Shown here piece by piece: positions 1 to 64,000 of a stretch of 64,000 nt of DNA. A program made the position numbers and the translations under genes. The stretch spans positions 1-64,000 of the forward strand of contig NZ_JAKLLH010000001.1 in NCBI RefSeq assembly GCF_023150235.1, written 5' to 3'. Within the stretch, counting starts at the first letter, position 1. The number at the start of each line of letters is the position of its first letter. This stretch comes from Azonexus sp. (GTDB lineage Bacteria > Pseudomonadota > Gammaproteobacteria > Burkholderiales > Rhodocyclaceae). The notes under the pieces are model-generated. The model searched no databases. It was not told the DNA's origin and was given only the letters and a program-made list of their open reading frames with translations.

Positions 1-282
1 GCCGACTACCAGGCCCGTGGCTGGCAGGCCTGGCATCACCACATGGCGCTGGTCATGATTGCCCTGATGTTTCTCGCCAAGGAGCGACTGGCGCATCGCG
101 ACATTAGCGCCAGCATGCTTTCCTGCCACGACCTGATCGATATCCTGCGGCACAAGCTGCCCAGAAAAATCAAAACCGACGACGATATGGCGGAGATGAT
201 CACAGAACGCCATCGACGACGACTTGATGCCATGCAATCCGCTTACGAAAATCAGGCCAAAACCCTCGGGGCATCAAACTGA
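1..282 (+). CDS. IS701-type transposase, C-terminal fragment
   Basis: The reading frame is open at the left window edge and stops with TGA at 280-282, so only the last 93 residues are visible. The segment YQARGWQAWHHHMALVMIA and the following text resemble the C-terminal end of DDE transposases of the IS4/IS701 group, where a WxxWHHHMAL motif is conserved. The catalytic DDE residues would lie outside the window. A group II intron remnant begins about 20 bases downstream, so the element appears to sit in or next to older mobile DNA. Whether the full copy is intact cannot be judged. Confidence 0.75.
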   Translation, partial: ADYQARGWQAWHHHMALVMIALMFLAKERLAHRDISASMLSCHDLIDILRHKLPRKIKTDDDMAEMITERHRRRLDAMQSAYENQAKTLGASN

Positions 283-301
283 TGCCGAATCTGACAAAGT
301 A

Positions 302-759
302 GAACTAGCGTCTTCGGGCGGAAATTTCTTGGCTTCAGTTTCTGGGTGGCGCCGAAAGGCGAGATCAAATGCAAGGTGGCGGCGAAGCCGACGGCGACCT
401 ACAAGCAGCGGATCAGGCAACTGACCCGACGCTCAGGCGGTCGCAGCATGGTGGAGGTCGTCGAAAGGCTGCGCCCCTATGTGCTGGGGTGGAAAGCCTA
501 TTTCCGGTTATCGCAAACGCCCAAGGTCTGGCGCACGCTGGACGAGTGAATGCGACACCGATTGCGGGCGATTCAACTCAAGCACTGGAAGCGCGGGACA
601 ACGATGTATCGGGAATTGAAAGCGCTGGGCGCGTCAGAAACTGTCGCGCGTCGGGTGGCAGGAAATGCCCGTAGCTATTGGCGAAACGCCGACCGGCTAT
701 TGAAAACGGTACTGACCATCGCCTACTTTGATCGACTCAGGGTGCCTCGTCTCTCATGA
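302..759 (+). pseudogene. Group II intron reverse transcriptase/maturase C-terminal remnant with in-frame stop
   Basis: One frame carries FLGFSFWVAPKGEIK, then the maturase-type segment ending LRPYVLGWKAYF, and then HWKRGTTMYRELKALGASE and IAYFDRLRVPRLS. This is the order found at the end of group II intron-encoded proteins (maturase domain X and the GIIM domain). A TGA at 547-549 interrupts the frame exactly where the family normally has tryptophan (LDE-W-MRHRLR), which suggests a TGG to TGA change. The reverse transcriptase domain itself is missing upstream, where IS701-type sequence ends at 282. The gene is therefore both 5'-truncated and nonsense-mutated. Confidence 0.85.
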
Positions 760-770
760 CCTCAACTTCT

Positions 771-847
771 CGAACCGCCCGGTGCGGACCCGCATGCCGG
801 GTGGTGTGGCAGGGGCGCAGCCTATAATGGCTGCCCCCTATGCCGAT
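771..847 (+). ncRNA. Group II intron 3' end, domains V and VI
   Basis: Directly after the maturase remnant comes a hairpin pairing CCCGGTGCG with CGCATGCCGGG around GACC, then GGTGGTGTGGCAGGGG, then a second stem (GCAGCC/GGCTGC, loop TATAAT) closed by GGGG/CCCC and ending CCCCTATGCCGAT. This matches the layout of bacterial intron domains V and VI and a conserved 3' terminus. A related copy at 58594-58670 keeps the first hairpin nearly unchanged, but its second stem has a different paired sequence, which supports a structured RNA. Confidence 0.7.
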
Positions 848-990
848 CTAGAGTCCGGGTGGCTATTTGACCCCCACATTGACGCTCCAAAAAGACAGAA
901 AACCACTCAAATTACGATGCTGTGAACAGCCCCTTGCTGACGCCTTGATCGCAAAACACTATTCCGTCCGTGTAAGGCGATGGTATTCAT

Positions 991-1119
991 GCGTTCGCCC
1001 TGACCCTCTACCGTCTGGGCTTGCGTCTGGGTGAGGGGTTGGCGCTGAAGGTCGGCGATATCAACGCGACGCGCATTCGCGTGCAGGTGCGCGACGCCAA
1101 GGGCAAACGGTCCGAACAC
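991..1119 (+). pseudogene. Tyrosine recombinase/integrase fragment
   Basis: The frame starting at 991 encodes FALTLYRLGLRLGEGLALKVGDI followed by RVQVRDAKGKRS. This resembles the catalytic-domain segment of phage-type integrases that contains the first conserved arginine (GLRxGEaLaLkvgDI). Similarity is lost on both sides, no start codon is evident, and the next real gene begins at 1167. I read it as a remnant about 43 codons long that belongs to the same decayed mobile-DNA block as the IS and intron scraps. The bases 848-990 between it and the intron show nothing recognisable. Confidence 0.6.
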
Positions 1120-1166
1120 CGCTCGCCCAGATGCGTTTTGCCCTGGCTCGTGATACAACCCCGGCG

Positions 1167-2903
1167 ATGAAATCCGCGCTTCTTTCCTTGTGGTTGCCCG
1201 CGTGGCTGCGCTCCTATTCCCGTGCCAACTGGCCGACCGATCTCAGCGCCGGGCTGATGGTTGCCATTCTGGTGATTCCGCAAAGCCTGGCCTATGCCTT
1301 GCTGGCCGGTTTGCCGCCGCAGTACGGCCTCTACGTCAGCATCTTTCCGGTGCTGGCTTATGCCTGGTTCGGCAGCAGCCGGGTGCAGGCGGTGGGGCCG
1401 GTGGCGATTACCGCGATCATGACCTATGCCGTGCTGGCGCCGCTGGCGGTGCCGGGTTCTGCCGCTTATCTGGCGCTGGCGGCGGCTTTGTCGCTGCTCT
1501 CGGGGGCGCTGGTGCTGGCCTGCGGCTTGCTACGCCTGGGCTTTTTGTCGCAATTGCTGAGCCGGCCGGTGGCCAGCGGCTTCATTTCCGGCTCGGCGGT
1601 GCTGATCGTGCTCAGCCAGTGCAAGCATCTGCTTGGCGTGCCGGTGGCCGGCCACGGCGTGGTCGAGCAATTGCCGGCGCTCGTCGGCGCCTTGCCGGCG
1701 ACCAATCCGGTGACCCTGGCGATTGGCGGCGGCAGCTTGCTGCTGCTCGCGCTGGCCCGCCGCTACCTGGGCGGTGGCTTGCGTCGGCTGGGGCTGGCGG
1801 CGGCGCACGCCGATTTCGCGGTGCGTCTGCTGCCCTTGCTGGCGCTGTTGCTGGCGACGCTGGCGGTGGTGCAGGGCGGGCTCGATGCGCGCTACGGCGT
1901 TGCCGTCGTCGGCCAGATCGTGCCCGGCCTGCCGCCGCTGGACTGGACCCCGCCCGACTGGGGCATCCTGCGCCTGCTTTTTGTGCCGGCGTGCACCATG
2001 ACCCTGGTCGGGATGGTGCAGAACCTGTCGATGGCGCAGGCGCTGGCGGTCAAGCGCGGCGAGCGGATCGACGCCAACGCCGAGTTGCGCGGCCTCGGCA
2101 TCGCCAATCTGGTGGCCGGGGTCTATGGCGGGATGCCGGTCGGCGGCGGTGTGTCGCGCTCGGCGGTGAATGTCGCCGCCGGGGCACAGACCCAGCTGGC
2201 CAGTATCGTCACTGCGCTGAGCACCATCCTGCTGGTGCTGTGGGCCGCGCCCTGGCTGGTGCGCCTGCCGCTGGCGGTGCTGGCGGCGAGCATCGTGCTC
2301 GCTGCCTGGTCGATGATCGACCTCGCCGCGCTGCGCCAGGCCTGGGCCTACGACCGTGCCGACGCCTGCGCCTGGCTGGGCACCGCCCTGGGCGTGATCT
2401 GCCTCGGCGTCGATGTCGGCATCGGCCTCGGCGTGCTGTTCTCGCTGGCGACCTTGCTCTTCCACGCCAGCCAGCCGCATATCGCGGTGGTCGGGCGGCT
2501 GCCGGGCAGCGAACATTTCCGCAACGTCGACCGCCACCAGGTCGAGACCCTGCCCGGCGTGCTTTTTTTGCGGATCGACGAAAGCCTGTTCTTCGGCAAT
2601 CTGGCGGCAATCGAGACGCGAATCCGCCAGAAACTGGCGGCGCAGCCGGATTGCCGGGAACTGGTGCTGGTGATGAGCGCGGTCAACCGCATGGACGCGA
2701 CCGCAGTCGAAACCCTGGCCGAGTTCAACCGCGAGTTGCAGGCCGGCGGCGTGCGCCTGCACCTGGCCGAGGTCAAGGGGCCGGTGCAGGATCGGCTGCA
2801 GGGCACCGAACTGTGGCAAACCCTGTCCGGGCAGGTTTTTCTCTCGGCCAGCGCCGCCTTCGATGCGCTCGGTGCCACACACCGAATGAAAGGCGGCCAG
2901 TGA
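1167..2903 (+). CDS. SulP-family anion transporter with STAS domain
   Basis: The 578-residue protein has the SulP layout: a hydrophobic core of about 10-12 membrane segments (roughly residues 20-420) and a C-terminal cytoplasmic STAS domain (about 440-560, with GVLFLRIDESLFFGN and VNRMDATAVETL). The N-terminal signature IPQSLAYALLAGLPPQYGLY is clear. The family exchanges or imports sulfate, bicarbonate or dicarboxylates in the inner membrane; the substrate cannot be told here. An upstream in-frame ATG at 1131 would add 12 residues inside integrase debris, so 1167 (MKSALLSL) is preferred. It is the first intact gene after the mobile-DNA remnants. Confidence 0.9.
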   Translation: MKSALLSLWLPAWLRSYSRANWPTDLSAGLMVAILVIPQSLAYALLAGLPPQYGLYVSIFPVLAYAWFGSSRVQAVGPVAITAIMTYAVLAPLAVPGSAAYLALAAALSLLSGALVLACGLLRLGFLSQLLSRPVASGFISGSAVLIVLSQCKHLLGVPVAGHGVVEQLPALVGALPATNPVTLAIGGGSLLLLALARRYLGGGLRRLGLAAAHADFAVRLLPLLALLLATLAVVQGGLDARYGVAVVGQIVPGLPPLDWTPPDWGILRLLFVPACTMTLVGMVQNLSMAQALAVKRGERIDANAELRGLGIANLVAGVYGGMPVGGGVSRSAVNVAAGAQTQLASIVTALSTILLVLWAAPWLVRLPLAVLAASIVLAAWSMIDLAALRQAWAYDRADACAWLGTALGVICLGVDVGIGLGVLFSLATLLFHASQPHIAVVGRLPGSEHFRNVDRHQVETLPGVLFLRIDESLFFGNLAAIETRIRQKLAAQPDCRELVLVMSAVNRMDATAVETLAEFNRELQAGGVRLHLAEVKGPVQDRLQGTELWQTLSGQVFLSASAAFDALGATHRMKGGQ

Positions 2904-2997
2904 CCATCGGGCATGAAGGCTTGCTCATCGCTCCGGGTTTGGCCCTTGCTCCACAATCGGTGATACTCCGCGCTTTTCTCCTTCTTCTCGATCAGCC

Positions 2998-3237
2998 ATG
3001 TCTCCATCCACTGCCAAATCGCCGATTGCCAAGCCGCGCCTGGTTCGTTGCCCGCAATGCGGCGAACAAGCCCCGTGGGCGCCGGAAAATTCTTTTCGTC
3101 CGTTCTGCTCCGAACGCTGCCAGCAGATCGATCTCGGTTGCTGGGCCAGCGACGGCTACCGGATCACCGGTCAGCTCAGCGACGACGAGGCGGGTACGCC
3201 CGGTCTCGATTTTCCCGATACGCCGCCGGGGCGTTGA
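2998..3237 (+). CDS. yacG: DNA gyrase inhibitor YacG
   Basis: This is a 79-residue zinc-binding protein. It shows the diagnostic Cys4 arrangement: RCPQCGE (CxxC) followed by [17 protein letters not shown] (CxxxC), then an acidic tail. YacG binds the GyrB C-terminal region and blocks DNA binding by gyrase in Escherichia coli. The length and motif spacing are normal. Here it stands alone between the SulP gene and rnpB, with a GGTCGACC palindrome 28 bases after its stop. No coaE or zapD neighbour is present in the window. Confidence 0.93.
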
Positions 3238-3265
3238 GGGTTTTTGCCGGTTTTTTGCCGGCTGC

Positions 3266-3279
3266 CACGGTCGACCGTG
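3266..3279. repeat. ACGGTCGACCGT palindrome, short copy
   Basis: Perfect 14-bp inverted repeat CACGGTCGACCGTG centred at 3272/3273. It lies in the gap between the yacG stop and the rnpB promoter. The outer flanks (ttttttgccgg on the left, cgccgaaaaa on the right) are only roughly complementary, so this is one of the shorter members of the family described under findings. Confidence 0.8.
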
Positions 3280-3314
3280 AATTCGCCGAAAAAGCGGCCG
3301 CTTGCCGATTTAGT

Positions 3315-3343
3315 TTTCCCGCGGCCGGCCGGCAACGTATAAT
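3315..3343 (+). promoter_or_regulatory. Candidate promoter of rnpB
   Basis: A perfect TATAAT lies at 3338-3343, about 8 bases before the predicted 5' end of RNase P RNA near 3352. The hexamer 17 bases upstream (TTTCCC, 3315-3320) is a poor -35 box. The assignment rests on the -10 match and its position relative to a structural RNA. Confidence 0.6.
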
Positions 3344-3351
3344 CCGCGCCG

Positions 3352-3782
3352 GAAAGTCGGCCGGGCAATCGCTGGATACGCAAGTATCGGGAGGAAAGTC
3401 CGGGCTCCATTGGGCAGGATGCCAGCTAACGGCTGGGCGCTATACGCCGCAAGGCCAAGGCGACGGAAAGTGCAACAGAGAGTAGACCGCCGATGGCTTC
3501 CCGAAGTCCGCTTCGGGTTGATCAGGCAAGGGTGAAACGGTGGCCCCGTGCAGGCGGGGACTGGTTGGCGCAAGCCGGCCCGAGGTAAGAGCTCACCGCG
3601 GACGTGGTAACACGGACGGCATGGTAAACCCCATCCGGAGCAAGACCAAATAGGGAAGCATCAGGCGTGGCCCGCGCTGCTTCCGGGTAGGTTGCTTGAG
3701 CCCGTCGGCGACGGCGGGCCTAGAGGAATGATTGCCGCGCACCGCAAGGTGCGCACAGAACCCGGCTTACAGGCCGGCTTTC
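3352..3782 (+). ncRNA. rnpB: RNase P RNA (class A)
   Basis: This is the catalytic RNA that matures tRNA 5' ends. The 5' stem GAAAGTCGGCC pairs with GGCCGGCTTTC at the 3' end, closing P1. Diagnostic universal blocks are present in order: GAGGAAAGTCCGGGCTCC near 3390, the CAACAGAGAGTAGACCGCC stretch near 3472, GGTAAGAGCTCACCG near 3584, and the 3' block AGAGGAATGATTGCCG followed by ACAGAACCCGGCTTA. The length of about 430 nt is typical of proteobacterial type A RNA. It converges on the MCP gene, which ends at 3807. Exact ends are approximate to a few bases. Confidence 0.95.
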
Positions 3783-3806
3783 CATTTTCCCCGCGCCTCC
3801 GGGCGC

Positions 3807-5036
3807 TCAGAACAATTCGACGGCATCGGCGGCGTGGCTCTGGTTCTTGTTGACCGAGCCGACCGCGTTCTGGCGGGCGTGCGATTCGGCCAGCAGCTCT
3901 TGCAGCTTCTGGCTGCGCGTGCGGAAGCGGCGCAGGCCGTCGCTTTCGCGCTGGTCGTTGTAGAGGTCGAGGAAGCCCTGGAGAAATTCGCCGGCGTTCT
4001 CGGTCTTGCGGCCGATGCGGTCCATCATCTGGGTGACCACGTCTTCGAACTGCATGGCCAGCACGCCTTCCTGCGTCAGTTGCTGGATCTTCTCGGTGAT
4101 CTCGGTGACGTTGCGCGACTGCTCGCGGGCGGTTGCCGTCAGCCCCTGCATTTCCTGGCCGAGGCTGTCCAGGGTGGCGCGCGAGCGGTCGGCGATGCTC
4201 ATGTCCATGTTCGAGGCCTGCTCGACGCGGACGCTGGTTTCTTCCAGCGAGCGCAGGATGCCGTCGAGAATCTGCCGGACTTCGGCGTTGACCGTGCCGG
4301 TGTGGGCCGCCAGCTTGCGTACTTCGTCGGCGACCACGGCGAAGCCGCGCCCGGCTTCGCCAGCGCGGGCGGCTTCGATCGCCGCGTTGAGCGCCAGCAG
4401 GTCGGTCTGCTTGGTGATGTCGCTGATATCGTTGAGCGCGCTGGTGATCTGGTGCACCTGCGTGCTCATGCTGCTGAAGCTGCTGGCGACACACTGGCTC
4501 GATTCGCGGACTTCGCGCATCTTGCCGACGAATTCCTGGATCAGGTTGTTGGTTTCGTCGAAGAAGCGCTGCAGGCCGGCCTGACCGGCCTGGCCTTCCT
4601 TGCCGCCTTCGCTGCTGCCGGTCATCGCCAGCAATTCGTCGATCAGCGCCTTGAGCATCTGGCGCTGGCCCGAGGATTCGGATTCCAGCCCGGTCAAACT
4701 ACCGTAGAGCTTGCCGGTCGATTCGCGGATCACGTTCTGTGCCGCGCTCATTTCGTGGCCGAGGCCGGAAAATTGCTCGCCGGCAAAATCCATGGCCTGA
4801 CTGGAAAGCGTCTGGTACTCCCCCATGGCCTGGGTCAGCTCCTGCATGTAGGCCTTTTGGCGGGCCTTCCAGCGCGATCTTTCGCGCTGGCCGAAAGCGA
4901 CGGCGCAGAGCAGGGGAACAACCGGCAGGAGCAGGAAGTGCGGCGAAAGCCCGGTGGAGAAAAAGGCTGCCAGCAGCCAGGCGCAGCTCACGGCGGCAAT
5001 GGCCAGCCAGATCAGGAGGTCGTCGAGGCGTTTCAT
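3807..5036 (-). CDS. Methyl-accepting chemotaxis protein, short, no sensor domain
   Basis: The 409-residue protein has two hydrophobic segments close together at the N-terminus (about 8-27 and 33-48) with almost no periplasmic loop, then a long helical cytoplasmic part. The conserved signalling tip, including [20 protein letters not shown] and [15 protein letters not shown], lies near residues 205-243. This is the region that contacts CheA and CheW. With no periplasmic or PAS domain, the stimulus is probably membrane or cytoplasmic. It is transcribed toward rnpB. No CheA or CheW gene is in the window, so it is an orphan receptor. Confidence 0.9.
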
Positions 5037-5183
5037 GCCGGGAATGGTGAGGAGAGTCAGTGGAAAGGAAGATGGGGCGGGGCATTGTAGCGCATGGGCA
5101 TGGGGAAGCGATCCATTTGCCCTGGCATTTGTTGGCCGGCCGTATATTTGCCGGCCACCTGAGCGAGGGGCTGTCCCCGCCGT

Positions 5184-5189
5184 TAAAAT
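5184..5189 (+). promoter_or_regulatory. Candidate -10 element giving a leaderless transcript
   Basis: TAAAAT lies 6 bases before the ATG at 5196, so transcription would start at or next to the start codon. No convincing -35 box or Shine-Dalgarno sequence is visible. The same arrangement occurs before ygiQ (34484) and ispD (39482). Confidence 0.4.
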
Positions 5190-5195
5190 GCCGGG

Positions 5196-6377
5196 ATGAA
5201 CGAGACGACGAGAATTTCATCGCCACTTGCGCCAGCATCCGTCGCGGAAGTGCAGGTTTGGCCGTTTGAAGACGGGCAGCTTCAGGCCCGCTGGCGTTCC
5301 GAGGCCGGCTTGCCAATGCCGATGGGGTTGCGCGTGGTCGATGACCAGCTTGCGGCCGATGCCGCCTGGCGCCTGCTGGCAGGAGGGGAGTGCCTGCTTT
5401 GGCGTGGGGACTGGGTCAATGGCCGACATTTGCTGCAAGCGCTGGCGCGCCGTGCCGAACGCCGGATCAACCGGCCGGGCAAGGCACCGGCAACGCCTGC
5501 CGCGGCCTTTGCTGCGCACCGTGCGCGCCAGGGGGAACGGGCCGGCGTGCTCGCTCGCCTGCTGGTCGAGGTTGGTCCCGATTACCGGGTGCCGCTGCGG
5601 CGTGCGCAGAGCGTTGCCGAGCCTTGCCGGGAAGTCTGGGGCGAGCCGGACGGCAGTGCTTCGCTGGTTTCGCTACGCGAGTTGCTGGCCCTGGTCAGCG
5701 CGCACGAATGGCGCAAGAAGGGGGTTTTCGTCCCGGCTGCTGGCGGTCGCATCCATCCGCATTACGGTGTTTTTTCGCCGCTGCGCGGCGAGTATGTGGA
5801 TCTGGTCGCCCAGGCGCCGCTGCCAGTGGCGGCGGCCAACTGCCTGGCTTTCGATATCGGTACCGGGTCCGGTGTCCTGGCGGCGGTCCTGGCGCAGCGC
5901 GGCGTCGCCCGCATTGTCGCCACCGACATGGCGCCGCGAGCCTTGGCCTGCGCCGGTGACAATTTTGCCCGCCTCGGCCAGACGGTGCGGATCGAACTCC
6001 GCCAGGCCGACCTTTTCCCCGCCGGCGAAGCCGACTTGGTCGTCTGCAATCCGCCCTGGCTGCCGGCCGAGCCGACTTCGCCGGTCGAATACGCGGTCTA
6101 TGACCCGGATTCGCGGATGTTGCGCGGCTTCCTTGGCAGGCTGGCGGCACATCTGCGCCCCGGCGGCGAGGGCTGGCTGATTCTTTCCGATATTGCCGAA
6201 CGCCTGGAACTGCGCTCACGCGAGCAATTGTCTGCCTGGATCGCCGACGCCGGCCTCTGCATTGCCGGGCGTCTCGATACCCGGCCACAGCATTCCAAAT
6301 CCCGCGATACGCGGGATCCGCTGCATGCGGCCCGGGCCGGCGAGTTGACTTCCCTCTGGCGCCTGCGGCGGCTTTGA
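5196..6377 (+). CDS. Class I SAM-dependent methyltransferase (HemK/RlmG-like)
   Basis: This is a 393-residue protein. The C-terminal half is a Rossmann-type methyltransferase: [19 protein letters not shown] is motif I, and [11 protein letters not shown] is the NPPW motif typical of enzymes that methylate glutamine amide or nucleobase nitrogens (PrmC/HemK, RsmC/RlmG). The N-terminal 190 residues have no motif I know and may recognise the target, as in two-domain RlmG/RsmC proteins. The substrate is unknown. The gene is transcribed alone and ends about 200 bases before a GGTCGACC palindrome. Confidence 0.8.
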
Positions 6378-6578
6378 CCCCGGATACTTCGGTTCAGACG
6401 CGGATTTTGCTGATGAACGCCTTTATCCAGGGGTTTGCGAAGTACCTGCCGGGTGAGTGCCCGCATACGCCGAATAAGCCAAAAAATTTCCGCCATCGGT
6501 GACGGGCCTGCGCCATCTGCGTTAAAAGCCGCTTTTTCAGGCTTGAATCCCCCGGTCCGGTGGCGTTTTTTGCCCTAA

Positions 6579-6596
6579 TTCACGGTCGACCGTGAA
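6579..6596. repeat. ACGGTCGACCGT palindrome, 18 bp
   Basis: Perfect 18-bp inverted repeat TTCACGGTCGACCGTGAA centred at 6587/6588. It lies between the convergent ends of the methyltransferase (6377) and the gene ending at 6614, 17 bases from the latter's stop. Runs of T on the left (with GCC) and A on the right (followed by CGGC) extend the inverted pattern imperfectly. Confidence 0.85.
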
Positions 6597-6613
6597 AAAA
6601 CGGCTTTTTCCTC

Positions 6614-7978
6614 TCAGGCATCGGGTCGCTGTCCGGCGAGCCAGGCTTGCAGCGATTCGCGGCGCGAGAGCGAAATCCGGGCGCAGGCCTCGCCGATGCA
6701 ATGGACGACGGGGCGGGGCAGGGACACGAGGAAATCCTGTGGCGTCAAGGTGCCGGCGAACAGGGCTCGGGCGGCGACGAGTCCCCGGTGGGTGGCCGCG
6801 TCGCCGAGCGCGGCATAGACGTAGGCGCTAAGTGGCGATGCGTTGAGGTCGTTGCGCGATTCGCGGGCGCGGCCGTGGCGCAGGACGTGCAGCAGGTCGG
6901 GATCGTGATCGGCGACGGGGACTTGGCCGGGCAACAGGTCTTCGGCGCGTTGTGGGCGCTCTTCGTCACCACGCAGGTCGCCGAGCAACATCGAGATCGG
7001 GCAGTCGCCGCCGGTGAGTTGCGCGAAAGCCTCGACGATGCCGATGGCCAGTAGTTTGCAGCCAAGGTAGGCGCAGGAAAATTCGAGGTTGCGCCCGGCC
7101 ACGACAAGCAGGTGGCGATAGTCTTCCGCTTCGGGGCAATGGCCGTGGCGATGAAAGATATGCGCCGGCTCAAGCTGGCGGAGAAATGCCTCCATGCGCG
7201 CCATGGCTAGCCGGTAATCGCGGATCGAATAGGCGCCGGCATCGACCAGGGGAGCATTCGACTCCTCGATCAGCAGCCAGGTGTTGGCAAGAAAGCGGGC
7301 CGGGTCGGCTTCGGCAAAGCCGGCAACGTCGCGGTTGGCGAGCGCAATGGCGTCGGCAAGCATTTGCTCCAGTTCTTCGTCGTCCGCCCCGCAAGCAAAA
7401 ATTCGATTGGCCTGGGCGAGGCGTTGCCGTAGTTGCTGCGGCAAATCGCGACCCTCGGCATCCGGGCCGCGAAACGGGATCGTTGCCTCGATACAGGCGA
7501 CGATGGCCAGCAAATCGTGCGCTGCCAGGTGTTCGTGCAAAAGGCGGACCGCCGCCACGGCACTGAGGAATTCGTTCTGGCCGGCATAGGGTGAGAGCGT
7601 TTGTCCGCCGGAAAAACCGAAAACCTCGGCACAGAGCCGCAGCGGCCAGTCCTTGCGGGCAATCAGGCGCAGGCTGAGCTGCTTGTCGTGGCAACGGGCA
7701 ACGCGCCTGAGCGGCTCCTCGAGCGCTACCGGAAAGCCCCCGTCGAGCTGGTAATAGACCAGGTCGTGAAAGAGCGTGGCCAGGGTTTGCCGGGCATTCA
7801 TGCCCGGTACCATGGCGAAGAGGTGGCGCGAGCAGTGATAGACACGGTGGCGATGATCCATCGAGCGCTGGACGAGCATGGCCAGTTGTTCGCAGCGCGG
7901 CATCGCGACCGTCGCACCCAGTTGGCGAAAGGCCTGATCGAACAGAAGGATCAGGCGATTGATGGCGGCAATCGACAT
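6614..7978 (-). CDS. Uncharacterised protein with an HD-like N-terminal region
   Basis: I do not recognise this 454-residue protein. Near the N-terminus it has MDHRHRVYHCSRHLF and, about 25 residues later, ATLFHDLVYYQLDGG. This pattern of spaced histidines and an HD pair is reminiscent of metal-dependent HD-domain phosphohydrolases. No membrane segment or signal peptide is visible, so it is probably cytosolic. The remaining 350 residues are helical and rich in Ala, Leu and Arg, with no known motif. It is a single gene, ending beside a palindrome at 6579 and starting 177 bases from the patZ end. Function unknown. Confidence 0.7.
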   Translation of the reverse strand: MSIAAINRLILLFDQAFRQLGATVAMPRCEQLAMLVQRSMDHRHRVYHCSRHLFAMVPGMNARQTLATLFHDLVYYQLDGGFPVALEEPLRRVARCHDKQLSLRLIARKDWPLRLCAEVFGFSGGQTLSPYAGQNEFLSAVAAVRLLHEHLAAHDLLAIVACIEATIPFRGPDAEGRDLPQQLRQRLAQANRIFACGADDEELEQMLADAIALANRDVAGFAEADPARFLANTWLLIEESNAPLVDAGAYSIRDYRLAMARMEAFLRQLEPAHIFHRHGHCPEAEDYRHLLVVAGRNLEFSCAYLGCKLLAIGIVEAFAQLTGGDCPISMLLGDLRGDEERPQRAEDLLPGQVPVADHDPDLLHVLRHGRARESRNDLNASPLSAYVYAALGDAATHRGLVAARALFAGTLTPQDFLVSLPRPVVHCIGEACARISLSRRESLQAWLAGQRPDA

Positions 7979-8033
7979 GCTCCGGCCTCCGGTAAAAAGG
8001 GCAAGGGTGCCTGCATTTTGCCTCTGGAAAAGG

Positions 8034-8060
8034 AAAAAGAGGCGTTGCCGCCTCTTTTTT
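8034..8060 (-). terminator. Bidirectional-looking intrinsic terminator after patZ
   Basis: The stem GAGGCG/CGCCTC (loop TTGC) is flanked by AAAAA on the left and TTTTTT on the right, so both strands read as hairpin plus U-run. It lies about 95 bases downstream of the patZ stop at 8156 and can end that leftward transcript. No rightward gene ends here. Confidence 0.8.
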
Positions 8061-8155
8061 ACCTTCCTTTGTGTCCGCGCTCACGGCCGAAAAACCGGCA
8101 CCGGGCGACGGAGTGGCCACCGTCCGGTATTTCCAGCCGGGGATCCGGTGTCGGA

Positions 8156-10873
8156 TCAGCCCGTCAGCGGCTTGACCACGCGCTTGACCGCGGTGTCTTC
8201 CGGGTGTGGGTGGATGGTGAAGCCGAGGCTGGTCATCAGGCGGAACATCTTGGTGTTGGTCGACAGGACATCGCCGACGACGGCGCGATAACCCTTCATG
8301 CGGGCACAGTCGATCAAGGCCGTCATCAGCTTGCGGCCGACGCCACACTTCTGCCAGTCATCGCCAACTGCCAGCGCGAATTCGACCGACTCGCCGTCCG
8401 GGTTGAGAACGTAGCGGGCGACGCCGATCTGCAGTTCGCTCGGTTCGACATCGTCGATGTTGTCCTCGATTTCCTTGGGAATGGTGGCGACCAGTGCCAT
8501 TTCACGGTCGTAGTCGATCTGCGTGAAGCGGACCAGCATGGTCTGGGTCAGTTCGCGCAGGGTGTCCATGAAGCGGTAGTAGCGCGATTCGTCGGACATG
8601 TTCTTGACGAAATCCTGCTCCATCCCGGCGTCTTCGGGGCGGATCGGGCGGATGGTGACGGTCTTGCCGTCGTTCATCGTCCAGTCCTGGATCAGGTGCA
8701 CCGGGTAGGGGTAGATCGACATGTGCGCATAGCGGTCGCCCGAGGCCCCGGCGGTGTGATCGATGACGATGCGGGCATCGGCGGCGATGGCCCCGTTTTC
8801 ATCGACGATCAGCGGGTTGAGGTCGAGTTCCTGGATCCACGGCAGTTCGCAGACCATTTCCGAGATGCAGAGCAGGACTTCCTTGAGCGCTTCACGGTCG
8901 ACCGGCGGCATGTTGTGAAATTGGCCGAGGATTTTCGAGGCGCGCGTCGAGTCGATCAGGTCCTTGGCCAGGAACTTGTTCAGCGGCGGCAGCGCGACCG
9001 AGCGGTCGGAGAAGATTTCAACGTCGAAACCGCCGGCGCCGAAGGTGATGACCGGCCCGAAAACCGGGTCGCGGAAGACGCCGATCATCAGTTCGCGGCC
9101 GTTCGGGCGCGACAGGAAGGGCTCGATCGACACTCCGTTGATCTTGGCATCCGGGCGGCGCTTCTGCACGGTGTCGATAATGTCGTGGTAGGCGTTGCGT
9201 ACCGATGGTGCATTGGTGATGTTGAGACGGACGCCGCCAACGTCGGACTTGTGGGTCAGGTCCGGCGAATCGACCTTCATCGCTATCGGGAAGCCGATCT
9301 GTTCGGCGAGCAGCAGGGCCTCGGTCGCGGTGCGGGCGACCATGGTTTGCGCTACCGGCACCTTGAAGGCGCGCAGGATCGCCTTGGACTCCATTTCGGA
9401 GAGCACCTTGCGCCGTTCGGCGAGCAGGGCCTCGATCAGCATCTTGGCGCCCTCGGCTTCCGGGCGGTCGTACTGGCGGGTCGGTTCCGGTGCCTGCAGC
9501 AGCAGTTTCTGGTTGCGGTAATACTTGGAAATGTGGTGGAAGAGTTCGATTGCGGTTTCCGGCATGCGGAAGGCCGGGATGCCGTTGTCTTCGAGCAGCT
9601 TGCGCGCTTCGGCGACTTGTTCCTCGCCCATCCAGCAACAGATGATCGAACGATTGAGCTTGTCGGAAATTTCAAGAATGGCCTTGGCCACTTCCAGCGG
9701 CTGCGTCATCGCCTGCGGCGTCAGCATCACCAGGGTGCTGTCGACGTTGGGGTCTTGCGTCACCGCCAGAATCGTGTCGCGGTAGCGTTCCGGCGTCGCG
9801 TCGCCGGTAATGTCGATCGGGTTGCCGTGCGACCAAGTGTGGGGCAGTGCCTTGTTGAGCTTGACCGTGGTTTCGTCCGATAGCTGCGCCAGCGGAATCC
9901 CGAAGTCACCGGCGCGGTCGGCGGCCATCGCGCCCGGCCCGCCGCCGTTGGTGATGATCGCCAGGCGGTTGCCCTGCGGGCGGAACTTCGAGGCGAGCGC
10001 CTTGGCAGCGTAGAACAGCTGGCCGACGTTCTGCACGCGGACGACGCCGGCACGGCGTACGGCAGCGTCGAAAACGGTGTCGGAAACCGCGCTCATCCCC
10101 GAGTGGGCCAGCGCCGCCTGCGAGCCGGCCTCGTGGCGGCCGGCCTTGAGCAGGATGATCGGCTTGATGCGGGCGGCCGAACGCAGCGCGCTCATGAAGC
10201 GGCGGGCGTTGCGGATGCCTTCGACGTACATCAGGATGTAGTGGGTGCGGCTGTCGTAGATCAGGTAGTCGAGAATCTCGCCGAAATCGACGTCGGTGGT
10301 GACGCCGAGCGAAATCACCGAGGAGAAGCCGACCTGGTTGGCCTTGGCCCAGTCGAGCACCGCCGAGCACATTGCGCCGGACTGCGAGACCAGCGCCAGG
10401 TTGCCCGGATTGGCGTTGACCTTGGCGAAAGTCGCATTGAGGCCGAGGTCGGGGCGAATGATGCCGAGGCAGTTGGGACCGAGGATGCGGACGTTGTAGG
10501 AGCGGGCGATCTCGAGCACCTTGCGTTCGAGCGCGGCGCCGATGTGGCCGGATTCGGAGAAGCCGGCGCTGATGATGATCACGTTGCGGACGCTACTGCG
10601 GCCGCACTGTTCGATGATCTGCGGCACGGTCTGCGGGCGGGTGGCGATGATCGCCATCTCGACGCGAGCGCCGATCTCCTCGATCGACTTGTAGGCCTTC
10701 TCGCCGAGAATGGTTTCGTGCTTCGGGTTGATCGGGTAGAGCCGGCCTTTGTAGCCGGCGCTCTGGATGTTCCGGAAAATGACGTTGCCGACCGAATTCT
10801 CGCGTTCGGAGGCGCCGATCACGGCCACCGATTTCGGCTCGAAAAGTGCGGTGAGATAGTGCTGTTCCAACAT
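8156..10873 (-). CDS. patZ: Protein lysine acetyltransferase Pat (acyl-CoA synthetase-like plus GNAT)
   Basis: The 905-residue protein has the complete PatZ/YfiQ domain order. A CoA-binding Rossmann domain opens with SVAVIGASERENSVG, followed by the ligase-CoA flavodoxin-like region (NVIIISAGFSESG), an ATP-grasp region near residues 490-700 (AMKVDSPDLTHKSDVGGVRL), and a C-terminal GNAT domain with the acetyl-CoA loop CGVGRKLMTAL. Homologues acetylate lysines of acetyl-CoA synthetase and other central enzymes. The synthetase-like part is regulatory and usually inactive. It is transcribed alone, with a strong terminator downstream. No acs gene is nearby. Confidence 0.88.
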   Translation of the reverse strand: MLEQHYLTALFEPKSVAVIGASERENSVGNVIFRNIQSAGYKGRLYPINPKHETILGEKAYKSIEEIGARVEMAIIATRPQTVPQIIEQCGRSSVRNVIIISAGFSESGHIGAALERKVLEIARSYNVRILGPNCLGIIRPDLGLNATFAKVNANPGNLALVSQSGAMCSAVLDWAKANQVGFSSVISLGVTTDVDFGEILDYLIYDSRTHYILMYVEGIRNARRFMSALRSAARIKPIILLKAGRHEAGSQAALAHSGMSAVSDTVFDAAVRRAGVVRVQNVGQLFYAAKALASKFRPQGNRLAIITNGGGPGAMAADRAGDFGIPLAQLSDETTVKLNKALPHTWSHGNPIDITGDATPERYRDTILAVTQDPNVDSTLVMLTPQAMTQPLEVAKAILEISDKLNRSIICCWMGEEQVAEARKLLEDNGIPAFRMPETAIELFHHISKYYRNQKLLLQAPEPTRQYDRPEAEGAKMLIEALLAERRKVLSEMESKAILRAFKVPVAQTMVARTATEALLLAEQIGFPIAMKVDSPDLTHKSDVGGVRLNITNAPSVRNAYHDIIDTVQKRRPDAKINGVSIEPFLSRPNGRELMIGVFRDPVFGPVITFGAGGFDVEIFSDRSVALPPLNKFLAKDLIDSTRASKILGQFHNMPPVDREALKEVLLCISEMVCELPWIQELDLNPLIVDENGAIAADARIVIDHTAGASGDRYAHMSIYPYPVHLIQDWTMNDGKTVTIRPIRPEDAGMEQDFVKNMSDESRYYRFMDTLRELTQTMLVRFTQIDYDREMALVATIPKEIEDNIDDVEPSELQIGVARYVLNPDGESVEFALAVGDDWQKCGVGRKLMTALIDCARMKGYRAVVGDVLSTNTKMFRLMTSLGFTIHPHPEDTAVKRVVKPLTG

Positions 10874-11014
10874 GGTTAACCCCTGTTATAGCCTGTTCCG
10901 GAAAACCCCGGATTTGTCATTGTGCAGTGCAATATTCTGGCACAAGCGCTGGATGTTTTCCATGCTTCCCGCTGGGGGATTTCCCCGGATCTCGCGCGGA
11001 AAGCACCCACGCCT

Positions 11015-11425
11015 TCATGCCGCCAGCGTCGCTTCGAGCAGGAGTGCCTGCCCCAGCGTGCGCGCCACCGGGCATTTGGCGGCAATTTCCAGCATTCGCT
11101 GGCGCTGTTCGCCGCTCAAATCACCGTACAGGCTAATGCGGCGATGGATACGGTCGCGCGGCTGACCATCGACATCGACCCGCTCATGCGTCAATTCGAC
11201 CTCGATGCCGTGCAAGTGCAGTGCCTTGCGCTCCGCGTACATGCGCAAGGTCATCGAGGTGCAGGTACCGAGTGCCGTGAGCAGGTAATCGAAGGGGGCC
11301 GGGCCGGCATCGGCGCCTCCCATGCTCTCCGGCTCGTCGGCGATGAAGCGATGCCTGCCGGCGGATACCGTCTGCTGGTATCGTCCACCTCCGTTTTCCC
11401 TGACTGTGACCGAGTGCGCTGCCAT
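11015..11425 (-). CDS. OsmC/Ohr family protein
   Basis: The 136-residue protein begins MAAHSVTVRENGG and contains APFDYLLTALGTCTSMTLRMYA and CPVARTLGQ, the two cysteine regions expected of OsmC-type peroxidases that reduce organic hydroperoxides (Cys in GTCTSM and Cys in KCPVA). The start is fixed by a strong AGGAG six bases upstream (complement of 11432-11436). An upstream extension of the frame is ignored because it runs through the divergent methyltransferase. Its ATG overlaps that of the rightward neighbour in a shared CATG. Confidence 0.85.
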   Translation of the reverse strand: MAAHSVTVRENGGGRYQQTVSAGRHRFIADEPESMGGADAGPAPFDYLLTALGTCTSMTLRMYAERKALHLHGIEVELTHERVDVDGQPRDRIHRRISLYGDLSGEQRQRMLEIAAKCPVARTLGQALLLEATLAA

Positions 11426-11993
11426 GACCGACTCCTTGCGTGAAATGAACGCGATGATACCGCCGTCTCCCTGGTTGCTCGAACATTCGCCGTATTTGCC
11501 GCAAACCGGCTGCATTCTCGATCTGGCCTGCGGCCGGGGGCGGCATCTGCGCTGGCTGGCGGATTGTTTTCGCCAACGCATCGACGGGGGGTTTTTGACT
11601 TTTCTCGGTGTCGACCGTGATGCCGATGCCCTCGCGTCGCTGGTCGGCTTGCCCGGTATCGAGACGCTCTGCTGCGACCTCGAGGGCACGAGCTGGCCGC
11701 TTGCCGGGCGCCAGTTCGCCGCGGTGATCGTCAGCCGTTACCTGTGGCGCCCGCGTTTTACCGAACTCCTGGCGCTGCTGGCGCCGGGGGGAATCCTCCT
11801 TTACGAAACCTTCATGGAGGGGCATGCCCGTCATGGTCGTCCGTCCAGCCCGGATTTCCTGTTGCGCCCGGGGGAACTGCGCCAGCGTTGCCAGGCCGCC
11901 GGTCTGCGGGAGCTGGCTTTTGTCGAAGGCTATGTCGAGCAGCCGCGACCGGCCATGCGTCAAGCCATTGTTGCCCGACGTCCGCCGGAGTGA
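11424..11993 (+). CDS. SAM-dependent methyltransferase (TehB-like)
   Basis: This is a protein of about 189 residues with motif I at CILDLACGRGRHLRWLA, an acidic residue after the second strand (FLGVDRDADAL), and LLAPGGILLYETF further on. This is the common small Rossmann methyltransferase fold related to TehB/UbiE; the substrate is unknown. The first ATG (11424) overlaps the divergent osmC start. In-frame ATGs at 11445 and 11454 are possible alternatives, and none has a clear ribosome site. It ends about 200 bases before the long palindrome at 12195. Confidence 0.75.
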   Translation: MTDSLREMNAMIPPSPWLLEHSPYLPQTGCILDLACGRGRHLRWLADCFRQRIDGGFLTFLGVDRDADALASLVGLPGIETLCCDLEGTSWPLAGRQFAAVIVSRYLWRPRFTELLALLAPGGILLYETFMEGHARHGRPSSPDFLLRPGELRQRCQAAGLRELAFVEGYVEQPRPAMRQAIVARRPPE

Positions 11994-12194
11994 GCATGCG
12001 CCACCCATTTCTTCGATACGGTTCGGGGAAGCGTTGGTTTTGACGCAGATTGTGCCGGTGATGCGGGTTTTTCGGCTTGTTCGAGCACTCGCCTCCCGGG
12101 TGAGGCGGCTACGGCAAGTCCTTGAATGATCGGCGTTTGTCTGGGTTTCGATAAGGTTTTCAGGTCGATTCCGACTGACGGTTGCCAGTGCGGG

Positions 12195-12238
12195 ATTTCT
12201 GCCGTTTTTCACGGTCGACCGTGAAAAACGGCAGAAAT
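12195..12238. repeat. 44-bp perfect palindrome with GGTCGACC core
   Basis: Centred at 12216/12217, 22 bases on each side are exactly complementary. The arms read outward from GGTC as ACTTTTTGCCGTCTTTA in complement form. The mismatch begins only at 12194/12239. It lies 2 bases from the selU stop, between convergent genes. As RNA it would form a 20-bp stem with a UCGA loop from either strand, but no U-run follows. It is the longest copy in the window. Confidence 0.95.
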
Positions 12239-12240
12239 GC

Positions 12241-13287
12241 TCAGTCGTTCGCCATCATTGCCTGGGCCATGCGGTCGATGCCGTCGGGGTCCAGGCAGTT
12301 GCTGGCGAAGTGCCGGGCCGCCGCCAGTCCGAGGTAGTTATTTCCTTGCGAGCGGTGGTAGAGCGGGTCGTAGTGCAGTTCGAGCAGTTCGCGTACCAGG
12401 TCGGGCCAGTGGCCGTCGGCGACGTACTCTCCCCAGCGTTGCAGGTTTTCCCGGCTCTGCAGACCTTGCAAGGCCTGCAGGCGTTGCAGCAGGAGTTCGC
12501 GGCGGCTGAAATAGTAGTCGTAGTCGGTGAGCAGGAAATCGACCCGCGCTGCCAGGCTGGCATCGACCTGCAGGCAATCGCCGGCGCGGATGCGCTGCAT
12601 CAGACTTTCCGGGACGTGCAGATTGCCCACCTTGCGGCTTTCGGCCTCGACATAGACCGGGCGTTCGGGGTCGAAGCCCTGCAGGGCTTGCAGGAGCAGG
12701 GTCTCGAACCATTTTTGCGAGGGTTGCGGCTGGTCCGGCAGGATGCCAAGGACCGAACCCTTGTGGCTGGCCAGGGTTTCGAGGTCGAGAATCTGCTCGC
12801 CGCGGGCGCCGATGGCTTGCAGGATGCGCGTCTTGGCGCTGCCGGTCGCGCCGCAGACGACACGAAAGCTGAATCTGGCCGGCCATTGCTCGAGTTCGGC
12901 GATCACATGTCGGCGCCAGGCCTTGTAGCCGCCTTCGAGCTGGCCGGCATTCCAGCCGATGCTGCGGAAAACGGTGGTCATCGAACCGCTGCGCATGCCG
13001 CCGCGCCAGCAGTAAATCAGCGGTCGCCAACTTCTTGGGCGGTCGAGGAAGTGCGTTTCGAGATGGCGGGCGATGTTGGCCGAAATCAGCGCAGCACCGA
13101 TTTTCTTGGCCTCGAAGGGCGATATCTGCTTGTAGATCGTACCGACGCGGGCTCTTTGTTCGTCGTCGAGTACCGGGCAGTTGATGGCGCCGGGAATGTG
13201 ATCCTCGGCGAATTCCGCCGGGGAGCGCACATCGATGATGCAGTCGTAGGCGGCGATATCGGCAACGGTCGGGAGAGGGGCTTTCAT
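12241..13287 (-). CDS. selU: tRNA 2-selenouridine synthase
   Basis: The 348-residue protein (also called MnmH/YbbB) has an N-terminal rhodanese domain (CIIDVRSPAEFAEDHIPGA) with the catalytic cysteine in IYCWRGGMRSG, then a P-loop GATGSAKTRIL and a C-terminal P-loop-type domain. The enzyme geranylates and selenates 2-thiouridine at tRNA wobble positions. Its presence implies selenophosphate supply (SelD), which is not in this window. It is followed after 4 bases by the tesA-like gene's stop on the same strand, so they are probably cotranscribed. The gene ends against the longest palindrome. Confidence 0.92.
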   Translation of the reverse strand: MKAPLPTVADIAAYDCIIDVRSPAEFAEDHIPGAINCPVLDDEQRARVGTIYKQISPFEAKKIGAALISANIARHLETHFLDRPRSWRPLIYCWRGGMRSGSMTTVFRSIGWNAGQLEGGYKAWRRHVIAELEQWPARFSFRVVCGATGSAKTRILQAIGARGEQILDLETLASHKGSVLGILPDQPQPSQKWFETLLLQALQGFDPERPVYVEAESRKVGNLHVPESLMQRIRAGDCLQVDASLAARVDFLLTDYDYYFSRRELLLQRLQALQGLQSRENLQRWGEYVADGHWPDLVRELLELHYDPLYHRSQGNNYLGLAAARHFASNCLDPDGIDRMAQAMMAND

Positions 13288-13291
13288 CCGG

Positions 13292-13945
13292 CTATTTTAC
13301 CAGCGGCGCCAGGGCCGCCCAGACATGCTCCAGCAGTAAGCCCTGGGCGGCGGCAGCAGGATGCAACTGGTCGGCCTGGAAAAGGTCGGCGCGGGTGGCC
13401 AGCGGTTCGAGCAGGAAGGGGAGCAGCGCCACCTTGCGCGAGCGCGCCAGATCGGCGAAAACCCGGGCAAATTGGTCGGCGTAGGGGCCGTAGTTCGGCG
13501 GCAGGCGCATGCCGGCGAGAAGCACACGGGCGCCGCTGGCCCGTGCCGCGTCGATCATGCTTGCCAGGTTGTCGTGCAGCTGTGTCAGGGGCAGGCCGCG
13601 CAGGCCGTCGTTGGCGCCCAGGGCTATCAGGACGAGCGCCGGTTTTTCGCGCGCCAGCGCCGCTCCCAGGCGGCTTTTGCCGCCGGCACTGGTCTCCCCG
13701 GAAATCGAGAGATTGACGACGTTATAATCGCTGCCGCGCTCGCGCAGCCGTTGTTGCAGCAGGGCTGGCCAGCTTGCCTCCGGGCGCAGGCCGTAGCCCG
13801 CCGACAGCGAATCGCCGAGCAGCAGCAGGGTCTTGCTTGCCGCATTGACGGTCAACGGTGCAAACAGGGCAAAAACGATGGCGGCGAGCAGGGCCGTTCG
13901 GGTGAGGCGTGGATCGCGGCTGGGCAGGAAAGGAAGAATGAACAT
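13292..13945 (-). CDS. tesA: Arylesterase/lysophospholipase, TesA-like (SGNH hydrolase)
   Basis: The 217-residue protein has a signal peptide (LTRTALLAAIVFALFAPLTVNA), then the SGNH blocks: LLLLGDSLSAGYGL (nucleophile serine), VNLSISGETSAGG, VLIALGANDGL, and DQLHPAAAAQ with the catalytic Asp/His. The enzyme acts in the periplasm on acyl esters or thioesters. It is arranged divergently from ybbA, the same pairing seen in many proteobacteria. The ATG chosen (13943-13945) overlaps the ybbA ATG in a CATG. selU follows immediately downstream. Confidence 0.9.
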   Translation of the reverse strand: MFILPFLPSRDPRLTRTALLAAIVFALFAPLTVNAASKTLLLLGDSLSAGYGLRPEASWPALLQQRLRERGSDYNVVNLSISGETSAGGKSRLGAALAREKPALVLIALGANDGLRGLPLTQLHDNLASMIDAARASGARVLLAGMRLPPNYGPYADQFARVFADLARSRKVALLPFLLEPLATRADLFQADQLHPAAAAQGLLLEHVWAALAPLVK

Positions 13946-14666
13946 GGCGGACGGTACGGGCGTGGCGGCGGTAGCGGTGAATGGCTTGGGTAAAACGGTG
14001 AAGGGCGCGGGGCGCGACGGTGGCGAACTGACGATTCTGCAGGATATCGCCTTCAGCGTCATGCCCGGCGAGTCCCTGGCCATTATCGGTGCCTCCGGGT
14101 CCGGCAAGTCCACCTTGCTTGGCCTGCTGGCCGGACTCGACTTGCCGAGTACCGGCCGCGTGATACTCGATGGGGTCGATTTATCCACACTCGACGAGGA
14201 TGCGCGGGCCGCTTTGCGTGCGCGCCTGCTCGGCTTCGTCTTTCAGTCCTTTCAGCTTTTGCCGGCCCTGACAGCGCTGGAAAACGCCATGCTGCCGCTG
14301 GAAATTGCCGGTCGGCCCGATGCCGCCGGGCGTGCACGCCAATGTCTGCAACAGGTCGGACTCGAGCATCGCCTGCGTCACTACCCCCGTCAGCTCTCGG
14401 GTGGCGAGCAGCAGCGGGTGGCCCTGGCACGTGCCTTCGCCTCGTCGCCGCGCCTGGTCTTTGCCGATGAGCCGACCGGCAACCTCGATGCCGCGACCGG
14501 ACAGCAGATCATCGACCTGATTTTCGAGATGAATGCCAGACAGGGGACAACCTTGCTCCTGGTGACCCACGATGAGGCGATTGCCCGCCGTTGTCGGCGA
14601 GTCCTGCGCATTGCCGAGGGGCGCCTGGTCGAGGATCGGGCCGGGTCGGACGCCGGCCGGCCCTGA
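13944..14666 (+). CDS. ybbA: ABC transporter ATP-binding protein YbbA
   Basis: The 240-residue ATPase has a Walker A GASGSGKSTLLGLLAG, a Q-loop FQSFQLLPALTALEN, signature LSGGEQQRVALARA, Walker B LVFADEPTG with NLD, and the H-loop VTHDEA. It belongs to the LolD/MacB/YbbA group that works with FtsX-like permeases in lipoprotein or thioester/toxin export. The usual permease partner YbbP is not next to it; the tex gene converges 33 bases after the stop. An ATG at 13938 is possible, but AGGAAG spacing favours 13944. Confidence 0.9.
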   Translation: MADGTGVAAVAVNGLGKTVKGAGRDGGELTILQDIAFSVMPGESLAIIGASGSGKSTLLGLLAGLDLPSTGRVILDGVDLSTLDEDARAALRARLLGFVFQSFQLLPALTALENAMLPLEIAGRPDAAGRARQCLQQVGLEHRLRHYPRQLSGGEQQRVALARAFASSPRLVFADEPTGNLDAATGQQIIDLIFEMNARQGTTLLLVTHDEAIARRCRRVLRIAEGRLVEDRAGSDAGRP

Positions 14667-14699
14667 GCGGCCTCCATTCTCGCGACGGAGAACCGCCCA

Positions 14700-17024
14700 C
14701 TATTTGCGCAGTTTGGCGAAGGCGGAGGCCATGGCGTTGCCGGCCGGTGCCGGGGGGTTGTGCCGGGCCTGCTGCCGCGACAGCGGAGCGCCGCGCTGAT
14801 TGGAGGCCCCACCGTCGTGTTTCTTCGGCTCGTCGCTCATGCGCATGGTCAGCGCAATGCGCTGCCGTTGCAGGTCGACCTCCAGCACCTTGACCTTGAC
14901 CACCTGGCCGGCCTTGACCACATCGTGCGGATCCTTGACGAAGGTGTTGGACAGTGCCGACACATGCACCAGGCCGTCCTGATGGACGCCGATATCGACA
15001 AAGGCGCCGAAGGCGGCGACGTTGGTGACGACGCCTTCGAGGACCATCCCCGGTTGCAGGTCACGCACTTCGGTGACGCCGTCGGCGAAGGTCGCGGTCT
15101 TGAACTCGGGGCGCGGGTCGCGACCGGGCTTTTCCAGTTCCTTGAGAATGTCCTGCACCGTCGGCAGGCCAAAGCGCTCGTCGGTGAACTGGCTGGCATT
15201 GACTGCCTTGAGCTGGCGCGGGTCACCCATCACTTCCTTGAGTGGCTTGCTGAGCTTGGCGAGAATTTTCTCGACCACCGGGTAGGCTTCCGGGTGTACC
15301 GACGAGGCGTCGAGCGGGTTGTCGCCATCCGGCACGCGCAGGAAGCCGGCGGCCTGCTCGAAGGTCTTGTCGCCGAGTCGTGGTACTTTCTTCAGTGCGT
15401 TACGGCTGGTGAAGGGGCCGTTGGCGTCGCGGAAATTGACGATATTCGCCGCCAGCCCGGCGTTGAGACCGGAAATCCGGGTCAGCAGCGGCACCGACGC
15501 GGTATTCACATCGACACCGACGGCGTTTACACAGTCCTCGACCACCGCATCCAGGCTCTTGGCCAGTTTGCTCTGTGACACATCGTGCTGGTACTGGCCG
15601 ACGCCGATTGACTTGGGGTCGATCTTGACCAGTTCGGCGAGCGGGTCCTGCAGGCGGCGGGCAATCGAGACCGCGCCGCGCAACGACACGTCGAGTTCGG
15701 GAAACTCCTTGGCCGCCAGTTCCGAGGCCGAATACACCGAGGCACCGGCTTCGGAGACCACGATTTTCTGCATGCGGGCTTCGGGATATTTTTTCATCAC
15801 CTCCTGCACCAGCTTGTCGGTCTCGCGGCTGGCGGTGCCGTTGCCGATGGCGACCAGCGAGACGCCGTGCTGCGCCGCCAGGCGGGCGATGGTGTGGATT
15901 GAACCGGCCCAGTCCTTGCGCGGCTCGTGCGGGTAGATGGTGGTGGTTTCGAGCAGCTTGCCGGTGGCGTCGACGACGGCAATCTTGCAGCCGGTGCGGA
16001 TGCCGGGGTCGATGCCCATGGTCACGTGCTTCCCGGCCGGGGCGGCGAGCAGCAGGTCCTTGAGGTTCTTGCCGAAGACGCGGATCGCTTCTTCCTCGGC
16101 GCGTTCGCGCAGCTCGTTCATCAGGTCGAGTTCGAGGTGGGTGTACACCTTGACCTTCCAGGTCCAGCGCACGGTGTCGTTCAGCCACTTGTCGGCCGGG
16201 CGGCCCTGGGCCTTGATCCCGAAGCGGGCAGCGATGCGCTGCTCGCAGGGATTTTGGGTGAACTGCGGCCCCGGTTTGATGTGGTCTGCGTCGAGTTCGC
16301 TGTCGAGGAGCAGGGTGACGCCGAGGAAGCCTTCGTTACGCCCGCGCAGCAGCGCCAGCGCCCGGTGCGACGGCATGCTGGCGACTGGTTCGGCAAAATC
16401 GAACCAGTCGCGGAACTTGGCGCCTTCGACTTCCTTGCCTTCGAGCACTTGCGAGCGGACCTGGCCGTGTTCGTTGAGGTATTCGCGCAGTTGCAGCAGC
16501 AGGTCGGCGTCTTCGGCGAATTTCTCCATCAGGATCTGGCGGGCGCCGTCGAGTACTGCTCGCGCGTCGGCGAAACCAGCCTCAATATTGAGGTAATTCT
16601 CTGCCTCGTCATCCGGCGTCAGTTCGGGATTGGCGAGCAGCGCCAGCGCCAGCGGTTCGATGCCGGCCTCGCGGGCGATCTGCGCCTTGGTGCGGCGCTT
16701 TTGCTTGTAAGGCAGGTAGAGATCTTCGAGGCGCTGCTTGGTTTCGGCGTTCTCGATCTCGTTCTTGAGCTCGGGGGTCAGCTTGCCCTGTTCGTCGATG
16801 CTGGCGATGATCGCGTCGCGCCGGTCTTCGAGTTCGCGCAGATAGGTCAACCGTTCTTCCAGGTTGCGCAGTTGCGTGTCGTCGAGGCCGTCGGTGACTT
16901 CCTTGCGGTAGCGGGCGATGAAGGGCACGGTGGCGCCTTCGTCGAGCAGCGCGACGGCAGCCTTGACCTGAGTGGGGCGGACGTTGAGTTCGACGGCAAT
17001 GCGGTGTTCGATGGGAGCGAGCAT
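14700..17024 (-). CDS. tex: RNA-binding transcriptional accessory protein Tex
   Basis: The 774-residue protein is typical full-length Tex. It has an N-terminal helical region, the YqgF-like nuclease-fold domain ([20 protein letters not shown]), tandem helix-hairpin-helix motifs ([20 protein letters not shown] and the following segment), and a C-terminal S1 RNA-binding domain ([19 protein letters not shown]) with a disordered basic tail. Tex is a conserved nucleic-acid binding factor linked to transcription and, in some species, toxin gene expression. The start at [10 protein letters not shown] fits the family; longer readings overlap fliW. It is monocistronic. Confidence 0.93.
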
Positions 17025-17144
17025 GGGGCGGACAGCTTCAAAAAACGGGGGGTGAATGATGCGGAATTCAACGGGAAAATACAACCGCAGGGCTTTCGTG
17101 TAGCATGTTCCCGATGGACTATCTTTTTCAGAGGAGGATGAACA

Positions 17145-17588
17145 ATGAAAGTCGACACCTACCTGTTTGGCGAGCTTGAGGTCTCTCCGGAGAAGGTGAT
17201 CACCTTCCCGAATGGTCTGGTGGCCTTCGAGGATGCAAAACGCTTCACGCTGATCCACGAGGAACAGGAAGCCGTTCCGAACACCTTCACCTTGCAGTCG
17301 CTGGACGACCCGGCGCTGGCTTTCCAGATTGTCGACCCGACCGATCTCGGCTTCAGCTACGAGCTGGCGCTCAACGAGGACGAAAAAGCCTTGCTGCAGG
17401 CGCCGGCGGTCGAGGATGTGGCCGTGATGCAGATGCTGTTCAAGAAGGAAGAGGACGGCGGCTCCGCGATTTCGCCCAATCTGCGTGCGCCGCTGCTGAT
17501 CAACGTTCGTGCCTGCGTTGGTTTGCAGAAGGTGATGGAGAAGATGAACTCCAAGCTGATGCTGAGCAATCTCGCCAGCAGCGTCTGA
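17145..17588 (+). CDS. fliW: Flagellar assembly factor FliW
   Basis: The 147-residue protein begins [30 protein letters not shown], the FliW signature (FG-xxxV-xxxxIxFpxGlpGFe). FliW binds flagellin and, in Bacillus and Campylobacter, antagonises the post-transcriptional regulator CsrA, coupling flagellin supply to translation. A strong GAGGAGG lies about 8 bases upstream of the ATG. No csrA or fliC is within the window, so FliW is separated from its usual partners. The flgP/flgT-like genes lie 700 bases downstream. Confidence 0.92.
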
Positions 17589-17617
17589 GTTCCCCCGGCG
17601 CCGGCCGGTCGGGAGAG

Positions 17618-17637
17618 CGCGGGGCCACGGCCCCGCG
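17618..17637 (+). terminator. GC-rich hairpin after fliW, weak terminator
   Basis: CGCGGGG and CCCCGCG can pair 30-50 bases after the fliW stop. Only GTGTTCGTTT follows, so the U-run is poor. It separates the converging fliW and carbonic anhydrase genes. Confidence 0.35.
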
Positions 17638-17644
17638 TGTTCGT

Positions 17645-18178
17645 TTACCGTGGGGTAAGCACCGCCTGCAGGCAATCGCGGTAGCGTTGCGCATTGTGTA
17701 CGTAATGCGCGGCGGAGGCTTGCAGACGGGCGATTTCGAGATCGTCGAGCTCACGCACGATCTTGCCCGGAGAGCCAACGATCAGAACCCGGTCGGGAAA
17801 GACCTTGCCCTCGGGAATCAGGGTGTTGGCGCCGACGATGCAGCTTTTTCCGATCACCGCCCGGTTGAGAATCACCGAGCCGATCCCGATCAGGCTACCG
17901 TCGCCCACGGTGCAGCCGTGCAGCATCACCAAGTGGCCGACGGTGACATTTTCGCCGATGCGCATGGGCACGCCTTCGTCGGTGTGCAGCACCGAGCCAT
18001 CCTGAATATTGCTGTTGGCGCCGATTTCAATCGGATCGTTGTCGCCGCGCAAGGTGGCGTTCCACCAGATCGAGCTGTGTTCGCCGAGGCGAACGTCACC
18101 GATCACGGTGGCGTTGGGTGCAATCCAGGCGGATGCGGCGATGTGTGCTTCCTTGTCGTTGAGACGATAAATGCTCAT
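17645..18178 (-). CDS. Gamma-class carbonic anhydrase family protein
   Basis: The 177-residue protein is a left-handed beta-helix of hexapeptide repeats ([20 protein letters not shown] and following). It retains the metal-ligand histidines of gamma carbonic anhydrases: the His in [10 protein letters not shown], in VGHLVMLHG (two positions), plus the GDN/D region [10 protein letters not shown]. Homologues (YrdA, CaiE, PaaY group) are trimers with zinc or iron; some hydrate CO2 and others act on CoA thioesters. The start at [12 protein letters not shown] sits beside an AT-rich intergenic stretch. The gene is divergent from the flgP-like gene. Confidence 0.85.
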
Positions 18179-18231
18179 GTTTTCTCTTCCTTGTTGAATT
18201 TTATATAATTCAGATGCTTGCACGATTTTCC

Positions 18232-18258
18232 TAAAGTTTTTCTTCGCTTTGCCGTAAG
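18232..18258 (+). promoter_or_regulatory. Candidate sigma-28 (FliA) promoter
   Basis: TAAA at 18232-18235, exactly 15 bases, then GCCGTAAG at 18251-18258. The flagellar sigma-28 consensus is TAAA-N15-GCCGATAA, so the -35 half is perfect and the -10 half matches at five of eight positions. It lies 40 bases before the start of the flgP-like lipoprotein gene in an unusually AT-rich region. Confidence 0.5.
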
Positions 18259-18298
18259 TTCTGCCTGGATTATTGAAAATTAAAGGGGTTCGGCGATC

Positions 18299-18883
18299 AT
18301 GAATTTCAAGTCTATTATCTTTTCCGCATCCGTTGCCTTGAGTGCCTTGCTCGCCGGCTGTGCCTCCCAGCCTTGCTGCACCGCCCCGCAGGCCGCACCT
18401 TCCGCCTGTGCGCAGGGGGCCTGCCAGGCGGCACTGCCTGCCGCGCCCGCCACGCCGACCAAGCTCCTGGCCGTTGGCTACGGGGCGGTCGGCTCCTATT
18501 CGCAATATACCCATGCCCAGCAAAAACTGATGGCCATGCGCGCCGCTCAGGTCGATGCCTACCGTAATCTGGCCGAACAGGTCTATGGCTTCCGGGTTTG
18601 GGGCAATACGGCGGTTTCCGCTTTTGCCACGCAGAACGATACGGCTCGCACCTATGTCGATGCCTTCGTGCGCGGAGCCCGCGTCGTCAATATGACCAGC
18701 ATCGCCGATGGTAATTGGGAAGCGACGGTGGAACTCGAGTTGTCGCCGCAGTTCTTCGATTGCCTGTCGCGCGGCGGTCAATGCGGTCTCCGCAATTCGG
18801 TGCCGTCCTGTACCAATGGGGCTTGCGGCTGCACGACGCCGGGGTGTGCCTCGACCAGTGCCAGCTATACCTCCACCCATTGA
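18299..18883 (+). CDS. LPP20-family lipoprotein, FlgP-like
   Basis: The 194-residue lipoprotein has signal and lipobox [10 protein letters not shown], with acylated Cys near residue 21, and then a Cys/Ala/Pro-rich linker. The core [21 protein letters not shown] and [21 protein letters not shown] is the LPP20/FlgP fold, in which outer-membrane lipoproteins form a disc around the flagellar outer ring in Vibrio and Campylobacter. The C-terminal 40 residues are unusually Cys-rich ([22 protein letters not shown]). It is followed by an FlgT homologue, and a sigma-28-like promoter lies upstream, so a flagellar role is likely. Confidence 0.75.
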
Positions 18884-18930
18884 TTTCCTGAAACACGCCA
18901 TTGTCGGGCGCCACCGATGATCGACCCCTC

Positions 18931-20097
18931 ATGATCCGCCGCCTTCGCCTTGTTGCCTTCTTGCCGCTGTTCCTCTTCGCCGTACCGGCTGCCGCCGAGG
19001 AGGTCGTTGTCGAGGGGAGTGCCGTGATTCGCAACGGCGATCTCGGCGAAGCCCGCGAACAGGCGACGCGGCGGGCCATGGCGCGCGCGGCGGAGTTCCG
19101 GCAGGCGCGGGTCAGCTCGCAGGCACTGGTGCAGGCTGGCGTGGCCACCGAGACGGTCCAGGTCAGTGCCACGGCCTGTACCGGCCGGGTCGATGTGGTC
19201 GATGAAAAAGTCCTGGCCGATGAGTTGACCGTGATTTTGCGCGTCGCCCTGCCGGAAAATGGCGAGTGCCGCCAGCAATGCACCACGGCCTACGTCAATC
19301 GCATGGTGGTGACGGCCTTCGCCCTGGAATATCCGGAGCAGAAATTGCCGGGTGAGCAGTTGCGGATCAGTGCCGTGACGGCGGTCGAACTGGCGAAAAA
19401 ACTGGTTCGGCGCGGGCGCTTGCTGGCTGAGTACGAAGCGAGCGCCTATCCCTATGTCTCGCCCTCGCGTGCGCCCGTCCTGCGCACGGCCCCGGACGAT
19501 GCCGAGTCGCCGCTGGCCGGCTTGGCCCGGCGTTTTCGCGGGCAGTACATTCTTTCCGGGGTCTATCGCGACCTCGGCGTTTCCGGCTCGATATTCACCG
19601 CCGATCGTCGCCGGACCATACAGATCGAGGCCTTCCTCCACGACGGCGCCAATGGCGAGGTTCTTGCCCGGCGCAGCTTTACCCGCGAGGTTCGCGGCGA
19701 TCTCGAGCTGACTTCGCGTCACAGCGTCGGTTCGGCCGCTTTTTACGGTACCGATTTCGGTGTGGCCTGGGGGGGCGCACTCGATGCCATTGCCGCCTGG
19801 ACGGAGGAGCATGTTGCCTGCCTGCCCTTTATCGCCCGAGTTCTGAAAGTGTCTGGCGACAAGCTGCAGGTGGATGCGGGATCGGAGTCCGGTCTTTCGG
19901 TCGGCGATACCCTGAGTCTGCATAACTGGCGCGATCCCCCGGTCTGGGGCGTGACCGGCACGCCCCTGGGGCGAGAAAAGTCGACCCGTACCCAGGCGGT
20001 GGTGCGTACCGTCTATCCAAAATTCTCCATCCTGGAGATGCAGACGCCGCCGGCCAACTTGCAGGTGCGCCCCGGCGACGTGCTGTACGCGCAATAG
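18931..20097 (+). CDS. flgT: Flagellar assembly protein T (FlgT-like)
   Basis: The 388-residue protein has a signal peptide (LVAFLPLFLFAVPAAA) and then an N-terminal domain (VVEGSAVIRNGDLGEAREQAT) followed by a TolB-like middle domain and a C-terminal SH3-like segment (ARVLKVSGDKLQVDAGSESGLSVGDTL). This order matches Vibrio FlgT, a periplasmic component of the H-ring that stabilises the basal body. I chose the ATG at 18931, which starts the signal peptide; an in-frame ATG at 18901 would add ten residues. It lies 47 bases after the FlgP-like gene, presumably in one operon. Confidence 0.8.
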   Translation: MIRRLRLVAFLPLFLFAVPAAAEEVVVEGSAVIRNGDLGEAREQATRRAMARAAEFRQARVSSQALVQAGVATETVQVSATACTGRVDVVDEKVLADELTVILRVALPENGECRQQCTTAYVNRMVVTAFALEYPEQKLPGEQLRISAVTAVELAKKLVRRGRLLAEYEASAYPYVSPSRAPVLRTAPDDAESPLAGLARRFRGQYILSGVYRDLGVSGSIFTADRRRTIQIEAFLHDGANGEVLARRSFTREVRGDLELTSRHSVGSAAFYGTDFGVAWGGALDAIAAWTEEHVACLPFIARVLKVSGDKLQVDAGSESGLSVGDTLSLHNWRDPPVWGVTGTPLGREKSTRTQAVVRTVYPKFSILEMQTPPANLQVRPGDVLYAQ

Positions 20098-20119
20098 GTC
20101 CGAAGCGTTCCGGGCAGAT

Positions 20120-21370
20120 TCAGGATGCTCTGTCCGGGCGTTCGCCACCGGCCAGTTTCTGCACGATCAGGCTGCCGATCATGTCGCCCTCGACATTGAC
20201 CATGGTCCGCGTGGTGTCGAGGAGGCGGTCGATCGGTAGCAGAATGGCGATTGCTTCGGTCGGCAGGCCGACCGATTCCAGCACCAGCACCATCGACAGC
20301 ATGCCAACGCTGGGAATTCCCGGCGCACCGATGGCGCCGAGCATGGCCACGGCGAAGACGATGGCCTGGCTGGCAAGATCGAGCTCGATCCCGGCCAGGC
20401 GGGCGATGAAAAGTGCGGCGGCGGCCTCGTAAAGCGCCGTGCCGTCCATGTTCATCGTTGCTCCGAGCGGGACCACGAAACCGGCGATGTCCTTGTGCAC
20501 ATGCAGGTGTTGCTCGGTGCAACGCAGCGTGATCGGCAGCGTCGCGGCGCTCGACGAGGTGACGAAGGCGGTGAGCAGGGCTTCGCGCGCGCCCTTGAAG
20601 AATGTCAGCGGCGAGATGCGGGTGCACAGCCAGAGCAGCGCCGGCAGCACGATCAGACCGTGGAAGAGGGTGGTGCCGGTGACCACCGCAATGAAGTGAC
20701 CGAGACCGACCAAGAGCGCACCCTGCTGGGTGGCGACCAGTTGCAGCAGCAGCGCGGCGAGGCCGAGCGGGGCCAGGCGCATGATCCAGCCGACGACCAG
20801 CAGGCACAGGTCCTGTAGCTCGTCGATCAGCTGCCGCAGCAGTTTGAAGCGTTCGCTGCCGACCACCAGCGCAATCCCGAGGAACAGCCCGATGATCGCG
20901 ACGGCGAGGATGTCGCCCTGGGCCAGCGCCTTGAACGGGTTCTGGAACAGCCCGCGCATGAACTGTGCGAGGTAGTCCGGCAGCGGCATCTGGCGCGCCT
21001 GGTAATGCGCCGTGGCGTCGGCGAACATGGCCAGTGGCAGGCCTTCGCCGGGGCGGAACAGGTGGGCGGCGGAGAAGCCGAGCAAAATCGCCAGCGCCAT
21101 CGTCGCGAAGAAGAAAATCGGCGTCGTGGTCCACACCCGGTGCATCTTGTGGTGCGCACGCAGATTGGCGACGCCGCCGGCAATCGAGGCGAAGATCAGC
21201 GGCACCAGCACCATGCGCAGTAGATCGAGAAACAGGTTGCCGAGCATTTTTGCCGCATACAGCGTGTTGACCGTGAGCGGCTCGCCAGGCCGGTCGGCCA
21301 GCCAGCTGCCGCCGGCGAGGCCGAGCAGGCAGCCGAGGAAAATGCGCGAATTGAGCGAAGCGAAGGGCAT
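20120..21370 (-). CDS. Dicarboxylate/amino acid:cation symporter (DAACS/SDF family)
   Basis: The 416-residue membrane protein has about eight transmembrane helices plus two re-entrant loops. The hairpin-1 serine-rich motif TAFVTSSSAATLPITLRC and the sodium-site motif VPLGATMNMDGTALYEAAAALF identify the GltP/DctA family, which couples uptake of glutamate, aspartate or C4-dicarboxylates to sodium or protons. MPFASLNSRIFLG is taken as the start; longer readings lack family similarity. The gene converges on flgT (22 bases apart). Confidence 0.92.
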   Translation of the reverse strand: MPFASLNSRIFLGCLLGLAGGSWLADRPGEPLTVNTLYAAKMLGNLFLDLLRMVLVPLIFASIAGGVANLRAHHKMHRVWTTTPIFFFATMALAILLGFSAAHLFRPGEGLPLAMFADATAHYQARQMPLPDYLAQFMRGLFQNPFKALAQGDILAVAIIGLFLGIALVVGSERFKLLRQLIDELQDLCLLVVGWIMRLAPLGLAALLLQLVATQQGALLVGLGHFIAVVTGTTLFHGLIVLPALLWLCTRISPLTFFKGAREALLTAFVTSSSAATLPITLRCTEQHLHVHKDIAGFVVPLGATMNMDGTALYEAAAALFIARLAGIELDLASQAIVFAVAMLGAIGAPGIPSVGMLSMVLVLESVGLPTEAIAILLPIDRLLDTTRTMVNVEGDMIGSLIVQKLAGGERPDRAS

Positions 21371-21590
21371 GGGAGCGTCGGGACAAGGTGGGGTCACGAT
21401 TGTAGCGGCGATTGCGCCGGCATTGCCCACGGCTACTGCTGCTGGCATTATCCCGGGCTGACCATGTTTCAATCCACACTCGCCAAGCGCTGCAATGCTC
21501 GGGAGCACGCCCCGCCACCCGCCCGCCATCCTTCTTCTGAAAAGGTTTGCGGGCGAGGCTTGTTTTTGATCAATCGACACGGAGCGGATA

Positions 21591-21971
21591 ATGGAAAAAG
21601 CCAGCGTTGATTTGCCGGCGTTGACCGCTGCCTTGCTGCGCTTTCGCGATGAACGCGATTGGTCGCGCTTTCATTCCTTGCGCAACCTGATCGTCTCCCT
21701 CAACTTGGAAGCCGCCGAGTTGCTGGAGCTGACGCAATGGCGCAGCGACGAGGAGATCGAGGCGCTGCCCGGCGATCCCCGCCTGGGTGAGGCGCTCGCC
21801 GACGAGTGCGCCGATGTCCTGCTCTACCTTCTGCTCGTCGCCGAACGTGCCGGAATCGACCTGCTGGCGGCGGCACATGCCAAAATCACAAAAAATGCCG
21901 CAAAATACCCGGCCGAGAAGGTACGCGGCTCGCGTGTCAAATATACCGAATTGAAGCAGGACAGCCGATGA
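21591..21971 (+). CDS. MazG-like nucleotide pyrophosphohydrolase
   Basis: The 126-residue all-alpha NTP-PPase has HSLRNLIVSLNLEAAELLELTQW, the EExxE-type helix that binds magnesium, and ADECADVLLYLLLVAERAGID, the second ExxD helix. Length and motifs match the single-domain MazG-like/dCTPase group that hydrolyses noncanonical or excess nucleoside triphosphates. AGCGGATA precedes the ATG. The last codon overlaps the next gene's ATG (ATGA), so the two are translationally coupled. Confidence 0.85.
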   Translation: MEKASVDLPALTAALLRFRDERDWSRFHSLRNLIVSLNLEAAELLELTQWRSDEEIEALPGDPRLGEALADECADVLLYLLLVAERAGIDLLAAAHAKITKNAAKYPAEKVRGSRVKYTELKQDSR

Positions 21972-22747
21972 AACACCCGCTCTTCGCCGCGATGGGCAAG
22001 GATTACCCGATCCATCTGGAAACGCAGTACGAACGCATCCTGATCAAGATCGAGGAATTGTGGGGCATGCCGCTGATCGAGGACTACTTTTCCGATCTGC
22101 TGATCGACAAGCGCGGTGGCCGCCAGGGTTTTCCATCCGAGGTGGTCAAGGACATCGTCAAGCTGCGCGAGTACCACGAAGTCGAGAATTTCCGCGCTGC
22201 CGAGCGCAAGGAAGACGCCGCGCAACGCCTGGTGGCGCGCAAGGTGATGCTCACCGGCGATGCCTTTCTGCGGGCTTTTCGCGCCGGCAATCAGGAACTG
22301 GTCGATCTGTTCATCCGTGCCGGTTTCAAACCGCCGCCGACCGACGAGGGAATTCCGCTACTGCTTGCCGCGCTGCGACGTGGGCATACGGTTGTTGCCA
22401 AGATCATGATCGAGGCCGGGGCGGATGTGAATGCCCGCGACAATCTCGGATTGACTCCCCTGTTGGTGGCCTGCGGCAAAACGACGCCTGGCTACCGGGT
22501 GATTGCCGAAAGACTGATTGCCAGGAAGGCGCAATTGAATGTCCGCGATGTCTTTGGCTTCACTCCCCTGATGCTGGCGATTTCCGGTGGCATGTTCGAC
22601 ATTGCGCGCCTGCTGATCGAGCGCGGCGCCGATCTCGGCGCCATCTCGCGCAAGGGGGAAACCGCGCTCAACCTCCTGCAGGCGAGCAATGCACCGGAGA
22701 AGCGCGATTTGATCAATCTGATGATCGAGCACGGCCTCAAAGGCTGA
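21968..22747 (+). CDS. Ankyrin-repeat protein
   Basis: The 259-residue cytosolic protein has a charged N-terminal region (about 1-95: ETQYERILIKIEELWGMPL) and four to five ankyrin repeats in the C-terminal two-thirds (GNQELVDLFIRAGF, GHTVVAKIMIEAGADVNARD, NVRDVFGFTPLMLAISGGM, ARLLIERGADLGAISRKGE). Ankyrins bind other proteins, so this is probably an adaptor, not an enzyme. It is coupled to the upstream MazG-like gene, which hints at a shared function. It ends 24 bases before a palindrome. Confidence 0.85.
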   Translation: MKHPLFAAMGKDYPIHLETQYERILIKIEELWGMPLIEDYFSDLLIDKRGGRQGFPSEVVKDIVKLREYHEVENFRAAERKEDAAQRLVARKVMLTGDAFLRAFRAGNQELVDLFIRAGFKPPPTDEGIPLLLAALRRGHTVVAKIMIEAGADVNARDNLGLTPLLVACGKTTPGYRVIAERLIARKAQLNVRDVFGFTPLMLAISGGMFDIARLLIERGADLGAISRKGETALNLLQASNAPEKRDLINLMIEHGLKG

Positions 22748-22770
22748 AGGACGGCCGGGCGGGGTTTTTC

Positions 22771-22800
22771 CCGGTATTCATGGTCGACCGTGAATACCGG
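22771..22800. repeat. 30-bp palindrome with GGTCGACC core, one mismatch
   Basis: CCGGTATTCATGGTC faces GACCGTGAATACCGG. All pairs match except 22781/22790. It lies between the convergent ankyrin gene and rlmJ, 6 bases from the rlmJ stop. Arm sequence differs from other copies, yet pairs with itself. Confidence 0.9.
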
Positions 22801-22806
22801 CGATTT

Positions 22807-23652
22807 TCACTCTTCCTGGCTTTCGATCAGGTACTTGGCGCCGGCATCCTGGGCGAGCAGTTCGGTCAGCCGCGGCAGTGCCGCATGCAGCTTCTTTTCC
22901 AGCGTCCACGGCGGGTTGATCACGAACATGCCGCTGCCGTGCATGCCGAAACCGTCCTTGGCCGGCGCCTTGACCTGTAGCACCGCATGCAGCCAGCTCT
23001 GGGCGCCGAGGCCTTTAAGCCGGTCGGGTAACTCGAAGGCCTCGCGCTTGGCCAGGGTCGGGTACCACAGCGCGTAGGTGCCGGTCGGGAAACGCTTGAG
23101 CGCCTCCTGCAGGCCCTTGATCACGGCGGTGTAGTCGGCTTTGGTCTCGTAGGACGGGTCGATCAGCACCAGCGCCCGGCGCGGTGGCGGTGGCAGCAGC
23201 GCCTTGAGTCCGGCGAAGCCGTCGCCTTCGGTAATCGCGACCTGGCGGCCGGCGCTCTGGAAGCATTCCTTGAGCAGGCGTTGGTCGGTGCTGTGCATTT
23301 CGTAGAGACGCAGGCGGTCGCTGTCGCGCAACAGTTCCTTGGCCAGCCACGGCGAGCCGGGGTAGTGGCGCAGCTTGCCGTCGGGGTTGAGGCGGCGGAC
23401 CAGGTCGACGTAGTCGGCGACGATTTCCGGCTGGTCCGGCGTCTGCCACAGGCGGCCGATGCCGTCGCTGTATTCGGCGAGCTTGCTGGCGTGCGCCGAA
23501 TCGAGCGCGTAGCGGCCGGCGCCGGCGTGGGTGTCGATGATCCAGAAGGGGGCCGGTTTCTGCCCCAGATAGCGGGCAATATCGACCAGGATCAGGTGTT
23601 TGAGCACGTCGGCGTGGTTGCCGGCGTGAAAGGCATGGCGATAACTGAGCAT
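22807..23652 (-). CDS. rlmJ: 23S rRNA (adenine2030-N6)-methyltransferase RlmJ
   Basis: The 281-residue protein begins MLSYRHAFHAGNHADVLKHL, diagnostic of RlmJ (YhiR). Motif I is IIDTHAGAGRYAL, and the catalytic N6-adenine loop is DPSYE in ALVLIDPSYETKADY. It methylates A2030 of 23S rRNA. The length is normal. A longer upstream reading is disfavoured. The start region CATG also contains an in-frame-looking ATG for the divergent DUF3301 gene, but that gene more likely starts at 23675. Confidence 0.93.
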   Translation of the reverse strand: MLSYRHAFHAGNHADVLKHLILVDIARYLGQKPAPFWIIDTHAGAGRYALDSAHASKLAEYSDGIGRLWQTPDQPEIVADYVDLVRRLNPDGKLRHYPGSPWLAKELLRDSDRLRLYEMHSTDQRLLKECFQSAGRQVAITEGDGFAGLKALLPPPPRRALVLIDPSYETKADYTAVIKGLQEALKRFPTGTYALWYPTLAKREAFELPDRLKGLGAQSWLHAVLQVKAPAKDGFGMHGSGMFVINPPWTLEKKLHAALPRLTELLAQDAGAKYLIESQEE

Positions 23653-23674
23653 GGGCGCAGTATACTTCGCCGCC

Positions 23675-24163
23675 ATGCCGATAGAAGAAAGCTTTTTGCT
23701 GCTGCTGGCCCTGGCCGGCATCTGGTTCTGGCTCGACACGCTGAAAGCGCGCGAGGCCGGCGTTGCCGCCGCGCGCGCGGCTTGTGCCGAGGAGGGCTGG
23801 CAGTTCCTCGACGAAAGCGTGGTCGGGCGCGGCGTGCGCCTGGCGCGCGACGACGAGGGACGGTTGCGGCTGCGCCGAATCTACGCCTTCGAGTATTCCG
23901 AAAGCGGCTTCAACCGTAGCGCCGGCAGCGTCACCCTGCTCGGGCAGGAACTGGAGTGGCTGAGCATCCGCCACGCCGCCCGTCCGGCCGAGCGCGCGGT
24001 CAATCAAGCAGACAGCCAAGCGGGCGACCCAGCCGCCGGGAAAATGCTCGATTTTCCCGAGCCCGGCGCGGCGCCACGGCCGACCGCCCGCATCATTCCC
24101 CTGCGCCCGCAGGGCACCGAAAAAAACAAGGATCCCCATGCCCCCCAAGACCTACACGATTGA
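23675..24163 (+). CDS. DUF3301 family membrane-anchored protein
   Basis: The 162-residue protein has one N-terminal membrane segment (SFLLLLALAGIWFWLD), followed by RAACAEEGWQFLDESV and RIYAFEYSESGFNRSAGSV, which are characteristic of the DUF3301 family of gamma- and betaproteobacteria. Function is not known. TATACT at 23661-23666 lies 8 bases from the start, so the transcript may be nearly leaderless. The 3' end overlaps the mutarotase gene by 26 bases. An ATG at 23651 would add eight residues. Confidence 0.8.
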   Translation: MPIEESFLLLLALAGIWFWLDTLKAREAGVAAARAACAEEGWQFLDESVVGRGVRLARDDEGRLRLRRIYAFEYSESGFNRSAGSVTLLGQELEWLSIRHAARPAERAVNQADSQAGDPAAGKMLDFPEPGAAPRPTARIIPLRPQGTEKNKDPHAPQDLHD

Positions 24164-24995
24164 AGACATCGAATTCAACGGCCAGCCGGCACTGCGCCTG
24201 GCCGCGCCCAACGGCGCCAGCGCGACGATTGCGCTGTTCGGCGGGCAGTTGCTGTCGTGGATCACGCCCGACGGCCGCGAGCGGCTCTACCTTTCCGAAC
24301 GCGCGGTGTTCGATGGCAGCCAGCCGATCCGTGGCGGCGTGCCGGTCTGCTTCCCGCAGTTTGCCAGTCTCGGCGATCTGCCCAAGCATGGTTTTGTCCG
24401 CACCCGCGAGTGGACCGTGAGCGCCCGTCGTAGCGGCGACGATTTCGCGCTGGCGACGCTGGAAATCAGCGACGACGAACTGACCCGGGCGCTGTGGCCG
24501 CACTACTTCCGTCTCGAACTGACGGTGATGCTCGAAGCCGACCGGATCGACCTCGAACTCTGCGTCGCCAACGAGGGCGAGGACGAATTCAGCTTCACCG
24601 GTGCCTTGCACAGCTACCTGCGCCTGACCCAGGTCGAGGACGCGGCGCTCGAAGGCGTGCATGGCTATACCTACCGCGATGCCGTGCTCGGCGACCGCGA
24701 GGTGCGCGAAACCGGCACCCAGCTGGTGGTCGAGAGCGAGGTCGACCGGGTCTACCGCAATGTCGGCCGGCCGTTCCTGCTGCAGGCGGGCAACTACAGC
24801 CTGGGCATCCACCAGCGCGATTTTCCCGATACCGTGATCTGGAATCCCTGGGTGGATCGTTGTAATCAAATCGACGACCTGCCGCTCGACGGCTGGCGCC
24901 GCTTCCTCTGCGTCGAAGCCGCCGCCGCCGACAATCCGGTGACGGTCGCTGCCGGCGACGAGTGGTACGGTCGGCAGACGCTGGTCGTGATTTAA
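24138..24995 (+). CDS. D-hexose-6-phosphate mutarotase (YeaD-like)
   Basis: The 285-residue protein is of the aldose-1-epimerase fold. IRGGVPVCFPQFASLGDLPKHGFVR contains the conserved catalytic histidine region of glucose-6-phosphate 1-epimerases, and the glutamate near the C-terminus (RRFLCVEAAAADNPVTVAAG) fits the general base. It interconverts alpha and beta anomers of hexose-6-phosphates. It starts inside the end of the DUF3301 gene, in a different frame, which implies cotranscription. The lipoprotein gene follows after 3 bases. Confidence 0.88.
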   Translation: MPPKTYTIEDIEFNGQPALRLAAPNGASATIALFGGQLLSWITPDGRERLYLSERAVFDGSQPIRGGVPVCFPQFASLGDLPKHGFVRTREWTVSARRSGDDFALATLEISDDELTRALWPHYFRLELTVMLEADRIDLELCVANEGEDEFSFTGALHSYLRLTQVEDAALEGVHGYTYRDAVLGDREVRETGTQLVVESEVDRVYRNVGRPFLLQAGNYSLGIHQRDFPDTVIWNPWVDRCNQIDDLPLDGWRRFLCVEAAAADNPVTVAAGDEWYGRQTLVVI

Positions 24996-24998
24996 AGG

Positions 24999-27194
24999 AT
25001 GCCAGCCGTGCGGGTGACAGCTTGGAGCGCAAGGCGGGTGGCCTTCGGGCTGCTCGCCGGGCTGCTGCTGGCGGCCTGCAGCCCGCCGTGGAACGATCCC
25101 TATCCGCCGGCGGACGGCGCCCGGCAGCTTGGCCGGCAGGTGCTGTACACCGCCTTCAGCGAGCGGCCCAAGCACCTCGACCCGGCGCAGTCCTATACCG
25201 AGGACGAGGCGACCTTCACCGGCCAGATCTACGAACCGCCGCTGCAATACCACTACCTCAAGCGGCCTTACCAGCTGATCCCGGCGACGCTGACCGAGGT
25301 GCCGCAGCCGCGCTTCCTCGACGCCGCCGGCCGCCGCCTGCCGGAGGATGCGCCTGCCGAGCAGATCGCCGAGAGCGTCTACGAACTGCAGCTGCGTCCC
25401 GGCATCCGTTACCAGCCGCATCCGGCCTTTGCCCGCGATAGCCACGGTCAACCGCTGTATCTGGGCAAAAATGCCGCTGCCGGGCGCCAGTCGCCGGCCG
25501 ATTTTCCGCAGCAGGACAGCCGCGAACTGGTTGCCGACGATTACATCTACCAGCTCAAGCGGCTGGCGCATCCGCGCCTGCACTCGCCAATCTACGGGAT
25601 GATGGCCGACAAGATCGTCGGCCTCAAGGCGCTCGGCGACGCATTGGCAGCGGCCAGTAAACAAGCGGGCAAACCGGCCACCGGCGACGCCTGGCTCGAC
25701 CTCGACGAGTTTCCGCTGACCGGTGTCGAGAAAGTTGACCGCTACACCTGGCGCGTCCGCATCCACGGCAAATATCCGCAGTTTCTCTACTGGCTGGCAA
25801 TGCCCTTCTTTGCGCCAGTGCCGCGCGAAGTCGACCGCTTCTACGCGCAGCCGGGGATGGCCGAAAAGAACCTCAGCCTCGACTGGTGGCCGGTCGGCAC
25901 CGGGCCGTTCATGCTCACCGAGAATGACCCCAATCGGCGCATGGTGCTCAGCCGCAACCCCAATTTCCACGGCGAGACCTATCCTTGCGAAGGCGAGGCC
26001 GGCGACCGTGCCGCCGGCCTGCTCGCCGATTGCGGCCAGCCCTTGCCGTTGCTCGACGCAGCGGTCTTCACCCGGGAAAAGGAGTCGATCCCGTACTGGA
26101 ACAAGTTCCTGCAGGGCTATTACGACGCTTCCGGGATTTCTTCCGACAGCTTCGACCAGGCGGTGCGCATCGGCATCGACGGTGACGTCGGCCTCAGCGA
26201 CGAGATGGCCAGCAAGGGCATCCGCCTGCTGACCTCGGTCAAGGCCTCGACCTTCTACATGGGTTTCAACCTGCTCGACCCGGTGGTCGGCGGGCTCGCC
26301 GAGACGCAAGCCGAGCTGCGCCAGGCGGTGGCGATTGCAATCGACCAGGAAGAGTTCATCTCGATCTTCGCCAACGGTCGCGGCATTCCGGCGCAAGGGC
26401 CGTTGCCGCCGGGGATCTTCGGCTTTGACGACGGCGAGGCCGGGATCAACCCCTACGTCTACGACTGGGTTGACGGCAAACCCCGGCGCAAGCCGGTCGA
26501 GGCCGCCAAGCGGCTGCTCGCCGAGGCCGGTTACCCGAACGGACGTCACGCCAAAAGCGGCGAGCCGCTGGTGCTTTACCTCGACACCACCGGCGGCGGC
26601 GCCGGCGAAAAGTCGCGGCTCGACTGGCTGGTGCGCCAGTTGCAGAAGATCGACGTGCAGCTGGTGGTCCGCCCGACCGACTTCAACCGGTTCCAGGACA
26701 AGCTGAAGAAGGGCAACGTCCAGCTTTACTACCTGGGCTGGAACGCCGATTACCCGGACCCGGAAAACTTCTTCTTCCTGCTCGACGGCAAGGAGAGCAA
26801 GGTCAGCGCGGGCGGCGAGAACACCGCCAACTACGCCAGCCCCGAGTTCGACCGGCTGTTCGCGCGGATGAAGCACATGGACAACAGCCCGGAACGGCTG
26901 GCGATCATCCGCCGCATGAACCGGCAGTTGCAGCACGATGCGCCCTGGGTCTTCGGCTTCCACCCCAAGAGCTACACCTTGGGCCACCGCTGGCTGAAGA
27001 ACCGCAAACCCAGCGATGTCGGCAACAACATCCTCAAATATCAGCGGATCGACGTGGTCGACCGTGAACAGGCGCGGCGCGACTGGAACCAGCCCGTGCT
27101 CTGGCCGTTGCTGGCCGGCTTTGCCCTGTTACTGGCGGCCATCGTTCCGGCCTGGCTCGGCTACCGCCGGCGCGAACGCCGGGCCGCCCGCTGA
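24999..27194 (+). CDS. Family 5 extracellular solute-binding lipoprotein with C-terminal membrane anchor
   Basis: The 731-residue protein has a lipoprotein signal (FGLLAGLLLAACSPPW, acyl Cys about residue 27) and then an OppA/DppA-type binding domain (HLDPAQSYTEDEATFTGQIY, WWPVGTGPFMLTENDPNRRM, DPENFFFLLDGKES). Unusually, it ends in a hydrophobic helix LLAGFALLLAAIVPAWLG followed by a basic cluster RRRERRAAR, so it may be anchored in the inner membrane at both ends. It is longer than typical binding proteins (about 530) and no permease or ATPase gene lies nearby. It overlaps the next methyltransferase at TGATG. Confidence 0.82.
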   Translation: MPAVRVTAWSARRVAFGLLAGLLLAACSPPWNDPYPPADGARQLGRQVLYTAFSERPKHLDPAQSYTEDEATFTGQIYEPPLQYHYLKRPYQLIPATLTEVPQPRFLDAAGRRLPEDAPAEQIAESVYELQLRPGIRYQPHPAFARDSHGQPLYLGKNAAAGRQSPADFPQQDSRELVADDYIYQLKRLAHPRLHSPIYGMMADKIVGLKALGDALAAASKQAGKPATGDAWLDLDEFPLTGVEKVDRYTWRVRIHGKYPQFLYWLAMPFFAPVPREVDRFYAQPGMAEKNLSLDWWPVGTGPFMLTENDPNRRMVLSRNPNFHGETYPCEGEAGDRAAGLLADCGQPLPLLDAAVFTREKESIPYWNKFLQGYYDASGISSDSFDQAVRIGIDGDVGLSDEMASKGIRLLTSVKASTFYMGFNLLDPVVGGLAETQAELRQAVAIAIDQEEFISIFANGRGIPAQGPLPPGIFGFDDGEAGINPYVYDWVDGKPRRKPVEAAKRLLAEAGYPNGRHAKSGEPLVLYLDTTGGGAGEKSRLDWLVRQLQKIDVQLVVRPTDFNRFQDKLKKGNVQLYYLGWNADYPDPENFFFLLDGKESKVSAGGENTANYASPEFDRLFARMKHMDNSPERLAIIRRMNRQLQHDAPWVFGFHPKSYTLGHRWLKNRKPSDVGNNILKYQRIDVVDREQARRDWNQPVLWPLLAGFALLLAAIVPAWLGYRRRERRAAR

Positions 27195-28426
27195 TGGCCG
27201 GCACGCCGCTGCCGCCGGGCTGCCACCGCCGCCGTCTCGACGCGCAATTGCACGCCTGGCGCGGGCTGTGGCAGCCGCAGCCCTTCCGCGAGTTGCAACC
27301 GGCGTGGACGCAGGAGTGGCCGGCGCTGGCCGCGCAGGTCCTGGCGCTCTCCGAGGCCGAGGTGACCCGGCTCAACGACGATGGCGCCGCCGCCTTGCGC
27401 CTGCTCGCAACCCATCTGCCCGAAGTCGGCGAACTGCTGGCGCTGACCGCCTTGCCCGATTTGCCGGCGCAGCCCGCGCAGCCGCCGGCTAACAGTTTCT
27501 GGGACTGGGAAATCCCCGGTCGCAAAAAGGCCCAGATCGAGGCCTTTGCGGCGGCGGCGAACGCGGCACGCAGCGCTGAGACGGTGGCTGAAGGCCAACG
27601 CCCGGTGCTCGACTGGTGCGGCGGCAAGGGCCACCTCGGGCGCTTGCTGGCCTTGTCCTGGCAGGTGCCGGTGCATAGCCTCGACTTCGACGCCGGGCTA
27701 TGCGCTGCCGGCGCCGCGCTGGCAACGCGGGTGCGGGCCGGGCAGGATTTCGTGCACGCCGATGCGCTGGCGGTCAGCGACTGGCCGCGTCACGGCGAGC
27801 ATGCGGTGGCGCTGCACGCCTGCGGCGAACTGCACCGCCGGCTGATCCGCGAGGGGGCCCGCTGCGGCGTCGCCGCCCTCGATGTCGCGCCCTGCTGTTA
27901 TTACCGGGGGGTGGAGACGCATTACCAGCCGCTGGCCGAGCCGCTTGAATTGCGCCTGTGCCGCGACGACACCCGCCTGGCGGTCACCGAAACGGTCACC
28001 GCCAAGGCGCGTGAAACCCGGCTGCGCGACCAGGCCCTGGCCTGGAAGCTGGGTTTCGACCATTACCGCCGGCTGCACGATTGCGCGCAGGGCGGCGCCG
28101 GCGACTACCGCAATTTCAAGCCGGTGCCCGATGCCTGGCTGCGCGCGTCCTTCGCCGAGTGCATGGGCTACCTGTGCCCGCGCGAGGGCTTGCCGCTGCC
28201 TTCCGCCGCCGTACTGGCCGAGTGCGAACGCGCCGGCTGGCGCCGCCGCGATCAATTGATGCGCTATTCGGTGGTCCGCCATGCCTTCCGCCGCGCACTC
28301 GAAATCTGGCTGGCGCTCGATCTCGCGGTGCACCTCGAAGAACGCGGCTACCAGGTCGGTCTCGGCGTCTTTTGCGCCCGCAAATTGACGCCGCGCAACC
28401 TGCTGCTCTCGGCCCGGCTGGCCTGA
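27194..28426 (+). CDS. METTL25/RRNAD1-like methyltransferase
   Basis: The 410-residue protein has a SAM-binding core: VLDWCGGKGHLGRLLA (motif I, in the WCGGKGHL form), DFDAGLCAAGAAL, ALHACGELHRRLI and ALDVAPCCYY. The CGGKGHL, HACGxL and PCCY series resembles proteins related to eukaryotic METTL25/RRNAD1 and bacterial class I methyltransferases of unknown target. The ATG overlaps the stop of the upstream binding protein. It is convergent with the small membrane protein gene, separated by a palindrome. The substrate is unknown. Confidence 0.78.
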   Translation: MAGTPLPPGCHRRRLDAQLHAWRGLWQPQPFRELQPAWTQEWPALAAQVLALSEAEVTRLNDDGAAALRLLATHLPEVGELLALTALPDLPAQPAQPPANSFWDWEIPGRKKAQIEAFAAAANAARSAETVAEGQRPVLDWCGGKGHLGRLLALSWQVPVHSLDFDAGLCAAGAALATRVRAGQDFVHADALAVSDWPRHGEHAVALHACGELHRRLIREGARCGVAALDVAPCCYYRGVETHYQPLAEPLELRLCRDDTRLAVTETVTAKARETRLRDQALAWKLGFDHYRRLHDCAQGGAGDYRNFKPVPDAWLRASFAECMGYLCPREGLPLPSAAVLAECERAGWRRRDQLMRYSVVRHAFRRALEIWLALDLAVHLEERGYQVGLGVFCARKLTPRNLLLSARLA

Positions 28427-28444
28427 GCGGAAAAAGGCCATCGG

Positions 28445-28460
28445 TTACGGTCGACCGTAA
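28445..28460. repeat. ACGGTCGACCGT palindrome, 16 bp
   Basis: Perfect TTACGGTCGACCGTAA centred at 28452/28453, with looser pairing farther out (CGG..., ...TCGGC). It lies 18 bases after the methyltransferase stop, between convergent genes. Confidence 0.8.
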
Positions 28461-28510
28461 AAATCGGCAAAAAAGCTTTGCGCCAAGCGGGTTTGGGGCC
28501 GGAGGGCGTG

Positions 28511-28789
28511 TCAGGTCGGTTCAGCCTGCCGTCGATCACGGTAACGTACCGCGAACAGGAACAGCCACCACAGCCCGGCCAAGGTACTGCAGACGAAGAA
28601 GGGGCTGATTCCGCTTTCGTTGAAGCTGCGCCAGGCCCAGTACAGCTCGGCATAGACGAAGAGCACGAAATACAGCGTGCCCCACAGCGCGCCGTCGGCG
28701 GCATGACCATGGATGACGACCCAGAGATGGATCAGCAGGGTCAGCGGCACCATGAATTTTTGTGCGGCGAGAATTCTATCCTTGTTCAT
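28511..28789 (-). CDS. Small membrane protein of unknown function
   Basis: The 92-residue protein has three predicted membrane segments (FMVPLTLLIHLWVVIHG, LWGTLYFVLFVYAELYWAW, ISPFFVCSTLAGLWWLFLFAV) and a short basic tail. I chose the start at MNKDRILAAQ, because a longer reading runs into the 168-bp repeat. The chosen ATG lies inside the first few bases of that repeat copy, so the repeat may have landed exactly at the gene's 5' end and supplied or removed its original upstream region. No function can be assigned. Confidence 0.65.
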   Translation of the reverse strand: MNKDRILAAQKFMVPLTLLIHLWVVIHGHAADGALWGTLYFVLFVYAELYWAWRSFNESGISPFFVCSTLAGLWWLFLFAVRYRDRRQAEPT

Positions 28790-28952
28790 CGTAAAACTAA
28801 CTCCGGTTTGAAACCCCCCGCCCTTCAGGGCGGGGGGAGCCGACCCCGGCCTGAAGGCCGGGGTTTCAGGCGAGCGTTTCAGGAGGGGATGCAAACCCCT
28901 TCCCAAACATGTTTGACCGACAGGCATGAATGCCTGTCGCTAATTTCTTGCT
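28785..28952. repeat. 168-bp hairpin-rich repeat, copy A
   Basis: Begins TTCATCGTAA and ends TAATTTCTTGCT. Contains hairpins at 28814-28837 (CCCCCCGCCC stem, TTCA loop), 28844-28863 (CCCCGGCC, TGAA loop), 28883-28899 (GGGG/CCCC) and 28918-28939 (CGACAGGCA, TGAA loop). Copy B at 47422-47589 has the same length and about 12 differences. No protein is encoded. It resembles a non-autonomous IS200/IS605-type or REP-like element. Confidence 0.85.
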
Positions 28953-29077
28953 CGAGACGATTCCTTCAGCAATCCGGCTTGGCCTGGGTCATGGAGTGGA
29001 TATGCCTTGCCGGGCCAATCGCACCGCTGCCGGGGGCGCCCATCGAATCCGGGGCGGCATTGCTCATGATAAATAGC

Positions 29078-29109
29078 GCGAAAAACCACGGTCGACCGTG
29101 GTTTTTCGC
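29078..29109. repeat. 32-bp perfect palindrome with GGTCGACC core
   Basis: Centred at 29093/29094, sixteen bases on each side pair perfectly; left arm GCGAAAAACCACGGTC, right arm GACCGTGGTTTTTCGC. Unlike most copies, it lies in a longer non-coding stretch, 126 bases after repeat copy A. Confidence 0.9.
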
Positions 29110-29456
29110 AATTTTGCCTTCCCGTGGCTCTCTCGTGGCAGGCACGGGAAGGCGAAGCCGGTATGAATCGCCAAGGTTTTTTTGTTTCGCGACTCAACTT
29201 GAACACCCTCCCGGACGTTATAGGTATCAGCTTGCCCGTTTGTTCCTGAAACCTCATTCCAGACGCGGATGCTGCGCATGGACACGAAGTTCTCAAGAGG
29301 GAGTTTCCAGGAACTGGTGGTGTCTTTAGCAAAACACCTGCCGGAAGTGTGCCCGGAGCACCGGAAAATTGCGGTAAATCTCCGCCGTCGGCGATCTATC
29401 CGCGTCAGGGCGGCACTTTCCAGGTTTTTTGTCCTTGTCCGATTGCGGAGGAAATC
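29110..29456. other. Non-coding stretch, no gene recognised
   Basis: Between the palindrome and the gene at 29457, I find no convincing protein or RNA gene. A reading from 29269 (MLRMDTKFSRGSFQELVV) runs into the next gene in another frame and looks like chance or a remnant. The region also holds an imperfect inverted repeat around TTGCCTTCCCGTG and CACGGGAAGGCGAAG (29113-29155). Confidence 0.4.
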
Positions 29457-29783
29457 ATGGCCCAGAAGCTCAATCTCAGCAGCCTCAAGGCTTTTGAAGA
29501 AGTCGCCGGGCGGGCGGCAGCCTACCTCGATGCCTGTGATAGCGACAGCCGGCGGGCCAATCTCGATCCCGATCACTACCAGCAATGCGCGGGGTTGCTG
29601 GTGCACATCTTCGGCCTCTTCGATGCCCGGCAGAATTTTCTGCCCCTGCTCACCCAGTCGCCGGCTGCGCGCGAGATCGCCGAATCGGTCCGGGTCGGGC
29701 GCCTGCTGCAGACCAGTTGCCTGGTTTATTACCCGCAGGTAGCCGCAGCGTTGGGGCGGGCGGCTGCCGAGAAAAGCCCTTGA
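29457..29783 (+). CDS. Conserved-looking hypothetical protein
   Basis: This is a 108-residue soluble protein, mostly helical, beginning MAQKLNLSSLKAFEEVAGRA and containing CAGLLVHIFGLFDARQNFLPLL. A good ribosome site (GCGGAGGAAATC) precedes the ATG at 29457, which supports a real gene. No domain is recognised. It has two cysteines and no membrane segment. It is not obviously linked to neighbours; the winged-helix gene converges 130 bases downstream. Confidence 0.6.
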   Translation: MAQKLNLSSLKAFEEVAGRAAAYLDACDSDSRRANLDPDHYQQCAGLLVHIFGLFDARQNFLPLLTQSPAAREIAESVRVGRLLQTSCLVYYPQVAAALGRAAAEKSP

Positions 29784-29915
29784 ATCCGAAAAGATGGTTT
29801 GACGCAAGCGGCAGGCCGAGGGCGGGAGGGGCGCCATCGCCGCGGGATGCTTTCGCGGCGTTCGTGCAGGCGGCGATGAGCCGGTTCGAGCCGTATTTGC
29901 GGGAGCGCGGGAGGT

Positions 29916-30164
29916 TCAGCGCGCCGCTGGCTTGCGGCCGGGAGCAGGGCGGGGGACAAAGCCGGAAATCCGGCATTGCAGGTGTTCGACCGGGCGGCCC
30001 TTGATGTAGCTGGTGACGCTGCACTTGGAAATTTCGCCCAAGGCGGACAATTCCATGATCGAGGCTTGCACTTCCGCCAGTGGGAGCTTGGTGGCGCGGG
30101 CAATCTCGGAATCGAGCAATTGGCCGTATTTTTTGAGATGCTCAAGCACTTTGGTCGTCGTCAT
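29916..30164 (-). CDS. Small winged-helix regulator
   Basis: This is an 82-residue protein. Residues 1-55 (TKVLEHLKKYGQLLDSEIARA, then LPLAEVQASIMELSALGEISK) form a helix-turn-helix/winged-helix pattern like DNA-binding domains of small transcriptional repressors; the tail SGFVPRPAPGRKPAAR is basic. AAGGAA lies a few bases before the ATG. Upstream on the same strand are a strong promoter near 30292-30320 and an intrinsic terminator hairpin at 30213-30236, so the gene has a leader that may be attenuated. The target is unknown. Confidence 0.7.
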   Translation of the reverse strand: MTTTKVLEHLKKYGQLLDSEIARATKLPLAEVQASIMELSALGEISKCSVTSYIKGRPVEHLQCRISGFVPRPAPGRKPAAR

Positions 30165-30212
30165 CTGGGTTCCTTTGCGCCAACCTGGCCACGAAGTAGC
30201 AAAGGGCGCGAA

Positions 30213-30236
30213 CAAAAAAGCCCGCAATCGCGGGCG
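30213..30236 (-). terminator. Intrinsic terminator in the leader of the winged-helix gene
   Basis: On the minus strand, GCCCGC-GATT-GCGGGC followed by TTTTTT is a canonical Rho-independent terminator. It sits about 50 bases downstream of the start point predicted from the promoter at 30292-30320 and 49 bases before the gene start, so it would end a transcript of about 75 nt unless read through. Confidence 0.75.
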
Positions 30237-30291
30237 GACTCCCCGTTCATCGAAAATCGGGTCGCGGAACATCGGAGATTCATTCGCCGCC

Positions 30292-30320
30292 ATTATATGG
30301 GGCTTTGTTGTGCATTGCAA
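30292..30320 (-). promoter_or_regulatory. Sigma-70 promoter for leader and winged-helix gene
   Basis: On the minus strand, TTGCAA (30320-30315), a 17-base spacer, then a perfect TATAAT (30297-30292). The predicted start is near 30285. The only same-strand features ahead are the terminator at 30213-30236 and the gene at 30164. Confidence 0.65.
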
Positions 30321-30419
30321 CATTTTTCCATGTTTTCTCCGGCATTTTTGCCATTCGCTGGACAAAACGGCGGCGGCAAAGGAATATCCGGGATTGCCGA
30401 CCCGTCTTCGCTACGAGCA

Positions 30420-30800
30420 ATGACTCAGACCCCGAACCCGATGCCCAGCCTGTTGATTGTTGATGATAGCCGTATGTCGCGGATGCTGATCCGTGCCATC
30501 GTTGGTCAGAAGCGCCCCGACTGGACCATGATCGAAGCCGCTTCCGGCGAGGAGGCGTTGCTGCAGGTCGAAGCCTGCAGGCCGACCTTCGTCAGCATGG
30601 ATGTGAATATGCCGGGCATGAACGGCCTCGAAGCCGCCGGACGCATCCGCATCCGGCACCCGGAAATCCGCATTGCGATATGCACGGCCAATATCCAGTC
30701 CAGCACCGAGCAGGAGAGTCGCAAGCTCAATCTCTTCTTCATCAAGAAACCGGTGACGGAAGCCAGCATCGCGCAGATGATCGCCTGTTTCGAGGAATGA
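30420..30800 (+). CDS. CheY-like response regulator
   Basis: The 126-residue stand-alone receiver domain has LLIVDDSRMSRMLIRA with the acidic pair, phosphoacceptor Asp in FVSMDVNMPGMNG, threonine in ICTANIQ, and the conserved lysine in FFIKKPV. There is no output domain, so it acts by protein contact, as in chemotaxis. It is the first of three adjacent genes (receiver, CheC-like phosphatase, histidine kinase), separated by 3 bases from the second. The phosphatase probably dephosphorylates it. Confidence 0.9.
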   Translation: MTQTPNPMPSLLIVDDSRMSRMLIRAIVGQKRPDWTMIEAASGEEALLQVEACRPTFVSMDVNMPGMNGLEAAGRIRIRHPEIRIAICTANIQSSTEQESRKLNLFFIKKPVTEASIAQMIACFEE

Positions 30801-30803
30801 TCC

Positions 30804-31445
30804 GTGCGCCAACTCAGCGAAGTGCAACTTAGCGAACTGCAGCAGGATGCCCTGGCGGAGATTTTCAATATCGGTGTCGGCCGGGCGGGTTCCAGTCTCA
30901 GCCTGGTGGTCGGTAGCCAGATCGAGCTGACGGCGCCGGCGATTTCCCTCTGCCCGCTGGACCGCATCCAGGAAAACCTGCACGGTCTGGAGTTTCGCCA
31001 GTTCAGCATGGTGAGCCAGAAATTCACCGGCGATTTCGATTCGCAGGCAATTCTGATCTTTCCCGAAACCAATGCCCTGGAAATCGTCCGCCTGATGGCC
31101 GGGGCGGTCGAACTGAGTGTCGAAGAACTCTCGGAGCTCGAACAGGAGGCGATGTGCGAGGTTGGGAACATCATTCTCAACGCCTGCATGAGCGCCGTTG
31201 CCGACCTGCTCGAGATCGCCTTCAGCGGCACCCTGCCGGTGCACCGCTTCGGCGATACCTGCAACACCTTCCTCGAAGCCCTGGGCGAGGAAAGCGGCGA
31301 TTCGATGGTGCTTTTCCTGCAGGTCGAGATGCGCATCAGCCAGCATCGCATCCAGGGGCATATCGTTTTTCTCCTCAGCGTCACCTCACTTGCCGCGCTT
31401 CTGCAGTGCCTCGACGCCTATCTTGTCAAAAGCGGCCTGCAATGA
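30804..31445 (+). CDS. cheC: CheC-like CheY-P phosphatase
   Basis: The 213-residue protein uses a GTG start 3 bases after the receiver gene. It shows the two CheC phosphatase signatures: ALAEIFNIGVGRAGSSLS and EQEAMCEVGNIILNACMSAV, each with Glu and Asn that act on CheY-P. In the first, the usual second Asn-type position is Arg (GVGRAG), so this site may be weaker. The family controls adaptation in many non-enteric bacteria. It overlaps the kinase gene by ATGA. Confidence 0.87.
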   Translation: MRQLSEVQLSELQQDALAEIFNIGVGRAGSSLSLVVGSQIELTAPAISLCPLDRIQENLHGLEFRQFSMVSQKFTGDFDSQAILIFPETNALEIVRLMAGAVELSVEELSELEQEAMCEVGNIILNACMSAVADLLEIAFSGTLPVHRFGDTCNTFLEALGEESGDSMVLFLQVEMRISQHRIQGHIVFLLSVTSLAALLQCLDAYLVKSGLQ

Positions 31446-33079
31446 ACGGCGCCCTGGCCGAAATCCGTCGTTTTGCCGATGCCCTCGCCAATGGGGTGAT
31501 TGCGCTCGATGCAGCCGGCCGGGTCGTGCTCTGGAATCACTGGCTGGTCAACGTCACCGGGATTCGGCCGGAAGCGGCTTTCGGTCAGCCGCTGGCCGGA
31601 CTTTTTCCCGAGGTGGCCGGTAGCCGCCTGATCGAAGCGGTGAATTTCGCCATCGAGCGGCAGATGCCCTCGCTCCTGTCGCCCGCCCTGCACGGCACCT
31701 TGCTCGCGCTCTATCGCAACGATCCGGATCGCAGGCAGGGCACGCGCATGCGGCACATGATCCATGTCGTCCCGCTGGTCTCGCTCTCCGGTGCCGCCTG
31801 CATGCTGCAGATCACCGACATGACGGCGACGATCACGCGCGAACAGCGCCTGCGAACGCAGGCCGAGGAATTGCGACTCTCCAATCTCGAACTCGCCCAG
31901 TCGCAGCAGCGCCTGGCCTCGGTCCTCAGCGCCGCGCCCTTTGCCATTCTCATTGTCGGATGCACGGGCCGGATCGAGCTTTGCAATGCCTCGGCCGAGC
32001 TTGCCCTCGGCTATACGGCGGACGAGCTTTGCGGCCAGTCCGTCGACTGCCTGGTGCCTCATGGACGAAGGGCGGCGCACGCGCTCCATCTCGCCCACTA
32101 CCTGCAGGCCCCGGAGGCGAGATCGATGGGCGGCGGGCGGCGTATTTCCGCCTTGCGCAAGGACGGCAGCGAATTCATTGCTGAAATCGGCCTGACGCCG
32201 ATGCTGGTCGAAGGCGAACAGAAAATCCTGGTCACCGTGGTCGATATCACCGAACGCGCTCGCAATGCGGACGAACTCGAACGCTATCGCTACGGCCTCG
32301 AGCAGATGGTCGATGAACGCACTCTCGAAGCCGAAGAGGCCCGGCGGATTGCCGAGCAGGCGAGCGAGGCCAAGTCGCGCCTGCTGGCCAATGTCTCGCA
32401 CGAATTGAAAACTCCGCTCCATGCCGTGGTTTCCTTTGCCCATCTCGGGGAGGAGCGCTGCCAGGGAGAAACGGCGATTCCGCCGCGCATCGCGCAGTAT
32501 TTTTCCCGTATTTCGGAATCGGCTGCCCGGCTCGAGGAATTGATTCACTCCCTGCTCGATCTTTCGGCCCTGGACGCCGGTGCCGCCATTTTCGTCCGTG
32601 CCGACACGGCGCTGACTCCGCTACTGGCCTCGGTGCTTGCCGGCTTGGGCGAGGAGGCCGGGCGCAAGCAGCTTGCGTTCGATACCTCGGCTTTCCCAGC
32701 GGATATTCACGCCTATTGCGATGCCGAACGGATTGGCGAGGCCATGCGCCGGATACTTGAAAATGCACTGCAATTTTCACCGCCGGGCGCTTGTATCACC
32801 ATTTCCGGCCAGTACCTGGCGGCCGGCAAGGAGATCGAGATCGCCATAGCCGATGAGGGCGTCGGTATTCCCGAGGCGGAACTGGAGAGCGTTTTCGAGG
32901 CCTTCGTGCAAAGTAGCCGCACACGCACTTCGGCCGGCGGCAAGGGCTTGGGTCTCGCCATCTGCCGTCATATCGTCGACAGCCACGGTGGCCGCATCCA
33001 GGCGGCAAGCCGTGACGGCGGCGGGACCGAAATCCGCTTCACCCTGCCGCTTTCCGCCGCCTCGACCCCGGCCGGTTGA
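31442..33079 (+). CDS. PAS-PAS hybrid-less sensor histidine kinase
   Basis: The 545-residue soluble kinase has no membrane segment. The N-terminal PAS (FADALANGVIALDAAGRVVLW) is followed by a linker, a second PAS (SVLSAAPFAILIVGCTGRIE), the dimerisation/phosphoacceptor domain with the H-box NVSHELKTPLHAV, and an ATPase domain with the N, G1 and G2 boxes (RILENALQFSPPGA, IADEGVGIPE, GGKGLGLAICRHIV). It presumably senses an intracellular cue and phosphorylates the receiver encoded two genes upstream. Confidence 0.9.
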   Translation: MNGALAEIRRFADALANGVIALDAAGRVVLWNHWLVNVTGIRPEAAFGQPLAGLFPEVAGSRLIEAVNFAIERQMPSLLSPALHGTLLALYRNDPDRRQGTRMRHMIHVVPLVSLSGAACMLQITDMTATITREQRLRTQAEELRLSNLELAQSQQRLASVLSAAPFAILIVGCTGRIELCNASAELALGYTADELCGQSVDCLVPHGRRAAHALHLAHYLQAPEARSMGGGRRISALRKDGSEFIAEIGLTPMLVEGEQKILVTVVDITERARNADELERYRYGLEQMVDERTLEAEEARRIAEQASEAKSRLLANVSHELKTPLHAVVSFAHLGEERCQGETAIPPRIAQYFSRISESAARLEELIHSLLDLSALDAGAAIFVRADTALTPLLASVLAGLGEEAGRKQLAFDTSAFPADIHAYCDAERIGEAMRRILENALQFSPPGACITISGQYLAAGKEIEIAIADEGVGIPEAELESVFEAFVQSSRTRTSAGGKGLGLAICRHIVDSHGGRIQAASRDGGGTEIRFTLPLSAASTPAG

Positions 33080-33113
33080 AAGCCCTTGCCGGGCGCCCGG
33101 CTTTCGTCGGCAA

Positions 33114-33305
33114 TCAGTGTCGCGGTGCGCGCGGCGTGTAGGCGAGGCAGGGCATGCCCGAGCTTTCAAGCACTACCTTGCAGGGCAGGCGTGCGCTCTT
33201 GAAGCCCAGTGCCTGGCACTGATAGGGCATGGCCTGCTCGTGGGTGATGACGTGATGCTGGCAGCGCATGCAGTTTGGTTCAGGGGAGGGTGGGCCGGAG
33301 CTCAT
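33114..33305 (-). CDS. Small four-cysteine protein of unknown function
   Basis: The 63-residue protein, starting MSSGPPSPEPNCMRCQHHVITHEQ, has a CxxC, then YQCQALGFKSARLPC and SSGMPCLAY. The spacing C-x2-C, C-GFKS, VV-x-SSG-x2-C recurs in small conserved bacterial proteins that look like zinc ribbons; no function is known to me. Upstream codons to 33371 are low-complexity and less likely to be translated. It lies 87 bases downstream of argC on the same strand and could be its last operon gene. Confidence 0.6.
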   Translation of the reverse strand: MSSGPPSPEPNCMRCQHHVITHEQAMPYQCQALGFKSARLPCKVVLESSGMPCLAYTPRAPRH

Positions 33306-33392
33306 GTGTGCCGCGAGCGAGGCCGGAACTGCAGGCGAAGCTGCTGCCGGGAGCGGAATGGCGAGCCGCAATCCGGCCCCCGGTCTGGCAAC

Positions 33393-34343
33393 TCACACCA
33401 AGCCAAGGCTTTCCTCGACTCCGAGATGTACGTTCATGGCCTGCACCGCGGCACCGGAAGCCCCCTTGCCGAGATTGTCGAGGCGGGCGATCAGCAGCAT
33501 GCGCTCGGCGTTGCCGAAGACGGCGATATCGACCCGGTTGCTGTCGTTGTTGGCTTCCACGTCGTAGAAGCCGCCGTCGGTGCTGGCTTCGAGGTCGAAG
33601 GGCAGAACATGGATGAAGCGCTCGCCGGCGTAATGGTCGGCAATGATCTGGCGCACCTCTTCCGGGCCGGCGGCGCGGCTGAACTGCTGCGGCTGCAGGT
33701 AGGCGGTGACCGCCAGGCCCTTGTAGAAGGGGCCGACGATGGGCTGGAAGATCGGTGCCACGGTCAACCCGGTGTAGGCCTGCATTTCCGGCAGGTGCTT
33801 GTGTGCCAGCGCCAGCGCGTAGGGCCGTGGGGCTTTCAGGGCGGTCGCACTGCCGGCCGCGTTCTGGTAGTCGGCGATCATCGACTTGCCGCCACCGGAA
33901 TAGCCGGTGATCGAATTGGCCGCGATCTGGGTTGCCGCCGGCAGCAGGCCGGCCTGGACCAGCGGCCGCAGGGCGAGGATGAAGGCGCTGGCGTGGCAGC
34001 CGGGGTTGGCGATGCGCTTGCTGGCCTTGATCTTGGCGCGCTGGTCCTTGGCCAGTTCGGGCAGGCCGAAAGTCCAGGCCGGGTCGACCCGGTGCGCGGT
34101 CGAGGCATCGATGACGCAGGTTTTCGGATTGTCGACCAGACTCACCGATTCCTTGGCGGCGGCGTCCGGCAGGCAGAGGAAGGTGACGTCGGAAGCGTTG
34201 ATCAGGCGCTTGCGTTCGGCGAGATCCTTGCGCTTGTCGGAATCGATCTTGAGCAGTTCGATATCGTCGCGCTGCGCGAGGTATTCGTTGATCTGCAGGC
34301 CGGTCGTGCCTTCCTGGCCGTCGACAAAGACTTTATAGGTCAT
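33393..34343 (-). CDS. argC: N-acetyl-gamma-glutamyl-phosphate reductase (type 2)
   Basis: The 316-residue protein is the short ArgC type found in Pseudomonas and betaproteobacteria. It begins [18 protein letters not shown] (NADP-binding glycine motif) and contains the active-site block [17 protein letters not shown] with the catalytic cysteine. It reduces N-acetylglutamyl phosphate in arginine biosynthesis. The start is supported by [10 protein letters not shown]. The divergent ygiQ gene starts 152 bases away. No other arg genes are in the window. Confidence 0.95.
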
Positions 34344-34483
34344 GGTGAATCCGGGATGAGGGGTCGCAAAGCGCGGATTTTCTCAGAAAAGGATGACGCT
34401 TTGGCGAAAAGACCGCGAGGGGCTGCGCTTCAGACCGACGGTATACCCGACTGCCACGCTCGGGTATCGCTGGAAAAACGCGG

Positions 34484-34489
34484 TAAAAT
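34484..34489 (+). promoter_or_regulatory. Candidate -10 element for ygiQ, leaderless type
   Basis: TAAAAT ends 5 bases before the ATG at 34495; the predicted start would fall at the start codon. No Shine-Dalgarno is visible. Parallel to 5184 and 39482. Confidence 0.4.
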
Positions 34490-34494
34490 GGTGC

Positions 34495-36855
34495 ATGGAA
34501 TCGAATCAGTACATCACTACGCCGCAACTGCCGGCATCGGTCAAGCCCTTGTTCGGCTATCGCAAATTTTGGGCGCATCGCTTCGGCCCCGCACCTTTTC
34601 TGCCCATGTCCCGCGAGGAAATGCAGCAATTGGGCTGGGACTCCTGCGACATCATCCTCGTTACCGGCGACGCCTATATCGACCATCCCAGTTTTGGCAT
34701 GGCGCTGATCGGCCGTCTGCTCGAAGCCCAGGGCTTCCGCGTTGGCATCATCAGCCAGCCGGACTGGACTTCCGCGGTCGACTTCAGGAAATTGGGAAAA
34801 CCGAACCTGTTTTTCGGTGTGACCGCCGGCAACATGGATTCAATGGTCAATCGCTATACCTCGGACCGCAAGATCCGTTCCGACGATGCCTACACGCCGC
34901 ACGCCGAGGCCAACAAACGCCCGGACCGGACCTTGACCGTTTATGCCCAGCGCTGCCGCGAAGCCTTTCCCGGTTTGCCCGTCATTCTTGGCTCGATCGA
35001 GGCCAGTCTGCGCCGCATCGCGCATTACGACTACTGGTCGGACAAGGTCCGGCGTTCGGTATTGGTCGACTCCAAGGCCGATCTGCTGATTTTCGGCAAT
35101 GCCGAGCGGGCGGTGGTCGAACTGGCCCATCGCCTAGCCAAGGGCGAGAAAATCGGCGATATCCGCGACCTGCGCGGTACCGCCTTCATGGTCGCTCCCG
35201 GCTGGTTGCCCGGCGAGGACTGGGCCTTGGTCGATTCAACCGAGGTCGACACGCCGGGGCCGCTGGTCAGGCATGCCGACCCGTATGCGATGGACGAAAC
35301 TGGAGCGAGGAACCCGGGCCAGGAGGCCGGCAAGGGCGAACAGCCCATGCACTTCGTGGCCAAGTCCGCGCTGACGGACCCGCGAGCGAGGAGCGCGGCG
35401 CGGCGCGTCCAGCGGGCTCACACCGTCATCCGCCTGCCTTCCTACGAGCAGGTCAAGGACGATCCGGTTCTCTACGCGCATGCTTCGCGCACTTTCCACC
35501 TCGAATCCAACCCCGGCAATGCCCGGGCCTTGGTGCAGGGGCACGGCGAGGGTGCCGGCCGGCGCGATGTCTGGCTTAATCCGCCGCCCTTTCCACTGAC
35601 CACCGAAGAATTCGACCGCGTCTACGAAATGCCTTACGCCCGCCGCCCGCACCCCGGCTACGGCGAGGCCAAGATCCCGGCCTGGGAGATGATCCGTTTC
35701 TCGGTCAACATCATGCGCGGCTGCTTTGGCGGCTGCACCTTCTGTTCGATCACCGAACACGAGGGACGCATCATCCAGAGTCGCTCCGAGGATTCGGTGA
35801 TCCGCGAAATCGAGGACATGCGCGACAAGACGCCGGGTTTCACCGGCATCGTTTCCGATCTCGGCGGACCGACCGCCAACATGTACCACCTCAAGTGCAA
35901 GGACGCCAAGATCGAGTCCTCCTGCCGCCGTCTCTCCTGTGTCTACCCGGATATCTGCGAGAACATGAACACCGATCACTCCAAGCTGATCTCGCTCTAC
36001 CGGCGGGCGCGTTCGATCAAGGGAGTGAAGAAAATCCAGATCGGCTCCGGATTGCGCTACGACCTGGCCGTGCGCTCGCCCGACTACATCCGCGAACTGG
36101 TCACCCACCACGTCGGCGGCTATCTCAAGATTGCACCCGAGCACACCGAGGATGGTGTGCTGGCCAAGATGATGAAGCCCGGCATCGGCACCTACGATCG
36201 CTTCAAGCAGCTTTTCGAGCGTTTTTCGCGCGAGGCGGGCAAGGAACAGTACCTCATTCCCTACTTCATCGCCGCCCATCCCGGTACCACCGATGAAGAC
36301 ATGATGAATCTGGCGCTCTGGCTGAAGAGGAACAACTTCCGTCTCGATCAGGTACAAACCTTCCTGCCGACACCGATGGCGCTGGCCACGACGATGTACC
36401 ACAGCGAGAAAAATCCGCTCAAGAAACTGCAGCGCGAAGGTGCGGAGCATGTCGGGGCGGTGCGCAACGCCCGCCAGCGCAAGCTGCACAAGGCCTTCCT
36501 GCGTTATCACGACCCGGAAAACTGGCCGCTGTTGCGCGAGGCGCTGAAGGCGATGGGGCGAGCCGATCTGATCGGCAATGGCAAGAAGCAATTGATTCCC
36601 GCCTGGCAACCCGCCGGTACCGGTCTGAACAGCCATTCCGGGAGCCCGCGCACCACCGCCTGCGCGGCGCGTCGGCAGGCCCGGGCCGCACACGGTCAAC
36701 CGCCGGCAGCGGGCAAAAAGCCCGTTACCGGCCAGTCCGGGAATCAGTCCGGAAAGCAGGCAACGAATCCGGCCGCCAGGCGCCAAGCCGGTGCTGCTGC
36801 CGGCAAGCCGGTCGCTACCGCTCGTAACGCCAACGGTCGTAAAGGGCGCGCTTAG
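34495..36855 (+). CDS. ygiQ: YgiQ family radical SAM protein
   Basis: The 786-residue protein has the YgiQ N-terminal region ([35 protein letters not shown]) and the radical SAM cluster in [19 protein letters not shown], a CxxxCxxC. The fold is followed by a C-terminal extension. The last 110 residues are low-complexity, rich in Gly, Gln, Ala and Lys, and unlike the core. Family members carry an iron-sulfur cluster; the substrate is unknown. The 3' end overlaps the convergent hydrolase gene by 4 bases. Confidence 0.9.
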
Positions 36856-37517
36856 GCGGGGCCGCTGTTTCCGCCGCTGTTTCCGCCGGCGTTTCCGTCT
36901 CCCGGCCACGCCGCCTGCCGCAGCAGGGCCGATTCTCCCGCCGCCAGTTCGACGACGGTGCAGGGGGTTGGCAAATGGCGGGCGGCACGGGCATGGGCGG
37001 CGACGGTGCCTTCGTCGCCGGCAGCGTGCAGCAGCAGCAAAGGCTGCCGGAGGTGGCGCAGGGCGTCGCCGCCGGCACGGTCGATTTCTCCCGCGCAGGC
37101 GGCGATGGCAAGAACTTGCCGGTCGCGCTGGACGGCGGCGCGCAAGGCCGCCGGAGTCGTCGCACCGTAGGTGCAGAGCCGTAACGGTAGCAACTGCAGT
37201 TCGGGCTGGCGTAGCAGGTGGGCGAGGACCTGTAGCAGCCGTTCGGTGAGGCGAAAAACATTGCGCTCGGCATCCGGATAGCGGATTTCCTCTTCATTGA
37301 GCAGCGCGCAGTTGAGCAGCGCGTGTCCATGGGCAAGTAAAAAATCGCGATTTTCGTCGTCGACCGTGGCAAAGCCGGGGTGGACGAGGAGCAGCAGGTC
37401 GCGGGGGTTTTCCGGCATCGCCAGGCGGCCGTAAACCTGTTTCCCGAGGTCGATTTCCTGCCACCTGCTCACAGGTGCGGGGATATATGCAGGGTAAGAG
37501 GGCGAACCACTGTTCAA
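36852..37517 (-). CDS. Alpha/beta-hydrolase-like protein, probably degenerate
   Basis: The 221-residue protein has [28 protein letters not shown] and, later, [26 protein letters not shown], which fits the HG-type oxyanion segment and acid region of alpha/beta hydrolases, but no clear GxSxG nucleophile elbow is seen (IAACAGEID occupies that position). The last residues [14 protein letters not shown] come from a 12-base tandem repeat at about 36863-36890. The 5' end overlaps the antitoxin-like gene's stop (37514-37517), suggesting one operon. Confidence 0.55.
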
Positions 37518-37813
37518 GATAGTACTTCCAGCCTCTTGCGCTCAATCGCTGAAAGCAATCGTGCCGCCGCTCCACCGGGTTTCTTATCTCCGTTTCCCCA
37601 TTTCTGAACGCTAGAGATAATGGCGTTGAGGGCGGCCGCAAAGACGATCTGGCCGATAGGCCGTTTTTCTCGCAAGTGCCTGATCATTTCCGCCGTGTAG
37701 GCGGGCGGCGGCAGGCGTTGCGTTTCAAAGTCACGCAACGTTTGTTTGTTTACCGCGCCGATGTCATGCAAACCACGCATCGTTTCCAAGGCTTCGTTAA
37801 TCATTCGGCTCAT
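37514..37813 (-). CDS. Antitoxin-type helix-turn-helix protein (HigA/NadS-like)
   Basis: The 99-residue protein has RDFETQRLPPPAYTAEMIRHLREKRPIGQIVFAAALNAIISSVQKWGNG, i.e. the second half of a Cro/XRE-type helix-turn-helix (recognition helix with SSVQKWGNG), plus GAAARLLSAIERKRLEVL. This is the layout of antitoxins encoded after HigB-like mRNA interferases. No intact toxin gene lies upstream (see 37797-38000), so it may be orphan. It overlaps the hydrolase start. Confidence 0.75.
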   Translation of the reverse strand: MSRMINEALETMRGLHDIGAVNKQTLRDFETQRLPPPAYTAEMIRHLREKRPIGQIVFAAALNAIISSVQKWGNGDKKPGGAAARLLSAIERKRLEVLS

Positions 37814-38000
37814 GCTGCAACTCCATCGATTCGTTGGCTTTCAAGGCGGCTTCAATCTGATCGTTACCGAACACGAGCAATGTGCTCGCAAGGCTCGGGT
37901 ACAGTTGCCGGGCCACCAGATCCGGCCTCTGATGCTGAAAATTCCGAACCAGGACAAAGGCTTGGCTGCTTTTGCTGTTCCTCTGCCCCCCGGACCCCAA
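37797..38000 (-). pseudogene. Possible toxin remnant upstream of the antitoxin
   Basis: A short reading frame (67 codons at most) ends in DQIEAALKANESMELQHEPND and overlaps the antitoxin start by 17 bases, the usual toxin-antitoxin coupling position. Its sequence does not contain the conserved HigB core, so I read it as the C-terminal scrap of a lost toxin. This is a guess based on position and weak tail similarity. Confidence 0.3.
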
Positions 38001-38011
38001 AATTGCCGATC

Positions 38012-38029
38012 ACTACGGTCGCCCGTGGA
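38012..38029. repeat. Degenerate GGTCG(A)CC palindrome
   Basis: ACTACGGTCGCCCGTGGA pairs except at the core A to C change and the outer bases. It lies 26 bases after the stop of the MgtC-like gene at 38055, i.e. in the same gene-end position as better copies. Confidence 0.45.
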
Positions 38030-38054
38030 AAACTCCGAAAATGCCGCCGACTGC

Positions 38055-39314
38055 TTACACCAGCAGCAAACCGATTCCCATGCCGGCGCCGATGGCCAGC
38101 AGGCCGGGCAGGGCGTGGCGGGCGAGGGCGCTGCCGCCGATGGAAACGACCAGCCCGATCTTGAACACCAGGTTGGCGACCAGCGCCAGCGTGACTGCGA
38201 TCACCGCTTCGCCGCCGGCGATTTTATCGAGGTTGAACATGCGCAGCGTCGATAGCACGCTGGCGTCGGCATCGGTCAGGCCGGAGGCGAGGGCGACGAT
38301 GTAGACGCCGCTGTTGCCGGCGATTTCCTGCAGCCAGGCCGAGGCGAGCAGCACGCCGGCGTAGAGCAGGCCGAAGGAGATCGCGGTTTTCAGTTCGGTC
38401 GGGTTTTTCACTTCCGGCATCGGCAGCTCGCCGGCTTCGGCGAGAATTTTCCAGCCGTAGAGCGCCATCAGGATGCCGGGAACGATGCCGCAGGCGAAAA
38501 CGGTGGCGATTTTTGCCGCCAGTTGCGGTGCGACGACGCCGGCCACCAGCCACAGCCGGATCATCACCATCACGTTGGCGATCAGGATCACGATGGCCGC
38601 CATTCGTACCAGGTGACGGTGTTTGCTGGCATGGCGCGAGAACATCATGGTGGTCGCGGTCGACGAGGCCAGGCCACCGAAAATGCCGAGTACCGCCGCG
38701 CCGTGGCGGGCACCGATGATACGCAGCGCCAGGTAGCCGGCCAGCGCCAGGCCGGAAATCAGGACCACCATCCACCACACCTGGCGCGGATTGAAGGCTT
38801 CGTAGGGGCCGAAGTCCTCGTTGGGCAGGATCGGCAGGATGACCATCGACAAGACGCCGAATTGCAGGATCGAGTTGATGTCCTTGGGCGTGGTGCGTTC
38901 GCTGATCTGTTTGAGTTCGGCCTTGAAGTAGAGCAGCACGGTGGTAGCGATGGCGAGCATCACCGCCAGCGTTGCGTAGCCGTACCAGACCGAGGCACCG
39001 AGGCCGTAGGTGACGACAATCGCAGCCTCGGAGGTGAAACCGCGATACTGCTCTTCCTGCTGTGTTGAAAAATTCGAGGCCACCATGGCCCCGGCCACCG
39101 CCAGCAGGCCGACCGCCAGCATCCACGGGCCGCCGCCGGTACGTTCGCCGAGCATGGCGAAGAGGCAGCCGAGCATCGAGACCAGGGCAAAGGTGCGCAG
39201 GCCGGCGGCGGAGTCGGGGCGGCGTTCGCGTTCCATGCCGACCAGCAGGCCGATGCCCAGCGCGGTGGAAAAAGCGAGAACCGGGGTAGCCAGTTCGGGG
39301 GCGACATAAGTCAT
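38055..39314 (-). CDS. MgtC/SapB family membrane protein with DUF4010
   Basis: The 419-residue membrane protein has about twelve hydrophobic helices. The N-terminal part (ALGIGLLVGMERERRPDSAAGLRTFALVSMLGCLFAML) is the MgtC/SapB domain and the rest is DUF4010. These proteins are linked to magnesium homeostasis or transport, but the substrate is not established. It is divergent from ispD, 180 bases apart, with a degenerate palindrome downstream. Confidence 0.88.
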   Translation of the reverse strand: MTYVAPELATPVLAFSTALGIGLLVGMERERRPDSAAGLRTFALVSMLGCLFAMLGERTGGGPWMLAVGLLAVAGAMVASNFSTQQEEQYRGFTSEAAIVVTYGLGASVWYGYATLAVMLAIATTVLLYFKAELKQISERTTPKDINSILQFGVLSMVILPILPNEDFGPYEAFNPRQVWWMVVLISGLALAGYLALRIIGARHGAAVLGIFGGLASSTATTMMFSRHASKHRHLVRMAAIVILIANVMVMIRLWLVAGVVAPQLAAKIATVFACGIVPGILMALYGWKILAEAGELPMPEVKNPTELKTAISFGLLYAGVLLASAWLQEIAGNSGVYIVALASGLTDADASVLSTLRMFNLDKIAGGEAVIAVTLALVANLVFKIGLVVSIGGSALARHALPGLLAIGAGMGIGLLLV

Positions 39315-39481
39315 GTTGGTCTCAATCCATGCCGGTCAATAGGCACAATGGCCGGAAGAAGCAGGTTCGGGCTCCGGCCTGGCGATTCCCGATGCCTCAA
39401 GGAGCGATTGACAGAGGGCGTTCGTGGCGACCGTTTCCGCGCTGCAAGCCCCTGAAAGCCGCTGTGAGCAGTGTTCTTCGG

Positions 39482-39487
39482 TAAAAT
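39482..39487 (+). promoter_or_regulatory. Candidate -10 element for ispD, leaderless type
   Basis: TAAAAT ends 6 bases before the ispD ATG, and GGTAAAAT has an extended-type G upstream. Predicted start would coincide with the start codon. Confidence 0.4.
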
Positions 39488-39493
39488 TACTGG

Positions 39494-40192
39494 ATGCAAC
39501 ATCATTTCGCAATTGTTCCTGCCGCCGGTAGCGGTTCGCGCTTCGGTGCGGAGAAGCCAAAGCAATACCTCGATCTGCTCGGCCGGCCGCTGATTTTCCA
39601 TACCTTGCAGACCCTGGTCGCCTGTCCCGACATCGAGCGGGTCTGGGTGGTGCTGTCGCCGGACGATGACTGGTGGTCGCAGTACGACTGGTCGGAACTC
39701 GGTAGCAAGCTGGAAACCCTGCGCTGCGGCGGCGCCACCCGTGCTGCCAGCGTCGGTAACGGCCTCAAGGCAGCGGCGATGGTGGCCGCCGACGACGACT
39801 GGATCCTGGTGCACGATGCGGCCCGGCCCTGTCTGTCGCAGGCCATGCTGCAAGCCTTGTTCGCCGAGTTGGCTGCCGATCCGGTCGGCGGTCTCCTCGC
39901 GGTACCGGTTGCCGATACCCTCAAGCGGGCCGATGCCGGCGGCCGGGTCGCTGCCACCGAGCCGCGCGACGGTTTGTGGCAGGCGCAGACGCCGCAGATG
40001 TTCCGTTACGGTCAACTGGGCGCGGCACTGGAAAATGCCCGTGCCGCCGGCCGCGAGGTGACCGACGAAGCCGGCGCGATCGAGGCCGACGGCGCGGCGC
40101 CCAAGCTGGTGCGCGGCGATGCGACCAATCTCAAGGTGACTTATCCGGCCGACCTGGCGTTGGCCGCAATGATTCTGCGGGGGCGCAAATGA
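39494..40192 (+). CDS. ispD: 2-C-methyl-D-erythritol 4-phosphate cytidylyltransferase
   Basis: The 232-residue enzyme begins [24 protein letters not shown], the nucleotide-binding loop of IspD, followed by [10 protein letters not shown] and [11 protein letters not shown]. It makes CDP-methylerythritol in the MEP isoprenoid pathway. It overlaps ispF by ATGA (40189), a conserved bacterial operon. The promoter lies immediately upstream. Confidence 0.95.
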
Positions 40193-40671
40193 ATTTCCGG
40201 GTTGGACAAGGTTACGACGTGCATCGCCTGGTCGAGGGGCGCAAGCTGATCCTCGGCGGGGTCGAGATTCCGCATGCCACCGGCCTGCTCGGACATTCCG
40301 ATGCCGACGCCTTGCTGCATGCGATTACCGACGCCTTGCTCGGCGCCGCCGCGCTGGGCGATATCGGCCGGCATTTTCCCGATACCGACCCGCGTTACCG
40401 GGGCGCCGACAGTCGCGTGCTGCTGCGCGCCGCCGTCGCCTTGTTGCGCGAAAAGGGCTGGCAGCCGGTCAATGTCGATGCAAGCTTGATCGCACAGCAA
40501 CCGAAACTGGCACCTTTTGCCAAATCGATGGTCGACAATGTGGCGAGCGATCTCGGCTTGAGCGAAGATTGCGTCAATATCAAGGGCAAGACCAACGAGC
40601 GGCTGGGTTACCTCGGCCGCGAGGAGGCCATCGAAGCGCAGGCCGTGGTGCTGATCGAGCGCCGCGCCTGA
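40189..40671 (+). CDS. ispF: 2-C-methyl-D-erythritol 2,4-cyclodiphosphate synthase
   Basis: The 160-residue protein begins [20 protein letters not shown], with the metal-binding Asp and His. [20 protein letters not shown] holds the third ligand. [19 protein letters not shown] is the conserved C-terminal block. It is the trimeric zinc enzyme forming MEcPP. It follows ispD with a 4-base overlap, so the two enzymes are made together. Confidence 0.96.
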
Positions 40672-40689
40672 ACCCTGGGAGGGGTGGGG

Positions 40690-43596
40690 ATGGGGATGGA
40701 TGCAAGGGCTCTGCCGGCCACGGCCGGTTTGCGCATACTGCTGCTGGAGTCCGATCGCAAGGACGGCGAGCGCTTGCTGCGCGTGTTGCAGGGGCGCGGC
40801 TACTGCCTGGAGTCGCGATTCGCCACCACGCAGGAGGAGCTGCTGGCGGCGCTGGCAGACGGGCCGTGGGCCATCGCGGTGTTGGCGGGTAATTTGCCGA
40901 CGGCCGATGTCGGCGATCTGCTGCGCTCGATGCGCGAGCGGGTACCCGAAATGCCGGTGGTTCTGGCCGTTGACCGTGATCAGTCGCAGTTGTCCGCGCG
41001 TCTCCTCGCCGGCGGCATCTGCGACTTCGTGCTGAAGAGCAATCCGGCCCGCCTGCTCGGTGTGGTCGAACGCGAATGCGGCCTGCCGCTGGCCTGTCGG
41101 CGCAGCGACCCGGTTGACTGCAGCGAAGCGCGTTTTCTCCAGTTGGCGCGCAATATCCCGGAATGCTACTGGCTGACCGATGTCGCCAGCGGTCAGGTGG
41201 CCTTTGTCAATCAGGCTTATGAACAGATCTGGGGGCATCGCGTCGAGGATCTCTATGCCGACCCGGAAGACGGCCTGCGCCACGTCCATCCCGAGGATAT
41301 TGCCGCCTTGCGCGCGGCCTTGGCCGCCAAGCCTCACGGCGGGCTCGATCACCGTTTCCGCATCCTGCGTCCCGGCGAGCAGTTGCGCTGGCTGCACGTG
41401 CGGACTTTCGAGGTGCATGACGAACGCGGGCAGTTGAACAGCGTCGGCGGTATCGCCACAGATATCACCGAAGTCTTTGCCGGTGCTCGCGACCAGATCC
41501 GGCTGGCGCATTTCGATTCGCTGACCGCGCTGCCCAACCAGCTGATGTTCTACGATCAAGCCCGGCAGCAGATCGCCCTGGCCAGGCGCAAGCAGTTTCC
41601 GCTGGCCGTGCTCCTGATCGACATCGATCAGTTTCGCGAACTGAACCAGACCCTGGGTTACTTTTCCGGCGACGAGCTGCTGCGCCAGATCGCCGGCCGG
41701 CTATCCGGGCTGCTGCGCGAATCCGATGTGCTCGGGCGCCTGGGCGGCGACGTTTTTGCCGCGCTGCTGCCCGATGTTTCGGAAATGGAACAGGCCGGAG
41801 TCGTCGCCCGCCGGGTGATCGAAACCCTGATCCAGCCGATCCGGGTCGAAGGGCGGGACGTTTTTGCCACGGCCAGCATCGGCATCGCCTTCTTTCCCGA
41901 CGACGGCAAGGATGCCCACGAACTGCTGACCAATGCCGAGGCGGCGATGCGCCAGGCCAAGAAGCTGGGGCGCAACAATTACCAAGCCTATGCCCCGACC
42001 ATGCACAGCGACGTGCGCAATCGTCTCTACCTCGAAACCGATCTGCGCAACGCCATCCTGAACCACGAATTCCTGCTCCATTACCAGCCCAAGGCCTGTT
42101 GTACCAGCGGGCGCATCGTCGGTGTCGAAGCCCTTGTCCGCTGGCAAAACCCTCGCCGTGGACTGGTGCCGCCGGACCAGTTCATCCCCTTGCTGGAAGA
42201 AACCGGCCTGATCTTGCCGGTTGGCCGCTGGGTACTGCGGGAGGCCTGTCGGCAGATGCAGGCCTGGTACGCCGAAGGGCTGGAATTGCCCAGCGTTTCG
42301 GTCAATTTGTCGGCCCGCCAGCTGGAGTCGGACACCCTGGTTCGCGACGTGGCGCAGGCCCTGGCCGACAGCGAACTCCCGGCCGGCTGCCTGGACCTGG
42401 AAATCACCGAGAGCATGCTGATGCAGAACGCCGATGCGGCGGTGTTGCTGCTTGGCGAGCTGAAGGCGATGGGGGTGACCCTGTCGCTCGACGATTTCGG
42501 CACCGGCTATTCGAGTCTGGCCTATCTCAAGCGCTTCCCGCTCGATACGGTCAAGGTCGACCGCTCCTTCGTCCAGGATATTGCCGCCGATGCCGACGAT
42601 GCCTCGATCACCCGGGCGGTGATTACCATGGCGCACCACCTCAAGTTGCAGGTGGTCGCCGAGGGGGTCGAGACCGCCGAGCAACTGGCCCTGCTGATCT
42701 CGCACCAGTGCGACGTGATCCAGGGGTATTTTTTCTCGCGTCCCTTGCCGGCGGGGGATATGGCGACGCTCCTGCGCGCCGGTAAGACGCTCCCCGCCCA
42801 CCTCCTGCGTTCGCCGACGCGCGAACCGCTCCTGCTTTTCGTCGCCGTCGACGATGCCGGCGAAATCCGGGATGCGTTGCGCCGAGACGGTCATCGAGTC
42901 GAGGCGCTCGCCGATTGCGCGGCTGCCTCGGCCTGGCTGGCGGTAAATCGTGCCGATGTCGTGATCTGCGGTGCCCCGCGTCCTGGTAACGATACCCTGG
43001 CGCTGCTCAACGAACTCTTTCTCGCTCAGGCCCAGTGCCATGGCTTCCTGCTGGCCGATGCCGCCTGTCTGAGCCTGCCGGCCTTGAACCAGCCGTCGCT
43101 GGCCGGACGGGTGCGCATCCTGCCGCTGCCGCTCGATCCTCTCGCCCTGCGCAGCTTGCTTGAGGAAACCCTGAGCCAGAGCCACCTGGCGGACGAATTC
43201 CGGCAATTGCAGCAGGAGGTCGAGCTGGCCGAGCGCCAGCTGTTGCGGGTCGAGCACGAACGGCGCGATCTCCTCGACGAGAACCGCCGGCTGCAATCGC
43301 AGTCGGGCCTTGCCGCCCGGGTGCTGGAGGAAGTGATCGGCGAATTGCCCTGGCCGATGATCGGTGTCGATCTCGAAGGCGTCGTGGTCATGGCCAACGA
43401 TAGGGCGCTGGCCTGCCTGGGTGAGTCGGGACTCTGTCTCGGCCTGCCGCTGGCCGACACCTTGCCGGCACTGGCGGCGCTGGTGGGCGATGCCACGGTC
43501 GACCTGGGCGAAAGGCAGTTTTTCGCCTGCTGGCGTTCGGTTCGCCTGGGGAGTGGCGGTGGTCGCCTGTTGGTGCTTGAGGAGTTGAAAGCGTGA
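40690..43596 (+). CDS. PAS-GGDEF-EAL c-di-GMP signalling protein with degenerate GGDEF
   Basis: The 968-residue cytosolic protein has this domain order: a degenerate receiver (about 15-125), PAS (150-255), GGDEF (275-430), EAL (440-690), a second degenerate receiver-like region (710-830), a coiled coil and a C-terminal PAS-like segment. The cyclase motif is GRLGGDVFAALL, with Val in place of the catalytic Glu, so synthesis is probably lost. The EAL signature (VGVEALVRW) and SLDDFGTGYSSLAYLKRF look intact, so phosphodiesterase activity is expected. Start chosen at ATG 40690. Confidence 0.88.
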   Translation: MGMDARALPATAGLRILLLESDRKDGERLLRVLQGRGYCLESRFATTQEELLAALADGPWAIAVLAGNLPTADVGDLLRSMRERVPEMPVVLAVDRDQSQLSARLLAGGICDFVLKSNPARLLGVVERECGLPLACRRSDPVDCSEARFLQLARNIPECYWLTDVASGQVAFVNQAYEQIWGHRVEDLYADPEDGLRHVHPEDIAALRAALAAKPHGGLDHRFRILRPGEQLRWLHVRTFEVHDERGQLNSVGGIATDITEVFAGARDQIRLAHFDSLTALPNQLMFYDQARQQIALARRKQFPLAVLLIDIDQFRELNQTLGYFSGDELLRQIAGRLSGLLRESDVLGRLGGDVFAALLPDVSEMEQAGVVARRVIETLIQPIRVEGRDVFATASIGIAFFPDDGKDAHELLTNAEAAMRQAKKLGRNNYQAYAPTMHSDVRNRLYLETDLRNAILNHEFLLHYQPKACCTSGRIVGVEALVRWQNPRRGLVPPDQFIPLLEETGLILPVGRWVLREACRQMQAWYAEGLELPSVSVNLSARQLESDTLVRDVAQALADSELPAGCLDLEITESMLMQNADAAVLLLGELKAMGVTLSLDDFGTGYSSLAYLKRFPLDTVKVDRSFVQDIAADADDASITRAVITMAHHLKLQVVAEGVETAEQLALLISHQCDVIQGYFFSRPLPAGDMATLLRAGKTLPAHLLRSPTREPLLLFVAVDDAGEIRDALRRDGHRVEALADCAAASAWLAVNRADVVICGAPRPGNDTLALLNELFLAQAQCHGFLLADAACLSLPALNQPSLAGRVRILPLPLDPLALRSLLEETLSQSHLADEFRQLQQEVELAERQLLRVEHERRDLLDENRRLQSQSGLAARVLEEVIGELPWPMIGVDLEGVVVMANDRALACLGESGLCLGLPLADTLPALAALVGDATVDLGERQFFACWRSVRLGSGGGRLLVLEELKA

Positions 43597-43910
43597 AGCA
43601 AAAACGTGAATTGCCCCTGGCCGAAGCCTTGCCCGGCCTCTGTCTGGCGGAAAACGTCAGCGATGGACAAGGCCGGCTGCTGGTTCCGGCCGGCGCCGAG
43701 TTGAACGAAAGTCTGCTCGCCGCCCTTGCTCGCCGCAGCATCGAAAGTGTCATCGTCGAATGCGAAGTCGAGGAAGACCCTGCCGAGCGCGAAGCCAGGC
43801 ATGCACGCATCGTGGCGGAAGTCGATGCGCGCTTCCATTTGGCGGGAGACGGGGCGGAGACCCTGCTCCTGCGGCAGATCGTGCTCGATTTTCTCAAGGA
43901 TGCAACATGA
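43593..43910 (+). CDS. Small protein between EAL and HDOD genes
   Basis: The 105-residue soluble protein starts with GTG overlapping the upstream stop (GTGA) and GAGGAG precedes it. LPLAEALPGLCLAENVSDGQGRLLVPAGAELNESLLAAL resembles the N-terminal 'DUF3391-like' segment that comes before HD-GYP phosphodiesterase domains, but here it is a separate gene. No catalytic motif is seen. It overlaps the HDOD gene by ATGA, so it is part of a three-gene operon. Confidence 0.65.
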   Translation: MKQKRELPLAEALPGLCLAENVSDGQGRLLVPAGAELNESLLAALARRSIESVIVECEVEEDPAEREARHARIVAEVDARFHLAGDGAETLLLRQIVLDFLKDAT

Positions 43911-44746
43911 ACCCGCTCAGCCACGAACAGGTTCTCTCGCGCCTGCGGCAGCTTCCCTCGCTGCCGGCGGCCGTGACCGAACTGCTGACCTCCTTCGACA
44001 ACGAAGATGTCGATATTGCCGCCATTGTCCGCTTGATCAGCCGTGACCAAGGCTTGGCCGCGCGCGTGCTGCGGGTTGCCAATTCCTCCTTCTACGGCCT
44101 GCAGAGCAAGGTCGCATCGATCAACGAGGCCGTCGTGGTCATCGGCTTCCGGGCCGTGCGCAGCATGGTGCTGGCGGTCGGCGTGACCGGCTTGTTCAAG
44201 GTCGACAAGTGTCCCGGCTTCGACTTGCGCAGCTACCTGCGCCACGGTGTCGGTGTCGCCCTGGTTGCCCGAGCCCTGGCCAGCCATTATGGCCGCAATC
44301 CGGAAATGGCCTTTACCGGCGGCATCCTGCACGATCTCGGGCAACTGGCGCTGGCGGCGAATTTTCCCGGTGAGCTATCGGCGGCCCTGGCCTATCGCGA
44401 ACAGCACGACTGTCCGCTGGTGGTGGCCGAGCGTGATTTGCTCGGTATCGACCATGCCGCGATTGGCGGCATCCTGGCCGAAAACTGGTCCTTCCCCGAC
44501 ACCCTGCGCGCGGCCCTTGCCGACCATCACGCGCCAGCGGCAGCCACCGCCGATTCGCTGGCCGATCTCATCCATATCGCCGATGCGGTGTCGCACGGCT
44601 TGGGATTGGCCGCTTGCCGCCACGATCTGGTGATGCCGGTCGACCGCACCGCCTGGCAGCGACTGGGTGTCGATGCGGCGGTGCTGACCGCGATCCTGCC
44701 GCAGGTCATGCAGGACATGGAAGAAACCTGTGCCGCCCTGGCCTGA
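43907..44746 (+). CDS. HDOD-domain protein
   Basis: The 279-residue protein begins LRQLPSLPAAVTELLTSFDNED, then LISRDQGLAARVLRVANSSFYG and INEAVVVIGFRAVRSMVLAV, the HDOD pattern. Residues FTGGILHDLGQLAL keep an HD-like pair. HDOD proteins are signal-output or regulatory factors linked to c-di-GMP, two-component and chemotaxis networks and usually lack enzymatic activity. It ends the EAL operon. It converges on the EnvZ-like gene 20 bases on. Confidence 0.88.
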   Translation: MNPLSHEQVLSRLRQLPSLPAAVTELLTSFDNEDVDIAAIVRLISRDQGLAARVLRVANSSFYGLQSKVASINEAVVVIGFRAVRSMVLAVGVTGLFKVDKCPGFDLRSYLRHGVGVALVARALASHYGRNPEMAFTGGILHDLGQLALAANFPGELSAALAYREQHDCPLVVAERDLLGIDHAAIGGILAENWSFPDTLRAALADHHAPAAATADSLADLIHIADAVSHGLGLAACRHDLVMPVDRTAWQRLGVDAAVLTAILPQVMQDMEETCAALA

Positions 44747-44765
44747 ATCCCGGCGCCGGCCCGGC

Positions 44766-46109
44766 TCAACCCGGCCGTTGCGGCCCCGCGCCGGCCGGCA
44801 GGGGTAAGCAGAGGCGGGCGCAAAGACCGCCGCCGTTGCGTGGCAGCAGTTCGAGACGACCGCCGTGCAAGTTGGCAATGCGTTCGACGATGGCCAGGCC
44901 GAGGCCGGCACCGACGGCGTCGGTGCGCGCTTGCTCGAGGCGAGTGAAAGGGCGCTTCAGGCGCTCGACCTGCTCCGGTGGAATGCCGGGGCCACGGTCG
45001 GCGATTTCGATCCGGATTTCGCTATCGACGACTTCGGCGCGGAACTCGATCCCTGCCTTTTCGCCAGCCGGACCATGCGCGTATTTCCAGGCATTGTCGA
45101 GCAGGTTGGCGACGGCGCGGAGAACGGCATGCGGGCGTAGCGGCAGCAGCGGGAGTTCGGCGATTTCGACCCGCAGGACTTGCCCGAGCGCGTGGCGCTG
45201 GCTGGCCAGCGTTTCCAGCAAGGGCCCCAGGGCGCAGTCGCGGGGAGGTTCGCCAGCCTCGGAACGGGCGTAATCCATGAACTGCGCAATCACAGTTTCC
45301 ATTTGCGCAATATCGGCAATGGCGGCCTCGCGGGCGGCCGGATCGGCAATCGACAACTCGGCCTCCAGGCGCAAGCGGGTCAGCGGGGTGCGCAAATCGT
45401 GGGAAATCCCCGCGAGGACTTCGGAACGGTCCTTTTCGTGGCGGGCAAGGTCGCCAGCCATGGCATTGAAAGCCGCCGCCAGCTGGCGCAGTTCCTCGGC
45501 ACCGGTTTCCGGCAGGCGCGGTGGCTGCTGACCGCTACCGACCAGCCTTGCCGAACTGGCCATGGCCTTCAGTGGCCGGCTGATGCGTGAAGCGATCAAC
45601 CAGGCTGCCGCCAGCGACAGCGAGGCGGCCAGCAGCCCCCAGAGCAACCATTGTCGGGCAAAGTTGCGGCGTGCCCGCTCGCGCGGCAGGACCAGCCAGT
45701 ATTCCTCGTCATCGTGCTCGTCGAGGCGGAAGCTGACCCAGAAGCCGGCAACGCCGTCGACGGCGGCGGCAACCCGCGTCCGTGGCCCGAGACGCGTGGC
45801 AATTTCACCTTGCAGCAGGTGGAAGAAACGCCCCTCCGGCATGCCTTCGACCTGGTCGCCGGCTTCGGCCGGCAGCAGCCGGATGCCTTCGCGCTGCGAG
45901 AGCTCGGCGAAGAGTCCGGGGCGCTTGTCCGGCGTCGCGGCGAAAAGTGCCGCCCGGATCAGGTTGACCGTGGATGCCGCCAGTTGCGCCGATTCGCGGG
46001 CGCGTGGCTCGGCGTCGAGGTGGCGAAAGAGCGCCAGCCAGACGCTGGTCATCGTCAGGGCGAGCAGCGCCAGCAGGAGAAAGCTGCGGGCGAGCAGCGA
46101 ACGCGGCAT
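44766..46109 (-). CDS. EnvZ-like membrane sensor histidine kinase
   Basis: The 447-residue protein has two membrane segments (SLLARSFLLLALLALTMTSVWL, LLWGLLAASLSLAAAWLI) flanking a periplasmic domain of about 110 residues. HAMP follows (ASRISRPLKAMASSARLVGSG), then the H-box ISHDLRTPLTRLRLEAEL, the N-box LLDNAWKYA and the G-boxes (IADRGPGIP, GAGLGLAIVERIANLHGG). Its start overlaps the stop of the response regulator gene by ATGA. Its stimulus is probably envelope or osmotic stress by family analogy. Confidence 0.9.
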   Translation of the reverse strand: MPRSLLARSFLLLALLALTMTSVWLALFRHLDAEPRARESAQLAASTVNLIRAALFAATPDKRPGLFAELSQREGIRLLPAEAGDQVEGMPEGRFFHLLQGEIATRLGPRTRVAAAVDGVAGFWVSFRLDEHDDEEYWLVLPRERARRNFARQWLLWGLLAASLSLAAAWLIASRISRPLKAMASSARLVGSGQQPPRLPETGAEELRQLAAAFNAMAGDLARHEKDRSEVLAGISHDLRTPLTRLRLEAELSIADPAAREAAIADIAQMETVIAQFMDYARSEAGEPPRDCALGPLLETLASQRHALGQVLRVEIAELPLLPLRPHAVLRAVANLLDNAWKYAHGPAGEKAGIEFRAEVVDSEIRIEIADRGPGIPPEQVERLKRPFTRLEQARTDAVGAGLGLAIVERIANLHGGRLELLPRNGGGLCARLCLPLPAGAGPQRPG

Positions 46110-46846
46110 CAGCGGCCGTCGCCGTGACGCGTACCGCCATCCGGGACAAAAACATAGCCGAAGCCCCACACCGTTTGCAGGTAGCGCGGTTGTGCCGGGT
46201 CGGGTTCGATCAGCTTGCGCAGGCGCGAGACCTGCACATCAATGGCGCGGTCGAAAGGGCCTTGCTCGCGGCCACGGGCCAGCGCCATCAACTTGTCGCG
46301 CGACAAGGGCTGGCCGGGATGCTGCAACAGTACCTTGAGCACGGCGAATTCGCCGGTGGTCAGGCTGAGCACCTCGCCACCGCGAGTGAGCAGGCGGGCC
46401 GCCAGATCGACCTCGATATTGCCGAAGCGAATCGGCTCCGCCTCGTCCTCGGGCGCACCTGGCGGCCGCTTGCCCTGGCGGCGCAGCACGGCATGGATGC
46501 GGGCGAGCAACTCGCGTGGATTGAAGGGCTTGGGCAAGTAATCGTCGGCCCCCATTTCAAGGCCGAGAATACGGTCGATCTCATCGCCCTTGGCGGTCAG
46601 CATCACGATCGGTGTCTGGTCGCCACCGCCGCGCAGACGGCGGCAGATTGCCAAGCCGTCCTCGCCGGGCAGCATCAGGTCAAGGATCATGAGGTGGAAA
46701 TGCTCGCGGCTGCGGGCTTTGTCCATCTGCTGTGCGTCGGCCACCGCCTTGACCGTGAAGCCCTGTTCGCCAAGGTAGCGGGTCAGCAGATCGCGCAGGC
46801 GGGCGTCGTCGTCGACGACGAGAAGGTGATGTCCGTTTTCGTTCAT
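46109..46846 (-). CDS. ompR: OmpR-type response regulator
   Basis: The 245-residue regulator has a receiver with LLVVDDDARLRDLL, phosphoacceptor Asp in LMILDLMLPGEDGL, MLTAKGDEIDRI and YLPKPFNPREL, followed by a winged-helix DNA-binding domain (LTTGEFAVLKVLLQHP and SRLRKLIEPDPAQPRYLQTVWGFGYVFV). The kinase gene is coupled downstream. The name OmpR is by family likeness; orthology is not proven. Confidence 0.88.
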   Translation of the reverse strand: MNENGHHLLVVDDDARLRDLLTRYLGEQGFTVKAVADAQQMDKARSREHFHLMILDLMLPGEDGLAICRRLRGGGDQTPIVMLTAKGDEIDRILGLEMGADDYLPKPFNPRELLARIHAVLRRQGKRPPGAPEDEAEPIRFGNIEVDLAARLLTRGGEVLSLTTGEFAVLKVLLQHPGQPLSRDKLMALARGREQGPFDRAIDVQVSRLRKLIEPDPAQPRYLQTVWGFGYVFVPDGGTRHGDGR

Positions 46847-47005
46847 GCGGCAGAGAATAGGGCGTTACCGGGCCGGTAGCGGAAGGAATGGTAACAAGCT
46901 TTGCCGGCCGTCGTCCGGGGAAAAACTCTTTTACAATTCGCTCCCGCCAAGCGTTTGCCGGCAGTGGACAATGAACCCGCCACTGCTTTGGATAGGCTTC
47001 CGTCC

Positions 47006-47341
47006 ATGAAACTTCCGCGTTTTCTCCTGCTGCTTGCCCTGTTCTGCCTCTGTGGCGGCGCCGGGCCGTGGGCGCAGCCGGGCTGGCGCGACCTGCCGCC
47101 GGAAGAAAGACGCCAGATGCGGCAGCAGATGCGGCAGCACTGGCAACAGGAAGCGCAGCAGGAGTACGGCGCCCCGCAGGGCGGGCCGCCGCTGCGCTGG
47201 CGTGAATTGCCGCCGGAGGAGCGGCGGCGCCTGCGCAACGAAATGCGCGAACGGCAGATGGAGGCCGAGATGCCGCCGCCGGGTCCTCCTCCCGGACCGC
47301 CGGCCGGAGCGGTTCAGTGGCCGGCGGCACCGCCGCGTTGA
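47006..47341 (+). CDS. Small secreted Pro/Arg/Gln-rich protein (DUF3106-like)
   Basis: The 111-residue protein has a signal peptide (LPRFLLLLALFCLCGGAGPWA) and two near repeats, WRDLPPEERRQMRQQMRQHW and WRELPPEERRRLRNEMRERQ, then a proline/glycine tail. The WxxLPPEERxxxR unit recurs in betaproteobacterial proteins of the DUF3106 type. Periplasmic location is expected; function is not known. It is divergent from the ompR gene, so it may be one of that system's targets, which is only positional inference. Confidence 0.65.
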   Translation: MKLPRFLLLLALFCLCGGAGPWAQPGWRDLPPEERRQMRQQMRQHWQQEAQQEYGAPQGGPPLRWRELPPEERRRLRNEMRERQMEAEMPPPGPPPGPPAGAVQWPAAPPR

Positions 47342-47373
47342 GTCCCGCTTTCCGACCTGGAACCTTGGCTGTT

Positions 47374-47419
47374 TTGCCCGCCGGCGGTGTCATTCACGGT
47401 CGACAGCGTTACCGGGCAA
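47374..47419. repeat. Degenerate palindrome with GGTCGAC core and unequal arms
   Basis: TTCACGGTCGAC is present, but the right half reads AGCGTTACC. Farther out TTGCCCG (47374-47380) faces CGGGCAA (47413-47419) at unequal distances of 21 and 11 bases from the centre, as if ten bases were lost on the right. It immediately precedes repeat copy B. Confidence 0.5.
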
Positions 47420-47421
47420 TT

Positions 47422-47589
47422 TTCATCGTAAGACTAACTCCGGTTTGAAACCCCCCGCCCTTCAGGGCGGTGGGAGCCGACCCCGGCCTGAAGGCCGGGG
47501 TTTCAGGCGACCGTTTTGGGAGGGGATGCAAACCCCTTCCAATACATGTTTGACCGACAGGCACGAATGCCTGTCGCTAATTTCTTGCT
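47422..47589. repeat. 168-bp hairpin-rich repeat, copy B
   Basis: Same ends (TTCATCGTAA ... TAATTTCTTGCT) and the same internal hairpins as copy A at 28785-28952. Differences include one base in the first stem (CGGTGGG) and changes near 47510-47540. It ends 7 bases from the stop of the HExxH protein gene at 47596. Confidence 0.85.
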
Positions 47590-47595
47590 GCGGAT

Positions 47596-48300
47596 TTACG
47601 GTTTTTTCGCCGACCCGGCGCCGGGCGCCTGCAGGCGCTTCACGATCTCGCCGTCGCAGGCGCGGCTGACACGCTCGTATTCCTCGGGGGCGTCGACCTC
47701 CGCCTGGGCGGCCTCGACCGCCGCCAGACGTCGCTGGATGAAGGGGAGCCAGCGTTCGTCGATTTCCCGTTGCAGGCGCTCCGACCATTCGCCGCTGGCG
47801 CCGCGCCAGACCTGATCGCCGCTGGCGAAACGGGCCTCGAAGGTCGCTGCGATTTCCTTCTCGATGGCGATTGCATGCTGGCGATAGGCTTCGACGTGTT
47901 TCTGCTCGTGCGCGAGGATTTCCCGATAGGCGCAGCTGCCGGGCGGAAATTCGCGAGCGACGTGCACACTCAGCGGCGCGTAGCCAAAACTGACCTGTAT
48001 CTGCGGACTCAGACATTCCCAACGGCCGCTGGCGTCGCTCAGGCGGGCGATGCGCAGACCGACGCGGGCGACCACCTTGCCGCGTGTCAGGCCGAGCACG
48101 GTCTGGTTCGGGCGTGTGCGTCCCGCGGCCAGGCTGGTCAGGGTGCGGTAGCCGTAGCGGTCATCTTGCCTGACGGCTTCGTCGATCCGCTTGATGACCA
48201 CTCCCGGCTTGGGGAGTCCGCTGCAGGGATCCGTTGCCGCCGCCAGGCCGGTGGAGAAAAGGAGCAAGGCGGGGAGCAGGGCGCGAGGAGCGGCCTTCAT
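47596..48300 (-). CDS. Secreted HExxH metalloprotease-like protein (DUF922-like)
   Basis: The 234-residue protein has a signal peptide (ALLPALLLFSTGLAAA) and a metalloprotease-type helix CAYREILAHEQKHVEAYRQHA, which is the HExxH zinc motif. The C-terminal half is helical and charged. The arrangement is like DUF922 secreted proteins, which have a single HExxH. Substrate unknown. Its ATG overlaps the GIY-YIG gene's stop on the same strand, so the two are cotranscribed. Confidence 0.65.
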   Translation of the reverse strand: MKAAPRALLPALLLFSTGLAAATDPCSGLPKPGVVIKRIDEAVRQDDRYGYRTLTSLAAGRTRPNQTVLGLTRGKVVARVGLRIARLSDASGRWECLSPQIQVSFGYAPLSVHVAREFPPGSCAYREILAHEQKHVEAYRQHAIAIEKEIAATFEARFASGDQVWRGASGEWSERLQREIDERWLPFIQRRLAAVEAAQAEVDAPEEYERVSRACDGEIVKRLQAPGAGSAKKP

Positions 48301-48617
48301 GCCGTTTCCCCGCTTTCGCTGCGTGCGCGGAGAAGTTCGGCGTAGCGGCGCTTGCCGGCCGCCGAGAGGCACTTGACCCGATATTCGGCGCGTGCCGCCG
48401 CCGCCCGGTCGGGATAGGCTTCGCTTGCCAGAAGGCAGCGCGGTGGATGCGAGCGGGTGTAGCGAGCACCCTTGCCGGCACGGTGAACGGCAAAACGCGC
48501 CGCTACATCGACCGTGATTCCGGTGTAGATGCTGCCATCGAGACATTCGATCAGATAGAGAAACCAGGATTTGTCGCGCACGCTGCCGGAAATTCCGTGG
48601 CTGGAGGAGGGCGCCAT
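48297..48617 (-). CDS. GIY-YIG nuclease family protein (UPF0213-like)
   Basis: The 106-residue protein has WFLYLIECLDGSIYTGITVDVAARFAVHRAGKGARYTRSHPP, the YhbQ/UPF0213 form of the GIY-YIG domain with the YIGIT-type tyrosine and the following arginine. Such small nucleases are predicted DNA endonucleases of unknown role. The start chosen is MAPSSSHGISG; a longer frame upstream exists. It is coupled to the downstream secreted protein gene. Confidence 0.85.
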   Translation of the reverse strand: MAPSSSHGISGSVRDKSWFLYLIECLDGSIYTGITVDVAARFAVHRAGKGARYTRSHPPRCLLASEAYPDRAAAARAEYRVKCLSAAGKRRYAELLRARSESGETA

Positions 48618-48758
48618 TCTAACCCAAGGGAATGTCACTGTGTTTATGAACAGTATTTTTTCCTTGGGAATCGCCAGGTTGGCCTTCGTGCCTCTTACTC
48701 CGGGGGCGGAGATCGTGCCGGGAGATCGTGACACCGGCAGCCCACGGATTTTCCTCGC

Positions 48759-50129
48759 TCAAAGCGCCTGCTTCAGTGCTGCCGTGATCGCCTGGCCGAG
48801 GTGGTCGATGCCGGCGTCGTCGATGATGTAGGGCGGCATCAGGTAAACGGTGTTGCCGATCGGACGCAGCAGGGCTTCGTGGTCGAGCGCGGCGCGATAG
48901 AAGCGGCGCGAGAAGTGCGGGTCGTCGCTGAGTACGTCGAAAGCGGCAATCATCCCGCGTTGGCGCAAATGGCGAACCCGTGGATGGGTCGCCAGCGGCG
49001 CCAGCATGGCGGCGATTTTTTGTGCTTTTTGCCGGTTGACCGTGAGAATGTCGTCTTCCCGAAAAATATCGAGCGTCGCCAGCGCCGCGCGGCAGGCCAG
49101 CGGGTTGCCGGTGTAGCTGTGCGAGTGGAGGAAGGCGCGGGCGACCGCATCGTCGAGGAAGGCGGCGTAGATTTCGTCGCGGCAGAGGACGATGGAGAGG
49201 GGCAGGTAGCCGCCGGAAATCCCCTTGGACAGGCAGAGCAGGTCGGGGCGGATCGGCCGGCCGTCGATTTCGGCCTGTTCGTGCGCGAAGAAAGTGCCGG
49301 TGCGGCCGCAGCCGACGGCGATTTCGTCGCAGATCAGGTGTACTTCGTGCTGGTCGCACAACTGGCGGGCCAGGCGCAGGTACTCCGGGTCGTACATCAC
49401 CATCCCGGCAGCACCCTGGACCAGCGGTTCGACGATCAGCGCCGCCGTCTGCGGGCCGTGCTCGGCCAGCCAGTCAGCGAGGGCGGCGGCGGCGCGGCGG
49501 GCGACGTCGGCCGGGGTTTCGCCGGGCTCGGCCAGGCGCTGGTCGGGCGCGGGGAGCACGTGCGCAGCACTGCGCACCAGCGGCGCGTAGGCATCCTTGA
49601 AAATTGCGACATCGGTGACCGCCAGCGCGCCGACGGTTTCGCCGTGGTAGCTGCCGGCCAGGCAGAGGAACTGGGACTTTTCCGGGCGGCCCCGGTTGCG
49701 CCAGTAGTGGAAGCTCATCTTCAGCGCAATCTCGGTCGCCGAGGCGCCGTCGGAGGCGTAGAAGGCGTGGCCAAGCGTGCCGCCGGTCAGCGCCGAGAGC
49801 CGTTCCGAGAGCTCGACCACCGGCTGGTGGGTGAAGCCGGCGAGCATGACGTGCTCAAGGCTGTCCAGCTGCGCCTTGAGCGCGGCGTTGATGCGCGGAT
49901 GGGCGTGGCCGAACAGGTTGGTCCACCACGAACTGATGCCGTCGAGAAAACGCCGGCCGTCGAAGTCATACAGCCAGACGCCTGCGCCGCGCGCTACCGG
50001 GACCAGCGGTAGGTGCTGCGGCTGTTGCGGGTCGGCGTGGTGCCGCATCTGGGTGCACGGATGCCAGACCGCGGCCTGGCTGCGGGCCAGCCACTCGGCG
50101 TTGGTGGATGACGGAAAGGGCATCGGCAC
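48759..50129 (-). CDS. bioA: Adenosylmethionine-8-amino-7-oxononanoate aminotransferase
   Basis: The 456-residue PLP enzyme has RFLDGISSWWTNLFGHAHPRIN, CLAGSYHGETVGALAVTD, LICDEIAVGCGRTGTFFAHE and the PLP lysine in LCLSKGISGGYLPLSIVL, all matching BioA. It converts KAPA to DAPA in biotin synthesis. It is immediately after the DUF2863 gene (one base apart). No other bio genes are in the window. A ttgccGGTTGACCGTGA string within the gene (49030-49050) resembles the palindrome core, but it encodes normal residues. Confidence 0.95.
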   Translation of the reverse strand: MPMPFPSSTNAEWLARSQAAVWHPCTQMRHHADPQQPQHLPLVPVARGAGVWLYDFDGRRFLDGISSWWTNLFGHAHPRINAALKAQLDSLEHVMLAGFTHQPVVELSERLSALTGGTLGHAFYASDGASATEIALKMSFHYWRNRGRPEKSQFLCLAGSYHGETVGALAVTDVAIFKDAYAPLVRSAAHVLPAPDQRLAEPGETPADVARRAAAALADWLAEHGPQTAALIVEPLVQGAAGMVMYDPEYLRLARQLCDQHEVHLICDEIAVGCGRTGTFFAHEQAEIDGRPIRPDLLCLSKGISGGYLPLSIVLCRDEIYAAFLDDAVARAFLHSHSYTGNPLACRAALATLDIFREDDILTVNRQKAQKIAAMLAPLATHPRVRHLRQRGMIAAFDVLSDDPHFSRRFYRAALDHEALLRPIGNTVYLMPPYIIDDAGIDHLGQAITAALKQAL

Positions 50130-51311
50130 TTAGTGCAGCAGGGTCGGGCCGGCGTGGCTGGCGGTGTCTTCCGGCATCTGCGCATGCACCAGTTCGCCTT
50201 CGGCATTGGGGAACATGGGGGCGCTGCAGTCGTCGCAGAATTCCATCGGGAAACGATGGTCGAGGAAAAGCACTTCCTTGACGCCGGTCTCGCGTAACAG
50301 GGTTTCGATTTCGCCGGCGATGTCGCTGTTTTCGTCCTCGTTGCCGAGCAGCGGCCAGACGATGCCGTGGTAGACCTCCTCGCCACTGAGCGGCCCGAGG
50401 CCGACGCGGTATTCCTCCACCTCGCGGTCGTCGTAACAGGGACCGACGAAGGCGCGGATATCGCTTGCCTCGATGCCGAGCGCGGTTTGCAGGAAAGCGA
50501 CCGATGCCCGCAGGGAATAGGGTCGCGACTGGCGGTCGGTGTCGCGACAGGCGGCGTGGTAGGCATTGGGCAATTGCAGCTCCCAGGCGCAGCCGGTGAG
50601 CAGTGATTCCAGGTTGGCGCCGCCCTGGCGTTGCCAATCCTTGAGTGCGACGTCCTTGTCGCCATCGTTTTCATGCCAGCGGAACAGCGGCGCCCGTGCC
50701 GGCACGGTGATCGCGCCGATGAGGTAACGCGCATCGGAGAGAAAACGGTTGGTCTCGGCCATGCAGCCGGTGTCAATGGCGACATGCGTGCCGCGTAGCG
50801 CGGCGGTACCCAGTTTTCGGGTCAGGTGCTGGGTGTCGCAATAGGCGCGCGGCAGCTGGTCGGGGCTGAACAGGTAGTTGACCAGGGCAATACGGGCATC
50901 GCGAGCGAAAACGTGCGCCCCCAGTTGCACGCTCAAGTCGCGGAGCAGGCTTTCCGGCAGCGTGCCGGAAGCAATCGAAAAGCGTGACCAAGCCAGCAGC
51001 GGCGCGGCAAAAAGCAATACATCGTAAGTCTTGCCGCCGGACTCGAAGCGGAAGGACTCGGCACGCGATTCGATGATGTCGGCAAGCTCGTCGTGGGCGC
51101 GGGGATTCTTGTCGAACAGGCGCTCGAGTGCGGCACTGAGGTCTTCCTCGCCGCCATTGTTCAGCAGACCGTCCACGACTCCGGCAAGAAGTTCTTCCCA
51201 ATAGCTGTCCTCGATCTTGCTACTGGATTCGGAGAGGCCGTTCGCCAGACGTTGCAGTTCGGCCGCCTCACGGGAGAGACGGTCGCGGGCGCCGAAGCGG
51301 TTACGTTTCAT
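50130..51311 (-). CDS. DUF2863 family protein
   Basis: The 393-residue soluble protein begins MKRNRFGARDRLSREAAELQ and has LFAAPLLAWSRFSIASG and the C-terminal FPMEFCDDCSAPMFPNAEGELVHAQMPED with a CxxC pair. This is the DUF2863 family, found mostly in betaproteobacteria; function is not known. The chosen ATG is the first that keeps family similarity; upstream codons overlap the yaaA region. It is followed without gap by bioA, so the two form a transcription unit. Confidence 0.8.
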   Translation of the reverse strand: MKRNRFGARDRLSREAAELQRLANGLSESSSKIEDSYWEELLAGVVDGLLNNGGEEDLSAALERLFDKNPRAHDELADIIESRAESFRFESGGKTYDVLLFAAPLLAWSRFSIASGTLPESLLRDLSVQLGAHVFARDARIALVNYLFSPDQLPRAYCDTQHLTRKLGTAALRGTHVAIDTGCMAETNRFLSDARYLIGAITVPARAPLFRWHENDGDKDVALKDWQRQGGANLESLLTGCAWELQLPNAYHAACRDTDRQSRPYSLRASVAFLQTALGIEASDIRAFVGPCYDDREVEEYRVGLGPLSGEEVYHGIVWPLLGNEDENSDIAGEIETLLRETGVKEVLFLDHRFPMEFCDDCSAPMFPNAEGELVHAQMPEDTASHAGPTLLH

Positions 51312-51405
51312 GGAGGTTCCGGAAAGAAGACAAAAACGCAATTTTAGCAGCCGGTAGAATGTCCACGTCCCTGTTTTCTCAAAATGCGTTATTGCATCCA
51401 TCGCC

Positions 51406-52176
51406 ATGTTGATCCTGCTTTCTCCCGCCAAGGCTCTCGATTACGACACCCCGTCGCATCTCGATACCCATACCCAGCCCGTCTTTCTCGAGCAGGCGGC
51501 GACCCTGATACGCCAGCTGCGCCAGCTGTCGCCGGCCGGGATTGCCGCCCTGATGGACCTGTCCGATCCCCTGGCCTTGCTCAACTACCATCGCTACCAG
51601 GACTGGTCGCTGCCATTCACACCGCAAAACGCCAAGCAGGCGGTGCTTGCCTTCGACGGCGACGTGTACGACGGCCTGGCGGCCAAAACCCTGAGTGCCG
51701 CCGATCTCGATTTCGCGCAGCAGCAAGTGCGCATCCTCTCCGGCCTTTACGGCCTGCTCAAGCCGCTCGACCTGATGCAGGCCTACCGCCTGGAAATGGG
51801 GACCCGGTTCAGTAACGAAGCCGGCAAGGACTTGTATGCCTTCTGGGGCCATGCCCTGGTCGAGGCGATCAATGCCGAGCTGGCCGCAATGTCGCGTCCC
51901 TGCGTGCTTAACCTGGCTTCCGGGGAATACTTCAAGGCCGCCGTCGGCAAGAAGATTGCAGCGCCGGTGATCCAGCCGGTATTCGAGGACTGGAAGGCCG
52001 GCCAATACAAGATCGTCAGCTTCTACGCCAAGCGTGCGCGCGGGTTGATGACCCGCCATGCGATCCTGAACCGCCTCCGCGACCCGGAGGGGCTGAAGGA
52101 CTTTGCCGAAGAGGGGTACGCCTTCGCGGCCGAGGCATCGGACGACAGCCGCTGGGTCTTCCGCCGCCGGGAGTGA
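51406..52176 (+). CDS. yaaA: Peroxide stress protein YaaA
   Basis: The 256-residue protein has the YaaA (DUF328) signatures: [56 protein letters not shown] and [18 protein letters not shown]. In Escherichia coli it lowers free iron and protects DNA from Fenton chemistry during peroxide stress. It is divergent from the DUF2863 gene; TAGAAT at 51355-51360 may be its -10 element. Confidence 0.93.
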
Positions 52177-52273
52177 GGCGGGCATGGCGGTCGCCATGCC
52201 CGGCGACCGTCTTCAGTGGCGATCAGCAACGACCATGACCAACGACGAGCCGGAAAATGCGGGGAGGGGATGC

Positions 52274-52816
52274 ATGCACAAGGACGAAAGCGGGAGCACG
52301 ATCGAGATTGACGAGTCGCTGCTGCGACAGATACTGGATGCCCTGCCGGTCGGCATCTGGATTGCCGGCGCGGATGGGCGCCTGGTGGCCTGCAACCCGG
52401 CCGGCCAGGCAATCTGGGCCGGTGGTCGCTGGATTGGTGTCGAGCGATTTGGTGAATACAAGGCTTGCTGGTCGGGAACCGGCAAGCGGCTGACGGCCCA
52501 GGACTGGGGTCTGGCGCGTGCAATTGCCCACGGCGAAATTTCACACAATGAAATGCTTGATATCGAATGCTTTGATGGTAGTCACAAGACCATTCTCAAC
52601 TCGGCGATGCCGATTCGGGGCGAAGACGGGACAATTCGTGCCGCGATTGCGGTGAACCAGGATATTTCCGAGTTCAAGCGCACCCACGACGCCCTCGACG
52701 GCGTCAGGCGCCAACTAGAGGCCTTGTCCGGCGCGGTGCTCTCGATCCAGGAACGGGAGCGCAAACATCTGTCGATGGAACTTCACGACGAGCCGGTGGT
52801 GGCAAGCAGCGGCTGA
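52274..52816 (+). pseudogene. PAS sensor kinase truncated just after the H-box
   Basis: The 180-residue product has a PAS domain (LLRQILDALPVGIWIAGADGRLVACNPAG) and a C-terminal DHp start LSIQERERKHLSMELHDEP, which is the NarX/HisKA_3 H-box ELHDE. The frame then ends in VVASSG with a stop, so dimerisation and ATPase domains are absent. It may be a decayed or truncated kinase, or a regulator that uses only PAS. I start at 52274 because of a GGAGGGG six bases upstream; an ATG at 52235 adds 13 residues. Confidence 0.7.
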
Positions 52817-52831
52817 TACCCGGTGCGAAAC

Positions 52832-53347
52832 TCAGGACGATGGGTTTTCGTCTCGCTCCCGGTCGAGCATTTCCGCCAGCGGAGTCCGGGCGTAGTCCCG
52901 GTTGCCGGCGGGCAGGTGTCCGATCAACTGATCGAGATTGATTTTCAATGTTTCAAGGACCGCCTCCGGCAGTTGCGACAAGGCTTCGGGGAGTACGCCG
53001 GCTGCCGGTCCGGGCAGGGCTTGCAGGGTCTTGCTGCCAGCCGTATCCGGATAGAGGCCGATGCGCCGCAAATCATCGCCGCGACGACGTTTTTCCAGGT
53101 ATTTTCCTTGCTGCAAGCGCTCGACCAACTGGCTGCAGGTCGACTGGTGCACACCCATGCGGGCTGCTAGTTCGCTGATGCCGATACCGGGGCTGCGCAT
53201 CACTTCTTGCAATATCCACATTTGCGAGCCAGGCAGGCCGCAACGTTCTTCCACCTCGCGGAAATACTGTCGCATGGTGCCGTAGATCAGGCGGAACTGC
53301 TGTAGCACATCGAGTGCGGCGGGGGGTAGCGGTGCGCGTTCGCTCAT
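52832..53347 (-). CDS. MarR family transcriptional regulator
   Basis: The 171-residue protein has the MarR winged-helix core: MWILQEVMRSPGIGISELAARMGVHQSTCSQLVERLQQ, with a wing KYLEKRRRGDDLRRIGLYPD (DxRxxxLxLT type). MarR proteins repress local or divergent operons and respond to small phenolics or oxidants. The divergent gene at 53528 (C26 amidotransferase) is a plausible target. Start at MSERAPLPP, before which no ribosome site is strong. Confidence 0.85.
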   Translation of the reverse strand: MSERAPLPPAALDVLQQFRLIYGTMRQYFREVEERCGLPGSQMWILQEVMRSPGIGISELAARMGVHQSTCSQLVERLQQGKYLEKRRRGDDLRRIGLYPDTAGSKTLQALPGPAAGVLPEALSQLPEAVLETLKINLDQLIGHLPAGNRDYARTPLAEMLDRERDENPSS

Positions 53348-53527
53348 TTTCTGGTTCTGGTGGCGATCTGGAAAAACCGCGCCGGTGCCGGGATGGCGTT
53401 CGGTGCGGGGCATGGCCGGAATTTGCCCTGCCGGCGGCGATCGATTATATTGCTTTCCAATCTTGTTTGGCGCGCTGCCTTGCTGGCCGCGCTTTCCCGA
53501 TATCGAAAATGAACGAGGAGATCGACC

Positions 53528-54310
53528 ATGAGTCGCCGTCCATTACGCATCGGTTTGTCAGCCCGCATTCATCACCCCCAGCCCGGCGCCAGCGGCCTGC
53601 TGTCGAAATCGCTGCATTACCTGGAGCAGTCCGTCGCCCATTGGGTGATGTCCCGCGATGTGATGGTGCTGATGATTCCGTCGGTCAGCGGCGACGGCTT
53701 CATCCATCGCAGCAGCATCCGCCTCTCGGATTACCCGCAGTATCTCGACGGCCTGGTCTTGCAGGGAGGCGCCGATGTCTGTCCGCAGTCCTATGGCGAG
53801 GAGAGCCTTGCGCCGGAATGGTCCGGCGACCGGTTGCGCGATGCTTACGAAATGGAACTTTTCCATGAGTTCGTCGAGGCGGGAAAACCGGTGCTGGGGA
53901 TTTGTCGCGGTGCCCAGCTGATCAATGTCGCGCTCGGTGGCACTCTCTACCAGGACATTGCCACGCAGTTGCCGGAGGCGGGAGTGCATGTGCACGCCGA
54001 CTATGATCGTCACGCGCATGCCATCGAGTGGACCGCGGGCTCGGGGCTGGCAAAACATTACCCGGGCCTTGCCGGCGGTGGCGTGATTTCCATCCACCAT
54101 CAGGCGATCAAGGCGCTCGGGCGCGGTTTGCGGGTCGAGGCGCTGGGCCAGGGCGACGGGGTGATCGAAGCCGTCCGTCTCGAGGCCAGGAATTACGTTC
54201 TCGGCGTGCAGTGGCACCCCGAGTTTCATCCACCGGGAGCGCCGGATCTTCTCGACTGCACGCCGATTCTGGATGAGTTCCTGCAGGCGGCACGCGGTCG
54301 GCGCTGGTGA
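53528..54310 (+). CDS. Class C26 glutamine amidotransferase (gamma-glutamyl hydrolase type)
   Basis: The 260-residue protein has the triad blocks: nucleophile Cys in PVLGICRGAQLINVALGG, and His/Glu in VLGVQWHPEFHPPG. LVLQGGADVCPQSYG is the C26 segment. Relatives hydrolyse gamma-glutamyl bonds (gamma-Glu-GABA, PuuD). It starts with a strong GAGGAG, divergent from marR. It ends 111 bases before the antiporter-ligase operon, which holds a gamma-glutamyl-bond-forming GCS2 ligase. Confidence 0.88.
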   Translation: MSRRPLRIGLSARIHHPQPGASGLLSKSLHYLEQSVAHWVMSRDVMVLMIPSVSGDGFIHRSSIRLSDYPQYLDGLVLQGGADVCPQSYGEESLAPEWSGDRLRDAYEMELFHEFVEAGKPVLGICRGAQLINVALGGTLYQDIATQLPEAGVHVHADYDRHAHAIEWTAGSGLAKHYPGLAGGGVISIHHQAIKALGRGLRVEALGQGDGVIEAVRLEARNYVLGVQWHPEFHPPGAPDLLDCTPILDEFLQAARGRRW

Positions 54311-54393
54311 TCCCGGCGGCAAGCCGAAAAATCGGCGTCATCGGCGACTTATCCGCGCCATCCGGCGTTGGAACTGCTTTTTCCAGGATAAAT

Positions 54394-54411
54394 CGCGGTT
54401 GACCGTGAAAG
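54394..54411. repeat. Degenerate GGT(T)GACC palindrome
   Basis: GCGGTTGACCGTG has half of the family core (GACCGTGAAA) but the left side carries a T for C. It lies 10 bases before the start of the antiporter gene, an unusual position compared with the gene-end copies. Confidence 0.35.
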
Positions 54412-54421
54412 GAGTGCATTA

Positions 54422-55690
54422 ATGACGGAAACGCTGTTGCGATGGCCGCGCGAGCTATGGGAAAGCCTGCTCGAGCGCCTGTTTTTTCTTCCGCCTTTTC
54501 CCGAAAGCATCGATTCCCTGGCCTTGTTCAGCCTCCTGCTGGTGGCCGGTCTCCTGCTCGGCGAATGGCTGCATCGCCACTGGGGCTGGCCGAAGGTGGT
54601 CGGCTATGTGCTTGCCGGTATCCTTTGCGGTCCCTCGTTGCTCGGCTGGATCAGTATTGAGGCCTTGGTCCAGGCCCGGCCGATTGCCGATGCGGCCCTT
54701 GGCCTGCTGATGCTGGAGGTCGGGCGGCGCCTGGACCTGGGCTGGTGGTGGCGGAGCCGGGAGTTACTGCGTAGTACCGGCTACGACATCGGCCTCTCCT
54801 TCCTCCTGATTTTCCTCTTCTCCTGGCTGCTGATCGGTCTCTCGCCCGCCTGGTCGGCGGCCACGGCGGCGGTGACCATGGCTTCGGCGCCGGCAGTCGT
54901 CCTGCTGACCATCGAGGAAGCCAAGGGACAGGGCCAGGTCAGCGAGCGCATCCTGCTGCACACTGCGGTCGGTTCGGCGGCGTCTTTTTTTGCCTTTACC
55001 GTCGTTCTCGGTATTGTTCATGCCGAACACAGCAATGATTGGCTGAATGCGGCGGTGCATCCGCTGTGGGTCGGCGTCGGTGCCGGCTTGATCGCGATTG
55101 CCGGCGCTCAACTGGCGCTGGGAATCGCCGGGCGCCTGGTCAAGGGGTCGCTGGCCCAAGTCTTCGTCCTGGTGGCCAGTGCCATGCTGGCGGTCGGCTG
55201 TGCCCGCATGCTGGCGGTGCCGGTATTCCTCACCCTCTTCCTGATGGGCGTCATGCTCGCCGCCCGCGACCGTCGCCAGAGTTTGCGCTACACCTCCCTG
55301 CCCGAGGGGCACTGGTTGCTGGCCATTGTCCTCTTCGTCATTGTCGGTGCCTCCTTGCCCTGGCAGGAATTCGGCTGGCTTTCGCTGTTGCAGGCGCTTG
55401 CCCTGCTGGCGGTGCGCGCCACCGCCAAGATCCTCGCCCTGCTTTCGGCGGGCGGCAGTCTGAGCCGGCACAAGCGCCTGCTGGTTGGCGTCGGCATTCA
55501 GCCCTTGTCGGCGACCGCGGTTTTCATGGTTTACGAATTGGCGTCGCTCTATCCCGAGGTGGGGGGGCCCGCTTTGGCCTTGCCCCTGTTCGCGGCTGCG
55601 ATCATGGAATTGCTGGGGCCGGTTCTTTGCCGCTGGGCTTTACGCCAGGCGGGCGAGTCGCTTGAGGAAGGAAAGGGGAATATCGGATGA
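54422..55690 (+). CDS. CPA2-type cation:proton antiporter (Kef-like, no regulatory domain)
   Basis: The 422-residue membrane protein has about 12 helices in a Na+/H+ exchanger-like fold (PKVVGYVLAGILCGPSLLGW, ALGLLMLEVGRRLDL, AVTMASAPAVVLLTIEEAKGQ). It belongs to the monovalent cation:proton antiporter-2 family that includes KefB/KefC, but lacks the C-terminal RCK (TrkA-N) domain. It overlaps ybdK by 4 bases (ATGA). The following ligase may provide a gating or cargo molecule; this is inference. Confidence 0.85.
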   Translation: MTETLLRWPRELWESLLERLFFLPPFPESIDSLALFSLLLVAGLLLGEWLHRHWGWPKVVGYVLAGILCGPSLLGWISIEALVQARPIADAALGLLMLEVGRRLDLGWWWRSRELLRSTGYDIGLSFLLIFLFSWLLIGLSPAWSAATAAVTMASAPAVVLLTIEEAKGQGQVSERILLHTAVGSAASFFAFTVVLGIVHAEHSNDWLNAAVHPLWVGVGAGLIAIAGAQLALGIAGRLVKGSLAQVFVLVASAMLAVGCARMLAVPVFLTLFLMGVMLAARDRRQSLRYTSLPEGHWLLAIVLFVIVGASLPWQEFGWLSLLQALALLAVRATAKILALLSAGGSLSRHKRLLVGVGIQPLSATAVFMVYELASLYPEVGGPALALPLFAAAIMELLGPVLCRWALRQAGESLEEGKGNIG

Positions 55691-56829
55691 GCGGATTTGG
55701 AGAATTTGCCCGCAGCCAGCCGCTGTCGCTGGGGGTGGAACTGGAGCTGCAACTGGTCTCCCTGCGCAATTTCGATCTGACGCGCGGCGCGACCGATCTG
55801 CTGGCCAGTCTCGTGGATGATGGCCGTTGCGGCGATATCAAGCTGGAAATCACCGAGAGCATGATCGAGATCAGCACCTTGCCGCGCGACAGCATCCGCG
55901 ACATCGCCAGCGACCTGGGAGGCTTGATCGATGTGTTGCAACGCCATTGCCGCAACAACAACATCGGCCTTGCCGGCGGCGGCACGCACCCCTTCCATCA
56001 CTGGCCGGAACGCCGTATCTGCCCCGGCGAGCGCTTTGACGGCATTTATCACCGCTACGGCTATCTCGCCAAGCAATTCACTGTTTTCGGCCAGCATGTG
56101 CACATCGGCTGTGCTTCGCCCAACGACGCAATCTGGCTGACCCAGGCGCTTGGGGTGCATGTTCCGCTATTCATTGCCTTTTCCGCCTCTTCGCCCTTTG
56201 TCGACGGTGTCGACAGTTTTTTCCAGTCGGCGCGTCTCAACGCGGTATCGGCGTTTCCGCTCAGCGGCCAATGCCCGCCGCTGGAGGACTGGCGCGATTT
56301 CATCGAGCATATTTCCTTTCTCCAGCGTTGCGGCATCGTTTCCAGTATCAAGGATCTGTACTGGGATGTCAGACCCAAGCCGGAATTCGGCACGGTCGAA
56401 ATCCGGGTCTGCGATACGCCGCTCGATATCGTCCAGGCGTGTGCCTTGACGGCCTTGGCGCAGAGTCTCGCTCGCTACTTGCTGCGCACGCGGCCCGCCT
56501 TGAACACCGCCCTGCAGGCGCATGTGGCGCGTTACAACAAGTTCCAGGCTTGCCGCTACGGGTTCGACGCGATGATTTCCGACCCGCTGGCCGGTTGCCA
56601 GCGGCCGTTGAAGCTGATCGCCGCCGAAATGCTGAACACCCTGGCCGAGGACGCGGCGGCGCTGGAATGCCTGCCCTGGCTCAAGCACCTGGAACGTCAG
56701 GTGGAGCAGGGCGGTGATGCGCAGTGGTTGCGGGCCTGCCGTGAGAAAAGCGGCAATCTCAACGACGTTGTTCGTCTGGCGACCGAGCGGCTGTACTCGA
56801 CGCGCAGCATTGCGGAGGAAGGATTGTGA
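55687..56829 (+). CDS. ybdK: Carboxylate-amine ligase YbdK (GCS2 family)
   Basis: The 380-residue ATP-dependent ligase has LGVELELQLVSLRNFDLTRG, DIKLEITESMIEISTLP, GQHVHIGCASPNDAIW and EFGTVEIRVCDTPLD, all GCS2-family signature blocks. The family couples glutamate (or another carboxylate) to an amine, making gamma-glutamyl compounds; Escherichia coli YbdK has weak glutamate-cysteine ligase activity. It is overlapped by the antiporter gene and by the next gene (56826), so all three are translationally coupled. Confidence 0.9.
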   Translation: MSGFGEFARSQPLSLGVELELQLVSLRNFDLTRGATDLLASLVDDGRCGDIKLEITESMIEISTLPRDSIRDIASDLGGLIDVLQRHCRNNNIGLAGGGTHPFHHWPERRICPGERFDGIYHRYGYLAKQFTVFGQHVHIGCASPNDAIWLTQALGVHVPLFIAFSASSPFVDGVDSFFQSARLNAVSAFPLSGQCPPLEDWRDFIEHISFLQRCGIVSSIKDLYWDVRPKPEFGTVEIRVCDTPLDIVQACALTALAQSLARYLLRTRPALNTALQAHVARYNKFQACRYGFDAMISDPLAGCQRPLKLIAAEMLNTLAEDAAALECLPWLKHLERQVEQGGDAQWLRACREKSGNLNDVVRLATERLYSTRSIAEEGL

Positions 56830-58073
56830 ACCACAGACTCATCTATCGGGCCGCGCTGCCGCTTTTCCTCCTGCTCTCGCTCACTACGCGGGCTGGAGCC
56901 GGAAATTGCGAATTCGTCGCCAAGCCCGCGGGCAGTGGCCAGATCGGAACCTGGATCGACCGGGACAACTGGCTATCCGAGGCGCATCGCCGCGTTACCC
57001 TGCAGGCGGCGGAGGTTTTCGTCCCTACCCGGCAATACCAGCCGGTGAGCATCGGATCCGCCACGCCGCGTCTCTTGCCGGAAAACCTGCCGGTTCGCGA
57101 CCCGCTCGACGCCAGCCTGCGCGATCTCGGGTTCGTCCTCGACAGTCACTTGCGCGCGGACGCGGTATTGGTTCTGCGCCAGGGCAAGGTCATCGGCGAA
57201 CGCTACCGCAACGGCTACCGGCCGGAACAGCCGCGCCTCCTGCTCGGGGCGACCCGTCCCCTGCTCAACGTTCTGGGTAGCATTGCGATTGCCCAGGGCA
57301 AGGCCAAGGCGGACCAGTCCCTCAGCCGCGCGGTACCGGCGCTGCTCGAGCGAAGCAGCCTGCGCAAATTTTCCCTGCAACGCTTGCTGGAAAACAGTGA
57401 GGGCTTCAACTGGTCGGCGGAGGAGTTGAGCGATTGGCGCGCACAATCGGCCAGGTCGGACGGCCACCCGGAGGGCGTGCGCGCATGGCTGGCTGCCGAT
57501 GCCCGCTGGCCGCGCAAGCTAGAGGACTTGCCACCGCTGGAGAATCAGCAGACCCCGGATGCCGACCTGCTGGCCTGGAGTCTGAGCAGCCTTTATCAAC
57601 GCCCCCTGGCCGACGTGTTTTGCGAACAGCTCTTTCGCCGCAATCCCCCGCGTTACCCGGTACATTGGCTAACCGACACAGCCGGAAACGAGTTGGGGAA
57701 CGGTCTGGCGCTATCCCTGCACGATTTCGCCCAGCTCGGGCAGGTTCTGCTCGATACCAGGGCTGCGGCCGGGCGTAGCCGGGTTCCCAGCTGGCTGGTC
57801 GAGGCCCTGGCGACAAAAAATCGGGGGCGAACCGCCGCGCTAGCCGGCTTGCCCAAAGGGAGCGAACAACGCTATGGCTTTGTCCACCTTGGCGGCAGCG
57901 GAAGCCGCGTTGCGCTGATCGGCGACGGCGGCGCCAGCCTGATGATCGATTTTGACCGGCGCTTGGTGGTGGCCATGTATGCCCGTCCGGCGAGCGGCGA
58001 GGAAAGAACGCTGCGCGACGGCTTGATGGCCGTCTGGGATGCACTCGGGCAGATGTCCCGCTCCATGCCCTGA
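56826..58073 (+). CDS. Secreted beta-lactamase-fold protein lacking the SxxK motif
   Basis: The 415-residue protein has a signal peptide (MNHRLIYRAALPLFLLLSLTTRAGA) and the class C/serine hydrolase fold (LRADAVLVLRQGKVIGERYRNGY, LALSLHDFAQLGQVLLDT). Where active members have SMTKS or SxSK, it reads LLLGATRPLLNV, so both nucleophile Ser and general-base Lys are missing. The KTG-type strand is FVHLGGSGS. It is presumably non-catalytic or uses another mechanism. It starts with a GTG overlapping the ybdK stop. Confidence 0.8.
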   Translation: MNHRLIYRAALPLFLLLSLTTRAGAGNCEFVAKPAGSGQIGTWIDRDNWLSEAHRRVTLQAAEVFVPTRQYQPVSIGSATPRLLPENLPVRDPLDASLRDLGFVLDSHLRADAVLVLRQGKVIGERYRNGYRPEQPRLLLGATRPLLNVLGSIAIAQGKAKADQSLSRAVPALLERSSLRKFSLQRLLENSEGFNWSAEELSDWRAQSARSDGHPEGVRAWLAADARWPRKLEDLPPLENQQTPDADLLAWSLSSLYQRPLADVFCEQLFRRNPPRYPVHWLTDTAGNELGNGLALSLHDFAQLGQVLLDTRAAAGRSRVPSWLVEALATKNRGRTAALAGLPKGSEQRYGFVHLGGSGSRVALIGDGGASLMIDFDRRLVVAMYARPASGEERTLRDGLMAVWDALGQMSRSMP

Positions 58074-58139
58074 AACGCGGAGCAGGCTGTCGACAATGGC
58101 TCGCTGCCTGCCGATCCATGGAGCCGATGGCTTGTTTCT

Positions 58140-58245
58140 CAGGGAGGCCCGTTGGAGACGGAGTCTCCGCCATGGCCTCGGCAACGGGTAACTCGCCGGA
58201 GAGCAGTTTGGGGAGGAGTGTGTCGCGGAGCAACTGCGTAGTCGA
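58140..58245 (-). pseudogene. Remnant of type I restriction specificity subunit (hsdS) 3' end
   Basis: On the minus strand, LLRDTLLPKLLSGELPVAEAMAE is the characteristic C-terminal end of HsdS proteins. Upstream the frame loses similarity (sequence becomes AT-rich near 58260) and downstream it runs into the convergent beta-lactamase-fold gene. Only about 35 codons remain. No hsdM or hsdR is in the window. Confidence 0.65.
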
Positions 58246-58307
58246 GCGGCACCTGAGCATGCTTTGTGTAGTGATGTAAACATAGATATTGACGCGGTAC
58301 CGCTGAT

Positions 58308-58565
58308 TTGCGCCTCGATGACTTGTACCTCTGGTTTCTCGGTGACCCGACCACGCCACGCTACATTGGTGCTCCGAGGCTCGTATCCGCCGGCAAGGGT
58401 GTCTCGCTGCACTACGGTAAGGTGTGGCTGAACAGCGGGTTCGCGCTGAGCGAGGACCTTCCTCTCGTCGATACCGAATTCTTGCCGCCAGGCCGCTTGG
58501 CGGCGGCAGCCCGCTCGGTGGCGCAAAGCCCAAAGCGCTCGAAATGGTGAAGCCAGGGGGGCGCG
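58308..58565 (+). pseudogene. HipA-like kinase remnant with internal deletion
   Basis: The first 62 codons encode DDLYLWFLGDPTTPRYIGAP and [20 protein letters not shown], the N-terminal HipA domain. The frame then ends at 58550. In the next frame, from about 58500, [16 protein letters not shown] is the HipA nucleotide-binding segment normally about 130 residues farther on. So the gene lost an internal piece out of frame and has no 3' half. It follows the hsdS scrap and precedes the intron scrap. Confidence 0.75.
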
Positions 58566-58593
58566 GGGGGGCTGCCTGTGTACTCCCTCAACC

Positions 58594-58670
58594 AATCGCC
58601 CGGTGCGGACCCGCATGTCGGGTGGTGTGGGAGGGGCTCGGTCAGGTATCCTGACCGCCCCTATCCCGAT
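58594..58670 (+). ncRNA. Group II intron 3' end, domains V and VI, second remnant
   Basis: Same first hairpin as at 771-847 (CCCGGTGCG, GACC, CGCATGTCGGG), then GGTGGTGTGGGAGGGG, but the second stem is CGGTCAGG/CCTGACCG instead of GCAGCC/GGCTGC, with the terminal CCCCTATCCCGAT. The paired changes show a conserved fold. No reverse transcriptase is left upstream. Confidence 0.7.
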
Positions 58671-58734
58671 TCTGCGATTCGTGTTTTTGAGCCGCATTTT
58701 TGAGCATTGCTTACTTGTACCCTGGAGTCATGCC

Positions 58735-59349
58735 GTGAAATTGACGCCCCACGAAATCCGCGTGCTCGGCACGTTGTGCGAAAAGCAGCGGACCGTTCCC
58801 GATACTTATCCCCTGTCGCTGAATGCCTTGCTCGCCGGCTGCAACCAGAAAACCAGCCGGCAACCGGTGATGGAGTTGTCCGAAGCGGCGGTGGCGATTG
58901 CACTGGATCGTTTGCGCGAGCTGAAACTGGTCGTCGATGTCAGCGGCGGCCGGGTGACGCGTTTTGCCCACCAATTCGAGAAAACCGTCGGCGTGCCGGG
59001 GCCGGCCGCGGCCTTGCTGATCGTGCTGATGTTGCGCGGGCCGCAGACGGCGGGCGAGCTGCGGCTGAATTGCGAGCGCTTGTACAGCTTTGCCGACATC
59101 TCCTCGGTCGAGGCTTTTCTTGCCGAACTGGCTGAGCGCGAAGCGCCGTTGGTCCGCGAACTGCCCCGGGCACCCGGAGCGCGTGAAAATCGCTGGGCGC
59201 ACTTGCTCGGCGACGAGGATTTTTCCGATTTTTCGCCGTCGACCGTGAAAATGACCGCGGATACCGAATTGGCCGCCTTGAGCGTCCGCGTCGAGGTCCT
59301 GGAGCAGGAAGTCGCCGAATTGAAGCGCTTGCTGCGGGCGCCGCAGTAG
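58735..59349 (+). CDS. yceH: YceH (DUF480) protein
   Basis: The 204-residue protein begins [39 protein letters not shown], the DUF480 signature, and continues with two winged-helix-like modules and a C-terminal coiled coil ([22 protein letters not shown]). GTG at 58735 has GGAG upstream; earlier codons come from the intron remnant. Function is unknown. The linker [16 protein letters not shown] is encoded by DNA containing GCCGTCGACCGTGAAAA, resembling half a palindrome copy. An intrinsic terminator follows. Confidence 0.9.
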
Positions 59350-59375
59350 TCGCTTGTCCGTTTCGGCACCGCGAG

Positions 59376-59400
59376 CGCCCGCCACCCCGGCGGGCGTTTT
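59376..59400 (+). terminator. Intrinsic terminator after yceH
   Basis: Stem CGCCCGCC/GGCGGGCG with loop ACCCC, followed by TTTT. It lies 26 bases after the yceH stop, and creA converges beyond. Confidence 0.75.
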
Positions 59401-59417
59401 GCATCTCCGGGCCGGGT

Positions 59418-59876
59418 TTACTCGCCCTTGCCCCAGGGCTGCAGCGGGACGGTCGAGATGGCATTGGCCGGCGCACCCTCGATCAGCTTGCGGCTGATCG
59501 CCAGGTAGACCAGCACCTGCCGTTTGGCGTCGAAGCTGCGATGAATGCTGGTTTCCTTGAACAGCAGCGAGGTGCCTTCGCTGAACACGATCTCGTCCTT
59601 CGCCAGCTTGGCCGGCAAGCTGATCGGCCCGATCTGGCGGCAGGCCAGCGAGAATTGCGAGGGATCTTCGGCCAGCCCGACGCTGCCCTTGATGCCGCCA
59701 GTTTTGGCCTGGCTGATGTGGCAGGTGACGCCGGGAACCTTGGGATCGTCGAAAGCATGGACGCAGACCCGGTGGTTGGCGCCGATCAGTTTCCAGGCGG
59801 TGGTGACGCAGCCGATTTCTTCCCCGACCGCGTTGAGGCTGACGCCGGCGAGTGCGAGCAGCAGCAGTTTCTTCAT
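59418..59876 (-). CDS. creA: CreA family protein
   Basis: The 152-residue protein has a signal peptide (KKLLLLALAGVSLNAVG) followed by EIGCVTTAWKLIGANHRVCVHAFDDPKVPGVTCHISQAKTGG, the CreA signature including three conserved cysteines. It is predicted periplasmic, of unknown function. It starts 5 bases from the end of the exonuclease gene on the same strand, and probably shares its transcript. Confidence 0.9.
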   Translation of the reverse strand: MKKLLLLALAGVSLNAVGEEIGCVTTAWKLIGANHRVCVHAFDDPKVPGVTCHISQAKTGGIKGSVGLAEDPSQFSLACRQIGPISLPAKLAKDEIVFSEGTSLLFKETSIHRSFDAKRQVLVYLAISRKLIEGAPANAISTVPLQPWGKGE

Positions 59877-59881
59877 CGGTT

Positions 59882-60751
59882 TCAGCTCCGTTTCGGTTTG
59901 CGGTTGTAGGCCGGCAGCAGGCTGCAGATCAGCGCTTTTTCCCGCTCCTGCGCACTTTCGTTGTTGGCGATTTCTTCCCAGACGATGCGGCGGACCGCCT
60001 GCGCCATCTTCAGCTTGCGTTCGTGCTTGCCGCCACTGGGCGGCAGCGCCGGGAAGTGCGACAGGATGCGCGAGCGCAGGTCGCGGGCGTGGCCGACGTA
60101 AAGCGGCTGGTCACTGAGGCCGAGGTGTTCGCCATAGAACAGGTAGACCCCGCCGCTTTCCGGCAGCTGGTCGAGGATCGCCGGATCGAGTCCGGGCGGC
60201 AGCGCCGGGTTGGCGTGCTGCAGGTCGAGCGCGGCGGCGATTTCGTCGCGGCTACGGTCGACGTGGATTTTTTGCCAAAACTGGTGCACCAGTTGCGCAT
60301 CGGCCAGCGCTCGATGGCGTGCGGCGGCGCGCAGCTGGTGGCGCTCGATCAGGGCGTCGAGGCTGTGGCGCTTGTAATCCGGGTAGAGATCGCGCGAGAG
60401 CTTGACCGTGCACAGCGCCGTGGCGCGAAAGGTCAGGCCGGCACGGGCGAATTCCTGCTTCAGGAAGCCGTAGTCGAAGCGGGCATTGTGGGCGATGAAC
60501 AGGCGCCCCTGCAGGCGTGCGAAGACCTCTGCGGCAATCGTGGCAAAGGGTGGCGCAGCAGCGACCATCGCATTGCTGATGCCGGTCAGTTGCTGGATGA
60601 AGGACGAGATCGGGACGCCGGGATTGACCAGTTGCTGCCATTCGCGGACCGTTCCGTCGGCGTCGACTTCGACGATGCCGACTTCGGTGATGTGGTCGCT
60701 GGCGGCGGTGGCGCCGGTGGTTTCAAGATCGACAAAGGCTAGAGCGGACAT
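59882..60751 (-). CDS. DnaQ-type exonuclease fused to GIY-YIG domain
   Basis: The 289-residue protein combines a DEDDh exonuclease domain (SALAFVDLETTGATAASDHITEVG with Asp-Glu, IAHNARFDYGFL, RHRALADAQLVHQF) with a UvrC-like GIY-YIG domain (PESGGVYLFYGEHLGLSDQPLYVGHARDLRSRI). The architecture is like proteins annotated as DNA polymerase III epsilon/Cho fusions and suggests DNA repair. An ATG at 60751 starts the DEDDh domain; earlier in-frame codons are ignored. A palindrome sits 51 bases upstream. Confidence 0.85.
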   Translation of the reverse strand: MSALAFVDLETTGATAASDHITEVGIVEVDADGTVREWQQLVNPGVPISSFIQQLTGISNAMVAAAPPFATIAAEVFARLQGRLFIAHNARFDYGFLKQEFARAGLTFRATALCTVKLSRDLYPDYKRHSLDALIERHQLRAAARHRALADAQLVHQFWQKIHVDRSRDEIAAALDLQHANPALPPGLDPAILDQLPESGGVYLFYGEHLGLSDQPLYVGHARDLRSRILSHFPALPPSGGKHERKLKMAQAVRRIVWEEIANNESAQEREKALICSLLPAYNRKPKRS

Positions 60752-60801
60752 GGGGCGCGATTGTCGCACGAAGGCCGGGGCTGGCGTAACCGGCGGGCGA
60801 A

Positions 60802-60839
60802 TTTGCTGCCATTCACGGTCGACCGTGAATGGCAGCAAA
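60802..60839. repeat. 38-bp perfect palindrome with GGTCGACC core
   Basis: Centred at 60820/60821; TTTGCTGCCATTCACGGTC faces its exact complement. It lies 10 bases from the asparaginase stop at 60850 and 50 bases before the exonuclease start, so on the minus strand it lies between two genes transcribed in the same direction. Confidence 0.95.
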
Positions 60840-60849
60840 AATGCCCGGC

Positions 60850-61338
60850 TTAGCCGGTGACGAAGCGTCCCTGTATCCGATCCTTGACGTAAGCGGCATG
60901 CGGCAGCACCCGGCCGTGCATCGCGATATAGACGCCGGGCGGCAGCGTCTGTACCGCCGCGAAGGCAACGCCGACATTGAAGGCGGCATCCGAGCCGGCG
61001 ACGCTCCACGGCACCATGGCGCCGGTCAGGACCACGGTCTTGTCCGGCGCCCGCGGTGCGATCAAGGCCGCCGAGGCGCCCATGGTATCGGTGCCGTGGG
61101 TGATCAGCACCCGCCGCGCCGGCGAGGCGGCGACGCAGGCGGCCAACTGCTCGCGCTCGGCATCGGTGATGTCGAGGCTGTCTTTCTTCAGTACTTCCGA
61201 GACGTCGAGCGCGATGCCGGCCGCAGCCAAGATCTCGGGCAGCACCGGAGCGCCGATGTCGAGCTGGCCGGTGAGCGGGTTGTAGCGCTTGTCGAGGGTG
61301 CCGCCGGTGGCGATCAGGTGAATGCGGTCAGGGTTCAA
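60850..61338 (-). CDS. Short asparaginase domain protein
   Basis: The 162-residue protein matches the N-terminal half of L-asparaginases: IHLIATGGTLDKRYN (catalytic Thr in TGGT) and LITHGTDTMGASA (second Thr with Lys/Asp block), then VLTGAMVPWSVAGSDAAFNV. The C-terminal domain of about 150 residues is absent, as in a recognised group of short asparaginases. It overlaps the AraC gene's stop by 4 bases, so they are coupled. The activity is plausible but not certain. Confidence 0.8.
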   Translation of the reverse strand: MNPDRIHLIATGGTLDKRYNPLTGQLDIGAPVLPEILAAAGIALDVSEVLKKDSLDITDAEREQLAACVAASPARRVLITHGTDTMGASAALIAPRAPDKTVVLTGAMVPWSVAGSDAAFNVGVAFAAVQTLPPGVYIAMHGRVLPHAAYVKDRIQGRFVTG

Positions 61339-62366
61339 GATGAGGACTCTGGGTGAAAAAGGGATGAAAGCGAGGGCCTGGAGGCGGGCTGGGTAGGTTT
61401 GTAACAGGAAACATGATGGCAGTGCTCTTGTCCTGCCGCTTGCTCGGTGACGGATCGGTCCACTGCAATTGCCGTGGTCGGCAGGATGTCGCTTTGCTCG
61501 CTTGCTGTCGCTTTTTTGCCATGTCTTGCCGTTGACCGTGACAAGGCCTTCGATAGCGCGCTGCCGCTGCGGTAAGCACTGTGTCGCGCCGCTTCCTTGA
61601 GGCTTTTGCCCTGGGCCAGCATTCGTCGCGCCAGGGCCAGCCGCAATTCGCCGAGATAGTGGCCGGGCGTCTGCTGCAGGCAGTTGCGAAAGGCGTTGGC
61701 AAAGGCGGTGCGCGACATGCCGGCGGTGGCAGCCAGGCTCTCCAGCGTCCAGGGGGCTGCCGGCCGCTCGTGCACGGCGACCAGCACTCGGGCCAGCCGG
61801 GCATCGGCAAGGCCGCGAAACAATTCCCCGCTCTCCGCCGGACGTTCGATCAAGTAGCGCAGCAGGGTGATGAACAGAATTTCACCGGCCCGCTTGAGCA
61901 GCGCCGGCTGGCCGCAGCGCGGCGCCTGCGCTTCCTGGCCGATCAAGGCCAACACCTGGGCCAGCGCCTCAGCGCCCGGGGCGGCACAGGCGATTATCCG
62001 GGGCGCAGCAAACTGTGCCGCAAGCAGCGGTCCAGCCGGGCCGTCGAAAACGATCTGCAGACGCAGCCAGTCGGCACTCGGCGACTGGTTTGGCCAGCCC
62101 TCCGGCGTGGCGCTGCCGAGCAGCAGGGCCGGCGCGGCGAGCCTTGCCGGCGAGTGGATTTCATCTGCCTTGCCGTTCGGCTCGCAGCCCGCTTCCGCGC
62201 TTGGGTCGCCCAGGTCGGTGCTGCCCCGCAGTAGCAGCCATAGCCGCAATTCCGCCGCCGCCGCCGGCCAGACCGCATCAAGGCGCAGCAGCTCGATGCG
62301 GGGAAGAGCCCCTTCAAGCAGAGCCGAAAGCCGGTCAAGATGCGGGGGATTTGTACGAATGGACAT
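61335..62366 (-). CDS. AraC family regulator with altered C-terminus
   Basis: The 343-residue regulator has a cupin-like N-terminal domain and then an AraC helix-turn-helix (WTLESLAATAGMSRTAFANAF, PGHYLGELRLALARRMLAQGKSLKEAARHSAYRSGSALSKAL). The helix-turn-helix family normally ends within about 15 residues; here the frame continues for about 60 residues through ARHGKKATASEQSDILP to a tail with CHHVSCYKP. The change coincides with a degenerate palindrome copy at 61532-61548. Its target is probably the divergent peroxiredoxin gene. Confidence 0.8.
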   Translation of the reverse strand: MSIRTNPPHLDRLSALLEGALPRIELLRLDAVWPAAAAELRLWLLLRGSTDLGDPSAEAGCEPNGKADEIHSPARLAAPALLLGSATPEGWPNQSPSADWLRLQIVFDGPAGPLLAAQFAAPRIIACAAPGAEALAQVLALIGQEAQAPRCGQPALLKRAGEILFITLLRYLIERPAESGELFRGLADARLARVLVAVHERPAAPWTLESLAATAGMSRTAFANAFRNCLQQTPGHYLGELRLALARRMLAQGKSLKEAARHSAYRSGSALSKALSRSTARHGKKATASEQSDILPTTAIAVDRSVTEQAAGQEHCHHVSCYKPTQPASRPSLSSLFHPESSS

Positions 62367-62460
62367 TGTTTTTGCACCTTCGGTAACATCAAGTTCAGGA
62401 TACTCGATCCTGTGCCGCAGGTGCAAAACGCCTGTCGATTCCAACTTTCAGGAGAAAACC

Positions 62461-63009
62461 ATGCATCCACAAGCCTTGTTGCCCCGTCGTCCGGTCCCGG
62501 CCCTGCGCATTCCTCTGGTCGGCGGCGGGCATTTTGTACTCGGCGCCGTACCGGGAGAACACTTTGATCTGGTCGTCGTCTATCGCGGCCTGCATTGCCC
62601 ACTCTGCGCCAAATACCTGCTCGAACTCTCACGCCTGCAGGATGAATTCGCGCAACGCGGGGTCGCGATCATTGCGCTGAGCAGCGACGATGCCGAACGC
62701 GCCGCCGCGATGGCCGAAAAAGCCCCCGGCCTGCGCTTCGGCTACGGCCTCAGCCTGCACAGCGCCCGCCAGTGGGGCCTGTACATCAGCACCGGACGCG
62801 GCAAGACCTCGATCAATATCGAAGAACCGGCGCTCTTCGCCGAACCCGGCGTCTTCCTCGTCCGCCCCGACGGCTCGCTCTACTACGGCGCCGTCCAGAC
62901 CATGCCCTTCGCCCGACCCAACTTCGCCGACCTGCTGCTTGCCGTCGATTTCGCGATCAGCAAGAACTACCCGGCACGCGGGGAGTTTGCGGGGGAATTG
63001 CCGGGGTAA
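62461..63009 (+). CDS. Peroxiredoxin-like (AhpC/TSA family) protein
   Basis: The 182-residue thioredoxin-fold protein has YRGLHCPLCAKYLLELSRLQDEFAQRGVAIIALSSD, in which RGLHCPLC resembles the AhpC/TSA active site (a CxxC pair). VFLVRPDGSLYYGAVQTMPFARP follows. It may reduce peroxides or thiols in the cytosol. GGAG precedes the ATG. It is divergent from an AraC gene and ends 38 bases before a 42-bp palindrome. Confidence 0.82.
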   Translation: MHPQALLPRRPVPALRIPLVGGGHFVLGAVPGEHFDLVVVYRGLHCPLCAKYLLELSRLQDEFAQRGVAIIALSSDDAERAAAMAEKAPGLRFGYGLSLHSARQWGLYISTGRGKTSINIEEPALFAEPGVFLVRPDGSLYYGAVQTMPFARPNFADLLLAVDFAISKNYPARGEFAGELPG

Positions 63010-63046
63010 GCCGGGTTGGGGGAGGGACGGCGATTGGTGGTGCCGG

Positions 63047-63088
63047 TTTTTGCCCTTTTCCACGGTCGACCGTGGAAAAGGGCAAAAA
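63047..63088. repeat. 42-bp perfect palindrome with GGTCGACC core
   Basis: Centred at 63067/63068; TTTTTGCCCTTTTCCACGG on the left faces its complement through the A run on the right. It is between the convergent peroxiredoxin and nuclease-like genes, 20 bases from the latter's stop. The right arm is followed by a partial duplication AAAGGGCAAAAACC. Confidence 0.95.
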
Positions 63089-63107
63089 AGGGCAAAAACC
63101 CGCCTGC

Positions 63108-64000
63108 TTACCCTGCGGAACGGCCGAGGTAGGCCTGGGCAATCAAGGGCTTGACGGCATCAAGCTCGGCCGGGGTGCTGAGCGAGCATTCGACATCGCC
63201 GGTTCCAAAGTGCCCTTGCTGGCTGACGTCGCGCGCATTGCCTGGCAGCGGCGCCAGCGCTTGCGGGGCCAGGTGCAGATAGAGCAGCAGCCGGTTTTTT
63301 TGTGCGATGACGGTGGCAAAGTTCTTCAGGCGTTTGAAGGCGACATACAGGCGCAACTCCTTGCGCTGCACATCGTCGCCCAACGACAACACGTAGTCTT
63401 CCAGCGAAGCCAGCAGCTCGGTGAGCTGCGGCGGCAGCAGCGGCAGCCACTCGGCAAACGAGCGGTCGCGGGGCGCCGCCTTGGGCGCTGCAGCTTCGGT
63501 TACTACTGGCTTGCTTGCCTTGCCAGCGCTCGCCTTGCTGGTCGCGTTGTTGGTCGCATTGGCCAGTTCCAGCAATAACAATTCGTCGCCGAAACGGCGA
63601 TAGCGAATCAGCTCGATATTGCGATTGATCTGCTGCACCGCATGCCCGTCGTAGCGGGTGAAATCGGCCGCGATGCACACCAGGCGCGGGGCGCTCCAGT
63701 CGATGGCATCAGCCGCCGCCTTGCCGAGCATATCCATCACCAGCAGCTTGAACTCGGCCTGGTGGTCCATCAACCAGTCGAGATAAAACAAACCCTGGTT
63801 GATCACGTTCTCTCCGACCGAGCGCTTGTACTCCAGAATCACCGGGCAATTGTTCTCGTCCAGCCCCAGCGAATCAATCCGCCCGCCGTGGGTCTTGCCG
63901 GTCGAGTACTCGGTCGCCAGAAAGCGGATGCCGAGCAAGGGCTCAAGATTCGCCTCGATCAGGGTTTGCAGCGGCTTTTCGAGGTCGGAAGCGTTGCCTT
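63108..64000 (-). CDS. DUF5655-like predicted nuclease, 5' end outside the window
   Basis: At least 297 residues are visible, open at the right edge. EKPLQTLIEANLEPLLGIRFLA is followed by GGRIDSLGLDENNCPVILEYKRS, a PD-(D/E)xK-type core (Asp ... Glu-Tyr-Lys) found in NucS/DUF91 and DUF5655 proteins, and by VQQINRNIELIRYRRFGDELLLLEL. The C-terminal 90 residues (LPPQLTELLASLEDYVLSLG, RLKNFATVIAQ) match DUF5655. Predicted to be a cytosolic nuclease or DNA-binding protein. Start not visible. Confidence 0.75.
   Translation of the reverse strand, partial: GNASDLEKPLQTLIEANLEPLLGIRFLATEYSTGKTHGGRIDSLGLDENNCPVILEYKRSVGENVINQGLFYLDWLMDHQAEFKLLVMDMLGKAAADAIDWSAPRLVCIAADFTRYDGHAVQQINRNIELIRYRRFGDELLLLELANATNNATSKASAGKASKPVVTEAAAPKAAPRDRSFAEWLPLLPPQLTELLASLEDYVLSLGDDVQRKELRLYVAFKRLKNFATVIAQKNRLLLYLHLAPQALAPLPGNARDVSQQGHFGTGDVECSLSTPAELDAVKPLIAQAYLGRSAG

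Follow-up and report, generated by a model that had tools for sequence, protein, structure and literature searches.

The long palindromes in this stretch of Azonexus DNA are the minority form of a one-sided motif, about 80% of whose copies lie inside genes. That motif is almost certainly a single DNA word at the level of the genus that varies in dialects and is recognised in double-stranded form rather than serving chiefly as an RNA hairpin, and we consider it quite probable that the word acts as a DNA-uptake signal of the Haemophilus type. The unit consists of the core CACGGTCRAC and two A/T tracts downstream of it, of which that at +14 to +18 is weak and that at +24 to +28 strong (numbered from 0 at the first core base), and the conservation of an A/T tract at a fixed distance from the core points to recognition of double-stranded DNA.

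Palindromes and one-sided copies in the window

The window, by which we mean the whole 64-kb stretch that was analysed, lies at the start of contig 32 in a genome of 3.42 Mb (hereafter G000). The original prediction described about eight window copies of a shared 12-mer, and its description holds up well on inspection. Seven exact ACGGTCGACCGT 12-mers are present, at positions 3267, 6582, 12211, 28447, 29088, 60815 and 63062, and the eighth listed copy, at 22780, carries a single mismatch (ATGGTCGACCGT). The four perfect palindromes reported, 44, 42, 38 and 32 bp long, are found at 12195-12238, 63047-63088, 60802-60839 and 29078-29109. If up to two mismatches are allowed, the window holds 23 copies versus 3.12 expected, a number reached in none of 100 shuffles. 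A genome-wide count of the 12-mer, which had been proposed as a check, lies far above chance, with 236 occurrences versus one for a control pattern read backwards. Most window copies were also said to be close to gene stops, and with a simple gene caller the centres of six of the eight do lie within 45 nt of a called stop, the exceptions being the copies at 3267 (about 370 nt away) and 29088 (no called stop near).

The architecture of these strandless features is best seen in the 44-bp palindrome (12195..12238), where two opposed signals overlap at GTCGAC, each with its A/T tract, between convergent genes and with a fold of -31.8 kcal/mol. Because GTCGAC is self-complementary, two opposed copies of the unit can overlap by six bases, which yields a palindrome with tracts on both sides. 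The palindromic cores at 6582..6593, where the arms are imperfect, and at 28447..28458 likewise have an A/T tract on both sides and are flanked by convergent genes, as are the imperfect palindrome centred on ATGGTCGACCGT (22771..22800) and the 42-bp palindrome (63047..63088). The 32-bp palindrome (29078..29109) has tracts on both sides and stands away from called stops; the 38-bp palindrome (60802..60839) is at a gene end. At 3267..3278 the strong A/T tract belongs to the minus-strand copy, and the arms are incompletely complementary. Apart from A/T and G+C tracts, the palindromes share no common flanking sequence.

The one-sided form was characterized in 839 kb of G000, comprising the window and 40 further loci. 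In this sample, CACGGTCGAC is the most over-represented 10-mer (245 copies versus 6.3 expected), and CACGGTCAAC occurs 92 times versus 1.8. The commonest single changes of CACGGTCGAC are G to A at position 7 (92 against 2) and C to T at position 0 (40 against 2), followed by A to G at position 1 (32 against 13), and the central GGTC seldom changes. Among 113 copies that are not followed by CG, the base is A or T in 95-96% at +26 and +27, and a recount with 124 copies gave 96-97% at the same two positions. Immediately 5' of the core there is only a weak T/A-rich stretch.

Copies of this kind are spread through the window, most of them inside genes. On the plus strand, a signal at 8893..8921 lies within a 905-aa gene (8156-10873, minus strand), and the variant GACGGTCAAC with its tract lies in a gene at 13847..13875. 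Further plus-strand copies with tracts are found in genes at 25443..25471, 33759..33787 and 36691..36719 (all CACGGTCAAC) and at 43494..43522 (CACGGTCGAC), together with an intergenic CACGGTCGAC copy at 47395..47423. On the minus strand, in-gene copies with tracts occur at 19205..19233, 21247..21275 and 49016..49044 (CACGGTCAAC) and at 37340..37368 and 59219..59247 (CACGGTCGAC), and one CACGGTCAAC copy with its tract is situated between called genes at 61512..61540.

Distribution, dialects and insertions into comEC

Among the loci listed, long perfect palindromes are few in 15 other copies from G000 and in its relatives, as if the feature were restricted to the window, a view that was overturned by the one-sided word. 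We searched for core and tract together with the pattern CGGTCRAC-N15-WWWW, using the same pattern written backwards as a control. G000 contains 1148 matches versus 23 for the control, or about one per 3 kb, a density that refers to the strict pattern and leaves degenerate copies outside the count. The 76 genomes of the genus fall into two groups, with 391-1785 matches in 40 of them (hereafter carriers) and 9-159 in the other 36. In a sample of 300 genomes from the order, the 297 from outside the genus reach a maximum of 37 on both strands (13 for the control of that genome), and most are near their controls.

Carriers and non-carriers are interleaved within the genus in a single-gene tree of 61 sequences (the window and 60 of 80 loci, partial and distant loci being omitted), several deep nodes of which are weakly supported. 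The 11 outgroup loci of this tree, which include Accumulibacter and Propionivibrio, contain no core with tract. Several matches each are present in named records of Dechloromonas denitrificans ATCC BAA-841, D. hortensis MA-1, Azonexus hydrophilus ZS02, A. fungiphilus DSM 23841 and Azonexus sp. R2A61, and none was found in 22.7 kb each of Dechloromonas agitata is5, D. hankyongensis XY25 and Dechloromonas sp. CZR5. The D. denitrificans locus (L050) contains 6 matches in 22.7 kb, and its control contains 0. The 905-aa protein encoded in the window at 8156-10873 has at most 90% identity to named Azonexus and Dechloromonas records. The core-and-tract matches listed for two signal-poor genomes look clustered (G062:C14:83430-90977 and 140043-140586; G060:C1:2596819-2648429), as if these segments had been acquired from a relative rich in the signal or were left over from a time when the genome had more of it.

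The word itself changes from species to species in its first bases. Samples of at least 80 kb from each of nine carriers and eight signal-poor genomes reveal at least four 5' dialects among the carriers. CACGGTCRAC is the dialect of G000 and G061, SACGGTCGAC that of G030 (where both CACGGTCGAC and GACGGTCGAC are used), and TGCGGTCRAC that of G029, G031, G087 and G098, while G063 uses AGCGGTCGAC and G064 a mix. The strong tract at +25 to +28 is present without selection in all nine, with A/T at 79-100% for +26 and 91-100% for +27 (13 to 124 copies per genome, those before CGT or CGC being omitted). The weaker tract at +14 to +18 is clear in most of the nine and most marked in G098, but it scarcely exceeds background in G029 and G031 and is missing from G064.

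In the eight signal-poor genomes the top 10-mers have 6-13 copies in 80 kb, a strength that overlaps that of some carriers, and a scan for fixed-distance A/T tracts was therefore added. This blind scan started from the most over-represented 8- and 9-mers in each genome and searched downstream for three neighbouring A/T-rich positions, with partial samples for G000 (three loci) and G030 (four loci). Its best word belongs to the signal family in all nine carriers, the lowest A/T fraction of the three positions being 0.80-1.00, and for words with a fixed-distance tract no signal-poor genome of the eight gave a value above 0.70. The clearest such word in G029 and G031 (loci L196-L199 and L208-L211) is TGCTGCGGT, which suggests a dialect extended by three bases 5' of TGCGGTC.

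Other repeats were met in the same samples. A word of about 28 bp that starts with TTTCTGAGCTGCCTATCC has 76 identical occurrences in the G030 sample (L136-L155) and is probably a CRISPR array, and a CRISPR-like direct repeat that includes GTTTCAATC is present in 54 copies over 22 kb of L054, where long stretches are N. Carriers and non-carriers alike among the sampled genus genomes (e.g. L156-L187) show a several-fold excess of CGAGCAGG (reverse CCTGCTCG), for which codon usage or a recombination signal are candidate causes.

A search for the ComEC family showed that in at least eight of the genus genomes the two ends of comEC lie about 20-65 kb apart. Split genes are seen at G067:C22:222975-271519, G085:C1:2720418-2763735 and G002:C33:109617-143311, and also in G060, G089, G005, G099 and G017. 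The breaks recur around TIGR00361 model positions 146, 163 and 590, and it looks as if mobile elements had inserted repeatedly into the gene for the DNA-uptake channel. In three carriers these inserts contain one core with tract in 125.6 kb, versus 14 in 54.4 kb of flanking DNA (binomial p 6e-7). The insert and the flanks in G017 have 0 and 0 copies; this genome is signal-poor and hence uninformative.

Placement, spacing and gene-end hairpins

Placement was followed in G000, the genome to which our analyses of codon phase, spacing and hairpins apply. Of 143 one-sided CACGGTCGAC copies, 114 are in genes, 27 are intergenic and two are at edges, so that the intergenic share is 19% versus 14% of random positions (binomial p 0.09). 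In-gene copies of CACGGTCRAC run in the direction of the gene 106 times and against it 110 times, and they have a strong codon-phase preference. No strand bias was detected on six contig stretches (p 0.28-1.00). Spacing was measured over 743 kb with 227 sites, after sites within 60 bp of each other had been merged, and its coefficient of variation is 0.805 versus 0.980 for a control with the same merging (0.998 unmerged); only one of 2000 control draws was as even.

The even spacing, which would suit a chromosome-packing site, and the conserved core with A/T tracts about a helical turn apart, which would suit a DNA-bending protein, also fit a different explanation, namely that the word is the site of a genus-restricted protein that organises the chromosome or regulates genes, with phased A/T tracts that reflect the bending of DNA by this protein. 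We regard this explanation as unlikely. Nearly half of the 76 genus genomes are without the word and the dialects of carriers differ, neither of which would be expected for a core chromosome protein. Promoter bias is lacking, some 80% of one-sided copies being located in genes. The near absence of the word from inserted DNA is a further point against this explanation, although recent acquisitions could lack any such site.

A second explanation confines the word to the RNA level, as a gene-end element that serves as a terminator, an insulator or an RNA stabiliser, and it draws on a genuine property of the palindromic subset. Among 56 palindromic 12-mers in the 839 kb, 39 are intergenic, and 22 of these lie between convergent genes. 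Exactly half (28/56) are within 60 nt of a called stop versus 3% of random positions, which bears out the original prediction that copies sit at gene ends. In 30 gene-end copies (within 80 nt), 290 of 450 arm positions past the core are paired versus 215.6 with arms swapped (0/2000 shuffles). This control was applied to the gene-end copies, and in-gene copies were compared by mean pairing: out of 15 positions, an average of 9.7 pair in gene-end copies, 6.4 in 17 in-gene copies and 6.0 in nine other intergenic copies. Mean folding energy is likewise stronger at gene ends (-22.9 versus -15.4 kcal/mol in genes). Arm pairing at gene ends thus appears to be selected as a secondary use, and the proposal of co-varying arms survives for the gene-end copies.

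Runs of at least four T are not enriched in the tails that read in from the gene (13/39 versus 11/34 in genes). The gene-end copies are therefore not typical U-run terminators, in agreement with the earlier view that these are not standard terminators, and this result counts against the RNA explanation itself. We set aside a hairpin as the primary role because most copies are one-sided, unoriented, in genes and without paired arms, and the fixed tract is a further contradiction; that the word is a gene-end RNA element and nothing else is very improbable. A 3'-end or insulator hairpin, as had been suggested for the palindromes, is consistent with the gene-end subset, given its co-varying arms and stronger folds, but not as the main function. 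Of the roles listed at that time, that of protein-binding sites comes closest to the reading preferred here.

High copy number and a palindromic form might also bring to mind a mobile repeat of the REP or MITE type that spreads by copying, a possibility to which we attach hardly any weight. The flanks of the copies are unrelated save for the A/T and G+C tracts, and copies within genes favour particular codon phases. Moreover, the one gene site examined in aligned relatives, at 8893-8921, has the full signal in four of 61 rows (the window and three of 60 loci) and lacks it in 57, and the aligned block is free of gaps throughout. The signal therefore seems to have arisen there by substitution, and this single site speaks for an origin by mutation and not by insertion. 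Chi sites are strand-biased and are not known to have an A/T tract of this kind, and although a Chi-like recombination signal would likewise be a short over-represented word, the presence of the tract, the head-to-head overlaps and the lack of strand preference on stretches of differing GC-skew sign make it just as implausible as a mobile repeat.

Competence genes and known uptake signals

The reading that we prefer, a DNA-uptake signal, calls attention to the competence genes. G000 encodes a full-length ComEC (860 aa), DprA and 15 prepilin-type matches. A pilin of 144 aa matches the Pfam family PF16732 (ComP_DUS) with 39.8 bits (cut-off 27.3; E 8.3e-10). At G000:C12:6677-9191, genes of the ComP_DUS, GspH, PilV-like and PilW types stand in a row as a minor-pilin cluster. 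A structural model of the 144-aa pilin (mean pLDDT 87.1) resembles type IV pilins of known structure, and ComP takes ranks 5 and 6 among them, but the similarity in fold is weak (no match with E <=0.001) and extends to pilins other than ComP. The pilin sequence was also compared with known structures, a comparison that was set aside, as it hit pilins mainly in the N-terminal region and ComP was not listed. The machinery is compatible with uptake, if no proof of it, and the pilin as candidate receptor is a guess from its family membership.

Among the 76 genus genomes, ComEC is found in 75, DprA in 75, GspH/FimT in 69 and ComP_DUS in 70. Since these genes occur in carriers and non-carriers, competence genes do not predict the signal. 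The signal-rich genome G018 gave no DprA match. By a hand tally of genomes that are at least 90% complete, an intact ComEC is found in 27 of 33 carriers versus 15 of 23 non-carriers, with no significant difference (Fisher p 0.21), and the positions of ComP-type and GspH-type genes, judged by eye, do not separate the two groups.

We can nonetheless envisage how such a word might be read and maintained. A pilus-borne or surface receptor, plausibly a minor pilin of the ComP family, would bind CACGGTCRAC on double-stranded DNA, and the A/T tracts, which follow at a distance of one to two helical turns, might help the DNA to bend or to enter. ComEC would then take the DNA in, and DprA and recombination would insert it. 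If tagged DNA were preferentially taken up and recombined, the resulting molecular drive would let good signals accumulate by substitution, in both orientations and with fairly even spacing. A drift in receptor preference would change the word and create dialects, and the loss of that preference would leave the words to decay. Where opposed signals overlap at GTCGAC a palindrome would form, and palindromes at gene ends could be recruited as RNA 3'-end hairpins, such that their arms come to co-vary.

We lean slightly towards the view that this is a third, independent uptake-signal system outside the Neisseriaceae and Pasteurellaceae, one with a self-overlapping core, 3' A/T tracts, a ComP-family reader, dialects, repeated losses, gene-end hairpins and comEC genes disrupted by signal-free elements. 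If true, a third case would mean that the trait has arisen on more than two occasions and does not depend on a life on animal mucosa; judged by their titles, the records for this group are largely environmental assemblies. A genus with 40 carriers among 76 genomes, with dialects and with neighbouring non-carriers, would offer a natural series for the start, shift and decay of specificity. Each species would provide a candidate receptor-word pair, and natural transformation is suggested for cultured strains such as Dechloromonas denitrificans. Our search of the literature on Rhodocyclaceae/Rhodocyclales, Dechloromonas, Azonexus and Azoarcus, whose coverage excluded most subscription journals, found no uptake or transformation data, as judged by titles and the opening of abstracts.

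In the portion of PMC12616744 available to us, such uptake specificity is described as known in Neisseriaceae and Pasteurellaceae alone. The uptake signal sequences (USS) of the latter and the DNA uptake sequences (DUS) of the former are portrayed in the accessible part of PMC1626085 as occurring about once per kb, with no orientation bias and with spacing somewhat more regular than random. The Pasteurellaceae USS comes in a Hin type (AAGTGCGGT) and an Apl type (ACAAGCGGT). As far as these sources extend (PMC1626085, PMC12616744), the Azonexus word resembles the USS in having a short core with two AT-rich stretches 3' of it and a high frequency, and also in its lack of orientation bias, its regular spacing and its clade dialects; the mutational origin of USS copies is matched at the one Azonexus site examined. 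Passages of PMC7811141 additionally link AT-tract shape to uptake in H. influenzae. The differences are also clear. The Azonexus core is a different one, with GTCRAC at its 3' side, its strong tract is the distal one, and, unlike the USS, it can overlap its own reverse complement and has several dialects in one genus. It belongs to a different bacterial group and has a lower density (about one per 3 kb), the figure of one per kb being typical of USS and DUS and no strict requirement, and its uptake role is that of a candidate. GCGGT is common to the TGCGGTC dialects and the two Pasteurellaceae words, perhaps by chance.

Similarities to the DUS/ComP system of Neisseriaceae are of another kind. 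DUS are reported, in the part of PMC3630211 at hand, to have dialects, to be missing as an obvious word from some species and to form inverted pairs linked to terminators, and the Azonexus word likewise has dialects between species, wordless species and inverted pairs at gene ends (PMC3630211). G000 also encodes a pilin of the PF16732 ComP_DUS family; ComP is the DUS receptor of Neisseriaceae. However, the DUS is a continuous word for which the same portion of PMC1626085 gives no flanking AT motifs, and its inverted pairs do not overlap according to the section of PMC3630211 that contrasts the arrangement in S. muelleri, whereas opposed Azonexus copies share six bases. Finally, the gene-end hairpins resemble intrinsic terminators in their location, especially between convergent genes, but their downstream U-run is unenriched, and a DNA signal explains why they share a central word.
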